64,000 nucleotides of DNA, taken from Cymbidium sinense. Its lineage: Eukaryota > Streptophyta > Magnoliopsida > Asparagales > Orchidaceae. The number at the start of each line of letters is the position of its first letter. Position 1 is the stretch's first letter. The translations under genes were made by a program, and so were the position numbers. The notes beneath the pieces were generated by a model that was not told the origin of the DNA, did not search any database, and saw nothing but the letters and a program-made list of their open reading frames with translations. The DNA lies in contig CM038228.1 in the NCBI GenBank assembly GCA_021442155.1, forward strand, positions 9,961,179 to 10,025,178. Direction: 5' to 3'. Below, in pieces: positions 1-64,000 of this stretch.

Positions 1-1359
1 TGACTACGACCCTCCATCGGCTAAAGCTCACTCTAGTATAGCGGCGCTACGTGGTAGGCACAGAGCAGTGCATCCTAATTTTATAAAGTTTCTTTCTACA
101 AGATGCGTATACAGATTATTCCTATAATGTTGCATACTGAGCCGATTTCTTTACTATGTAGGTTTCAATGCTGGAGGCTACATCTCATTTACTTATGTTC
201 AAAGAATGACTAGTAAATGGTCCTAGATTATGAGCGCTTTGCGAGTAGCAAGACAGGATTGTGTACATTCTCTTAGATCACCACTTGCTCACAGCCTTTC
301 TGGAACGTTGGTCTGTTGACCTCCATAGATACTAGATCAATGGAGTCGAGCTCAAAAGACAAAGTCAATCGACGTCGGATGCGATATCGCATAAATCAAA
401 GCTGAAATACACTAAATGTCACCAAAATTGGTTCAAATGATCTCCGATCGATGAACAAACTTTATCATTGCATTCAAAACATCAAAATTTATCAAAATAT
501 ACATCTTGCATAATTCGATGGTAGACTAATTAAGAGGTCGAGCTGTCAAAGCACCTACATATATATCGAAGTTGGGAGGTTGTGATGATGCCCAGATAAC
601 CTCTATTTGTGAAATTGATCACGTCGTTAGCGTCAAAATGTTGATACCTATAAAATGAGACTGTTGTCACTCGATTCGGACTAGTCTACGCAAATGTCGA
701 GCCGTTGGAAGCGATAATGCGCATTTTCGAACCGAAAGTGACCCTAATTCAACAGTAAAATCACACAAAATTACCTCCAATCATGAAATAGACTATGTCG
801 TTGTATCCAAAATGTCAAAATCATTCTAAATCAATATCCATATTTCCTTAGGTCATCGTAAAAAAAATAAAAATCGATAAAGTCGACTTACATTTCAGAG
901 GATATACACATTTAATCCTCCAAATAAATCCCACTTAACTCATATTAAACTCAATTTCAGCCTATTTTCAAACACAAAACCCCACTTGCATTTTATAAAA
1001 TATATAAGTTATCTTATTGCATTTTAAAATCCTCTTAACTTCTTCATGTGGAACCATACCATTCTCATTTAATGGTAGCTGCTAGCTCTTGTTTTATTCA
1101 CTTATTAAAATAAAAAAGAGCATATGATTTTCCCATTATCCATTCCATATCATGTGTGAGTAGCTCTTTTCTCGATTATTTTACCCTTCGTTCCCTTCAG
1201 ATCTCTAAGATCGAACCTGCTTTATCTCTTCTAAAAAATGATCAACTCTCATGATCGGCCTCCTCTTCATCTCTCATTGGCGAATTGTCCAGAGCAGTAC
1301 CCTCACAACAAACCCACAAGCAGTGAACAAGCATCTCCTCCCGTGTACACGAGCGCTGC

Positions 1360-1403
<44 letters not shown>

Positions 1404-1490
1404 CTTCCTGCTAGTCCTACCCGAAGCAGTCAAGGAAGAGAAGGGAGATGTCACTAAGGGAATCTTCATCAATTGAACTCGAGTTTTAGC
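1..1490. other. AT-rich stretch without recognisable gene
   Basis: No frame longer than about 75 codons is convincing here. Two short stretches near 600-660 and 770-830 resemble each other loosely (both read like 'aaat(a/t)gac..gtcgtt..tc(c)aaaatgt(c)aaa'), suggesting old internal duplication in repeat-derived DNA. Overlapping frames at 1242-1472 on both strands only read through the CT microsatellite. Confidence 0.6.
1362..1401. repeat. (CT)20 microsatellite
   Basis: Uninterrupted CT dinucleotide run of 40 bp just upstream of the GON4-like pseudogene. CT/GA runs are common in plant 5' untranslated regions, so it could derive from the leader of the parent transcript, but nothing here proves that. 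Confidence 0.97.
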
Positions 1491-1527
1491 TGAAACATTG
1501 TGTTCATGGGTGATAATATATATGAAA

Positions 1528-2880
1528 GTTCAAGAGGATGAAGAGGAGGATGACCTGGACTTTAATCCGCTTCTAAGAAGAGAAACACCTTTAGAAGCCT
1601 CTCCTAGTTTGAGTTCTGAAAATAAAGGTCCATGTGATAGTGTTGATAAATTCATCCAAAGTTCTTTAGATGGAAACCTCAGTGTTTCATCTTCAAGATT
1701 GAAGGAGAAGTTAGAGAGCTACAGCCCAGAATTTGTAAATGAGGATGAGGAATCTGTAATAAAATTTGATGATGCCTTCGGGAAATCAATCAAACAGTTG
1801 CAATTGTCACTTGTATTGAAGCATGCAAGGAGGAAATTTCTACATTGAATGGAAGTGGCACACAAGGGTTCGACACTCACTTGCACATTACATGAAGAAC
1901 TAGAGGCATTCCTTCAAGAGTCAGATGATGATGATGACCTTCATAATGTCAACGATGAAGAAGAATTCCATAAGTTTCTTGTTTATGTTATTTTGGAAGG
2001 AGATGGAATTGAGCAAGCAGGTCAAGGAGAGAGAACTTTTGATGAAGGTGAAGAAAATGATGTTGACTTTGAAGTTGAGCTTGAAGAAGCACTTGAGAGT
2101 GATGTTGAGGAAACCACTGCCTGTAGCATAGAACATAGTGGAAAGCAATATAGGATGCTCATGTACTAGAGACTAGGCAAGAGAAATGCCTAATGAAGTT
2201 TGCAAAAAGTAAGAAGTTTATGTCGGGACAATCTATGACAACATTACGTCCTATATTGCTTTATGTGTCGAATTCACAAAGACCTCCTTTTCCAAATCGC
2301 ATTTGTCTTGTTTACATGAACATGTTCAACTTCTTCTCCAAGTTTTCTCTGTTGTGTTCTTGATCCTTCCGGATAGCAAGTTGTCAATGATTTGTAGAAA
2401 TTAATATCAGAAATGATTGAAAGACATAAAATGTCACTGTCGTGCAGAAAGATTGCTTATCCTCCTCTTTGTTTTCAGTCTTCAAATCTTTGTTTCCCGC
2501 ATAAGTTGATTCAAAGTGCTAGTTGTTTTTGGACACCTATGATTGATAGAAACAACTTTCTAGGTGGATCCATGACAACACTGACAACTATTTAACCCAG
2601 TTCATTTAGTCAACTTCAATCTGGTCAACAATAGCCTAAGAAATCATTGGCTGCTATGCTTGTGGAGAGTATCATGAAGCAGTCTATTGCTCTTGTCCCT
2701 GATGATATTGCTAAGTTGGCACATAGAAGATGGTTTGTTAGCAATGGGAATAATGGAGCACAACAATGATTGGTTGGCAATCCAACATCACTTTCTTCTG
2801 TGTAAATCTACTCATCAGATTTTTTTTATCAGACAGAAGAATCGCAGCTCTTCCAAAGCTCCTAAAAATCCAATAAAAAT
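1528..2880 (+). pseudogene. GON4-like (SANT/homeodomain-like) nuclear protein, degenerate copy
   Basis: Three separated frames on one strand line up, in order, with plant GON4-like/homeodomain-like proteins, nuclear factors thought to act in transcriptional repression. 1528-1620 has the acidic start with EDDLDFNPLLRRETP and a Ser-rich SLSSE. 1880-2130 has LEAFLQESDDDDDLHNV.DEEEF.KFL followed by VDFEVELEEALESDVEE. 2640-2880 has AAML.ES..QSIALVPDDIAKLAH, then in another frame the SANT-like core AMGIMEHNNDWLAIQ and QKNRSSSKAP.NPIK. Stops occur at 1846 and 2167 and frames change repeatedly, so it cannot make the family protein, which normally exceeds 1,000 residues. The segments follow each other with no recognisable intron, which fits a processed retrocopy; no poly-A tail is visible. 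Family naming is from memory of conserved motifs. I am fairly sure of the family and sure that the copy is broken. Confidence 0.75.
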
Positions 2881-2889
2881 ATCTATTGC

Positions 2890-3330
2890 AGGTACGAAGA
2901 TCCCATCATGCTCAGTAGAGTTGACGGGTTTGAAGATCCTGTTTTGCTCAGTAGAGCTAATATGTAGAAGACCACGATCATAGTGTCGTAAGACGCTATG
3001 CTCTAGAGGCGAGAAGGTCGAATAGCTCCCGATGCAGCCCCCTATGTGGGAAAGATGCTTGGAGGCTACCAAAATTTGCACTCATCGAAAACTTAATTAA
3101 TTTAATGCAAAATGAACTTTAAGCTTAAAATTAAAATATGAATTGAAATTGCAGGTATTTGAAGACCTTGTTATGCATAGTAGAGCTGGCATGTTAGAAT
3201 ACCAAGACTGTAGTATCGTAAGATACTAACCGTTATGCGATAAAGTAGATGGGAAGGTCGAATAGTCCTCGATGTATATCACGAGGACGGCGGGAGGTTG
3301 CCAAATTTTGGACTGATAAGAGACTTAAAT
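2890..3330. repeat. Diverged direct duplication, two copies of about 180 bp
   Basis: 2890-3080 and 3153-3330 share the same order of blocks: 'gcaggta', 'aaga.c(c)t.tt.tgc(t)cagtagagct', 'gta(g/t)cgtaaga', 'gaaggtcgaatag', 'c(c)cgatg', and 'ctaccaaa/ttgccaaa' before 'gac/act..taatta'. Copies start about 260 bp apart. The unit begins right where similarity to the GON4-like gene stops, so it belongs to other DNA. No coding potential is visible. Confidence 0.7.
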
Positions 3331-4594
3331 AAGTACAACTAAAAGTGTTGATGAACTTAAATTGAACTTGTTTGAGAATGATAAATTAAAGAATAAACCT
3401 ATACATAATTCTAAAAGTCTTTAAATAAGAATGATCTTATAGAGGACTCAACGATTTTTTGACGATCATAAATAAGATTTTTAATGAACTTGAGGGTTGT
3501 CTCCTAACAAGAACAAAATTCAAGTAAAGCTTCTGGTGATCTTGATAGTTGTCTATGAGCACAAACAAAACTTATTGTGGATTTGAAAGTTTGTCTTTCA
3601 ATCAGAACAAGGATCAAATAAAATCTTCATAGAACTTGTAAAAAATCCAACAATTATCTACATGCTTAAAAAGGTTATAATGACTATTATACAAATAAGA
3701 ATAAGAATAAAAAATGTTGACTAATAAGGCTTAAAATCTCATCAATGAGCATAAATCATATTTCTTATTAAATTATTTAATTATGTTATGATTCATAAGG
3801 AACAATTGGGTTGAGCTATATACCACATTAACATTGTTCAGAGCAAAAAGAATTTGAACGAGACTTGTGATGAGCCTACGGGTTTCTCAGCGATCACGAG
3901 CTAAATTTCAATGAAACTTAAAGAACTCATTGAGCTTTGAACTAAATGCAAACAATAAATATTAATCTAAATAATTGAACAAGAGTTGAAACGCTTTATG
4001 TCACTGGATATGCACCACATTAATACTAGCAGATAGAAGGCGTTGACTTAAATTCTAAATAGACTTCAAATGCATTAATTTTATATAAATTATGGAGCTA
4101 ACTTTCACTCAATTTAAGTGCTTTTGAATTTGTGCAATCATTTGAAAGAGATGGATTCTTTTACAAACTGTAAAGCAATCGTCAATTCAATTTGATCTTT
4201 TCAAGATTCATACAAATATTTTAAATATCCTGCATGGGGATATAGTATAAGTGCTTAAACTTAGTTTCTATGTTGATGGGTTGATTCGGTTGGGTCTTAG
4301 GTGCGGTTAATAAAACCTAAAATCCAATAATAACATAATAAGAAATTCAACTTAGTGAAATATCTGAGAAGTTAATTCTATCATATGATAATAGATCTGA
4401 TCCTCTATTATTAAATTAATAGAGTTGACAAGATCTAAAATAATAAATTAAATGATCAATTCCTCGATGATGGCCGTGTTGACTGAATATTTCAACCAGA
4501 TGGGTTTTCATAATAAAAGAAATCTATTCAAATTCTAATGTCAAATCATTATATATTCAAATTAAAATCAATTATAAAATGATCAAATATTCAA

Positions 4595-4632
<38 letters not shown>

Positions 4633-5529
4633 GAAATTAATTATTTAAATTTAAATTTAAAGTAAAATCCATCCACCCATTCGCAGCCGTTTTTAGAGGA
4701 TAACAAATTAAGAAAACTTTTGCTCAGAAAGAGCCAATGTGAAATCAAATACATAATTATTTTTATACTCAAATAATTTTAAGCCCGTAACGACATGGCC
4801 CGTGTCCTCTATCTACGTGATTTTACTATAAAATGGCACCACATAAATGATGGTTACGACCAGAGCCCTCTGACTGGGTGGCTTGTCGCAAAATGACACC
4901 ACTAAATTACGATCACGGTCGCAGCCCATATGTTCCTCAACGACTTTGCTCTTTGAGCTGTGAACTATTGAATGTACTTGATTGGAAAAAACCCTCTATT
5001 AGTTAAGGTGGATTTAAGCTTGTCTCCTTAGACAAATACCACCTCAGGTCTACAAGGATTTCTTGGACGATGCAACCCATGGCCATCGATAAGGATCCTT
5101 CTATCAGGTTGGGTCGACTATCTCTTCTGACCAAGTAGACTAGGGATCGTGACAACCTAAGAGGATGGAACCATGGGATCTAGATCAGGCAATTCATCGT
5201 TCCCCCAACCATTCATTTTAAGTTAAATATAATGAATTTCATAAATTCTAAATTTCAAAACTACACATGATGCTACTTGCTACGTTATGCAATTAAAACC
5301 TAGCCTTAATCAAAGTTCTTTCTCGGATTGGGAGGGGTAACTATAGGTGCTTGCGCCTATAAGAAACTTGGAACCAAATCTAAAGTCCTCACAAAATGAG
5401 GGCAAAATCTCTGAGTAGTGTCTTATCTACTATTCCATCCGCCTTCTAAAAATTTAACTAACATTTTAATATACTTTCTTAATTGAGAAGTCGGTGGTGA
5501 ATTTTTGGAGCCCACATGGTCTTTGTAAA
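3331..5529. other. AT-rich non-coding stretch with short repeats
   Basis: No credible coding region. Contains an (AT)n run at 4599-4629 and a pair of ~60-bp spaced similar blocks at 4830 and 4890 ('aaaatggcaccac' and 'aaaatgacaccac', each followed by a related 'acga' segment). The GC-richer part around 4780-5200 looks like decayed retroelement untranslated sequence but has no diagnostic site. Confidence 0.5.
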
Positions 5530-7295
5530 CAAATACGTTCCACTTGCCCATTAGAGAGATGATGATTATACTGCAGGATGTTTCTATGATTCTAGGTGTT
5601 CATATAGATGGCCTACCTATTATTGACAGGATTATTGTTGGTGGAGGCAAGCGGTGGGCATCTTGGCAGATGTGATGAGCTGATAGGAGCACATCCGTAG
5701 CCACATATTCTCTACCATGATCCGATCCAACCGCATATCACATAAAAATTCTAAATGGGATAGGCGCATGCACAAACTTGTTTGCCCCTACGATGGCTAC
5801 GTTGGACATATTACAGGGAATCCTACTTAGATCTTCCGAGCTTTAATTTACTATGCATGTCAGAGCATACATACTCTTTGCTATTAGTTGTTTCCTTATG
5901 CCATACACATTAGACTCTGAGGTTCACTTGTAGTATCTGTCATTGCTAGAGGATGTTGATACATTTAGGGAGTTCTCATTGGGATCAGTTGTGCTTGCTC
6001 ATTTATACAGGGAGCTACAAGAGGCGACAAAGCTATAGCGCACGAATATGGTTGGATGTCTACATTTACTGTAGGTATGGGCATGAAAGCACATTCATGT
6101 AGGCAGACCTACGTTACATATGTCATACCCTACAGACATAGATGGTCTGAGTGTGGGATGTCGGTGGAATAAAGGGTATGTCCGAGAGATGACACCAGCC
6201 CACATCAGAGTCTACAGAGATGAACTAGATGAGTTGTTGCAAAGTTAGGTGTGTTGCACTGTAGATTTATTTTTTGAGTCCATTATTGGATGTACATAGC
6301 AGACCTAATATTCCTTTCAAACTATGTAGGTAATTTGGGAGCCAAATGGACATCAGATCTGTGTACGTGTGTCAGATATATGCTTACGGGTAATGAGATA
6401 TGGCTGGCTAGAGTATCATTAACTAGCTAAAAATGAGTTGAGTGGTACCTGCTAGATCATGTGCTTAGATAGTTTGGCCTTTCACCTATGATGTAAAGAT
6501 AGATTCCTTGCAAGTGGATGGTCTTGGGAAAGCAGATATGGATTGGATCGATTACCACCAGATGCACATTGCACAGTGGGAGAGCAGACATGATTTAGTT
6601 GTAGTGGTAGATTCATCCCAGTAGGGCAGGGAGCCAGCCATTAACTGATATAAGAGATGACATTGGTCTTGGGCTTCAGTCTACGTGCTGAAGGCACCGA
6701 CAATTTGCCTAGACACTTATTACCCTCGAGCACCTAGGGACCGAATAATGGTAAGCCCGTATTTGATATAAAAATTATAGTTATATATACTAATTCAATC
6801 TTAACTAAATTTCTTTCAACATAGTGTGAGCACATCCTAAATACCAAGGATATATTCCAGCATTATTTTATGAAGGATGAGGATATAGATTTTCAGCAAT
6901 CTATCAACTAGTATGAGGAGTTGTGCTGGGAGCTGTGGCGCAACATGCATATCTCTGATAGTAGATACAAGGACACTAACATTCCAAGTACTTCGTCATC
7001 AGTGCAGCCATATGAGCTGACGATGGATGTTGGTCCATCCTCTCCACCAGTAGTCGGGCCCTCTGCATATATATTCACACATGAGACACAATATTCATAC
7101 CAGGAAGGTATATTGACACAAATGCACCCATGGCAACCACCAGTCCCTCCTACATATGGGCCTTCGTCATTCCATATGACACCCCTTATAGAGTGGACCA
7201 TGGTTTCGTTCCCTACACAATCTTCAGCTGATGTACCTAGTGTTACACACACAGGTTACTGCAACAACCCTTCAAACATGTTGAAGAGGAGGTAG
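5530..7295 (+). pseudogene. Plant mobile domain (MAIN-like) protein, decayed
   Basis: Translation of the + strand gives pieces of the plant mobile domain (PMD; MAIN/MAIL family, also carried by some Mutator-like and LTR elements). Near 5541-5630: FHLP..EM followed by LQDVSMILGVHIDGLPI, the most diagnostic block of the domain. Near 5670: CDELIGAHP. Near 6005-6080: YRELQEATK, then MVGCLHLL.VWA. Near 6540-6620: DWIDYHQMHIAQWESRHDLVV. The frame 6921-7295 (Ser/Pro/Tyr-rich, with an intron-like break before it) fits the low-complexity C-terminus of these proteins. Stops and frame changes are numerous, so no full protein can be made. Host MAIL genes act in transposon silencing and meristem maintenance; this copy more probably came with a mobile element, because related fragments are mostly element-borne. 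The product call rests on remembered family motifs. Confidence 0.75.
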
Positions 7296-7879
7296 CATCA
7301 AGAGCATCATCTGGCCGACCAGTACCATTACGCCCAGTGATGCGATTCTGCCACATAGGCATCATCGTAGATAATCGTCTGCACTATTATCTTTTGTAGA
7401 TAGTGGATACCATTTTATTGTATTTCTACCTCTTTTATTTTGGATACTCATTTTGATCAAGTATTTTCTTGTTTGGGTTAGATTACTTCAGAAATTAGCT
7501 TTAAGTTCATATCTTTTTTATTCTAGTTTTGGATGTTCTTAGTACACATTCACAAGAAGTTGTACCTTGATGTATGTTTTTTAGTGATGATATTTTCTTT
7601 GTTGATAATATTATACAGAAATTTTTTTGTGTTGTGAGCTTGGTTTGAGTTGGCTTATTATGCATGTTTGAAAAATTTTAACAGGAAAATGATTGCATTC
7701 CTACTACTCGCACATTGATTTTTCTTATGTGAATTGAATTAATTTGAATGATTCTCTCCAAACAATAAAATTAATGGGAGATAAGGACTTGCTGATATTC
7801 CATGTCTCTTAAGAGTTTTTTAATTGCACTTCATTAAGAGCATTTTATTGGAGTGAGTCATTTCAAATTCTTCTAATTG
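7296..7879. other. AT-rich stretch, nothing recognised
   Basis: No open frame or structural motif could be supported. It lies between the PMD pseudogene and the tandem array and may be the 3' flank of the mobile element that carried PMD. Confidence 0.5.
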
Positions 7880-8565
7880 TTTATTTTGCAAAAGTTGTTT
7901 GGGACATAATCGTAATTTTTGGTCAACATGAAAGTCATGGGAATTTTGTTACAATTCCAAAGATACTAAGCTCATTTGATTTTGAGATCGGATGAGTCCG
8001 TTATGGGCAAAATACGGGAGGTTGGTCCAATATTTTAAGTCGGCACCGCTATTTTTTCAAGCATTTATAAATACTGCTGCGTACAGGGCCATAATCAAAA
8101 TTTTTAGTCAACATGAAAGTCATTAAGAATTTTATTATGATTCCAACGATATTTAGGTCACTCGATTCTGACATCAGATGAGTCCAATACAGGCAAAATA
8201 CGGGAGCTGGTCTAATATTTCAAGTTGGCGACGCAATTTTTGCGCTCATTTGCAAAACTTGTTGTGTACCGGGCCATAATCGCAATTTTTGGTCAACGTG
8301 CAAGTCATAGGTAATTTTTTTATAATTCCAACAATTCTAAACTCGCATGATTCTGGCACCTGATGAGTTGAGACGGGCTAAATACTGTGGCTGATCCAAT
8401 ATTTCAAGTCGGCACCACAGTTTTTGCGCGCATTTACAAAAATTGCTGCATATTGGGTCATAATCTTAATTTTTGGTCAACATAAAAGTCGTGGGGAATT
8501 TCTTTATGATTCCTACGATACTAACTTGCTCAATTCTGACATCGATGTTTCTTATATAAGCAAAA
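7880..8565. repeat. Tandem array of a ~185-bp unit, about 3.7 copies
   Basis: The phrase 'ggg(a/c)cataatc...aatttt(t)ggtcaac' recurs at 7901, 8086, 8271 and 8455, giving periods of 185, 185 and 184 bp. Each unit continues with 'atgaaagtcat', 'aattcca', 'gattctgacatc(a/g)gatgagt', 'caaaatac', 'tcaagtcggcacc' and 'catttacaaa..(t)tgctgc'. Copies are well diverged but keep constant length. Length is in the range of plant satellite monomers. The last copy decays after about 8560. Confidence 0.9.
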
Positions 8566-9838
8566 TACTTTAAGTGCCCCAAATTTTTTTTTTTTAAATT
8601 AAGCGATGTCATGATTCACGGATGGCCGGCTATACGCCACATCAAGCAGTCACCCATTTGAACAGACTATTATGCCTATTTTTAAATTTTTTTCCGTTTC
8701 ACAATTTTTTTCTGTTTCACAATTTTTTATACTCTCATACCGATCACAATTTTTCATATTCTTTTCTTTCTTTCCTCAAAACAGAGAAGTAAAAAAATTT
8801 AAAAAAAACAAAAAAAATTGTTGTTACTATTCAGAGTTATCCCATAAATTATTTATCATCATGGCGATCATTTTGCAAATGTATAATTTCTAAAAAATTA
8901 AGTAGTCAGTGTGTTCGACCTCTTGAGAAAAATTATAATTTAGTACTACTTGTCGAGACTCGACTCTGGGGAAATGTGATATTATTTATCTGTGTTTGAA
9001 TGACTTCTTTATGCCTAAGGCAAATAAGTACTAAGGTTGTAGTGTCTCAAAACATCGATTATCTACTAATGTGACAAGCAAGCCTTTACTTGATGCCTCT
9101 ACACGACGATATCAAAATTTAAAATTTGAAATTCAAGACTTAAATAAAAAAAATGATTTAACAAAAAGTTAAATATATAATATAAAATCCTCAAATATAA
9201 ATTTATAAAATTAAAATTAATTGGGCATAACAAGTATCATCAGAATATACTTGAAATGAATTCATTCACTTAGTCTATCAAAATGAATGCTTAAGCCTAT
9301 AGCTTTATATGTTGAAACAAATGAGAATACTCAATTCATATCAAGTGAAACTTCAGGAGGTTAATACCAAACTCATAAGAGACTGACAATATATTTAAAG
9401 TCTAGTTTTCAAATAATATGAAAATGGATGTAAAATTTAGAATGAATCCAAATTGGGTTCAATAGCTCATATATGAATATGGATGTGACTACGAAGTTAG
9501 CCAATAAGCATGAATATAGCTAAAGCAATAAACATTGAGATTAATGTCTTATTCCAAGTGAACTAAAATGATTTGAATTGAACACAATCAAGTTTAAGCA
9601 ATTTATATGAAGCTTGACAGCTTGAATATTAACATGAGTGGGATTTAACATCTCACTAAATAACATGAACAAGCTTCTCTTTGACTATTCAAAGTGTTAA
9701 ATTCATGAACAAGTAACAAGCATGAATATTATCAATTGAACACTTGAATTACCTCATTTGATGTTAATAAAATAAGAACCTCAATTGAATACAAAATAAC
9801 AAACGATTTTGACACAAATCTAAAGGTTGAGAATGAGT
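8566..9838. other. AT-rich stretch, nothing recognised
   Basis: Homopolymer-rich sequence with no supportable gene. The 73-codon frame starting at 8672 is Phe/Lys-rich translation of T and A runs. 9240-9840 is low in GC with recurrent 'caagtt/aacttg' phrases, but no defined repeat was found. Confidence 0.5.
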
Positions 9839-10140
9839 AGTTAGGCAATTCCTATAGGGAGTTCTACTGACACTACCTTAAAGATAGGATGTCTGCTTGG
9901 GAAAGGGGCCACTGGGAGCTTGAATTCCTAAACCACAAATAAATATTTTTGTTTGTTTGTTTTATTTATTTATCATGGTGCCTGTTGGTTTGTGAAGGAT
10001 CATACTAAGGAGGAACTTATATTATCCTAGGCCTATCTCAGATTTACTAAACCAAGGGAGAATCTAAGCATCCGATGAACAAATTCTCCAACTATATGGG
10101 TGGCTACTATAAAAGGGGGACTATCCAATCCAAGAGTGCA
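9839..10140. repeat. Dispersed fragment of the giant element's 3' untranslated region
   Basis: This segment matches 32,749-33,040 in the same orientation: both start with 'ggcaattcctataggg'-type sequence followed by 'agttctactgacact', then 'gataggatgt.tgcttgg', 'ggggcc', 'ttgaattccta', 'ttggttt.tgaggga', 'cctaggcctatctca', 'ccaa.ggagaat' and end with 'atccaatccaagagt'. The parent segment lies between integrase and the 3' LTR, so this is a stray piece without LTR or coding parts. Confidence 0.85.
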
Positions 10141-10597
10141 GACTAGCAAATATCACATAAGAAGATTGAAATTCAAAAGAATCTAACTTATGCAGCAGAG
10201 CCATAATGAATTGTAGAATTTGAAGTTAAGAAATTGAGAAATAGACAAATTCCTTTTGTGAAGATGAGATAAAAAAAATAGGCCAGAGAAAGAAGCCACT
10301 TGGGAAAAGCGGATGAAATGAAATTTCATCTTTTTTACTAGTTGATCAAGAAATTTTGAAGATGAAATTTTATAAGGAGGAGAATTGTGAAGCATTATTT
10401 ATCTAATATATATTAATAATAATTAATTTCTTAAATATATTTATATAATAATTAATTGAAACCACAGTTTCACTTTGGCTAGGATGAGTAAATGCATTTA
10501 CCTCAACATGCATTGGCTTAGGAAATATATATATACATAATCGTATCGATCGAACCATGCATTTTTTTCTTTCCTTGATCCTGATTCAGTTGCCATT

Positions 10598-10600
<3 letters not shown>

Positions 10601-10636
<36 letters not shown>
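10601..10636. repeat. (AG)18 microsatellite
   Basis: Pure AG run of 36 bp in a non-coding stretch. It generates a spurious Ser-Leu frame on the opposite strand. Confidence 0.97.
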
Positions 10637-10639
<3 letters not shown>

Positions 10640-10924
10640 CAATAATGTCAGTGGTTATGGCGTTCGTGTAATTGTGGGGGACATGCTTCTCACAGCGTGG
10701 ACATCCCATGTGAAGCGGGAATGTGAGTAGAGCTTTGAAATGAAAGGTAATAAGTATATTTCTTATATATATATATATATTATTATTTGGTAATAATATA
10801 TTTATTATGTATATAAAATAAATTTATAAATTAGGATATTTTTATAATTAAATATTATTAATAAATTTATATTAAATAAATGTGGAATGAAAAATTTTGA
10901 AAACATTTATATTTTAATATATCT

Positions 10925-11043
<119 letters not shown>

Positions 11044-11830
11044 GGTAAAATTATGATTATTTTAAATTAACTAAGGAATAAAGCTTTATTATATTATTTT
11101 TAAAGATTGAAAGAAAGTTTATATTATTATTTTCTTTAAGTGATTAAAAGCACAAATAAGAAGGGTTGTCGTGATGTTGACAATCACGTTCACTTGTAAG
11201 TTTTAAAAATGATAATGAATCATTGTAAATTACAAGTGATTGATTAGTTGTTTGAAATTTTAGCTTTTGAATATCAGATTTTGGAATAATATTCGTATGA
11301 GGAAAAGCCCTGTTGACATTGTTTATGTGCATAAGAGGTTTCAGACATCACGTTTTGTAAGACAAGTTCACCACTTAGGTAAGATCTACAAATTCTAAAA
11401 CTGATATGTTTAACCATCTTTGTAATATCATTTAGTACAATATTGATTGTCTACATTATATATTTTATTTGAAACTAAGACATATGCATAGTTTCATATT
11501 TATGCCACTTAGTGATTAATTTATTTTGCTTCTTGTTGCATATCCATAATTAGTATATGTTTTGGTTCATTTAGAATATTGCATTGTATTTCATATTGTT
11601 GCAAAATGGGCATTAACAACTTAGCTTATACATGTCATGTGTAATCAAGAAATTTTGTTTTATGATATTACACTTGTAGAAATTGAGACAAAAGAGTTCA
11701 GATAAAAATGGTCATCAAATATTATGAGAAAGCTCTATATAAAGAAAGAAAATTCCATGTAATATATATGTTATGATATGTTAAATAATGAATGTGATAA
11801 TGACACATGACATAAATTTGAAGCTATTGT

Positions 11831-11864
<34 letters not shown>

Positions 11865-12179
11865 CTATATTAATAATTTCAATATATATATATATATAAT
11901 TCTATATATATATGCATATATAATATATATATATATAGTGTTATCTTATTCATTTTGATATGGATGAAAGGGAAGGGAAGGACAAAGTACAGATTGTGAG
12001 AGAGATGGTGAAATTTTGAAATATTGAGGTTGAAAATTTAGAAAATATAGTTTTAATTATGCAAATGCAAATGATAAAATGATGATAGATGATGAAAATG
12101 CAATTTTTGTCTTGAACAAATAAATTTTTGTCTATTTTAGTTGAGCATCTAGTATTGTATCATGGTGATATTAATAAAC

Positions 12180-15019
12180 AATTGAAATTATTTAGAGTTT
12201 AAAAACACATTATTAAAGGGAGGAATAGAGTAGCTAAATAATGGTTTCAATTGAGAAAATTTTAATGGAAGAAATGATTAGATAGAAGAGTATCTAGATT
12301 TGTGTTGGAAGGGGAGGCATTTGGTGGAGACAGTTGAAAAATTTTGCGAGCGAATCTATCGTCAAATAGGGAAGAGTTTGAGCAAATCTTTTGGTTTGTT
12401 ACAAGCAAAAATGTAGAAGAAATTTATAAATATAAGGCAACAAAATAATGATTCAATTTGATACAAAATTAACATCCTTATCCCTTATATATTAATTAAT
12501 TAGTACACCAAGTGAAGTGCTATGGATTTCTTAGAGGATTGAGAATCGACCTTTAATTCAGAATTAAGATTTTTGCGAAATTAGTAGAGTGTTAATTATT
12601 GGAAGATGAGAGAAAAAAATATAGATACAATGCAAAATAAAAAATGAAGATGGAACAAAAGAGTTAGATAAGATATATATTGCTTTTAAGAAGTATTGTA
12701 AAGAAATATTATATATGAAATACATTCCTTATAAAAAAAATGAGGAAATAAAGTGCTAAATATGTTAAAAAGCCAAATATAAATTTTAGAATAAAAATTG
12801 TTAGTGAATGATACATAAAATTTTATCTTGGAAAATCTTTGTGAGAGATTTTCTTGAGAGTTTAATATGCATCACACTCATTTATGTCTAAGCTATTTTA
12901 AATACATTATGTTACATTTATACTTTAGTGTTCAAATTTTATTTCCCTCATGGTGATTGTATAATTGAAGAAAAATGTATTGACATTTTGATATATAGAA
13001 ATTTTCATATAAATTAATTTTATTATTTAATTGGTTGAAATTGATCTTGAGAATGGATTTCTTGACAAATATTTTGCTACAAGAGTGTTGGAAGAAAAGG
13101 GTTAGGTTTGATTTACTAAAGGTATTTTATTTTTTCTTTAGTGATAGCCTCTTTACTACATATTCAATGTGACAAGCATAAAAGGTGATTTAATATTTTT
13201 ATGTAAAGTGGTTAAAGATGCATTTGGATATAAATCTATTTTGGTTGTGAATGAGTTTCTAATGTATTTAGGAATTGTTTTAAGAGATAGAGTTTTAAGT
13301 GCACAATTACTATATTTAAAACATTTGTAAATGCTCTAAAGAAAGAGTTGAAAAGTCAATTATGAATTAATCAAGAGGTTTTTTGTGCAATTTATCCATT
13401 TTTCTATTTATTAAGAAGAAAAGATGGTTTAATGAGATTGGTATTGATTACAAAATTAAATAGAGTGATTGTCAAAAATATTAATGATGACTTATTTGAT
13501 TAGTTGGAAAGAAATTTTCTATTGTTGGAAATATCATAGTTAGAATGAGAGAAGGTGACATTGTAAAGACAACATTTAGCACTAAATTAGAATTATTATG
13601 AATTCTTAGTTATGCCTTTTGATTAACTAATACATGTTTATGGGTATGATGAATATAATTTTGACCATATCTTATCAATTTGTCTTTATATTCATATGAT
13701 ATAATCTACTCCAAGTAGGATCATGCCAAGATCTAATAATGTTAAACCGAGAGAGCACCAATTATTTTGCTAAATTCTTAATGTGAATTTTGGTTGAAAG
13801 TATTGTTTCTTTGGGGCATATCATTGTGAGGAAGGCATTTCAATAATTAGAAAGTTAAGAGTAGTTAGCCATGACCAAAAATTAGAAGTGAGAAGTTTTA
13901 TTTAGTTATACAAAGATTTTGTGCATAGATTTTCATATATTGCATCACCTTTATCCAGCTTATGAGGAAGTGAAATTTGGTGACAGATGATTATAGTAGA
14001 ATTTCTAGAGCTTAAAATGCATTCTTGTATTAACAATCCCATAGTATAATTTTTAAATTTATAGTGATGCTTCTTTAAAAGGTTTAATATTTAATGTGAG
14101 AACAAGAAGGTGATTCTTATGCTTGAAATTAAAACCACATAAGAAAAACTATCCAAATGATTTAATTAGCTATCATTTTTTCTTTGAAGATTTAAGGCAC
14201 TATCTACATAAGATGGAGATATTTACATATAAAAAAAGTTTAAAATATTATCACCATAAGAATTAAATTGATAGAGGCATTTTATTAATAAGATTACAAT
14301 CTTGATATATATGTCAAAAAAAAGTTATGTTTGTTGGTGCTGAGCAAAATGGTAGAATCTATTAAAGCGATAATTAAGATATGCTCTATAGTTAGAAATT
14401 GGAACACTGAGTGAGAGAACAAGTATTATATTAGATGGAGGTTCAACCTACTTTGGAAGACAAAATTAAAATTGCACAAAAAGTGATGGTTTACAAAATC
14501 AACAAATCAAAATGCTAGTGGAAAAGACATTACAATTGATGAATAGAGTATGCTAAGAAGTAATTCTAAATTGTGGGTACCAAAAGAGGTAAATCTAATC
14601 AAGATTTTTTATTGAAGCTCATAATTATGGTTGCATTCACCCAAGAAAAAAATGTATGAGGATTTGAAAACACTCTTTTTGGTGGCCTGAATGAAGAAGG
14701 ATGTGTGGCAAATATGTATCTAAATGAATCAAGTTGTCAAGTAGAACCAAACCAGTGGAATGCAATCCTTTCTATACGAGTGAAATAAGAAATTATAGTC
14801 ATTGATTTTGTTACATTTCCTGATCAAGATAAGCATGAATATATTTGGTTAATCATTGATAGATTAACAAAGTTACACACTTTTTTTTTATTCGATAGAC
14901 TGATTTTAGAGAAATTAATAGATTGTTCATAAAAGATCGATCATGGAATTCCAAAGTTATTGTATCGATAGATATGGTAGGTTACATCAAAACTGGAAAG
15001 TATTCATGCGGTTTTGAAT
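12180..15019 (+). pseudogene. Ty3/gypsy chromovirus gag-pol remnant, truncated inside integrase
   Basis: Short translated blocks on the + strand follow the chromovirus order. gag near 12,280-12,420: FVLEGEAF, then EEFEQIFWF. RT near 13,400-13,700: RRKDGL.RLV and DDLFD, then YYEFLVMPF where the normal protein has YEFLVMPFGL. RNase H near 14,055-14,240: YSDASLKGL, LKPHKKNYP, DLRHYLH, MEIFTYKKSLKY. Integrase near 14,760-15,010: VIDFVT, D..YIWLIIDRLTKLHTF and GIPKLLY...VTSKLESI. Stops and indels are dense, so this is an old dead copy. It breaks exactly where the + orientation LTR fragment begins at 15,020, in the block following the GIPK motif of the integrase core, showing that the LTR element landed in it. 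Protease and chromodomain were not identified; the clade within chromoviruses is uncertain. Confidence 0.8.
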
Positions 15020-18000
15020 CATTGACCTCATTTTTTATGAGCTCTCAACTCCTCCATTTTAGGCATAGACTTCTCTTAAAATTATGAGTTCTTTTGGTCT
15101 AAAAAATATCTAGTGATTGTGAACACTCAACTAGCTGAGACTTAGAAGAGTTACCATAGAATAAGTCATGCCTGTTAGGAAAATTTTCACCAATGCTTGA
15201 GCCAAATTCCTCACTTCTCCCTTCAAGTCAAACTCCAAATCAAACTAACTCCAAACTCCAAATCAAATCAACATCAAAACTTAAAATCAATTCTAACTTA
15301 ATTGATTTTCTAAAACTCAAATCAATTCCAAATGATTGAAGCTTATGGTTGAAATTTCAAGTTCAAAAATATTTCCTAAGTCATTTGATTCCCTCTTATG
15401 GACTTAGCCTAAATCAAATCCAAATCAATTCAAATTTAAGAAATTTTTCTCATAACATTTATATTCATTTACATTCACATATATAAATGAAATATAAATT
15501 TAAATCAATCAAGCCAAATTCAAAATTCAAATCCAAATCAAAATATTTCCTAAGTCACTTTGATTAAATGGTCTTAGCCTAAATCAAATCCAAATCAATT
15601 CAAATTCAAGAATTTTCTCATAACCATTTATATTCTCATTTATATTCATAAATATAAATGAAATATAAATTCAAATATCAAAAATCAATTCAAAATCAAA
15701 CTCAAATTCAATTAAGCCTTCCAAGTCTAAATCTTGAACTTTAAAATCAAATTCAAATCATGTCAAACCCTTGATTTTTCTTCATGATTCAATCAATCTA
15801 CAATCATGAATTCAAATATAAACATAAACTTTAAACATCAAACCAAAAATCAATTCAAAACTTAAATCCAAATTCAATTAAAATTCAACCTAAGCCTTCA
15901 AGTTAAATTTGAACTTAGCCAAATCAAACTCAAATCAAGCCAAACCTTGATTTTTTTCTTCATGATTCAATCAATCCTTCAATCATGAATCCAAATGTAA
16001 ATACAAACTCCAATCATCAAACTAAAACTAAATTCAAAAATTAAACCCAAGTCAAACTCATGTTCACCCTTTGAACTTGAAATCAAATGAATCAAAACCC
16101 ATTTGACTTCAAATCTCTTGCAAATGGAAATCAAACTCAAATCAAACTTTGACCAAGTCATTTGACCCGAGGCTCACTTGACCCAAAGTGAGCTAAAGTG
16201 CCCCCAAATTCTAATCCTAACCAAATTGGATTGAACTAAGCTACCTAAGTCTCACATTGTGAGCAACAATCATCATAAGATTATCAATCACTCAAATTGG
16301 GTCAAACCAAGTCAAACCTAAGGGTTGACCAAGTCAACACTTTTAAAATAAAACTTAAACTAGCCAAAAATCACTATAGGCCAAATTGATTGAGACCATT
16401 GATAAAAACTCATTCATGATCAATGTTTGAACTTTGACCAAGTCATCATTTGAGCTTCTCCTAGCCCAATTGGCCCATTTGACTAAGTTAACCCAAGTTG
16501 ACCTTAAAAGTCAAAATGTGTGATCTAAGTCAAATTAATTGAAATGTCAATTTCATTCCAAATCACTTGAACTTGACCAAAGCTTGGCCAACTATAACCT
16601 AGCATTGACCTTGAACCCAACTTGACCTATAAGGTCAAATTGAGCCAACAAATATAAACCAAATTGATTGGAAATAAAGATACCATCTATTTCAAATGAT
16701 CAACCAAATATAATCCAACTCATGACTAACCCAAATAGGTTGACCCATTGACCTAAATGAAATCAAATGAACCAAATTCAAATATAAATTAAATTGAACC
16801 AAATGATGCCAAAACATTTCAAATGATCATATGAACTTGACCCAACCTTTGGTTTGACCTAATTTTTGGTCAACTTGACCAGTTGATTCATTTTGACCTA
16901 AATGGGTCAACATGAAAATCATATCAAACCAACTCCAATGAACTTGGCTAACCCATTTTAAATCATACCAAACATATCCAAATTAAAATCAAGGTCAAAT
17001 GACCATTGTACCTAGGCCATGGGTAACCTAAAATGAAAACCACTTGGAATTTGATCAATTCCTTTTCATGGACACTTGACTTCCTCTTAGTGGACCAAAT
17101 GGTCACTAATCGACATGGTACACATGACCCAATGGGTTTGGGTCAGCCCAACCCAAAAGGCTAAAGCGACCACCCCATGGACATGAGCACAAGCACATGG
17201 GAGCTCCTTACTCACTCACACTGGAATGCCATGACACTCATATGACTAACAAATCCATTGAATAGGGTCAATTGGATCAAAATGGCAAAGGAGCTTTGGT
17301 CATCCGATCCTTCAAGGGGAGATATACTCCCCTAATTTCATGTCAAGATCTCTAGCATTCGATTGAGTAATAGGAAGTTTGAGCTAGAATTCCAGAGCTC
17401 CTCCAAGCTTCCTAGAGCCAATTCAACTTCTCCATTCTCAGTTTCTCCAAGCCGAAAATAGAGGTACATAAAACCAATCCAATTCCTCCTTCGAGCACCT
17501 TTAAAGGGCTTAGTCGAACTCATCCCAAACTTCTTCTAAGCTCCAAAGGCAAGGGAGGTGGGACTTTGGTCAAGACCAAATCCATTTGAAGGAGGGCTTG
17601 GTCCATAGAAGATCAATCAAAAACCATCTCAAATCTTCAACAAGGCTTCATCTCCACTAAAGCTACCTCATCAAACTTCGGGTGATAGCCTCAGAGGTAT
17701 GCCTTTAACCCATGCTTAAACTAGAGAGTGTGTGGTATTTTGTGAAGTGGATTTTCATCTCAAGCAAAGTTAGCCATTGGATGTGTCCCCCCTTGCATGA
17801 TGATGGTGTGGGTTGAGTTTGAGCTCAATTTTCGGATCATGCCTAAAGGATGGATGGATGTCCTATCCGTAGGAAAGATTAGTGGATCATGGCCATCCAT
17901 CATACATTTTGGATGGGATATGATCAAGACATAGATCCTTGATTTAATCCTATTAATAGGGCTCGATCTCTATCGATCCTTGATCAAGCGGATGGGGAGA

Positions 18001-21000
18001 AAGCCTCTGTTGATAGCTATGATGTGAGAACTTAAGTGACCTCTCCCATCACATGGAAAGCATGCATGGAGTTAGTCCACATGGTAATGACGGATTAGTC
18101 ACATAATTGGATTAATTACCTAATAAGCTTGGAAACTTCAAATATTCATAACTAATAAAAAAATTAAAAAAACACAAAATAAAATGCATTGGAAAGATAA
18201 TTTAAAGAGAAATATTCTAAAATTAATTTCAATTGATTTTTTGAAGTGATATTGTTTGAATTAGGGTTTTATTGGGAATGTAATTGTATTAATTACTCTA
18301 TAATTATACACTAATTAATTTCAAACTTTCTAGGGTTGATTAATGGGATGATCTCTACCTCCCATGATTTTCTTGAAATTTATTAATGGATTAATTGGGG
18401 TAATTGCTTGGTTCATTCTTAATTACTCTCTTAATCAATTAAATGATTAATTAACCTTTTAAATAGTGATAAATCCATTAATTAATTTTCTTTGATTACC
18501 TTAGAATTGAGTGGACTTAGGGGATTAGAAGTTCTTTCCCATATCTTTTTTCCCTAAGCTTATTTCATTTGGACAAAAACCTAATTAAAGTACAAATTAA
18601 TTAAATAATTTAATCACCTAATTAATCAAACTTTTCAAAATCAAAACATTCCAGAACTTAATCAATTCATCTTGGGTAGGTACTTAGGTGTTCAATAACC
18701 TAAGTAACTTAAAGAAATCAAAATCCAACCCACATGTGTGGGAAGGGTTATGAAAGTACTTAAATTAAATCCTTTAACTTAATGTCATTAATTGTAAGCC
18801 AATTGCATTATGCCCTTTCTTTCCTAGGTGAATTGTGATTTAAATTCTTTGTGATTTTATGTCATACATTGGCTCATAATTATGTGATTAAATATGTTAA
18901 AGTGGTGTAGGTAAAGTTAATACACTTAATTCACACCTTAACCTAACCAAAGCATAATATTGATCTAATCATTTAAAAATTAAACTAAAACATCATACAT
19001 GTGGGAATGAGTTAGACCCAAATATTCTTAGATTTTTAAATTAAAATCAAACTCAAACAAAATTCAAACTCTCCTTAAAATAAATTTGATTTACTTTAAA
19101 TAATCTTATTCATAGGATTGTCTTTAGAATTAATTGTGAATTTACATTTACATTGCTTTCATCTATTTATTTCTTTTCTAGCATGCTAAATGTGTATGCC
19201 ATAGGAAATTCATGCATTCATGCTTCTTTAAAATTAAATTAAAATGAAATGTTTCCTTTATATCAAATTGCATGTTTTGGCTAAAGTAAGAATATGAATG
19301 ACTATTATCACTATTAAATCATAAATTATTTTCAAAACTTATGAATCAATTATCAAAACTAGAAGGTATGCTACTTATAATTATTTATGAGCATGCATGT
19401 GAGCAAAATATAAAGATGTACATAGTGTGGCTTTCCTTCTATTTTCTTTTAGCATAGTATTGAATAGGATTTGGCAAAAGTGTATAGTTCATTTGAAAAA
19501 AAACATAACACTTGCTTAAATCCTTTCCTATTCATTCCTATGTTATTACTTAAGAAGGACATCCACACATACACATATAAATTGCATAAATAAATTAAAT
19601 AAATAAACACAAACTTTTGCATCTTTCTTTTTCCATTCATTTCTTGTACATGCATATGTATTAAGAAAGTGGTATATTAGTCTGACAACCCAGGGTTGAG
19701 ACTTTAAGTATCCCTAAGTAGGTCTTGTACCTTACACCCTTGGTGCTAACAATGGCGTCATACTCACTTATGCCTTTCATACATATAAATGTGCATGTGA
19801 AAAAAATGGATAAAAAGAAATCCCTCTTTTCTACTTAATGAAAATCATGCATCATAAGGCATCTAAATTTTCTGAAGTAACACTACTTAGAATTCATCAT
19901 TAAGGTATGATAAACATTCCTATCTGCATCTATAGATATGCTTAGGATTCATTCATATGCATGTTACACATGTTGGGAAAGAAATGAAATGATGTGTGCT
20001 ATGTGATAGTATTTCACTTTACTTAATCTTAAAATGCCTTTTTTTAATAAGTTTGTTTAGGAAAAAAAATCTAAACTTAGGATTAATTAAAACACATAAT
20101 AAAACATTCACTAAATAAGAATCAAATCTTCTCTTTTCTCTCTCTACAACACTTAGTAATTAATCCTAGGTTCATTCAAACTTAATCAAAACACAAAATA
20201 AATTTAACCCAAATCAATTTAACAACTTAAATGAAACTACTCTATAACTTGAACATTTTCATACTTAAAAAAATCTAAACCTTAAAGCCATAGCTAAGCA
20301 TACCACACAAACCTTAAATGGTGCACACATTAGGCTAAGTCACCATTTCTAGCTTTAGGTTAGGACACTGCATGCTTTGATGTTTGCTTTTATTTTGTGA
20401 TATTATATTTTAGCCTAATTGTTAGGGTGTATGTGCGTAGACTAAATGGAAAGATGATTTAGTCTAATCATTATCTTCTGCAAGAAATTGTGTTTAAGGG
20501 GTGCTGTAATAAAAAATATAAAATTGCTTTTTTATACAGTGCTTATACCCAAAATAGGCAGTGGACTTAGTTACCATGTGTGGAGTGCTAAGTCTAATTT
20601 ATACATATACATGCTTGGTATTGTATGGTTTGTTTAGCTAATCTCTATTTTACAGGTTTTAGTTAGATTTTTTTTCTCATTTTCATGTACTTTTATAATT
20701 AAGATTTTGAAATGATTATTATGGGAGATTAGGAAGGGCATTGATTATAAGATTACATCTTATATACTATGTGAAGCCTTTGGAGGAACCACATTCCAAT
20801 CATCTAAATGAAGGAACCAAAAGAAAAAGAAGAGAAGAAAGAAGAAAGAAGAAAAGAAGAAAGAAGAAATGAAGAATGAAGACTCCCATAATATGAATTC
20901 CTTGCTTAATTGTAATTAATTCATTTTATAATGGGTTGTATAAGGGTAGACTATTTACTTTGGGTTTGTGTGGAGCAGACCATAAATGGTCTTTTATTCT

Positions 21001-21801
21001 ATTGCGCTAGTTTTATAAATTGATTGATGTTTGTTTAATTTGTGCATTAAGATGGCATCTTTTCCTAGTTTCTTCCTTACTTTAATGTATGGCCTGAATG
21101 AAGATTAGGCTCTTAGGAAAAGTAAATTTTCTACCAAACTAATCAATTCAGATTAAAAATAAACAACTCATAACCTCATCTAAAGCCTAAGTTAAAATCA
21201 AGATAAAAGAATCAACAACCCCTTAGCTGGATGTGTACTTTCTTTTCTAACATCATGCATAAAATGTATATTATTTCACTCTTGATTGGAGGGCTTCCAC
21301 CTTTACAAGAGAACTTGGCTTGACCTATGAGGGCCATGGTGGAAACACACCTCCTTATCTTTCTAATTTTGGCCCATAATCTAATTTCTCATGCATTAGG
21401 CATAAAGAATCCTAAAATGTGTTGATTGTCCAAAATAAAAATAAAACATATGAAAAATTTTGTATTAGATTTTATTCATTAAAGCATGCCCTTACATGAT
21501 CTAGTCTCTTAGAGAGTGTGTTTAAGGACTTAGTCTCTTTCTAAATAAATAACAACCTTACTATCTTGCATAAATATATGACTTGTCTACATATTTTAAA
21601 ACCGTAGGAGGAGTTAGTAGGCAGCCACCCCCAGGCGATTGTAAGTCTAATAGTTGGGTGTTTATCACTCTTTATTTTTTTATATAAACTAAATATCTCT
21701 TTATGGAGGCTATAGCAAAATCCTCACCTCTTACATTTTCATAACCTTGTATTATATAAAAATTAACAATTTAATAAAATTAATTCCAAAAAATAATAAT
21801 C
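15020..21801 (+). mobile_element. LTR fragment of the giant Tat/Ogre-type family, + orientation
   Basis: The reverse complement of 24,480-31,544 aligns along this whole stretch. The start, 'cattgacctcattttttatg', matches the 5' terminus of the giant LTR (TGTTGACCTC...) with TG changed to CA. Further anchors: 'agtcatgcctgttagg', the TTGACC-rich block (16,150-17,120), the 'taggtcttgtaccttacacc' block at 19,721, the GAAGAAAGAA purine block at 20,820-20,880, and 'gcccttacatgatctagtctc' at 21,486. It ends at the N gap with about 600 bp of the LTR's 3' end missing. It interrupts the chromovirus integrase. Whether it is a solo LTR or one end of a larger element is hidden by the gap. Confidence 0.88.
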
Positions 21802-21901
21802 NNNNNNNNNNNNNNNNNNNNNNNNNNNNNNNNNNNNNNNNNNNNNNNNNNNNNNNNNNNNNNNNNNNNNNNNNNNNNNNNNNNNNNNNNNNNNNNNNNN
21901 N
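21802..21901. other. Assembly gap (100 N)
   Basis: Exactly 100 N, the usual placeholder for a scaffold gap of unknown size. The flanks are LTR fragments of one family in opposite orientations, so the true distance and even the join are uncertain. Confidence 0.99.
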
Positions 21902-22762
21902 CTTTGATTTCATTCAATTTGGATTTAGGAATGCTTTAGACCAATTTGACCCTTTAGTTAAATTTGGGCTACATAGGTCAATTGGGTTTAATCAAGGCTT
22001 TGATCATGTTCAATAATCAATTTGAAATAAATTTGAGCCATTGGTTGCAATCAATTTGGATTAGGTTTTGATTTGACTCAATTTGGCCCTTTAAGTCAAA
22101 TTGGGTCAACTTAGGTCAAGAGAACTAATTAAGTTTGGTTTGGCTCAATTGATGGTCAAGTCATGTTCCGCAGATTGATTTTAGGTTGGTATGAATCATT
22201 GATTTCAATTGATTTGGCTTTAAGATTTGGTTCATTTGGCTCATGTTGGTTAATTGGGTTACTTTGGTCAAATGACAAAATTGACTTAGTTTGACCAATT
22301 GATTGCAATTGATCAATCAAAGATGATAAAAAGTCATCATAGAAGGGTTTGGATAGGTTAGTTCACTCCAATTTGGGTTGGATTGAAGGTTGGCTAAAAT
22401 GGGTCCTTTAGGCCACTTTGGGTCAAGTGAACCTAATGGGTCAAATGAATTGGTTTTTAGTTGAATTGAGTTTAGATATTGGAATATGAATTGAGATTAA
22501 ATTGGTACTGGGTACATTGATTTAAGGTTGGATTTTGGCTAAGGAGGTAGGCATGAGCTTGGTTAAGCCATAAGATGGGTAAGTCACCTTGGGTCCTAAG
22601 GCTTAGCCTAATCCTATGGCAACCCCTCCTAAAGTCTCTAGGTTTAGTTTAAGTGTTCACTTAGCCCTATGTAAGTGCCCTATGATTAACGAGCTCTCTT
22701 GTAGAATTCTCCTAGACCTATGATGAGAAGATTGAATTCTCACTCCAAAAGTGAGGTCAATA
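21902..22762 (-). mobile_element. LTR fragment of the giant Tat/Ogre-type family, - orientation
   Basis: Aligns in the same direction as 29,870-31,544. The GGTCAA/TTGACC-rich block (21,940-22,450) is followed, after loss of the AT-rich middle part, by 'ctaatcctatggc', 'agtctctaggtttag' and the terminus 'ctccaaaagtgaggtcaata', equivalent to the LTR end 'GAGGTCAACA'. The left side is cut by the N gap. It is the mirror of the fragment across the gap. Confidence 0.85.
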
Positions 22763-22786
22763 GAAACACCTAAAGCATTTCTGAGG

Positions 22787-23095
22787 TCACAGTTTGTGAT
22801 ATATATTTTGGCGAGGAGAGGAAAGTTTGTTTGTAATTTTATGATCTACATTCCCACTAGTTAAAGTTGAGCTCGGGTTGGCAGTGGATTTGCCACGATT
22901 GACTACCTTAGAAGGGTTGTTGGCAAATTTTATAGCCCCTCTTTTAGTATATATGGATTTGTTCACCTTGTTTAGTTGCATTTCTGCTAAGTAGGCATAA
23001 TTCACAGCCTGGGAAAATGACCATACTGTTATCATCTCTAGCTTATCTTGAATTGACTTCTTCAATCCCCCGATATACTGAGTGATGTGTTGACA
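22787..23095 (-). pseudogene. Ty3/gypsy gag fragment
   Basis: The frame reads HITQYIGGLKKSIQDKLEM, then WSFSQAVNYAYLAEMQLNK, and ends with a basic Ser/Asn-rich tail. The pattern 'QYI.GL...I.......A...A...E.Q' is the C-terminal part of the retrotransposon gag domain, followed normally by a CCHC knuckle, which is absent here. Only about 90-100 residues survive. It lies 24 bp beyond the - orientation LTR fragment, but gag of that family (38.3-39.1 kb) is different, so it probably belongs to another element into which the LTR element inserted. Confidence 0.6.
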
Positions 23096-23293
23096 TTTAT
23101 AAATAGTCCACGTCTTGAATCAAGTGAGTATGACGATGACAATAACCTACAAATCGACATCATGCAAGTTGGATCAAAATCAATTCGACCACTATCGAAG
23201 TTACTCAAGCACTGCCTACTCATAAAATAGATCTCATCAAAGTGCTCATAATATAGAAACTATTTAAAGTAGATATCCACATTACTAAGATCG

Positions 23294-23429
<136 letters not shown>

Positions 23430-23670
23430 TACAAGAGAAGGAGATAGAATTCTAGAAAACACTTAATCCATTTTTAATTATACATAAATTGAATTATTGT
23501 AAAAAAAATTCTTAAACATAATCATCAAAGTATATGTATATATATATTAGTTAGAACAAAAGTGAAAGAAGCTCAAATATGTATATATCATTATGTATAT
23601 TTTTATACATACCTAATCAAAAGAAATAAAATAATAATAATAAATGATAAAGATTAATAACTCCTCCAAC

Positions 23671-23896
23671 TAGGGGTGTCAATTCGGGTTGACGGATCGG
23701 GTTCAGGTCCAACCCAAATTTTCATGACCTGAACCCGACCCGAATATTATATGGGTTGAAAAACCCAACCAAACTTGACTCAACTCAGACTCAAGTAGCA
23801 CAAACCCGGCCCATTTAACCTACTTATCTGATTGCTGAAATATTACAACTAACCAACGCAATCCATTTTACATAGTTACCCCAATAAAGGCAAAAA
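23671..23896. mobile_element. Left end of a hAT-like element, interrupted
   Basis: Begins with TAGGGGTGTCAA, the same terminal sequence type as the complete element at 58,917-59,694, and continues with alternating 'cgggt/acccg' and 'aacccaa' motifs typical of subterminal repeats in this group. The preceding 8 bases, CCTCCAAC, would be its target copy. The other end is not found nearby: the giant retrotransposon is inserted at 23,902, so any remainder must lie beyond 50,913, where a hAT transposase remnant exists. Confidence 0.6.
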
Positions 23897-26800
23897 AAAA
23901 TAGTGGGTTAGAAAAATTTTATATGGTCACCTTCCATCTATGGGGTGAAAAGGCAAGAATATAAAAATTCATCTTTTGGGATGCCATGCAGATCCACAGG
24001 TGTACTTATTCAGGTGATCGAGTACGTCATCAAGGAATAGTGTACTATCTCGAGAGATAGGAGTCACTCCCATTAATGGACCAAATCACCTCAATAAGGA
24101 CTCCTAAGGATGTTGGGTCTTCGAAGTATACCAGAGATTCTTCCCCTAGTTTACATGGAAAAGTAAAGCATGGTTTATTTTAAATCGGGTTAGTTAAGTT
24201 CCCTACATGGGCAAGCCCCCGTAGTTAATTACATCCTAAAGAATGGGGATTCCTTAGGAAAATTCGATTAAAGGTAAATGATCATTGTCTCTAAAGATTT
24301 CAATAGGTAGGACTATCAATCGATTGGTTTATTTTTGAAAATCAAATGGGATCGATCAAGAGAGGGAGTTCTTATCTGAAGCCAAATGAGAACAAGTAGG
24401 GGATGCTTAGGATACTAGGAAGCCTAGTAAGCACCCCAAACTACCCTATGGTTGGGCTTTATATTTTAGAAATTGAATTAGTTAGTTTGAGTGGCATTTT
24501 CATTAGAATGCTAGGGCTTACAATTCCATAATACAAGATTATGGAAATGCCTAAGAGGTGAGAATTTATGCTTATGGCCCACAAAGGGAAAAGCCACTTA
24601 AGAACCTAAACCTAGGGAGCTTTGGAGGGCCAAAAACATGACCTAAATCTAAGGCAAAATGTATTTGGTTTGCCTCCATAGAGAGGACAAACCACTGTTT
24701 GGACTTAGCTTTGTGGGTGGTCGTCAACTAACTCCTCCTATGGTTTTAAATTCATGTAGGCAAGTCATATGCTCTATGCAAGACAGTTAGGCTGCTATTT
24801 ATTTAGAAAAAGACTAAGTCCTTAAACTCACTCCCTAAAGAGACTAGATCATGTAAGGGTATGCTTCAAATGACTTAAATCTAATGCAATTCAAATTTCA
24901 TTTTATTTTCATTTTAGATAATTATTTTGACTCAAGCTAATATGATAATGCATGAGAAATGAGATTATTGGCCTAAATCGTGAGAAAGGAGGAGGTGTGT
25001 TTCATCATGGCTCTCTAAGTCAAGCTAAGTTTCTCGGCAAAGGTGGAAGCCCTCAATCAAGAGTGAAAATAATATGCATTTGTGCATGATGTTATAAAAG
25101 AAGTACTCATCCATAATGGGTTGTTAATTCTTTTATCTTAGTTTTAGCCTAAGCTTTAGGTGAGGTTATGAGTTCTTTATTTTAGTTTTGAATTGTTAAA
25201 TTTGGTAGGAGATTTATTTTTCTCCTAAGAGCCTAATCGTCATCCAGGACATACATAAAGCAAGAAAGAAACTAGAAAAAGCATGCTTTAATGCACAAGC
25301 TAAACAAATCATCAATCAATTTATAAAGCTAATCATAAAATAATAAGAGGCCATTGTGGTGAGTACCACCAAAAAAAATAAATTGGGTAGTTGAGTTCTA
25401 CCCTTATACAACCCAATTACAAATGAATTAAAGATAATTAAGCAAGGAATTCATTGTTATGGGGTTCTTCAAGCTTTCTTTCTTTATTCTTCTTTCCTTC
25501 TTTCTTCTTCTTTTCTTCTTTTTCTTTGATTCTTTCTTTTGGATGGTTGGAAGATGGATGCTCCAAAGGCTTCACATGGTACATAAGATGTAATCTTATG
25601 ACCAATGCTCATCCTAATCCCCATAATAATCATTCCAAAATCCTAATTGCAAAAATTATATGAAAAGAAAAGAATGGAAATCTAACTAACACACGAGATT
25701 AGCTAAAATAAACCACACAAATCCCAAGCATGTATATTGGACTTAGCACCCCACACATGGGTACTCAAGTCCACCTGGCCTAATGGATTATGCTCAGGTG
25801 TATAAGCACCTGCATAGCAAAAGCATTTATATTTTTATTTATGATAGCGCCTCTTAAGCACAATCCTCTATAGAAGATAATGGTTAGACTAAACCATCCT
25901 ACCATTCATTCTATGAGCATACACTAACATCTAGACTAAACCATATATCAAAAATAAAAGAAAACATCAAACCATGCACCCTAACCTAAAGTTAGAAGTG
26001 GTGACTTAATATTATGTGCTAAAGAGGTTTTTGTGGTATGCTTAGCTATGGCTTTAAGTTAGAGTTTTATAAGTATGAAGGATGTTAAACTTAGAGGAGG
26101 GTTTCATTTAAGTTATTTAGATATTTTTTGGGTTGATTTTATTTTATATTTTGATTAGGTTCAAGTGAATCCTACAATTAGTTACTAAGTTACAAAGAAA
26201 GGAAAGAGAGAACTTCTCTTTCCTTCCTTACCTTAAGTATTTTCTAAAGTAGATTCAAGCTTTGGTTTTATTTAGTGAATGTTTTATTATGTATTTTAAT
26301 TAATCCTAAGTTTAGATAAACTCTAAACAAACCTATTCAAAAAGAAAGGCATTTTAAGATTAAATAAAGTGAAATGAAATCACAAAACTCTTGTCACTTC
26401 ATTTCTTTCCCAACATGTATAACATGTATATGAATAATTCCTAAACATATCTATACATACAAATGGGAATGTTTAACACACTTTATGATGCATGCTAAGT
26501 AACTTATTTAAGAAAATTTGGATGTTTTTGATGCATGATTTTCATTAAGTAGAAAATGGATTTATTTTCCAATTTTTCACATACACACATGAATGTATGG
26601 AAGGCATAACTGAGTACAACACCATTGTTTGCACCAGGGGTGTAAGGTACAAGACCTACTTGGGGCTACTTAAAGTCTTGCAACCCCGAGGTTGTCCAGA
26701 CTAATATACCACTTTCCTTAAATACAAGCATATGTAAAAAAGATGTAAATTAAAAAGGAAAGATGCAAAGTTCATTTTTTTTTATTTGTTTGGTTTATTT

Positions 26801-28381
26801 GTTTAGTTTATATATATAAGTGTGGATGTCCTTCTAATTTGATATCATAGAGATGAATAAGAATGGATTCAAACAAGTGGTGTGCTCTTTTCAAATGAGT
26901 TATACACTTTACCAAATTTTTATTCAAAACTATGCTAAATATGAAGGAAAGGAAAAACTACACTAGACACATTTTTATATTTCCATCACATGCAAGCTTA
27001 TAAGTAAAATTTAAGTAGCACACTTTCAGTTTTGATAACTAATTCATATATTTTTGAAATTAATTTGGATTTAGTTGTGATAATAGCCATTCATATTCCT
27101 ACTTTAGCCAAAACATGCAATTTGACATACAGAAAATATTTTTATTTTTAAATTTGATTTTTGAAAAGCATGAATGTATGAAATCATATGACACACATAT
27201 TTAGCATGTTGGAAAAAAATTAAAGTGATGAAAACATGTAAATACATTCACCCTAATTAATTCATAAAGACAATCTTATGAGATAGGCATGCTTAAAATA
27301 AATCAAAGTTTGTCTTCATGTGATTTTTGTTTCATTTTTTTTGTTTTATGTTTATGTTTGATTTCAATTTGAGAAATGTGAGGTAAGTTGTTGTTCCTAA
27401 CCCATTCCCACATGTGTTCATTATCTTTGTTCAATTTTTAGATGATTAAATCAATTTTATGCTTTAGTTAGGTTAATGTGTGATTAAGTATATTAATTAT
27501 CCCTTACTTACACCACCTTAGCATAGTTAATCACATAATTATGAGCCAATGAGATGACATAAAATCACAGAAGGAATTTAAATCAACAATGCATCTAGGA
27601 AAGAAATGGCCTAATGCAATTTGGCTCATGATTAAGGATTAATTAAACTAAGGGGTTAATTTAAGTACTTTCCTAATCCCTCTCACACATGTCAATTGGA
27701 TTTGGATTTCCTTAAGCTACTTAGGTTATTGAACACCTAAGCACCTACCCAAAACAAATTAGGTGAGTTCTGGAATGTTTTTTTTATGAAATTAATTAAG
27801 GGATTAATTTACCCTTATTAAGTGAGGATTGAGGAAGGAAAGGGGTTTAAGGAATAGCTTAGGGGAAATTCCCCAAAGTTATTTCCAAACTATTCACTAT
27901 AACAGGACTTAATCAAGTTAAATAAAATATTAATTCACTAATTAAACCCTTAGTCTTAATTAAGGAGTGATTAGGGAATGAATTAGTAATTTCTCCAATA
28001 AAGCTACCAATAAATCCCTAGAAAATTAAGAGAAGTCATCCCCCAAAATATACTCAAGAAATTTGAAATTAATTAATGGCTTAATTAAAGGATAATTAAT
28101 GAAATAATATTCCTAAAGAAACTTGAAATCACAGAAAGATACATTTCAAAATCCATTGAAATCAATTTTAGAATATTCAAGGTTGAATTATCTTTCAGTG
28201 GCAATTTATCTCATATTTTTCTAATTTTTCTAAGTGGAGATATGAATTTTAGAAGTTTATATGATTAATTTGAATTAAATAAGCCTTAATTAATTTCTTA
28301 ATCCAATGGCGCATGTACGGTACGGATGCACTTTACACTCATCATCCTCCGAGTGGCCACTTAAACATCACATCGTAGTGC

Positions 28382-28387
28382 CACGTG
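28382..28387. promoter_or_regulatory. G-box (CACGTG) inside the 3' LTR
   Basis: CACGTG lies within the near-palindrome 'gtgccacgtggc' next to 'ggcggcac', in a locally GC-rich island. The same hexamer is kept in the 5' LTR at 47,945-47,950 although surrounding bases differ. G-boxes bind bZIP and bHLH factors in plants. Function in the LTR is inferred only. Confidence 0.5.
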
Positions 28388-29589
28388 GCGGCGGCACTAT
28401 GCGCTTTTGCCTCTGTAGTTTGATCAAGGATCGAACAGCTAGGATTTAATCCTCAGTTTTAAAAGGATAAAATCAGATATAAAGCGTATGTTTAATCTCG
28501 GTCTTCCATCCAAAATGTGTAGAAGGACGGCTAGAGATCTATCCCCGCCAACGCATGTGATCCATGGAGACCATCCAATCTAGGCCTTGATCCGAGCTTG
28601 ATTGAGCTCGGATTGGGATGAAATTTTGCACACACCATCTAACCCTAATGGCGAGCACATCTAATAGTTGAAACTTCATGCCATTAACATTTCTTTCACA
28701 AAGGACCAACACACATGGAGTTTAGTGATCAAAAATGTCTAACCTCAATGGAGGTGATCACCGATGCTCGATTCCCTAGGAGCTTGTCTGAGAGATGAAG
28801 CTTTGGTGAAAGTTCTAGCTCTTGAGGTTGAGTGGATAGCTCGTGGACCAACCTCCTCCAGTGAGCTCTTTGATTGAAGTGAATCTCCCTTGCCTTTGGA
28901 ACTTGGGAAAGAGGTTGGGCAAGCTCTACTTGATTCCCTGAGAGAGTGTGCAAAGGGAATTTGGTTGAATTTGAGTGTAGTGGAAGTTGGCAAATCTTTG
29001 GAGCTCCCTTATTTTTGCTTAAGGGAAAACTAAGAATGGAAAATTCAATCTCCCTCTAGAGAGCTTAGGATCACTCTAGAATCACTCTTGCTTGCTTATG
29101 CTTCAATCGATAGAGTGTGTGTGTGAATTGAGTTGAATTAGGGGGAGTATATCTCCCCCTTAGGAAATCGGATGGTCAAGCTTCACTTGCTATTTTGATC
29201 AAATTGACCTTAGGCAGTGGGTTGTTTGATCTATTAGAGGCTTCCATAGGGTCAGTTTGGCTAGATGAGTGGAATAGTAACTCCCTATGTGCTCAAATTG
29301 AGTGGAAGCATGATTCCATGTGGCCAATTTGAGCCATGTGCTTAGTTTTGGCCTTGGGTCAAGTTGGGCTTACCAAACCCATTGGGTTGGGTGCACCACC
29401 CTCCATAAGGTTTACTTGACCTATTAGGAGAGTATCAAGTAGGTATGAAGAGGAATTGACCAAAATTTATTCTATGGCATAGGGGTAGAATGTTCATTTG
29501 GCTGATTTTAGAATTTGGATATGTTGGGTATGTTGAGAAAATAAGTTTGGCCAAGTTTCATTGGATTTGGAGTCCATTTGGTATGGTTT

Positions 29590-30500
29590 GGCTCTTGTTG
29601 ACCCATTTAGGTCAAAATGGATCAACTTGAGTCAAGTTGACCAATTGGTCAAATTGGGTAAAACCAAGGGTTGGGTTAAGTTCATATGACCATTGAAAAT
29701 GTTTTAGTGGCTTTTGTTTGATTTAATTTGGTTTAGGTTTGAATTTGGTTCATATGACTTCATTTAAGTCAAATGGGTCAAGTTGACCAATTTGACCCAT
29801 TTGACCTATTTGAGCTAGGTCATGGGTAGGTTTAGGTTTGGTTTATCATATGAAGTGGATTGGTATCTTTATTTCCAGCCAATTTTGGTTAAGTTTGCTC
29901 AAAATGACCCTTTAGGTCAAGTTGGGTTCAAGGTCAATTGGGCTGGGTTAGGTCTTGTTGGCTGAGGCTTTGGTCAAGTTCAATAAGTGATTTGGAATGA
30001 ACTTGACCCATTGGTTTCAATCAATTTGGCTTAGATCAAGTTTTGACATATTTTGACTTTTAGGTCAAGTTGGGTCAACTTGGGTCGAGCCAATTGGGCT
30101 AGGTTAGGTTCAAATGTTGACTTGGTCAAGTTCAAACATTGGTCATGAATGAACTTAGATTAATGGTTTCAATCAATTTAGCCTATGGTGGATTTTGGCT
30201 ATGTTGGGTTTCATTTTGGCTAAGTGTTGACTTGGTCAACCCTTAGGTTTGACTTGATTTGACCCAATTTGATTGATTGATCATCCCATGATGATTGTTG
30301 ATCATGATGAGAGGCATAGATGGGCTTAGTTTAATCCAATTTGGTTAGGCTTAGAATTTTGCTCATAAAGGATACATTAGGTCACTTTGGGTCAAGTGAG
30401 CCTGAGTAGATCAAATGGCTTGGTCAAAGCTTGATTGGAGTTTGATTGAACTTGTTTATGGACTCATGATTGAAATATAAATCCATTTACAAGTGGTTTG
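29590..30500. promoter_or_regulatory. Dense cluster of W-box-type TTGAC(C/T) motifs in U3
   Basis: By eye I count about 26 copies of TTGACC/TTGACT or their complements GGTCAA/AGTCAA in some 900 bp, against roughly one expected by chance. The cluster is 1.0-1.95 kb from the LTR start in element orientation and is kept in the 5' LTR (49,160-50,000), in the fragment at 16,150-17,120 and in that at 21,940-22,450. TTGAC(C/T) is the WRKY binding core. Part of the density may stem from old short-period duplication. Confidence 0.55.
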
Positions 30501-31544
30501 AAGTCAAATGGGCTTTGGTTCATTTGACAATTTCATATTCAAAGGGTGAACATGAAATGGACTTGAGTTTGATTTTTGAATTGGGTTTTGATTTGGTGAT
30601 TGAAGTTTGTATTTATATTTGGGTTCATGATTGTAGGATTGATTGAATCATGAAAGAAAATCAAGAGTTTGGCTTGATTTGAAGTTGATTTGGCTAAGTT
30701 CAAAATTTTGACTTGAAAGACTTAGGTTGGATTTTGATTGAATTTGAGTTTGATTTTTGGAGTTGATTTTGGTTGTTTGAATTTATATTTCATTTATATA
30801 TGTGAATATAAATGAGAATATAAATGGGTTATGTGAAAATTTCAAATAGTTTAAGTGATTTGAAGTTGATTTGAGCTAAGTCCTTAAGAGGGAATTGAAG
30901 GACTTTGAAAATATTTGGAATTTGGAATTTCAATTTGGATATTGATTTGATTGATTTGAATTTATATCTCATTTATATATGTGAATATAAATGAGAATAT
31001 AAATGGGTTATGAGAAAATTTCATGAATTGGAATTAATTTAGATTTGATTTAGGCTGTCCATGATGGGAGATCGAAGGACTTAGCCAAGATTTGGAATTT
31101 GGAATTTCAATTTGGAAAATTTATATCTTATTTATATATGTGAATATAAATGAGAGTATAAATGAGTTGTGAGGAAATTTATGAGTTTGAATTGATTTGA
31201 AGATGATTTAGGCTAAGTCCTTAAGAGGGAATTAAGGACTTAGCAAATATTTCAAACTTGGAATTTCAATCATGTGATATTGATTTGAGTTTGGAGAAAA
31301 TCAAATAAGATTCATTTGGAGTTTTGACTTGAAGGAAGGAAGGTGAGGAATGGTTCAAGCTAAGGGTAGGAAAATTTTTCTAACACCCCTAAGGCATGAC
31401 CTATTCTTATAGCTAACTCTAAGTCTAGGGGTTGAGTGTCCAATCACTAGATGTGTCTTAAGACTAAGGATGCGTTAAAGTCTAAGAGGAGTCCTATGTC
31501 TAAGATGGAGGGGTTGAGAGCTCACTCTAAAAATGAGGTCAACA

Positions 31545-31718
31545 AAGGGCTCCCAATAGGTGTGGTGTGACTGACAAGGAACACCACACATATTGGTGTT
31601 GACCAAAATAATCAACAACACCGAAAGATCACAAGCACTAATAAATAATCTACCCCTAACCCAAGGTGTAGAAAGAATCTAGAGCTTAGTGCAATGTGGC
31701 TCTACTTATGTCCAAGAC

Positions 31719-31754
<36 letters not shown>

Positions 31755-34180
31755 CTCTAAGGGATAGAGTAGGTGAACCTTCCACTAGGGAAGCAATTTC
31801 AAGTCATCCACAAGGGGATGAGAGGTTTGATTTGAGTCTCACTGGGGAGAAATTTGATTTGTTTAATTAAGTTCCGTTGGGAAGAGGGTTGAATTTGTTT
31901 CAATTTTTTGTTTGTTTAATTGTGTTTATTTAGACTCCACCGAGGATAGAGAAGTGAACTCTCCACTAGGGAGGAAAATTCAAGTCATCCAAGGGAGGGT
32001 TGTGAAATTCTAAGGATTAGAATTCTAGATCCGTTGAGGGACTTGAAAGACTTGCATCTCACTAAGGAGAAGCAAAAGATTTTGATTTAGATTGATTGAT
32101 TATTGTGGTTTGTTTGGATTTGTTTCATATTTTAGATGGATCCTATTGGTTTGCGATGGATCGTACTGAGTAGGAGCCATGGAGGCCTAGACCTAACTCA
32201 GATTTACCAATCCAAAGGGGTAGTCTACCAAACATAAAGTAGGACTAGCCAACCAAAGGGATGCATTTCGGTATGCAATAGTTGTACTAAGAAGAAAGCA
32301 TAGTAGACTTACATCCTCCAAAGTAAGGACCAGTTGCTGGTGCAATCTATTTGCAAGGCAACAGATTGAACCCAACCTAGGGTTGACTATTGAGTGAATG
32401 CTACCGGGGACTTAGATCTATTCAAAGATAGTCAAAGATTAATTTCATTTTTTAGATTTGTTTTGATTTCAAAGGAGTGCCTTTCAGTTTACAATGTTCA
32501 ATTTAAGGGAAGAAAGCTTGAGGACTCACATCTTCCATTATAAAAGACCACTGGGATGATTGGCTACTTTGGGCAACATATCAAATCTGACCTGCTCATT
32601 TGGCGTCATGCTAGAAAGAATGCATCATAGTTTTATATCTTTCAAAGTAAAATGACTATCGAGGTAACTTGTGGCAAAATAGATTAAACCCAACCTAAGG
32701 GCGACTAGTGAGTGCCGACCTGGGGACTTATCTCAATATAGGTAGTAAGGTAATTCCTATAGGGAGTTCTACTGACACTGCTCTAAAGATAGGATGTTTG
32801 CTTGGAAAAAGGGGCCCTTTGTGGTGTTGAATTCCTAATCCGCAAGTGAATAGTTTATTTATTCATTTAGTTTGTTTAACATGGACCTATTGGTTTATGA
32901 GGGATAAACCGAGAAGATCTTATATCAACCTAGACCTATCTCATATTTGAACCAAAGGAGAATCGCATCCGCTAAACAAATTCTCCAATCATAGGGTGGA
33001 TTACTAGGAAAGGGGGGGTCCAATCCAAGAGTAACTCGTGGTAAATCTAAATAGGTAGACATGATCCAAATAGAATGCCCCATGGGGATGGGGCCACTAG
33101 AGGCTTAATCTAACACCCTAGAAGATGACATGGTTAGTCATATATCACATAAGTATTCGTGTCCAACTCAAGGAGAAAGCACGGAATTCATAAAGAGTGG
33201 TGTACTCACCGGGTGAGTCGCTATCAACATAGCGAACATCAACCAACCTAAGGTTCCTGTTGGTTTGCAATAATCAGCCGAGGAAGAAAGCTCGGAGACT
33301 CACATCCTCCTATAGCTGAACTGATTACTGGGATAGTCAGTCTTTGGCTCGACAAGTGCCATCCGACCTAGGGTGACTACTGAGTGAATTCCACTTGGGG
33401 ACTTATATCAATTCAAAAGTAGTCAAGAGGAAAGGAGCCTCTGGGGGACTTATCCTAAACCTCAAATATAGTCAACCTAGTTAATGCATGATGGCTAGTT
33501 CAAGAATAAAGCACTCATCTTCTTCATAAATGAAGTCAACATGAGGTAACTTCTTGTGGGCTGAAGCCAAACCAAGGCTCATTGGTTTGCGAGTCAAGTC
33601 GGGAAAGTGCAAGGACTCACATCCTCCAACAATGACCCGGGTAACATACTAGCGAGGTAGTATGAAGACCCAACCTAGAGCAGCTAATGAGTGAGTGCCA
33701 CACGGGGCTTGCTCCCACATCAAAATAGCCTTAGATAAAAGATTTTTGTTTATTTTTGTGCATGTGTTAAAAAGAATAGGATGCCTCTTGGGTTCTCTCA
33801 CACCTATCTTAAACACATTAGGGAGTTTAATGAAATGTTTCCATAGATGGCAACCAGGAATTCCCACTAAGAAAAGGAAGCTGCTGGGGGACTCTTACAC
33901 CTAACTCAGTTGTACTAATCGAAATAGGATGCCTCTCGGGTTCTCTTACACCTATTTTAATAGCACCGGGAGATTGTGTTCTTATTGTGAAAGAGAGATA
34001 GAATGTCACTAGGGGTCTCTTACACCTAACCTAAACACGTCATGGTGGATTCCTAAGATAAGCAAACAATGCTTCGAAAAAAGAGAAGATTTGATGAGTG
34101 GAATTTGATTTTGTTATTTTTATTAATACTTATTTTCAAACATGATTTATTTCATGGGTAATATTTCTTTAGATAGAGCC
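31545..34180 (-). repeat. Repeat-filled 3' untranslated region of the giant element
   Basis: Between the end of integrase and the 3' LTR. Irregular repeats share the phrases 'cctag(g/a)g..gact(a/c)..gagtg...cc....ggggactt' (near 32,365, 32,690, 33,362, 33,670), '(c/t)ttggttt(g/a).ga' plus 'gactcacatcctcc' (32,147, 32,884, 33,257, 33,577) and 'ggatgcctct(t/c)gggttctc(t)(c/t)acaccta' (33,780, 33,930, with relatives near 33,880 and 34,000). Hypervariable tandem repeats in this position are known for Tat/Ogre-type elements. A (GA)n run lies at 31,722-31,750. A fragment of this region is at 9,839-10,140. I see no clean polypurine tract next to 31,545. Confidence 0.75.
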
Positions 34181-34184
34181 CATT

Positions 34185-35560
34185 AATTGGAAGCATCGGG
34201 TGCTCCCCTTTACAATCAATAAGCTAATAAGATCCTCCTTGGTAGGCCTTCTCTATGATATAGGGGCCTCCGTGGGTTCAAAAGCCTCCCTGGGTTCAAA
34301 CTTGCCTCCCATATTTCGACGGGCAACAATTGGTCTCCTTAGGACTAACACAAGTTCTCCTACTCAGAAAGACCTAGGGTGGACTAGATTATTGTGAGCT
34401 TGAATCATTTTGGCCTTGTACAACACAAGGTTTTGGCACGCACGTAGGCGACTCTCCTTTAAACCTTTGAGCTCTTCTAACCGCAACTTTGCATTCTTCT
34501 CTGTAGTGATCTTGCTACCCAATGCTATCCTTAGTGAAGGGAGTTAAGCTTCTAAAGGTAGAGCGACTGATACACATACTAAGGAAAATAGGGTAGACTA
34601 AGTTGGAGTTCGGTGTGGTGCGGTAGGCCCACAAGGCTTTAACCAACTACTCATGCCACTCTCTTATTGTCATTAAGAGTATTCTTGATTATGGATGAGA
34701 GTTTGTTGAATGCTTCATTAAATCATTTCTCTAGGGTAGTAAATGGTGGAGTATCTCCAATCGATACCATGTCTTATGGTGAAGCTATTGATCTTGGTGC
34801 TTTTGAATGTAGTACCATTATCAAATATAATTCATTGAGGCACCCTGAACCTAGATATGATATGGTTCCTAAAAAATTGAAACACATGTCGAGCTATGAC
34901 ATCTCGAGTGGGATTTCCTCCACACTTGAAAAAAAGTAGTAGCTAAGATGAACTGATGACCCTTGAAAGAAGGAGGATCAATAGGATCCACAATGTCAGT
35001 ACCCCAACACTCGAATGATAATGAGGCTAATGTAGGGTGTAGAATGTTGGGTGGTTGGTGGAGGACATACCGTGCACCTGACACTGATGGCATCTCCCCA
35101 ACCACATCCATGCGATCAGAATCATCAAAGGCCGGTAGTATCTAAGTTGCTTGATCTTGATCTTCATCTTCGGATCGATTGATGTGCTCTGCATAGACTT
35201 GAATATACCTTGGTTACAATGTCATGAGCTTCATGTTTGTCTAAATAATGTAACCATATTTGGTTAAAGGACCGGCGATACAGGGTTCCATCAACAAGAG
35301 CATAGGAGAGAGCTCTTTGTTTCACCTGATGGGCTTGTGACTTTTGTTGAGGTAGTTTTCTAGTGTTCAAATAGTCTATGAATGGTTGCCTCCAATCCAG
35401 ATCCTCATCCTTTTTGGAAATAGTAACCTCTCCTTCATGAGAAAGTCTCTCGATGAGTTCACAATCAATAAGGGATAGGACTTGTCTATTTTGGACCCAT
35501 ATTGAAATGGACTCATCTTCCAGACATGCCAATTCTTTGGCAAGTTTAGCCAAGGCATCT
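34185..35560 (-). pseudogene. Integrase domain of the giant element, decayed
   Basis: Strand-transfer enzyme region of the polyprotein. From 35,553 downward: DWRQPFIDYLN, LVDGTLYRRSF, and the end of the zinc-binding part (SSLCRAHQS). From about 35,060: FECWGTDIVDPIDPPSFKGH, carrying the first acidic residue of the D,D-35-E core, and FILAT. Near 34,830-34,700 other frames give the GVP and DNGT blocks and RHGIDWRYST. Near 34,400-34,330: HPRSF.VGELVL, the C-terminal SH3-like part typical of Tat integrases. Frames change several times and stops occur, so it is not functional. The + strand frames at 34,667-34,939 and 34,963-35,145 are shadows. Confidence 0.85.
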
Positions 35561-35610
35561 GCTACTACGTTCTCTCCATGGGGAACCTTGTAGATGGTGA
35601 CTTCAGGGAT

Positions 35611-35928
35611 CTAGGCCAATAGCTTCATGGTATACTCATGGTAATGATGAAGCTTGGGTTTGAGAACCTTGTAGGATCCGATAATCTGAATGATGACCAA
35701 CTGGGAATCCCCAAAGATGTTTATGCTCTTAACACCGATGATGATGGCTAACTCCAGACTGACAATCAATGCCTCATACTCAGCTTCATTGTTGGTGCAG
35801 GGGTTGGAAAGATAATATGAGAATCTCATCACATTACGGTCTGAGTTAGAAGAACTATTCCTACTCCTGCCTTTCTTGGGAGAATAGATCATGGTGCTTC
35901 TTTGTGAAAAGAAGTCATCAAAATACAT
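35611..35928 (-). pseudogene. Second (archaeal-type) RNase H of the giant element
   Basis: A 105-codon frame with MYFDDFFS at the start (the family has MYFDG...), NNEAEYEAL (catalytic Glu), FGDSQLVI (catalytic Asp) and HHYHEYTMKLL. This extra RNase H domain between the RT-linked RNase H and integrase is a hallmark of Tat/Ogre elements. The segment is open over its core, but the neighbouring frames are broken. It would degrade the RNA strand during reverse transcription. Confidence 0.88.
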
Positions 35929-35934
35929 CTCCCG

Positions 35935-37507
35935 GTGGTTCGACCTCCCCTAAGTTCATGATTTGTTCATCAGGGAGATCATCACTAAGCGGAGAATCAG
36001 CAAGCAGTGGGTGTGTTGTTAAGAAATCTGCTAGTGCCTATCCTTTTATCGCACGGAGGGGTACGAATGTGATGTCAAACTACAAGAGTATCATGGACCA
36101 ACGTGCCAAACATCCAGATTGCATTGGTCGTGTCATGAGATACTATAGTGGATTTGTTCTGAAGATCAAGTTCACCTTATGAGAAAGCATGTAGTACCAT
36201 AGCTTTTGAAAAGCAACGATCAAAGCTAGGCAATGATTCTCAATAGGTGGATAGTTTTCTTTAGCAGGAATCAAATGAAGACTGAGATAGTAAAGAGTGA
36301 TTTCCTTTCCTTCGTCATTATCTTGGGCCAGAGCAGAGAGTCATCATCAATGGTAGAGGATGAGTGGCACGGGATAGGGATTGCTAAAACTAGCAGCTTC
36401 ACCAAATACTGCTTGATATATTCAAAGGCATACCGCCACTTATCATCCCAGTTGAACTTGGCATCCTTTTTGACAAGTGCAGAAAATGGCTTGCATCTCC
36501 CCGATAGGTTGGAGATAAAGCATCTTAGATATGCCAGTCATCCTTGGAAGGATCTGAGTTATGTTAGACTTTTAGGAGGAGACATTTCTAAGATAGCTTT
36601 GATCCTTTCAGGATCTACCTATATTCCCCAAACAAACAACAAAGAATTTCCCTACTACTAAATGCACACTTCAGGGGATTCATTTTGAAGTTATATTATC
36701 TTAACCGTTCAAAATTACCCTTAAGTCAAAGATGTGGTCTACCTTTTCTCTGCTCTTAACTACTAGATCATCAACATAGCACTCAACCTAATGATGGATG
36801 AATTCATTGAAGATCTGAGTCATGGCCCGTTGGTATGTAGCACCAGCATTTTTAAGGCTGAATGGAATGACCTTATAACAAAAGATTATGATCGAGGTTC
36901 GAAAAGCAGTGTTTCTTTCATCTTCGGGAGACATCTTGATTTGGTTGTAGCCAGATGACCCATCCATGAAAGAAAACATTGCATGAGATGAGGCAATGTC
37001 CACCATTAATTTTGGTATAGGAAGAGAAAACTCATCCTTAGGACATGCCTTGTTTAAGTCCCTGAAATTGATGCATATGCGAATTTGGCCATTCTTCTTT
37101 TTAACTAGGACATCACTGGCTAACCAGGTAGGGCATTTTTCTTCCTTGATGAAGCCAACATCGATTAGTTTCTTGACCTCAGAAATGGCCTGTTGTTTGA
37201 TTTTTAATCGCATGAGTCTAGGAGCTTTCTTAATAGGGGTAGCATTAGGATCTATTGCTAGCTTGTGGACTACTACATCAGGAGATAATCCGGACATCTC
37301 TTCATAACTCCATGCGAAGTAGTCTTTAAACTTAATCAATAGCCTAACTAAGTCATTAGTTTCTTCTTCATTCAACAACGAGCTGATGTATCGGGTGTGA
37401 ATTTTCTTCTGTCCCGAGGTTGATTTCTTTAAGCTTGTCAATTGTTGAGTGGATCTCCTCTTCAAATTTTGGAGGTGCATCCTTGATTTGAAGATCTTCT
37501 GAATCAT
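35935..37507 (-). pseudogene. Reverse transcriptase and first RNase H of the giant element
   Basis: The 239-codon frame 37,507-36,788 contains the RT leader (FAWSYEEMSGLSPDVVVHKL), GFIKEEKCPTWLAS, VLVKKKNGQIRICINFRDLN, FMDGSSGYNQIKMSPEDE, and KNAGATYQRAMTQIF. A stop follows HH at 36,788; directly after it the frame continues with VECYVDDLVVKS, placing the catalytic YVDD at 36,778-36,767. Further blocks in shifted frames near 36,600-36,430 are VDPERIKAILEMSPPKSL, ISNLSGRC.PFS and F.WDDK, i.e. connection and first RNase H. Motifs are clear but stops and frameshifts kill the protein. Confidence 0.92.
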
Positions 37508-37509
37508 TT

Positions 37510-38275
37510 GAGGTTTCTAAACACACATTTTCATAAGAGTTGGGGTTGTGTGAAAAGAACCTATCAGACTCCAAATGATTGATAACAATCAAATAGTAAT
37601 CATCGTCATTGACTGGACCCACTGTACTGAATCTTAGTCCTAATCTTGATTGTGCTTCCCTTCCTATATTGTTCCAAAGTTTCTCAAAATGCTTTGACCT
37701 GTGCCTGGACCATGTATGAGGAACAAACCTTTCTATATAAGATTTTGAACATAAGGCGAGTAAAAGTCAAATGGTAATTCCATTAATTCTTTAAATGAAT
37801 CCTCCTCAAGTTTTACATCAACTTCTGGACTTGAGGATGATGAACCCAAAAAGAATCTATTCAGCTTTATATATTTGGAAGATTGAGGGGTTTTTTTAAC
37901 TACTAAACCTTCAACTTTTTGGGATGAAAGTGAGGTTAGAGCTAAGGTTCCCAATTGATCTTTAATAGTTTTACATGCATCTGATTCGAATATTTTGCCT
38001 TATCTGGAGGTCTGGTCTTCATCATTGTCTGGATCGAAAGTCACCTCCAATGGACCCTGCTGAGAGGGGTTGGCAGGTATACTAATCACATGAGACTTGT
38101 CCTCTGAGCTGGATTCCAAATTTATGTGAATAGTAGGGGTACTCCTACGAACTAGAACATAACCCATGTTGGCTGATGGCCAATCAGAGGGTCTTCCACC
38201 TTTGGAACTGCCTCTATTTTTGCCTGTGCCTCTGCCCGAACTCCAACATGGAGGCTACGGTGGAGGCTGGTAGGG
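37510..38275 (-). pseudogene. gag-RT linker / protease region of the giant element
   Basis: Acidic, Ser-rich frames (37,954-37,733 and 37,622-37,368) lie between gag and RT. The last one ends with KLKEINLGTEE, the conserved lead-in to Tat-type RT. A clear protease active site (D-S/T-G) was not seen, perhaps because of decay. The stretch near 38,100-38,275 reads HINLESSSEDKSHVISIP in one frame. Confidence 0.6.
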
Positions 38276-38280
38276 CTGCC

Positions 38281-39060
38281 TCATTGGTGGTAGAGGAGTG
38301 GAGGCTGCTGAGGTCGTGCTCTCTCGAATCGATCTCTAGCTGGCTGTTTCCCCTTATCTACTGCTATAATTTCCCCGGGCTTCTTATCAAAAGCTTTCTG
38401 CGGCTTTTGCTTAGTTGATTGGTTGGAGAAAGGTGACTGTTTAGCTTCTCCTTGTAAGCTAGCCTCCTTGTTGATTAATTTCTCAAAGGTTTTGATGGTG
38501 AAACCCTTGAGCATGAAGGCGACCAGGCCATGGATATTCTTAAGTAGAATCTCGATGGCATATTGTTTGAACAACTGTGGTTCGCATTTCATGCTCAAGT
38601 TACGGCACTTGAGAATGAAATCAATGAGGGACTCAATAGGATTATGTTGGGCCATAATGAGATCGCCAATAGTCACCCTTTGCTGAGCTCTAGCAAACCT
38701 CTTGATGAAGAGTTGCTCTAACTCGAAAAGTCTTCAATTGGGAATTTCTACCAATCAAATGCTATCCCCCGCTTGACAAAGAGGCAAAAAGTAAAGCATC
38801 TACCACCGTCATTACAACTAGCTATGAAAAATGTGCTCTCGTTTCCACTGCCATCAAAGCTTTTGAAAGATGGTGGCACAAACCTTTGGGGTACTGGATG
38901 GTATCAAATTCCTCCATGTAGGATCTACCCTTTGGAACTGATGATCCCCCTCGGGCTTGAGCCAATGCTTCTTTTACTTGCTACTCAACCATGGATTTTA
39001 TGTCATTTTATTGTATGGAGGTACTTTCCACTACCTTCCTATACATGTTAGTGCTACCTT
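38281..39060 (-). pseudogene. gag of the giant element, decayed
   Basis: The frame 38,676-38,281 has TIGDLIMAQHNPIESLIDF, then RNLSMKCEPQLFKQYAIEI, and GLVAFMLKGFTIKTFEKLIN, followed by a Lys/Gln-rich tail. In the frame before it, FIKRFARAQQ can be read near 38,700. This is the capsid part of a Tat-type gag. Zinc knuckle not seen. The N-terminal part above 38,770 is only faintly recognisable. Gag would form the cytoplasmic particle for reverse transcription. Confidence 0.75.
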
Positions 39061-40930
39061 ACTCAATGGGAGGCAAGGTCTTGGCTGGGTCCAAGACATG
39101 CACTAACTATGGCTGACTGATCTCAGTTGTAGTAGGATGAACTGCTGGTGCTTGTTTTTGAAGTATTGAGACTGCCGCTAACAAGTCCTCAGGTTGCTTT
39201 GCAATCATATCTATTTTTTCATCTTTCTATTTTAATTATGCTAGGAGGTGTTGATGCTAGTGGGCTATGACTTCTTACTCAACATCATCACCTTCCATAG
39301 CTCTCAGAGGAGAGAACTTTGTGTATCAACCATGTAGACTCCAACTGAGTCTCCCAATAAATCATCTTCATTGAGATCAAAGCTAATCTTTTCTTCATCA
39401 GACCAATCATATCCCAATATCTCCTTCTTTTCCATGAAATAATGATCCCTATCTCATCTAAAGAATGATCAATCTGAATAGGAACATATGACTTGGGCTG
39501 ACTGATGTGATCACTGTCATGTACTGAGAGGCACCAAACCTCCCATGCTGCCAGAGAATCAATCCTATGAGGACTATACTCACTAAAAGATATACACTCC
39601 TAACTATCACTAACTCTAAAAGGTGTGACATTCCTAAGAGGCTTTGCAATCATCGATGTAATAGGGCTATCATCTGCTCTCTCTACAACTATAGTAACCA
39701 TCTCCAAATCCTACTATACTGGTGGTGTTGGTGAGGAACGGCCACTATGCTTCAGGGTTGTCACTCCTTCACCACCACTGGGGCAGAAGGTCAAGCACGA
39801 GAGCTCGACCTCTCCACAGTAGGTGGTGTAGATGGTGTAGGATCCCTCGGACGTAGCCGGATCACCAATGGGGTACGCTTCTCCCCGGATATGGCCTTCA
39901 TGGCCTTCTATAGAATTGGAGATGTTGTGATGTGAACTGGTGATGGCAGACGGGGGGTAGAGCGATGTGGTGGAGACACCACCGACACTCTATGAACAGG
40001 AGCTATCCTCTTGTGATGAATGGTCCCAGTAAGTAGGATGATATTTGTATGGTCGGCGGGTAGCATGCCGAGCTAGAAAATCGATGAGTGCAGAAGCTGG
40101 CAACTGGCAACTGAATCTCGCCTCTCCCTACTGGTGATTTGAACAGATGTATGGGCCTCTTTGGCCCTCTCTTGTCGTAGATGTTTCCCCACACTATGAA
40201 GGATGATGGATCTCAAATCAAATTGAGCTATGGACTCTAAACATCTGTAAGCTCAGCCAACATGGCATAAGACTGATCGGAGGCCGACATACGACCTCCA
40301 ACTCCTGGTAACTGAGGGTTGGTGTTGAACCACTGGTGGAGGTGAAGTGTGGATCCTCCAAGCATCATCTCTGTCTGACCCAGAGAGGATGAAATTGGTA
40401 CGTTGTAACCAGCGGGGTGATCAAAGTAGGTACCTCCTCTTCTATTGGCGAGGCCTCCATCTCCTAACAATCCTAGTATGATCTTGATCATGTGGTTTTA
40501 TTTCTCCTTTGTGTCTAGTAGGATGAGCGAGTGAGAACTAGACCCAACCTTAAAGGCCGGGAGGCAATCTGGAATGAGCCTTACCCTAGAAGGTGCCAAA
40601 GAGTTGGTGCTAGCCCCACTAGGGTAGCATGGAAACCACTGGCGGGGCTCACTCCTTTCTTCCAGTGGAACCCACTACTTTCCTCTTGAGATGTCGATCA
40701 GAAGGTAGATCGATCTGGATGACCGGCTTCTGCCTAGCCACCAGTCCTACTGACAGTTGTGAAGGGAGTGCCCTCACAGGTGATCTTTACTCCCTCAAAT
40801 CCTCTACCGAAATGGATAAGGTGGGTATGATCAGCTCGGGAGATTGGCCTGATCCAAGGCCAAGTCCATGCCTTATGGGAAAGTGAACATAAACTTCTAG
40901 GAAGTTTCCATAGTATCAACTGAAAACTGA
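39061..40930 (-). other. GC-richer leader region upstream of gag, possibly a decayed extra ORF
   Basis: Clearly richer in GC than its surroundings, with many short frames on both strands (for example - strand 40,491-40,237 and 40,194-40,003), none recognised. Ogre-type elements often carry an extra ORF of unknown function before gag, and this is the position where it would be. I cannot show coding here: stops are frequent in every frame I followed. Confidence 0.4.
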
Positions 40931-41039
40931 ACTGTATTGAAAATGTAGTCTATCACTGAACGGAGTTTGCAATATTGAAACTAGACTTGCATCAGATTTC
41001 TATTGATTTTTAAATATGAATTTGAATTTAAAATTTGAT

Positions 41040-43110
41040 CCTACATCCAACATCTTGGAAGTGTTAAGTGGGGTTCAAATGGATTTAGAGAAGATTTTGA
41101 ATTTTTATTGGAAAGAGGAAATTTTGAATATGAATCCAACTTCAACAAATTTAGGTATGTTGAGAAGTGGAATCTAATTTTTTAGAAGGATGCTTCCATA
41201 GGTTCATGTTTGAAATTGGATTTTGATTTGAAGACCTTTCCTTTAACAAATTTGGGTATGTTAAAGTAAGGGTCAATTAGTTTTATTTTGATTTGAAATT
41301 TTGAAATTCACTCTTAGCAAATTTGGGTATGCTAAGTGAGGTGTTTGAAAATAATTGTTCCTTTGGTTTGGTTTGCTTTGTCTTGTGATTTGTTGTTGAT
41401 TTTGAAAGTTGGAATTCCCATTTAGCAAATTTGGGTGCTAAATGAAGAACCCAAGTGTGTTTTATTTTGAAAGAATTTTGAAAATAGAATTCTTAGCAAT
41501 TTTGAGTATGCTAAGAAACTCCTAAAGTGTTTCATTTGTTTTGGAAATTTTGATTTTGGAAAAAGTAGGATTCTTAGTAAATTTAAGTATGCTAAGGGAA
41601 TTCTAATGTGTTTCATTTGATTTTGATTTGTTTTTGATTGAAAGTGGAGACCTTACTTTAGCAAATATGGTATGTTAAAGATGAAGTTCCACTTAAGTGA
41701 AATGAAAATTTCACTTAGCAAATTTGAGTATGCTAAATGAAATTCCAATAGATGTGTTTGAAACTTTATGTTTTAGTTTTGTTTTGAAAATGGAAACTTC
41801 TCTTTGGCAAATTTAGTATGCTAAAGAGTGAAGTTCCAAAAGTGTTCGAAAATTTTTGATTTTGAATTTGGAGACTTTACTTAGCAAATTTGAGTATGCT
41901 AAATGAAGTTCCAAATGTGTTTTGAATATTTCTTGGTTTTGAATTTGGAAACTTCACTTAGCAAATTTGAGTATGCTAAATGAAGTTCCAAATGTGTTTG
42001 AAAAACTTTTGTCTTGGAATTTGGAAACTTCACTTAGTAAATTTGAGTATGCTAAATGAAGTTCCAAATGTGTTTGAAAATTTTTTTGGTTTGAATTTGG
42101 AAACTTCACTTAGCAAATTTGAGTATGCTAAATAAAGTTCCAAATGTGTTTTGAATTTTGAAAGTATAATTGTTAAGTCTTAATTTTTTGAGAAAAAGAC
42201 TTCCATTCAACAAATTTGTGTATGTAGAAGTGGAAGCCAATCTTATTTTCTTTGCAAATGTGAAAATTTTGTCTTGTGTGTGATTATTATTTTGGAAAGG
42301 AATTCCAACTTAATCATATATGGGATATGTTTAAGTGGGATTTCCAAATGATGTTATTTTTATTTGGGAATGAAATCTTCATTCAATAAAATTGGGTATA
42401 TTGAATGGAGATGTTCATATGTGCTTTTAAAAAAAATATTTATATTGATTTTGTTTTGGGAATGAAACCTCCATTCAATAGATTTGAGTATATTAAATGG
42501 GAAGGTTTCATATGTGATTTTTGAAAGTTCATTCTTGATTTTGATTTTGAAATGAAACATCCATTCAATAAATTTGAATATATTGAATGGCAAAATTTCA
42601 TGTGTGCTTATAGAAAATTTATTTTGATTGTGATTAAAATGAAACCTCCATTTAATAAATGTGGGTATATTGAATGGAGAGGTTTCATATGTGCTTTTGA
42701 AAGTTCATTTTAATTTTGTTTTGAATGAAACCTCCATTCAATAAATTTGAATATATTGAATGGCAAGATTTCATGTGTGCTTTTGAAAAAATTTATTTTT
42801 GATTGTGGCTAAAAATGAAACATCCATTCAATAAATTGGGTATATTGAAAGGAGAGGTTTCATATATGCTTTTTGAAAGGTGTGAATTCCAACTCAACAC
42901 ATGTGGAATGTGTTGAGTGAAATTTCAAAATTGTGATTTTGGTTTGAAGATAGAATCCATCCAACACATTTGGATGTATTGAATGGAAATGCTCATCTTC
43001 AAATTTTGTGTTTTTTTGAAAGATAATTATTGTTGGAATTTTATTTTTATGAAGATGATCTTCACATATAACAATCATAAAGATTGTTAGATGAAGATGA
43101 TTTAGGAATA
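41040..43110 (-). repeat. Array of at least 24 tandem imperfect hairpins in the retroelement leader
   Basis: Each unit has a left arm, a loop close to 'aaatttgagta', and a complementary right arm. Loops recur every 74-78 bp in the middle (41,948, 42,022, 42,100) and every 86-92 bp further right (42,372 to 42,816). Arms differ between groups but stay paired: TTAGCA with TGCTAA (41,310-42,142), TTCAATA with TATTGAA (42,372-42,861), CTCAACACA with TGTGTTGAG (42,884-42,926), AACAATC with GATTGTT (43,070-43,090). Outer stems such as GAAACCTCC with GGAGAGGTTTC also pair. It lies between the primer site and gag, so it would be in the genomic RNA leader. Confidence 0.9.
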
Positions 43111-43493
43111 TTTTTGTGCAAAATATTTTATTTAGTGCATTTTGAAAGAGTGATTTTAAAAAAAGCAAGATTCTTTTTTCATGGAATAATTTATTTCTCT
43201 TTATTATTTTAGAATAAACATTTCCTTATCATAAAAATGATAAGCATTAAGTCTTTAAATATTTTCTTTTTATTTAGATCTTTTTTTATTTTTTCCCATT
43301 GGAGAACCCAACGGGGGTTTTAAGACCAACACGAGGTGAGGTCCTAAAACCTAAAGATGTTGATAGCTTAACTTAAGGATGAAATAAGCTAAGAGCCAAT
43401 GGAAAGAAGAATAGTCTCGGATTCATACAAAAGTACAAACCCACTATCGATGCTTAGACAATGATCATTTACCAAAGATGGAGAGAGGAATCA
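43111..43493 (-). other. 5' leader next to the primer site
   Basis: Non-coding leader between the hairpin array and the primer binding site. Contains the block 'cccattggagaacccaacgg' (43,295-43,314), a possible short hairpin (CCCATTGG with CCAACGGG). No gene. Confidence 0.5.
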
Positions 43494-43511
43494 TCCCCAG
43501 TGGAGTTGCTA
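43494..43511 (-). promoter_or_regulatory. Primer binding site, tRNA-Arg type
   Basis: The - strand reads TAGCAACTCCACTGGGGA, 8 bases after the end of the 5' LTR. It matches 15 of 18 positions of TGGCGACTCCGCTGGGGA, the complement of a plant tRNA-Arg 3' end including CCA as I remember it; Ogre-type elements are known to use tRNA-Arg. All three differences are G-to-A on this strand, as expected for deamination of methylated C on the other strand. Confidence 0.85.
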
Positions 43512-43519
43512 GAAAAATC

Positions 43520-46500
43520 TGTGGGTTAGAAAAAATTTTATATGGTCGCCTTCCATCTGTGGGGTGAAAAGGCAAGAATATAAAAATTCATCTTTTTGGG
43601 ATGCCACATAGATCCGTGGGTGTACTTATTCAGGTGATCAAGTATGTTATCAAGGAATAGTACTATGTGAGATAGAGTCAACGCCCTTTAATGGACCTAA
43701 TCACCTTAAGGACTCCTAAGGATGTTAGGTCTTTGAAGTGTACTAGAGATTCTTCCCCTACTTTACATGGAAAAGTAAAGTAGGGTTATTTTAAACTGGG
43801 TTCGTTAAGTTCCCTACAGGGGCAAGCCCCCAAAGTTAATTACATCCTAAGAAATGGGGATTCCTTAGGAAAACTCTCGATTAAGGTAAATGATCATTGT
43901 CTCTAAAGATTTCAATAGATGGGACTATCAATCGATTGATTTATTTTTGGAAAATCAAATGGGATCGATCAAGAGGAGGGAGTTCTTATTGAAGATAAAT
44001 GAGAATAAGTAGGGAATGCTTAGGATACTAGGAAGCCTAGTAAGCACCCCAAATTACCCTATGGTTGGGCTTTATATTTTAGAAATTGAATTAGTTCATT
44101 TGAGTGGCATTTTCATTAGAATGCTAGGGCTTACAATTCCATAACACAAGATTATGGAAATGCCTAAGAGGTGAGAATTTATGGTTATGTCCTATAAAGG
44201 GAAAAGCCACCTCAGAATCCAAATCTAGGGAGCTTTGGCAAAACACCTAAATCTAAGGAGAAAATGGGTGGTTTGCCTCCATAGAGAGGACAAACCACTT
44301 TACTTGTATTACAACCCGGGGTGGGCCAACTCCTATGATTTTAAATTCATGTAGGCAAGTCATATGCTCTATGCAAGATAGTTGGGCTGTTATTTATTTA
44401 GAAAGAGACTAAGTCCTTAAAGAGACTAGATCATGTAAGGGTATGCTTCAAATGACTTAAATCTAATGCAATTCAAATTTCATTTTATTTTCATTTTGGA
44501 CAAATATTTTGACTCAGGCTAATAGGATTCATATGCCTAATGCATGAAAAATGAGATTATTGGCCAAAATCAGTGAGAAGCAAGAAGGTGTGTTTCCACC
44601 ATGGCTCTCATAGGTCAAGCCAAGTTTTCCTGGAAAGGTGGAAGCCCTCCAATCAAGAGTAAAAATAATATGTATTTGTGCATGATGTTATAAAAGAAGT
44701 ATTCATCCAGCTAATAGGTTGCTAATTCTTTTATCTAGATTTTTAGCATAAGCTTTAGGTGAGGTTATGAGTTCTTTATTTTTAGTTTTGAATTGTTAAA
44801 CTTGGTAGAAGATTTATTTTTCTCTTAAGAGCTTAATCATCATCCAGGCCATACATAAAGTAAGGAAGAAACTAGGAAAAGCATGCCACTTAATACGTAA
44901 GCTAAACAAATCATCAATCAATTTATAAAGCTAATCGCAAAAGTATAAGAGGCCATTGTGGTCGGGTACCATCGCACAAACTAAAAAATAAATTGGGTAG
45001 CTGAGCTCTACCCTTATACAACCAAGATTATAAATGAATTAAATACAATTAAGCAAGGAATTCATTATTATGGGAATCTTCAAGCTTTCTTTCTTCATTC
45101 TTCTTTCCTTCTTTCTTCTTCTTTTCTTCTTTCTTCTTTGGTTCTTTCTTTTGGATGGTTGGAAGATGGATGCTCCAAAGTCTTCACATGGTACATAAGA
45201 TGTAATCTTATGACAATGCTCCTAATCCCCATAATAATCATTCCAAAATCTTAATTGCAAAAATTACATGAAAAGGAAAAGAATGAAAATCTAACTAACA
45301 CCTGCACAACAAAGATTAGCTAAAACAAACCACACAAATCCCAAGCATGTATATTGGACTTAGCACCCCATACATGGGTACTCAAGTCCACCTAGCCTAA
45401 TGGATTATGCTTAGGGGTATAAGCACCTGCATAATAAAAACATTTATATTTTTAATTATGATAGCGCCCCTTAAACATAATCCCCTGCAGAAGATAATGG
45501 TTAGACTAAACCGTCCTACCATTCATTCTATGAGCATACACCCTAATATCCAGACTAAAACATATATCACAAAATAAAAGAAAATATGAAATCCTACATC
45601 ATCCAAACCTAAAGCTAGAAGTGATGACTTAGCCTAATGTGTGTGCTTTAGAGGTTTGTGTGGTATGCTTGCTATAGCTTTAAGTTAGAGTTTTATAAGT
45701 ATGAAGGATGTTTAACTTATAGGAGGGTTTCATTTAAGTTGTTTAGATGTTTTTGGTTGATTTTATTTTGTGTTTTGATTAGGTTCAAGTGAATCCTACA
45801 ATTAGTTACTAAGTTATAAAGAGAGGAAAAGAGAAGAGAACTTCTCTTTACTTCCCTACCTTAAGTAATTTCTAAAGTAGATTCAAGCTTTGGTTTTATT
45901 TAGTGGATATTTTATTATGTGATTTAATTAATCCTAAGTTTATTTAAACTCTAAACAAACCTATTCAAAAAGAAAGATATTTTAAGATTAAATAAAGTGA
46001 AATGAAATCACAAAACACACATCACTTCATTTCTTTCCAACATGTATAACAAGCATATGAATAATTCCTAAACATATCTATACATACAAATGGGAATGTT
46101 TAACACACTTTATGATGCATGATAAGTAACTTATTTAAGAAAATTTGGATGTTTATGATGCACAATTTTCATTAAGTAGAAAAGGGATTTCTTTTCCAAT
46201 TTTCACATACACACATGAATGTATGAAAGGCATAAGTGAGTACGGCACCATTAGCACCATATGGCACCATTGTTACCGGGGTGTAAGGTACAAGACCTAC
46301 TTGGGGCTACTTAAAACCTCACAATCCAGTTCATACTAATATACCATTTTCTTATAATAAAGTTCTGATTTGATAACATGAGATGAATAAGAATGGATTC
46401 AAACAAGTGGTACATCTTTTCAAATGAGCTATACACTTTACCAAATTTTATTCAAAATTATGCTAAATATGAAGGAAAGGAAAAAACTACACTATACACA

Positions 46501-49500
46501 TCTTTATATTTCCAACACATGCAAGCTTATTGGTAAAATATAAGTAGCACACTTTCAGCTTTGATAATTGATTCATATATTTTTAAAAATAATTTGGATT
46601 TAGTAGTGATAATAATAGCCATTCATATTTATACTTTAGCCAAAACATGCAATTTCACATAAAGAAAATATTTTCATTTTTAAATTTGATTTCTGAAAAG
46701 CATGAACATATGAAATCATATGACACACATATTTTGCATCTTGGGTAAGAATTAAAGTGATAAAAGCATGTAAATACATTCACTCTAATTAATTCATAAA
46801 GACAATCTTATAAGATAGGCATGTTTAAAATAAATCAAAGTTTGTCTTCATGTGATTTTATTTCATTTTTGTTTTATGTTTATGTTTGATTTTAATTTGC
46901 AAAATGTGAGGTAAGTTGTTATTCCTAACCCATTCCCACACCTGTTCATTATCTTTGTTCAATTTTTATATGATTAAATCAATTTTATGCTTTACTTAGG
47001 TTAAGGCATGATTAAGTGTATTAATTATCCCTTACCTACACCACCTTATCGTAGTTAATCCAATAATTATGAGCCAATGAGATGACATAAAACCACAGAA
47101 ATTTAAATCAGCAATGCACCTAGGAAAGAAAGGGCCTAATGCAATTTGGCTCATGATTAAGAATTAATTAAACTAAGGGGTTAATTTAAGTACATTCCTA
47201 ATCCCTATCACACATGTGAATTTGATTTGGATTTCCTTAAGCTACTTAGGTTATTGAACACCTAAGCACCTACCCAAAACAAATTAGTTGAGTTCTAGAA
47301 TGTTTTAAAAATTTATGAAATTAATTAAGGGAGTAATTAGTGAATTGCCCTTAATTAAGTGAGGATTAAGGAAGGAAATGGGGTTTAAGGAATAGCTTAG
47401 GAAATTGCCCAAAATTATTTTATAAACCTCCTATTCATTGTATGAGACCTTAATTAACTTAAATAAAGGATTAATTTACTAATTAAACCTTTAATTAGCT
47501 TAATTAGATTAAGGGAGTGATTTGGGAATGAAATAGCAATTTCCCCAATTAAGCCACCAATAAATCCCAAAAACTTAGGAGGTAAAAGTCATCCCCCAAA
47601 ATATACTCAAGAAATTTGAGATTAATTAATAGTTTAATTAAAGTATAATTAATAAAACAACATTCCCAAAGAAACCCAAAATTAGAGAAATATACATTTT
47701 TAAAATCCATTAAAATCAATTTTAGAAAATTCTAGGGTGAATTATCTTTCAGTGGAAATTTATTTCATATTTTTTTTATTTTTCTAGGTGGAGATACAAA
47801 CTTTAGAATTTTATATGATTAATTAGAATTAAATAAGCCCTAAATAATTCCTTAATCCAACGGGGTGACACGCATGCAACTGACTCGGATACACTTTACA
47901 CGCATCGTCCTCCAAGTGGCCACTTAAACATCACATCATAGCTTCACGTGGCGGCGGTGCTATGTGCTTTTGCCTCTGTCGTTCGATCAAGGATCGAACG
48001 GTTGGGATTTAATCCGTAATTTTAAAAGGATAAAATCAGATCTAAAGTGTATGTTTAATTTTGGTTGTCCATCCAAAATGTCTGGATGGATGGCTAGAGA
48101 TCTATCCCTCCTAACTCCTGTGATCCATGGAGATCGTCCATGTTCTAGGCCTTGATTTGAGCTCGATTGAGCTCAAATTAGGATGAAATTTTGCACACAC
48201 CATCTAACCCTAATGGCGAGCACATCTAATGATTGAAACTTCATGCCATAAACATTTCTTTCACAAAGGACCAACACACATGGAGTTTAGTGATCAAAAA
48301 ATGTCTAACCTCATCGGAGGTGATCACCGGCGCTTGATTCCCTTGGAGGAGCTTATGCGGTTGAGACAAAGCTTTGGTGAAAGTTCTAGCTCTTGAGGTT
48401 GAGTCGATAGCTCTATGGACCAACCCCTCCTCCTAGTGAGCTCAGTTTTAATTGAAGTGAATCTCCCCTTGCCTTTGGAACTTGGGAAATAGATTGGGCA
48501 AGCTTGACTTGATCCCCTGAGGTAATGTGCAAAGGGAATTTTGTTGAATTTGAGTGAAGTGGAAGTTGGCAAATCCTTGGAGTTCCCCTATTTTTTCTTA
48601 AGGGAAAACCAAGAATGGCAAATTCAATCTCCCTCTCGAGAGCTTAGGATCACTCTAGAATCACTCCTCTGGCTTCCTATGCTTCAATAGACAGAGTGTG
48701 TGTGTGAATTGAGTTCAATTAGGCAATCGGACGGTCGAAGCTTCACTTGCCTTTTTGATCAACCTTAGGCAGTGGGTTGTTTGATATGTTAGAAGCTTGC
48801 ACATGGTACTTGGCTAGGAGTGGAATGGTAACTCCCATGTGCTCAAATTGAGTGGGAGCATGATTCCCATGTGGCCAATTTGAGCCATGTGCTGGCCTTG
48901 GGTTAAGTTAGATGACCCAAACCCATTGGGTTGGGTGCACCACCCTCCATAGGGTTTACTTGACCTATTAGGAGAGTATCAAGTAGGCATGAAGAGGAAT
49001 TGACCAAATTCCCCATGCATTTAACTAAAATTTGTTCTATGTCCTAGGGGTATAATGGTCATTTGGCTTATTTTTGAATTTGGATATGTTTGGTATGTTG
49101 AGAAAATAGGTTTGGCCAAGTTTCATTGGATTTGGAGTTCATTTGGTATGGTTTGGCTCATGTTGACTCATTTAGGTCAAAATGGGTCAACTTGAGTCAA
49201 GTTGACCAATTGGTCAAATTGGGTCAAACCAAGGGTTGGGTCAGGTTCATATGACCATTTGAAATGTTTTAGTAGCTTTGGTTTGATTCAATTTAGTTTA
49301 GGTTTGAATTTGGTTCATATGATTTAATTTAGTTCAAATGAATCAAGTTGACCAATTTGACCCATTTGACCTATTTGAGCTAGGTCATGGATAGGTTTAG
49401 GTTTGGTTAGTCATATGAAGTGGATTGGTATCTTCATTTCCAATCAATTTTGGTTAAGTTTGAATTTGGCTCAAAATGACCCTTTAGGTCAAGTTGGGTT

Positions 49501-50908
49501 CAAGATCAATTGGTTAGTCTAATTGGCCTATTGAGGCTTTGGTCAAGTTTAATAAGTGATTTGGAATGAACTTGACCCATTGGCTTCAATCAATTTGTCT
49601 TAGATCAAGTTTTGACACATTTTGACTTTTAGGTCAACTTGGGTCAATTTGGGTCAAGTGGTAGGATAGGTTCAAATGTTGACTTGGTCAAGTTCAAATA
49701 TTGGTCATGAATGAACTTAGATCAATGGTTTCAATCGATTTGGCCTATGATGGATTTTGGTTATATTGGGTTTCATTTTTGGCTAAGTGTTGACTTGGTC
49801 AACCCTTAGGTTTGACTTGGTTTGACCTAATTTGATTGATTCATCATCCCATGATGATTGTTGATCATGATGAAAGGCATACATGAGCTTAGTTCAATCC
49901 AATTTTGTTAGGATTAGAATTTATCTCATAAAGGATACTTTAGGTCACTTTGGGTCAAGTGAGCCTAAGTAGGTCAAATGTCTTGGTCAAAGCTTGATTG
50001 GAGTTCAATTGAACTTGTTTATGGACTCATGATTGAAATATAAATCCATTTACAAGTGGTTTGAAGTCAAATGGGTTTTGTTTCATTTGATAATTTCATA
50101 TTCAAAGGGAATATGAAATGGATTTGTGTTTGATTTTTGAATTGGGTTTTGATTTAGGATTGAAGTTTGTATTTATAATTAGGTTCATGATTGTAGGATT
50201 GATTGAATCATGAAAGAAAATCAAGAGTTTGGCTTGATTTGAAGTTGATTTGGCTAAGTTCAAGATTTTGACTTGAAAGAATTAGGTTGGATTTTGATCG
50301 AATTTGAGTTTGATTTTTGGAATTTCAATTTGGATATTGATTTGATTGATTTGAATATTTCATTTATATATTGAATATAAATAAGAATATAAATAGGTTA
50401 GAAAATTTCATGAATTGGAATTGATTTAGATTTGATTTAGGTAAGTGAAGGGAGATTAAGGACTTAGAATTTAGAATTTGGAATTTCAATTTGGAATTTG
50501 AATTTATAAATGAGTTGTGAGAAAATTTTATGGGTTTGAATTTATTTGAAGATGATTTAGGCTAAGTGTTTAAAATTAAGGACTTAGAAAATATTTCAAA
50601 CTTAGAATTTCAATCATGGATTTCAATCATGTGATGTTGATTTGAGTTTAGAAAATCAAATAAGATTGATTTGAGTTTTGGCTTGAAGGAAGGAAGGTGA
50701 CGAATGGTTCAAGCTAAGGGTCAAATTTTCTTAACACCCCTAAGGCATGACATATTCCTATGGCTAACTCTTCTAAGTCTCTAGGGCTAGGTTGAGTGTC
50801 CACCTAATCACAAGATGTGTCTTAAGACTAAGGATCCCTTAAAGTCTAAGAGGAGTCCTATGTCTAAGATGGAGGGGTTGAGAACTCACTCTAAAAATGA
50901 GGTCAACA
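43520..50908 (-). repeat. 5' LTR (7.4 kb) of the giant retrotransposon
   Basis: Starts TGTGGGTTAG and ends GAGGTCAACA on the + strand (TG...CA). Pairs with 23,902-31,544. In element orientation transcription would start within it and run towards 43,520. It keeps the G-box (47,945-47,950), the TTGACC cluster (49,160-50,000) and the pyrimidine-rich block (45,085-45,150). No gene was recognised in it; frames such as 48,241-48,572 on the - strand have counterparts in the other LTR but no known domain. Confidence 0.92.
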
Positions 50909-50913
50909 AGAAT

Positions 50914-51996
50914 TAAACACAAAATAAAAGAAATATACATAATTTATGAAATTTGATGATTATTAATGCAAGAAAAATATGAATTAAGTACCTTGAAACT
51001 TAAAATAATGTTTTAACATCTCTAAGCTATCATTCTCCTTTCTCCATGTTGAAGATAACATTCCATCACTAAATTAGATAAGAGATTCATGAAAGAAATC
51101 CCGAGCAAAAAAAAAAGGAAGAAGAAACATGAAATTTTAAACAACACTTTCACAATATCAAGTAAAGGTGAAAAAAATAATATTCTCTTCAGATACTTAC
51201 ATAGTTACATTATTCTATTAGTTGCTCTTATCTTATACCCTAAAATAAATATACTTCTAGACTTCTAACAGAAATAAAATTTAGTTCATAATAAAAAATA
51301 TCTCAAGAATGAATGTGTGAAGCCTCATACACAATCATAATGACATCAATGAAAAAATATATGAAAAAAATTTAAAAAAAATTAGAAGGACTCGAGAATA
51401 ATTTGGTAGTAATGAAATTCAAGCAACAGTCTAAAATTACCTCCTAGGTTGCCTTGAGCCATCCAATTGGGGAGTAATTCAACAAATATGACCATAATAT
51501 GAATCTAAAGCATCAACTTTATATGAGTCAAAGAAAAAAGAATCAAAATTTGATTAACATGAAATCAAAACAGAAAGAAAAATTGACCCCAAGTTGCTCA
51601 GACCATCCATTAAAATGTAAGCTAAAAATACTCTTGCAACATCATGGAGTACATGCATAAAGCCATAAAAGGAAGAAAATCATATTATTTAAATCATCAT
51701 AGTCCTTCTATTAGCCCACCACATAAATCTTAACATAAAGAATTATAGAAACATTTAAGCATAGGCCATAGAGCCATCAACACAATAGTACGATCACAGT
51801 ATCATATATGAGCACCACAAGCTAGAAAGTACAATATTTTTCAAAAAAAAGTTCAAAAATATAGTTTTCATCCATCAAAGGTCTAATGGAAATTATAGAA
51901 ATATGAGAAAAGATTAATTTTCCATATTAATGATCGTCATCTTCCCTATCAATTTGAGTGGAGGTACTCATAATATTTTCAGTAATATTTTCAAGT
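50914..51996. other. AT-rich stretch downstream of the hAT remnant
   Basis: No open frame of note. If the retrotransposon at 23,902-50,908 is removed, this would join 23,896, which carries a hAT-like terminal sequence, so it may be the 3' non-coding part of one hAT element. Confidence 0.4.
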
Positions 51997-53905
51997 TCAA
52001 AGTCCAGTAATTCTACAAGAAATAAATGTTTTTAACTTAGAAATATGCAATTTATGAAATATGTAAGAAGTGGAATTAAAACTATGTTCCAACTTCCAAC
52101 CTTGGTCACCATATAACCAATCATTTGTGCATACTAGTGCCTCAATAATTTCATGTTTTAGTGCACTTCGATATTGATCGAGAATTCTTCCATTATTACT
52201 AAATGCACTTTCTAAATCAATAGTCAAAATTGGTATACACAAATCATCACAAGCCATCACAACAACTTTATGAAACTTATATTGGTTACCTCTCCAATAG
52301 TGTAAAATATCTAGCTCAACTTTTTTGTCAATCCTATGCTTATCTAGTAAAGTTCAAGCTCAGACTTTCTTGGCATGCTATCTTCATCCTCAAAAGAATC
52401 AAAGTCCTTACAAATTATAAAAATGAGATATGATAAATATTAACATAATGAAACATGTAAGATTGAATTGACTTAAAATTATAGATTATAAAATTTGAGA
52501 TTTAATAATCATTGAGTTGGATGTTCTTGAACTATCACAATGTGTTGCTCGAGTTATTGTTGATTTTGTGCTAAGAAACCTTTAATATTTGAGTTTGAAT
52601 AATTCTTGAACAATGATATTTTTTCCCTCATCTTTGCAACTTCGCTTTAGCAATCACTCCCATATAGTTTCTTATAACACCACTCAACAAAATTGAACTT
52701 ATATCTTGAATCAAGGATGACTATTGCAAGAATTATACAAAAATTATACCAATACTTTTCAAACTTTATGAGCATGTTCACCATAGTTTTAATGTAGTCA
52801 TGAGCACTTGAACTTTCATATTTCAATGTTGCATATGTTGTAGAGATCCTAGGAAAGTAAAGATTTGAGGATATTTTGTGCTATAGAAACACAAGTAATC
52901 TCATAAAATAAAGCTAAGAAGTTGCATATATTCACCATTTTTCCCACTCATTATTTGAGAAACAATTCTTGTAATTTGAGCCACCTAATTGTAAATATAG
53001 AAAAGCACGCCTGTAATAGAAGGTATTATCAAGTATAATAAAAGTAAAGTTCCATCTAGTAGGAACATCTTATCTCAACCTATTCTTTTCATCATGGTAG
53101 CTTTGTCTCACACACTCTAAAAATCTTTATTTTCTAGCTTGAGATCCCTTTACATATTTAATACTATCACAAACCTTTGTGATTAATCCATCTATTTTCT
53201 TCAAACCTTCTTGAACAATTAAATTTATAATATGTGCACAGCATCGTATATGAAAGAATTCCCCATTACAAAGAAGGCCACCTCTTAAATTCAATAGATA
53301 CATTGTTAGTAGAAGCATTATCTAAAGTAATACTGAAAATCTTTTTTTTTTAATTTCCCAATCATTTAAAAATGTTTGTATTGCTTCAAATAATACAAGA
53401 CCATCATGTGGTGGTGGCATAAAACCAAAGTTCAAAATTTTTTTGTAATCTCCAAGCCTGATTAATGAAATGTGCAGTCAAACTTACAAATCCATCAATG
53501 TTAATATAAGTCCACAAATCAGATATCAAGTAAACTCAGCTGGTTTGTTTTACTAAACATTATCTTTATTTGTCCTTTCTCTCTTAGAAATATTTTTTTG
53601 CAATCATTTCTAATTGTATTTCTTGATACAAGGTGTAAGTCCCGACGAAGATAAAGTAAAAGTAATCTAAAACCAGGCCATTCAATAGCTTGAAATGGTA
53701 AATCATGCATGATAATGTAAGCGGTAAGTAAATCATAGAACTCTTGTTGGTAAAACTTAGCTTTAATCATAGAGAAAGATGTACTACAATTACTTTGTAG
53801 AATAAGTTGTTCTATATTACTCCCTCTTCTTACAAGTTTGCAAATGTCATTTTAAATTACCAGTGTTGAACTTACTATCACATATGTAACTTGCACCACA
53901 CATCT
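51997..53905 (-). pseudogene. hAT-family transposase, decayed
   Basis: The - strand gives the full order of an Ac/hAT transposase in broken frames. Near 53,905-53,825: BED zinc finger CKMCGASYICDSKFNTGNLK followed by HLQTC. 53,770-53,519: FYDLLTAYIIMHDLPFQAIE and VSRNTIRND. 53,318-53,127: FFHIRCCAHIINLIVQEGL and SIKYVKGSQARK. Near 53,100-52,940: RWNFTFIILD, YYRRAFLYLQL. 52,260-51,997: the C-terminal dimerisation block LCIPILTIDLESAFSNNGR with DQYRSALKHEIIEALVC.NDW. Stops and frameshifts separate the pieces, so it is inactive. Cut-and-paste DNA transposase in life. No terminal repeats were found close on the right; a possible left terminus is at 23,671 across the inserted retroelement. Confidence 0.88.
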
Positions 53906-54124
53906 TGCATTTATATCTTCATTTTCCAACATTTTCAAGTGGTAGTATATCAAAATGTACACAAATAAAGTCAATCTTCTCTTCTTTCTTCATTTTCAAG
54001 TGGTATGTTAAATAGAGTTGATTAATTTTAATTGCAAAAGAGGTGATTTGTTATTGTTTGATTAAATTTTAATTTCGAAAAAGGGAATCTCACTTCACAA
54101 ATTTTGAATTTAGCTTCATTATAT

Positions 54125-55411
54125 TCTTTCTTCATTTTCAACTGATTTTAATGAATTTAGCTGTAACTTACGGGTTAATGTAGGCAAAACACCTTGTCCG
54201 GTATTATGTATAGGGAGAAAATCACCATTTGCATCTGATACTTGTTGAGAACCATAATATTGTTTTGGGTGCTGCAATTGTTCAATATCTCGTGTTAAAT
54301 GAGAAGTAGCAGCAGAATTTAATATCCAATTTGAATTTGCTCCAACAAAAAATGCTTTATGTGACGGTTTGTAGGAGAGATCAGCACGATACCAACATTT
54401 GAATGCAAAATGTCCTAGTTTGTGGCATATTTGACATTCAACAAGTGTAGAAGTAGATTTGTTTTGATTCCATGAATTGTATTTACTATTTGTATTGTCA
54501 GTAAGTTTGTCATGTTGGAATCTATTGTTGAATGAGGCTGAATTTCATCCTCTAGATGGTTTGTATGGGATACGAATTCTTCCTTTATTTCTAGTTGCAA
54601 GAGCAAATTGTTGTTCTGAAGTGTTGATTGAAAGTGATTCTTTAACTGCATCTACTGTTAAATTAAGCTCTTCACTACATAAAAGTACATAAAAATCACC
54701 CAAATGAATTGGTTGAAGATGTGTGCATATAGCAGTCTTGAATGCTTGATAAGAAGAAGGAAGACCATTTAAAGTATAGAGTATTATATCTTCAGGAGAA
54801 AGGGGCGATCCAGAAGTTGCTATAGCATCACATTTGCTTTTGATTTCAGATAAATAGTTCATCATGTTTTTATCTTTCATTGATATATGATGTAGTTCAT
54901 TATTTAGCTGTAAGATTCAAGAACGATTAGTGGATTGAAGTCTCTTTTCAATAGTTCCCCAAATTTCAAAACAAGTATCCAGGTTGGTGGCATACGGTAA
55001 AAGCTGTGATGAAATTGTGGAGAAAAGAGATGCTGCTAAGTTTTGATCCTTAAGAATCCAAGTATTGTAGGTCTGATTGGCTGTTATAGTACCAGATTCA
55101 TCTACAATTTACTTTAGTGGTGTGGACATAGTTCCATCAAGATATCCGTCAAATCCATTAGCAGTGAATAATTTCAGGATTTGGGATCGCCACAAAGGAT
55201 AGTTTTCAGATGTTAATTGAATGTTTATCAACATTTGTTGCCATAAGGAATTTCGTGAGAAGGAATGGTGATATCGGTCATTTTAATTTCGAGTGATTGT
55301 TGTGTGAGGTAGGCAAGTAGAGGATGTCGATGTATCCATAGATATGATAATAGCAAATGGAAGAGTTTACCCAAAAGAAAAGCGGTGACTCAATAAGAGC
55401 TCGATACCATG
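54125..55411 (-). pseudogene. Ty1/copia gag and start of protease, truncated
   Basis: Reads gag of a plant copia element from about 55,340: QLTSENYPLWRSQIL, ANGFDGYLDG, WILKDQNLAASLFSTIS, then in the frame 54,880-54,545 NYLSEIKSKCDAIATSGSPL, EDIILYTLNGLPSSYQAFKT, LLCSEELNL. After a frame change comes the CCHC-type knuckle (C..C..LGHFAFKC at about 54,420-54,390) and the protease start NSNWILNSAATSHLT, where the normal active site D-T/S-G is changed (N-S-A). Stops interrupt gag. Everything beyond the protease start is missing, so this is a 5' fragment. A primer site for initiator tRNA-Met follows the LTR: the - strand at 55,410-55,399 reads TGGTATCGAGCT, close to the usual TGGTATCAGAGC. Confidence 0.88.
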
Positions 55412-55742
55412 TGAATAAGTTGATCATCCATCTTCTTGTTTAGATGAATGCAATGCATGATGATAATCTGAGAAAAGTAAAGAATAAAGCGGCGTTAATG
55501 AGAATCAAGGATAAAGCGAAAACCAAAGAGAATAAAGCATAGCTAAAATATATCCACCATATTTTGAGGTAGAATGGAGGTATATATAGAAGAAGTTAGT
55601 TATCATCCAATGATTAGGATTAATCTATTATGATCGGTGGTAGTGGCGAGATAAAATAGAGGTATGACTGAGCTCTTATATCAGCAGTGTATCAGATTTC
55701 CTGCATATCAGATTGCTTATTAGTTCTCTTTCTCTCGCAACA
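55412..55742 (-). repeat. LTR of the copia fragment
   Basis: 331 bp, bounded on the + strand by TG (TGAATAAGTTG) and CA (CTCTCGCAACA); on the - strand it starts TGTTGCGAGAG. It directly abuts the Met-type primer site. There is no second LTR in the window, so the element lost its 3' half. Confidence 0.75.
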
Positions 55743-55901
55743 AATCCCCGGGTTATGTTTGGTCTGAGAATCTTATGACTTTTGAGTAATGCAAATGCAA
55801 GAGCATTTCCAAGCAGCAATTAATTTCAATGTATTATCTTAAAAATATATTTTGTATCTTATCAAATAATTTTACATCTCTCTAACAACTAATCTATTTA
55901 T

Positions 55902-55908
<7 letters not shown>

Positions 55909-55961
<53 letters not shown>
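55909..55961. repeat. (AT)n microsatellite
   Basis: Uninterrupted AT run of about 52 bp between the copia LTR and the kinase gene. Confidence 0.96.
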
Positions 55962-55963
<2 letters not shown>

Positions 55964-56549
55964 CTGTTTTTTTTAATTTTAATAATTAATGTCCTTTTGA
56001 TTTTAAATTTTATGTTCATAAATACTCTGAACCTTATTTGTATTATTTTATGAGTACACTTATGTTTTCTTTAATTTGAAAGAAATGAAAATGTAACTTG
56101 CTTAAACTGAACAATAATTTATTTACATAGCTCATGGGATCGTGCTTTTGATCGGTTTAAATGATTTTATTAATTCATTAGATGCACCAATTATTTTTAG
56201 TCATAAAATTTTAAAAATTAAATTGATCAAATTATTTTATAAACTACATTAAAATAATCAAACTTAAATTTGGTCAGCTCAATTTGATTTTGAATGAATA
56301 AAAATATAATTAATTTTAATATTGAACATAATTATTTTTAGCTCAAATAATATATATTAAAAAGTTAAAATTTATATTTTTGAATAATATCTACATAATT
56401 TTTTAAAAACAATTACTTATTTACGACAAAGAATTTGGACCCACGTTTAAATTTACAATCAAAAATATATTTTTTGTATTTGATTTTCTTTCATCGCAAA
56501 GCTGTCGAGACGGACGTTGGCTGTGAGATTTGGAAATTTCCAAAATAAA
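55962..56549. other. AT-rich upstream region of the kinase gene
   Basis: No gene. Its last part is the presumed distal promoter of the kinase gene; no specific regulatory site can be defended. Confidence 0.5.
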
Positions 56550-56557
56550 TATAAAAT
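56550..56557 (+). promoter_or_regulatory. Possible TATA box of the kinase gene
   Basis: TATAAAAT lies 166 bp before the start codon. Transcription would begin near 56,580, giving a leader of about 140 bases that is C-rich and ends with a short AG run (56,711-56,722). Confidence 0.5.
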
Positions 56558-56722
56558 CCCAACATTTCTGAAGATAAACTCATCGAAGTCTTTAAATTGA
56601 GAGCGTTCCTCCTCAATACTCATTCCTCTACATTGCCCTCCGCTTCACCCTGCTCGGCATTCAGATAACGTTCCAAAAATAATTACAGATTCTCTTCACG
56701 GCATTGAGAAAGAGAGAGAGAG

Positions 56723-57685
56723 ATGGACGAGGATTTGGAGCGGGACTTCCGCATCGGAGAACTGCTCGGCCACGGACAGTTCGGTGCTGTTTACCGATGC
56801 GTTTCTGTCTCTACCGGCAAGGCCTTCGCAGTGAAAATCATGGACAAGTTCTCAACTTTCTTCAACCGCCACTCGGTCTACTCGGAGATCAAGCTCACGC
56901 TCCTTGCCGCCTCCGGGAACACACGCTGCATTCAGATTCATAATGTCTACGAGGACTTGGCAGCCGTCTATGTAATCCTTGATCTCTGTCCTGGCTCTGA
57001 TCTCTTTTACCGAATTGTCCGTCACGGACCCTTTCACGAGAGCCAGGCCGCTGCGCTCATCACAGAACTGGTCCAAGCTATTGCTGAATGCCACCGCCGT
57101 GGCATCGTACATCGAGATATTAAACCGGAGAATATCTTATTTGATTCCAATGGCTGTGTAATTCTCGCAGATTTTGGCTGCGCCGCGTTATTATTCAAAA
57201 GGACGCAAAAGCTTTGAAGGGAAGAGTGGGAACGCCTGCTTATATGGCGCCGGAGGTGATCGTCGGCCAAGAGTACGACGAGAAGGTGGATATCTGGAGC
57301 GCTGGGGTCGTCCTGTACGTGATGTTGAGCCAGACATTACCGTTCAATGGTAATTCTGAAGAAGAGATATTCTCTGCTGTGAAAAAGGTGATCCACTTTG
57401 CTTCCCCAAGGAATTTTTCCATTGGTCATCGCCTGAAGCAGAGGATCTGATAATGAAGATGCTAGATAGAGATCCAGCCAGGAGGCTCTCAGCAGAGCAA
57501 GTGCTCAGTGAGTTCACTTCCAAATTCAGTTCTTTAGAAAACAAATATATATATTTTTTTCATATATATTCAGATTTCACCAATATGATGTTATTAATTT
57601 ATTATTATTTTGATTTGGATTATTTACAGGGCATCCGTGGATTACGAAAATGACAGTGCCATGGAGACAACAGTGCTGCACATGA
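56723..57685 (+). CDS. PPCK: Phosphoenolpyruvate carboxylase kinase-like Ser/Thr kinase (two exons, frame broken twice)
   Basis: Cytosolic Ser/Thr kinase that, in the PPCK family, phosphorylates the N-terminal serine of PEP carboxylase. Exon 1 is 56,723-57,507, intron 57,508-57,629 (GTGAGT...TTTACAG, 122 bp), exon 2 57,630-57,685. Residues: glycine loop GHGQFG 16-21, lysine K38 in FAVKIMDK, Glu55 of helix C, HRDIKPEN 130-137, DFG 150-152, then [20 protein letters not shown] and RRLSAEQVL, with HPWITK across the splice. Length would be 280 residues, the size of PPCK, which is a bare kinase domain; an intron just before HPW also fits PPCK. One base is missing near 57,196-57,202 and one near 57,381-57,387, both at A runs followed by GG. 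Domain sequence is otherwise intact, so sequencing error is likelier than decay. Alternative: a PEPKR/CDPK-related kinase. Kinase call certain, PPCK assignment moderate. Confidence 0.8.
57508..57629 (+). other. Intron of the kinase gene
   Basis: Begins GTGAGTTC, ends TTATTTACAG, AT-rich, 122 bp. Splicing joins A (57,507) to GG (57,630-57,631), making an Arg codon and the block VLRHPWIT, which is the conserved end of subdomain XI. Confidence 0.88.
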
Positions 57686-58908
57686 ATTTAAGTTCTATTG
57701 CATTTTGTGACTATTCTTCTCCTCTTTATGTGTAAACTGATTGCAGTAAATAGAAGACAATGTAGTTTTTTTATCTCTCATCTATTACCAGAAGTAACCG
57801 TTACCGTCGATCGGCTCTCCTCCTCTCCTTCAATTTACATTCTTTCTCCTCTATTTCTCATTTCTTCTTTACTTTTTTTTTCTCCTCTTAAATCCTTGTC
57901 GGAAATGCTGTCCAGAGGCTTTTTTTTTCTTTTTTTTTTTGTTTGAGTTCTGCTGAAGAGCTGTGATTCTCATTTTTGATATTTCAAAACGTTTACAATT
58001 GGCTATTTATTTTAAGTTATATTTATTTTATGCTCATTTAAGCATTTCCTTTTAGTATGTTATTTCAAAAGAAAAGAAAATTTGTAATATAAGTTTTCAA
58101 AAATGCTGCATAGAGACAAACAAGTTTTGAAGATTCCTATGAATGAAATTACATTCTTTATAAAAGTTCTACTTTATAGGAAAACATTTTGTTTTAATTA
58201 GCAAAAGCTTACTTCATATCTTTAATTTAACCATCAACCAAACTTTTTTAAGCAAAATTGAGTTTAGGCTTCTAGCTAAAATTAATTTTATTTTGTTGTA
58301 AACTGCATATCATATGCTTTGCATAAGTACCTTTAAAGTAAATAACAAAATAAAATAAAGGAAATTTTCATATGTAGAATATAATGCGTATACATTTACA
58401 TATCTAATACCTAAAATTTGAAATTTACAAAAAATAAAACTTTTTCTCTACATAAAAATATGCATATCTCTTTTAAAAATAATTATTGTGTTATTTTTGA
58501 GCTAATAATGAAAATTTGGGTGATATTTAAGTAAATATGAAAGTTTAGGTGTTAGATATGTAATATATAAGAATAGTATGCTATGTATGTAAGTGCTCCT
58601 AAAAATAAATACTACATATATATAACAAAAATCTTGCTCTATAAAATAAAATATAAAATAAAATTAATCCCAAACAGTCCCAAAGTCATACCAAATATTT
58701 GTTGAAGAGGAAAATTAAGAATATGATTATCATAATTAATTAAACTATATTTGAAGTTTGATTGTGTGTGGATCTTGGTTTAGTACTTCAAACTTGAATG
58801 AAAATAAATTTACTGATCTATACAAGTTTAAAAATAACTTATTTGGTAAAACATAAAAGGAGAATTCTTTGAACATTGAACTATGTTATTTCAAGTGTTA
58901 TAATATGA
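57686..58908. other. 3' flank of the kinase gene, AT-rich
   Basis: The first few hundred bases would be the 3' untranslated region, including a pyrimidine-rich block (57,815-57,945). No further gene. The frame 57,698-57,946 is a Ser/Leu/Phe-rich translation of CT-rich DNA. Confidence 0.5.
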
Positions 58909-58916
58909 TCTATACG

Positions 58917-59095
58917 TAGGGCTGTCAAAAAAGTTCGTTGTTCGCGAATAGCTCGTGTTTTGCTCGTTATGTAGTCATTCCTAGTTGGTTAATAACATGA
59001 ATGACGTTATTTCGATATATAACGAGACATGAACAATTATTTGTTCAATCGTGTTCTCGATTTATCAAAATAAAAAATTATATTATATTATATTA

Positions 59096-59177
<82 letters not shown>

Positions 59178-59430
59178 TATTACTATTTATTTTATTACTA
59201 TTATTTTTATTTATTACTATTATTATTATTATTTTATTATTATTATTATTACTATTATTATTATTACTATTATTATTTTTTTATTACTATTATTATTATT
59301 ATTATTATTTTATTACTAGTATTATTATTATTATTTTATTACTATTATTATTATTATTATTTTATTACTATTATTATTATTATTATTATTATTATTTTTA
59401 TTACTATTATTATTATTATTATTTTATTAC

Positions 59431-59462
<32 letters not shown>

Positions 59463-59694
59463 CATACGAACATATTTACATATTGCAAATGCAAGCATAA
59501 GCAGTGGTTAAAATTTTTGTTGCAAAAGATTGGCCTTGAATCCTCGCTCATATGATAAAAATCTGGTTGTTATGAGCTTCGTTCGACTCGTTCTAACTTA
59601 ACGACACAAACGTGATATTTCAAGCTCTATATATAAACGAACCGAACACAAACAAGAGTTCTATTCACTCAAGCTCGACTCGTTTACACCCCTA
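58917..59694. mobile_element. Non-autonomous hAT-like element with perfect 8-bp target duplication
   Basis: Left end TAGGGCTGTCAAAAAA, right end (complement) TAGGGGTGTAAACGAG, matching at 10 of the first 12 bases. The 8 bases TCTATACG occur directly before (58,909-58,916) and directly after (59,695-59,702), the size hAT transposases make. No coding capacity. Subterminal parts carry 'gttcgc', 'gctcg', 'cgagc' type motifs. Most of the 778-bp interior is the ATT microsatellite. Confidence 0.92.
59098..59457. repeat. (ATT)n microsatellite, about 360 bp
   Basis: ATT units with occasional ACT, TTT and phase-shifting insertions, giving runs of Tyr, Ile or Leu in every + strand frame. The frames 59,001-59,555 and 59,051-59,500 are therefore not genes. 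It sits inside the hAT-like element. Confidence 0.97.
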
Positions 59695-59702
59695 TCTATA
59701 CG

Positions 59703-60888
59703 TATCTTGTGAATGGTGATTAATAGTCTCAATCTCATTAACCATTTATCATTTGTCTTGGTGCTACCTTTGTTCATGTTGATGTTACCCCCAACAATAT
59801 TGGTGCTAGTCTAAGTAAATTGATTTGAATAAATTGAGGAAGATAACTTTATTGGATCAACCACTCAATTTCTTTCATTAATTATCTACTTGCTTTTGTG
59901 GTCTATCCATAACTATAGCAAAAAAATAAAGATTTGTTCTTAATTTTTAGTATATAATCTTAATAAATAGGACATATAATAGCCCCTAACTCATATAGCT
60001 ATCAAAATATTGACACAAGATGTATTTAGGTAGTGTTTATTTATCGTATTATTTGTATTCATATTATTGTTGAGTTGGTAAGAAGAAAGACCATAATTTC
60101 TTTGTTATTATTACTTTTTGGATAGGATGTTCTTGTAATTCCTTCTCAAGTATTATTGTATTTGCATGAGGGTTGTTTAAATTACTTTCAATATATGTTG
60201 ATGGTCTCATGAACAATAATTTATGCTTTCACTTTATAAATAAAATCCGTATAATAACAAACTCTCTCTCTCTCTCTCATATTGATAAAAAATAGAAAGG
60301 TTTGAGGGGAGACCAAAAAAAAAATACAGCATAAAAACTTAAGATTTAATGACAAGAGTTAATGTGTCTTCAAAGAGAATTTTTAAAAGTATCTATTAAA
60401 AGCCACTTTTAAATTTTGACAAAAATTAAAGAATTGCAAGAGTCATTTATAAAATTTCAATTGACAATGAATAATATGACAAAAAAATTTTGATGAAGTG
60501 GATGAAGTTGTGGATAGTCCTATGAATGAGCATAACTAAGTATTAATTTGACACTTAAGAATGGCATGAAAGACATGATAAAATAAAGTTCATCAAAAGC
60601 TTGTGATTGTTTTGTAGTGATCGATATACAAATATGAATCAGAGAATCGATCATAAACATTTATAATAGGTATCTTAAATCTTATTAAAATAGAATATTA
60701 AAAACTTACATCAGTCAACTATGAAGACTCATAAAAATAACATCAAAGAGTAAATTAATTTCTATCTTTCAAAAGAAATTCTTTTGAAAATTATGAGGTG
60801 TCATAACTTATCAAATATGATATCACGAGGGATGTTTATGAAGGGAGGCTAGGTTAAGTCTACTATGACTTCTAAAAATTAAAGTTTG
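59703..60888. other. AT-rich stretch, no gene
   Basis: Nothing supportable apart from a short CT run near 60,263-60,278. Confidence 0.5.
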
Positions 60889-61305
60889 TTAAATAATATG
60901 AGAAGAATAAGTAGAATTGGTTATATGGAAAATATTTGAATTAAGATATGGTAAAGGAGAAATTTCTACATAATAATAAGGGGGCCTCATACATGCATCA
61001 TCAAATTGACCTGTTAAGTTTATTATTGACTTTATCATAGGCACAATTATTTGTATGTGAAGGTATTCTTTATTTGTTAGCCTCTTGTAAGAATTAAAGG
61101 ATTTGAACTTAATTCTTCTCCTTACTATGCATACAATCTTTCGAGGATAGGCCTTAAGGGCTTCTCCTCTTATGTTATAATGTTCTTGGTTGCGATTCTC
61201 AGATTGATGAGTGCTAATGAAATAAACTTTATTGAATGAGTGTTTGTAAACTGCTAGAAATATTTTCAAAGATGGTGCCAAATTACTATGCATTAGAATA
61301 TTCAT
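60889..61305 (-). CDS. Unrecognised open frame of 138 codons
   Basis: A continuous frame in an otherwise stop-rich region, which is mildly unusual for AT-rich DNA. The translation is basic, with blocks GEALKAYPRKIVCIVRRR and CMRPPYYYVEISPLPY, and has no signal peptide, membrane segment or motif that I can name. No clear start context, intron or neighbouring gene supports it. It may be chance, or a piece of an LTR or element-borne frame. I would not call it a host gene without expression data. Confidence 0.2.
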   Translation of the reverse strand: MNILMHSNLAPSLKIFLAVYKHSFNKVYFISTHQSENRNQEHYNIRGEALKAYPRKIVCIVRRRIKFKSFNSYKRLTNKEYLHIQIIVPMIKSIINLTGQFDDACMRPPYYYVEISPLPYLNSNIFHITNSTYSSHII

Positions 61306-64000
61306 GATAGTAATGGGAGTTTGTCTTCTTAACTTTGTAAGAATATTCTACACACAAATAAATAAAAGATATAAGAGAGAGATACTAAACTTTTATGAAA
61401 AAAATATGAAAAGAGAAAAAGTATAGGAGCTAGCTTATTTGAAATAATCTATTATAGAAGTGGGATCATAGAATAACACTCTTCCCCTTAATTATGACAA
61501 AGCATATTAGAGATGCAGTGCAGAGTGATGATATGATTAAGTACTATAAGTTAGATGACTATAATTAGTCAATAATGGTTGAGCTATAGTAGTTAGATAA
61601 TGGCATTAGGAAACAGAGATTAGAAAATAATAATCAAGCTATGATACTCTCATGATGGTAGTTGTTAATGGTGATCGTTGGTGTTAATTATTAAATAGAT
61701 CATTAAACTATGTTATTTAAATTTATAAGTTCTCCCAAATTTGATGCCTATTTTATGTGAAGAATTGGAGTTTATTTAAAGTTTTATTGAGTTATATTTT
61801 GATAATTTTAACTAAAATCTTTAAACACTTTATCAAATATTCTTTGCTAATTTCCTTAACTATAAACTATTCATTTAATATTTAAGTATTTTAATGGATT
61901 TAGAATTGAGTAATCTTTGGCTTGTTGGATTTTATTTATCAATGATTATTTTGATTTTAAACACACTAAATTTAGAGATTATTTGATCCATTAAATACAA
62001 TCATAAAGTTTTTAGCTATGCTACAAAGAAAAGAATGAGTATGTATCATAATTTTTTTAAGAAAAAAATAGAGCATGAGAGATAGTAGAAAATAGATAAT
62101 TACAAGTTAGTCCATACCATCTTATAAAGGGTGGAAGTAGTTTTTTATTGTTAAAAATGAGTTAAGAAGTGGCCATATTAGATTATAAAACATGAAAAAA
62201 AATAGAGTTAAAATTGGATGCTACTTTAATCAATATTATTTCTTATTTTGAACATAAGAAGCTTAGATGATGGATGAGAGTAAGGTGGTATATGCTACTA
62301 AATAATTCATTCCTATAGTTTATATTGGGGATAAGATGCAAAAAGTGAAGAAGATGGTTCAAGAGGTCTAAGATATAGGGATTCAATCCTTTTCATCACA
62401 TGTATATATAAGGATGCCAAAAAAAAGTAGGAGATGTCAATTCATCTTTTATCATTGCACACAAGAGTAATTCATAATCATTATAGTTTAGAAGAAATAA
62501 GTAGAAGAGTAAGAAATATTTAATTAGAGATTTTACATATCTATTAAGGAAGAGACGCCTGATAGATTTATGTGGTATTGAGCTTCTTCATTTAATCAAT
62601 ATGAAGCACTTATCTTTCTCGAGGTCTTAAATATTAGGAATGTTTAATAACTTTAAGGATATGAAGATAAGAATAAATACTCTCACAATATAATTAGATA
62701 ATAATGTGAGAAACATCTTACTTTATTAAAAATATGAGCTCTAAAATATTCTTAACATAAACTTTCTTTTTTATTTTTATAACATTTTACTTTTTTGAAA
62801 AGGAGAAAAATTTAGTGTCGCCCAAAAACCTATGGATCTTAGATGATTATGTTGGATGAATTACTTAATCAATAATGCATATTTGTAATGTCCACTCCCT
62901 AATAAAAATAGTATTAAGATATATTATTTCTTTAAGTGACTTGAATATACCATCTTGTATATAATTGGAGAGGAAAAACATTGTGAAGTCGCGGACTAAT
63001 GTAGAACTCATATTTTTCTAATAAATTAGAATAAAATTTATTGAATGATACGTGAGATCTTACTTCATGTGAACGTTGAGTATACACTCTGTGTATCTCA
63101 CTATTTGATTTTTAATGATGATAAATATTGTGTAATAAAGATTAATAATTTTTTTATAAGTTAAATTATCTATATAAAATAATATAATTATCATCATTAA
63201 ATTATTTTTATTAATGACAAATATATATACTTGAAGCTACAAATTATTTATTTTAAGTATTTCAGGAAATTCATTAGACTTCCTAGTCATATAAGGAAAG
63301 TTATATTAGCTTGGACTAGGGCAGTTTGGGAATTATCTTAGGATTTATAATATAAGACAAATAAGAGCTCATTAACATAAAAATAATTGCTAAAATGTCT
63401 TTATCATATTTATTTTAAATTTTCACATATTTTTCTATTTTATTTACATTGATTTTTAAATATTTCTTAAATTATCATTTTTGGTTGATTTGATTACAAG
63501 CATTGATTTAAGCCATATCCATTATATCTAAAATTAATTTTAGTTTATTTATTACTTCATTAATTTATTCCAAGATTACAATAATTTTCATCCATTCATT
63601 TTAGCATGTCATATGGTTTATTTATTGAATTTTTAAAATTATCCTTTTTTTCTCTCTCTTATCATTTATTTTCTCTTCCATATCAATAATTTTATTTGAT
63701 TTTCATATTTCCACATGCATGGCCGAATTTTTTATGTTTTTAGCATGAGAAATTTTGTGAGATTTATTCAATTTAATTACATATCATTTTCTCTCAATTA
63801 ATGGATTTCCAAATTTTAAATTTATTTAAATTTTAAAATTAAATATTTTAACTTTTAAAATTAAATATTTTAAATTTTAAATTGTAAATTGCTTGATCCT
63901 TTTTAAAATTTGATTTATTTGTTTAATGGCATATTTTGGCTGAAATTTTATTTTATTTAATGTATTTATTACTTTCTTTTCTATGAATATTTTTAAAATT
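61306..64000. other. AT-rich stretch, nothing recognised
   Basis: No gene, RNA gene or defined repeat could be supported. Short A and T runs and many stops in all frames. Confidence 0.5.

Follow-up and report, generated by a model that had tools for sequence, protein, structure and literature searches.

Tandem covarying hairpins in the leader of a probable Tat-like LTR retrotransposon of Cymbidium sinense

Between its primer-binding site and its first open reading frame, an LTR retrotransposon of the orchid Cymbidium sinense carries about 25 tandem hairpins whose arms change together, between the units of one array as well as between copies of the element, beyond what shared ancestry explains. 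At a probability of roughly 0.55, we read this leader as a modular structured-RNA domain, perhaps a multivalent packaging or assembly signal. The element lies within a stretch of 64,000 nucleotides (the window, to which all coordinates refer), and its relatives were sought in one 3.53-Gb assembly.

Architecture of the Element

The open reading frame piece encoding reverse transcriptase (RT; 36788..37516; Pfam RVT_1, E 2.4e-12) lies on the minus strand, so the element is oriented minus, like all of its features given below, and the right LTR is the 5′ LTR (43513..50909, about 7.4 kb). By blastn this LTR matches the 3′ LTR (23896..31545) at 87.5–88.1% identity in two main pieces. The adjoining primer-binding site (43494..43511), placed from aligned copies, is degenerate in the window copy, which carries two changes from a motif that is clear in other copies; genome-wide, exact matches to the motif number 826 for variant one and 1,358 for variant two, and the reversed control gives 0. 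A leader of about 2.6 kb separates the LTR from the start codon (40867..40869) of a conserved reading, MDLALDQA, that meets a stop 12 codons after the start in the window copy. The exact start-codon motif is present in 14 of 87 loci, which correspond to 11 distinct places including the window, with ATG at 8 of the 11; most of the remaining loci differ at, or stop short of, the motif. The array occupies 41033..43103 of the leader and was delimited by fold energy, stem finder and covariance model. Its position between primer site and first open reading frame, proposed by an earlier sequence-only reading of the window, is borne out.

Paired LTRs, a primer-binding site adjoining the 5′ LTR and a reverse transcriptase mark the element as a Ty3/gypsy LTR retrotransposon, the gypsy assignment coming from a reading of the RT sequence rather than from a tree, and it is probably Tat-like. 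A mark of the Tat clade is an additional RNase H (aRH), which in Ogre and Retand sits between the RNase H and integrase domains (PMC6317226, in excerpt); Pfam finds a single RNase H-like match in the element, downstream of RT (35611..35949; RVT_3, E 2.9e-8). No significant Pfam family was found for the presumed integrase piece and none for the piece after the array, which is gag by position only, and a comparison of the RT piece with viral contigs returned no relative. Rfam gave no match at gathering score in window 38000-46000, where three weak miRNA-family matches reached 20.9–23.4 bits against gathering scores of 74–140.

The Hairpin Array

All 24 hairpins listed in the sequence-only reading exist, 23 of them being recovered by a stem finder and the one at 41,569 as a weak covariance-model match; the stem finder itself returns 24 hairpins at 41,033–43,103, 23 of which are on that list, for a total of about 25 with the weak unit. 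Counted from the primer site, hairpins 1 (43052..43103, with double changes) and 2 (42946..43000) were detected by the stem finder, and hairpin 3 (42883..42927, TGTGTTG type) by both stem finder and model, the model scoring higher on the other strand. Both methods also detect hairpins 4 (42815..42863), 5 (42725..42774), 6 (42639..42688), 7 (42552..42601) and 9 (42370..42418), all of TTCAATA type, as well as hairpin 8 (42462..42511), of TTTAATA type. Hairpin 10 (42299..42345), found by the stem finder, shows isolated double changes. It is followed by hairpin 11 (42193..42244) and by the TTAGCA-type hairpins 12 (42095..42145), 13 (42019..42069), 14 (41943..41993, the top model score in the window) and 15 (41866..41916), then by hairpins 16 (41791..41838) and 17 (41702..41749), each with double changes, and hairpin 18 (41642..41694), all eight supported by both methods. 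The weak hairpin (41564..41605) is a model match only (E 0.042). Beyond it, stem finder and model agree on hairpins 19 (41486..41522), 21 (41298..41352), 22 (41233..41274, TTTAACA type) and 23 (41127..41179), and the stem finder adds hairpin 20 (41409..41454), with a paired change among copies, and hairpin 24 (41033..41080), the last before the open reading frame, which is aligned across copies and was absent from the earlier list.

Units in the window have 13–22 pairs, in many cases divided between an outer and an inner stem. They recur roughly every 80–90 nt, separated by linkers rich in A and poor in G, and almost all point the same way relative to transcription. Examples of co-changing arms given in the sequence-only reading, such as TTAGCA/TGCTAA, proved correct on inspection of the units. 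Its loop 'aaatttgagta' is indeed recurrent, but was read from the wrong strand, being the complement of the transcribed loop, which is typically UACYCAAAUU. Near-identical units occur in two sub-arrays, within 41,777–42,151 and 42,358–42,879, that look like recent duplications.

The fold is strong, and within the window the array is confined to the leader. Counted without regard to strand, the array has 23 stems; 60 dinucleotide shuffles average 4.8 and never exceed 9, and ten other window pieces of 2.08 kb have 1 to 11. Local fold energy on the transcribed strand is -411.9 versus -205.3 (sd 10.8) in 30 shuffles (z -19.2), compared with z -8.0 for the other strand of the array and z -2.7 to -7.7 for six other 2.16-kb window pieces. 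Searched across the whole window at E up to 1, the covariance model returned 33 matches, 32 of them at 41,037–42,992 (16 of these leader stretches had been used to construct it) and a single one outside the leader, at E 0.44.

Covariation Between Units and Between Copies

Among 34 aligned units from two groups of elements, 86.8% of cells are paired, versus 36.0–48.5% when the partner is slid, and the covariation score of 0.437 (0.250 expected, sd 0.017) was reached in 0 of 500 shuffles, with two-sided changes at ten of the twelve pairs. The 16 window units alone score 0.490 versus 0.279 (sd 0.029). The count of further pair types shows no excess over shuffles in either the 34-row or the 16-unit set. 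Unguided, RNAalifold predicts eight of the unit pairs, six of which have two-sided changes.

At the level of copies, double changes were counted on a tree built from non-stem columns, with node states assigned column by column and partners shuffled within pair type to give the null; loci L001–L008, comprising the window locus itself and longer-flank duplicates of retrieved copies, were excluded from the alignments. Forty leaders gave 9 double changes on internal branches versus 0.8 (maximum 4) and 28 on terminal branches versus 9.0 (maximum 20). In a set of 58 leaders, 18 of which span only the first 1.5 kb, internal branches carry 26 double changes against 2.4 expected (maximum 7.2 of 300) and terminal branches 46 against 15.8 (maximum 31).

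Because misaligned units cause some clustered double changes, isolated changes (one per hairpin per branch) and a within-hairpin null were also used. Isolated double changes make up 43 of the 72, versus 16.6 expected (maximum 28), and are spread over 16 hairpins, 25 of the 43 lying outside the two homogenized sub-arrays. The within-hairpin null, which is stricter, gives 26 versus 5.4 (maximum 11) on internal and 44 versus 27.5 (maximum 37) on terminal branches. A null matched for pair type, cytosine context and site rate leaves an excess in both directions: changes of G-C to A-T type number 16 versus 1.7 (maximum 6) on internal and 28 versus 13.7 (maximum 23) on terminal branches, and the opposite type 10 versus 0.7 (maximum 4) and 14 versus 2.6 (maximum 8). 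When only isolated changes are counted under this null, the G-C to A-T type reaches 10 on internal branches (maximum 6) and the opposite type 8 on terminal branches (maximum 7), and two classes do not exceed the null maximum, namely the internal A-T to G-C type (2, null maximum 3 or 4) and the terminal G-C to A-T type (20, maximum 20). The clearest single case is the hairpin at 41,409–41,454, where most outside copies have C-G and the 14 copies of the window clade have U-A, a state that locus L046 reached independently.

The claim that the arms change together beyond shared ancestry is thus upheld by an excess over both the tree-controlled and the within-hairpin nulls, and the array shows the covariation beyond phylogeny that marks a conserved structured RNA. 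Deamination in a shared sequence context was considered as a source of the double changes and rejected: every one of the window's 110 C-G stem pairs is in CHH context on both sides, and the excess in the opposite direction, a direction that hangs on midpoint rooting, also counters it.

Distribution of the Array

Thirty-nine other copies were retrieved with the array as query, so that they speak to how well it is conserved rather than to how often it occurs. Past the first 380 nt of each stretch, and with flanks included, the strand-neutral finder detects 13 to 23 hairpins per copy (23 in the window), and 10 to 20 loops are of the common type (19 in the window). Of twelve further matches that span nearly the full leader, ten lie within 2.4 Mb on contig C15 (8.46–10.83 Mb) and form a local cluster of close copies; the other two are on C13 and on a small contig.

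An independent sample was provided by loci picked by primer site alone, beginning with the thirty exact sites that come first on contig C1, a non-random choice in which L056 and L057 are near-identical. By blastn, 18 of these loci are window-like (group I), six belong to a diverged group II, and two other groups hold three each. Across the 30 loci, a covariance model built from 34 units made 312 matches with E no higher than 0.1; the 300 matches listed lie in 24 loci, all downstream of the primer site, and none of the 300 falls in the remaining six. The second primer variant adds an array in five of six loci. Overall, 29 of the 36 primer-site loci carry the array, which occurs in at least two diverged families but is not universal among elements with this primer motif, as it is missing from L050, L072, L074, L052, L055, L064 and L086. 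Absence of the array from other copies, or of covariation beyond a few ancestral unit types, had been named in the sequence-only reading as grounds for giving up its proposal; these 29 loci and the excess over the ancestry nulls speak for it on both counts.

Trained on nothing but the 16 window units, a second model yields 47 sense matches and one antisense match in five group II loci (E no higher than 0.01), and no match in seven control loci without the array. With pairs modeled, 46 of the 47 group II units score higher (the differences range from -0.7 to +21.4 bits), 27 of them by 10 bits or more. The corresponding model without pairs makes 54 matches at E 0.01 versus 48 with pairs, the E-values of the two models not being comparable.

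What Maintains the Pairing

Two mechanisms had been offered in the earlier reading, selection on the fold and quasi-palindrome correction, and our results favor the first and disfavor the second. Under correction, template switching during reverse transcription or replication would rewrite one arm from the other with no selection. Consistent with this, stems overall are not slower than linkers (internal-branch substitution rates are 0.0102 for loop, 0.0099 for stem and 0.0109 for linker), double changes exceed the null on terminal branches also, and a few hairpins, such as that at 42,884–42,926, score better on the opposite strand. However, rewriting should copy transversions too, and isolated double changes that include a transversion are at the null level (5 versus 4.3), while isolated double transitions number 38 versus 18.3 (maximum 25). 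This excess of transitions only favors stepwise change through tolerated intermediates, and arm copying would not predict it. Nor does correction account for a loop orientation that is constant in nearly all units, for the confinement of G to stems on one strand or for the confinement of the array to the leader, and we consider it an unlikely source of the pairing.

Selection on the fold as the preferred explanation raises the question of which strand folds. The pairing is most likely kept in the genomic RNA; base composition, the orientation of the loops and a weak wobble signal point to this strand. In the window, read on the transcribed strand, G accounts for 15.0% of the bases in stems, 0.9% of those in loops and 5.1% of those in linkers, and the corresponding values are 14.8/2.4/5.7% in group I and 14.8/3.5/9.9% in group II. 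Tests based on wobble pairs give weak evidence for the transcribed strand. Single changes that form G-U are tolerated better than those that form A-C, with odds of 1.47 (95% 1.05–1.92) on internal and 1.20 (0.99–1.47) on terminal branches. Unit-level counts are even and speak against a strand preference: the inner nine pairs of the 34 units hold 8 G-U and 9 A-C, and distinct wobble contexts are 148 G-U versus 151 A-C in group I and 15 versus 15 in group II, although with repeats counted group I has 492 versus 276. Mean hairpin energies also differ little between sense and antisense in group I (-13.60/-13.43, 123 hairpins) and group II (-12.16/-12.26, 47 hairpins), the window copy having -15.09/-13.98. 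Broken pairs of traceable origin were compensated or reverted in ratios of 20:16 for G-U, 9:15 for A-C and 4:11 for other mismatches, with 188 further events lacking a traceable origin; the bias is small and in the direction expected of RNA.

Single changes away from Watson–Crick pairs occur at 0.36–0.52 of the linker rate on internal and 0.53–0.64 on terminal branches, and part of this reduction is probably linker misalignment, since terminal branches show it too. The equal rates of loop, stem and linker imply that the likeness of the loops may owe much to common descent, and loop conservation was rejected as proof of a binding site, the loop being no more constrained than the linker within the family. 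A protein that reads the loop is possible. A kissing-loop or antisense partner was likewise sought and rejected: complements of 10 loop bases are absent from the transcribed strand of the element, and of shorter 8-base complements one form occurs twice (once per LTR) and another four times, with no fixed partner. The AAATTT found in many loops is self-complementary and is not kept in all units.

Possible Functions of the Array

The reading of the leader as a modular domain joins several proposals of decreasing strength. Selection acting on genomic RNA from active copies would preserve the base pairing, and arrays would expand and contract through duplication of units. Many similar hairpins side by side might then act as a multivalent cis-acting signal; by binding them, the element's own Gag could select the genomic RNA, condense it or bring it into pairs for reverse transcription. 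A function in packaging or assembly is suggested by position, by modularity and by analogy with the roles of leader hairpins in retroviruses and Ty1. A fuller version, which we put forward tentatively and hold to be distinctly less probable, sees interchangeable modules that duplicate freely and keep fold and loop while their arms drift pairwise, giving a multivalent platform on the genomic RNA in a leader nearly without CG and CHG.

The array could instead serve translation, starting gag synthesis far from the cap by shunting, by internal entry through the A-rich linkers or by splicing out. Plain scanning to the open reading frame is unlikely given the 29 AUGs in the array, which shows no avoidance of upstream AUGs (27.6 in shuffles, sd 3.6); the linkers are 47.7% A, and the long stretches between LTR and gag in Diaspora and Ogre, noted as unexplained (PMC1142308, in the sections available), would fit as well. 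Yet one or a few structures would be enough for translation, without two dozen modules, and we doubt that it is what the array is for.

Less probable again is a relation to host silencing, in which the hairpins feed Dicer and methylation has burnt out CG and CHG, or in which the array was selected to escape maintenance methylation. Hairpins correlate with small RNAs in maize elements according to the excerpted survey (PMC10760457), and the array is strikingly poor in both contexts, with 1 CG versus 34.8 and 0 CHG versus 28.3 expected from base content, against observed/expected values of 45/208 for CG and 44/169 for CHG in the LTR of the same copy. The 58 aligned arrays have 94/1401 CG and 96/1024 CWG, with no CG column in at least five copies and one CWG column in six, so that active ancestors were probably almost without such sites; TG and CA, raised to 1.36 and 1.38 in these arrays, are consistent with past loss by deamination. 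However, two leaders without the array are CG-poor as well (1/22.9 and 4/27.7), though less depleted of CHG (8/19.4 and 10/23.1), and a control trinucleotide, G-A/T-C, is itself scarce within the array (9 versus 25.1). Host processing would moreover select against the fold, not for paired change, and stems of 13–22 pairs are short for plant Dicer precursors.

That a few ancestral unit types and unit swapping explain the paired differences, a view to which the two near-identical sub-arrays and some clustered double changes from misaligned units lend color, is largely refuted by the number of isolated double changes, by their spread over hairpins and by the majority of them that lie outside the homogenized sub-arrays.

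Comparison With Known Elements

To our knowledge, a modular, copy-number-variable packaging domain is known from no LTR element. The hairpins in the leaders of retroviruses act in packaging and dimerization. Those of the Ty1 leader, as described in the part of PMC5454406 available, are likewise cis-acting hairpins close to the 5′ end of genomic RNA and are backed by compensatory mutations. Both kinds of leader have few distinct hairpins with defined partners, unlike the two dozen similar modules described here.

Among plant elements, the sequence-only reading places the known tandem repeats of Tat/Ogre mainly in the 3′ untranslated region, in agreement with the excerpted text of PMC7004042. 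Those repeats share with the array a broad lineage and a tandem, non-coding nature that varies between families, but they lie downstream of gag-pol and are described there as hypervariable, whereas the array is upstream, palindromic and covarying, with an order conserved across related copies. Sireviruses, too, are plant LTR elements with numerous palindromic repeats in non-coding sequence, although theirs, as described in PMC2829016, have a CGG-CCG core and sit within the LTR, ahead of the TATA box, in contrast to the leader position, variable arms and near absence of CG found here. Unusually long leaders are also found in the LTR-to-gag regions of Diaspora and Ogre, related Ty3/gypsy elements, for which the available portion of PMC1142308 mentions no hairpin array. 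A maize survey reports Ty3 elements without an obvious structure peak (PMC10760457, in excerpt). In the open-access literature, searched by titles and abstract openings and with subscription papers mostly outside its scope, no hairpin array in the leader of an LTR element was found among the matches listed.

Tat/Ogre elements are very abundant in some plants, Ogre making up 45% of one Lathyrus genome (PMC7004042, in excerpt), and the meaning of the long leaders is stated as open for Diaspora and Ogre in the sections available of PMC1142308. Repeated hairpins that covary offer a concrete candidate for the role of long Tat/Ogre leaders. They also show in nature how a structured RNA evolves when tandem duplication is combined with compensatory change, each molecule containing dozens of internal replicates, and would, if the packaging function is correct, form a packaging domain built of repeats that is modular and variable in copy number.

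LTRs and Neighboring Sequence

The start of the LTR (50300-50909) is mildly G-poor on the transcribed strand too, at 9.3%. Tandem repeats of about 180 nt lie inside the left LTR (30562-31288) and are apparently fewer in the right LTR. Elsewhere in the window, 15345-21633 holds LTR-like stretches in the opposite orientation, about 76–82% identical to the LTRs of the element, which are the remains of a related element.
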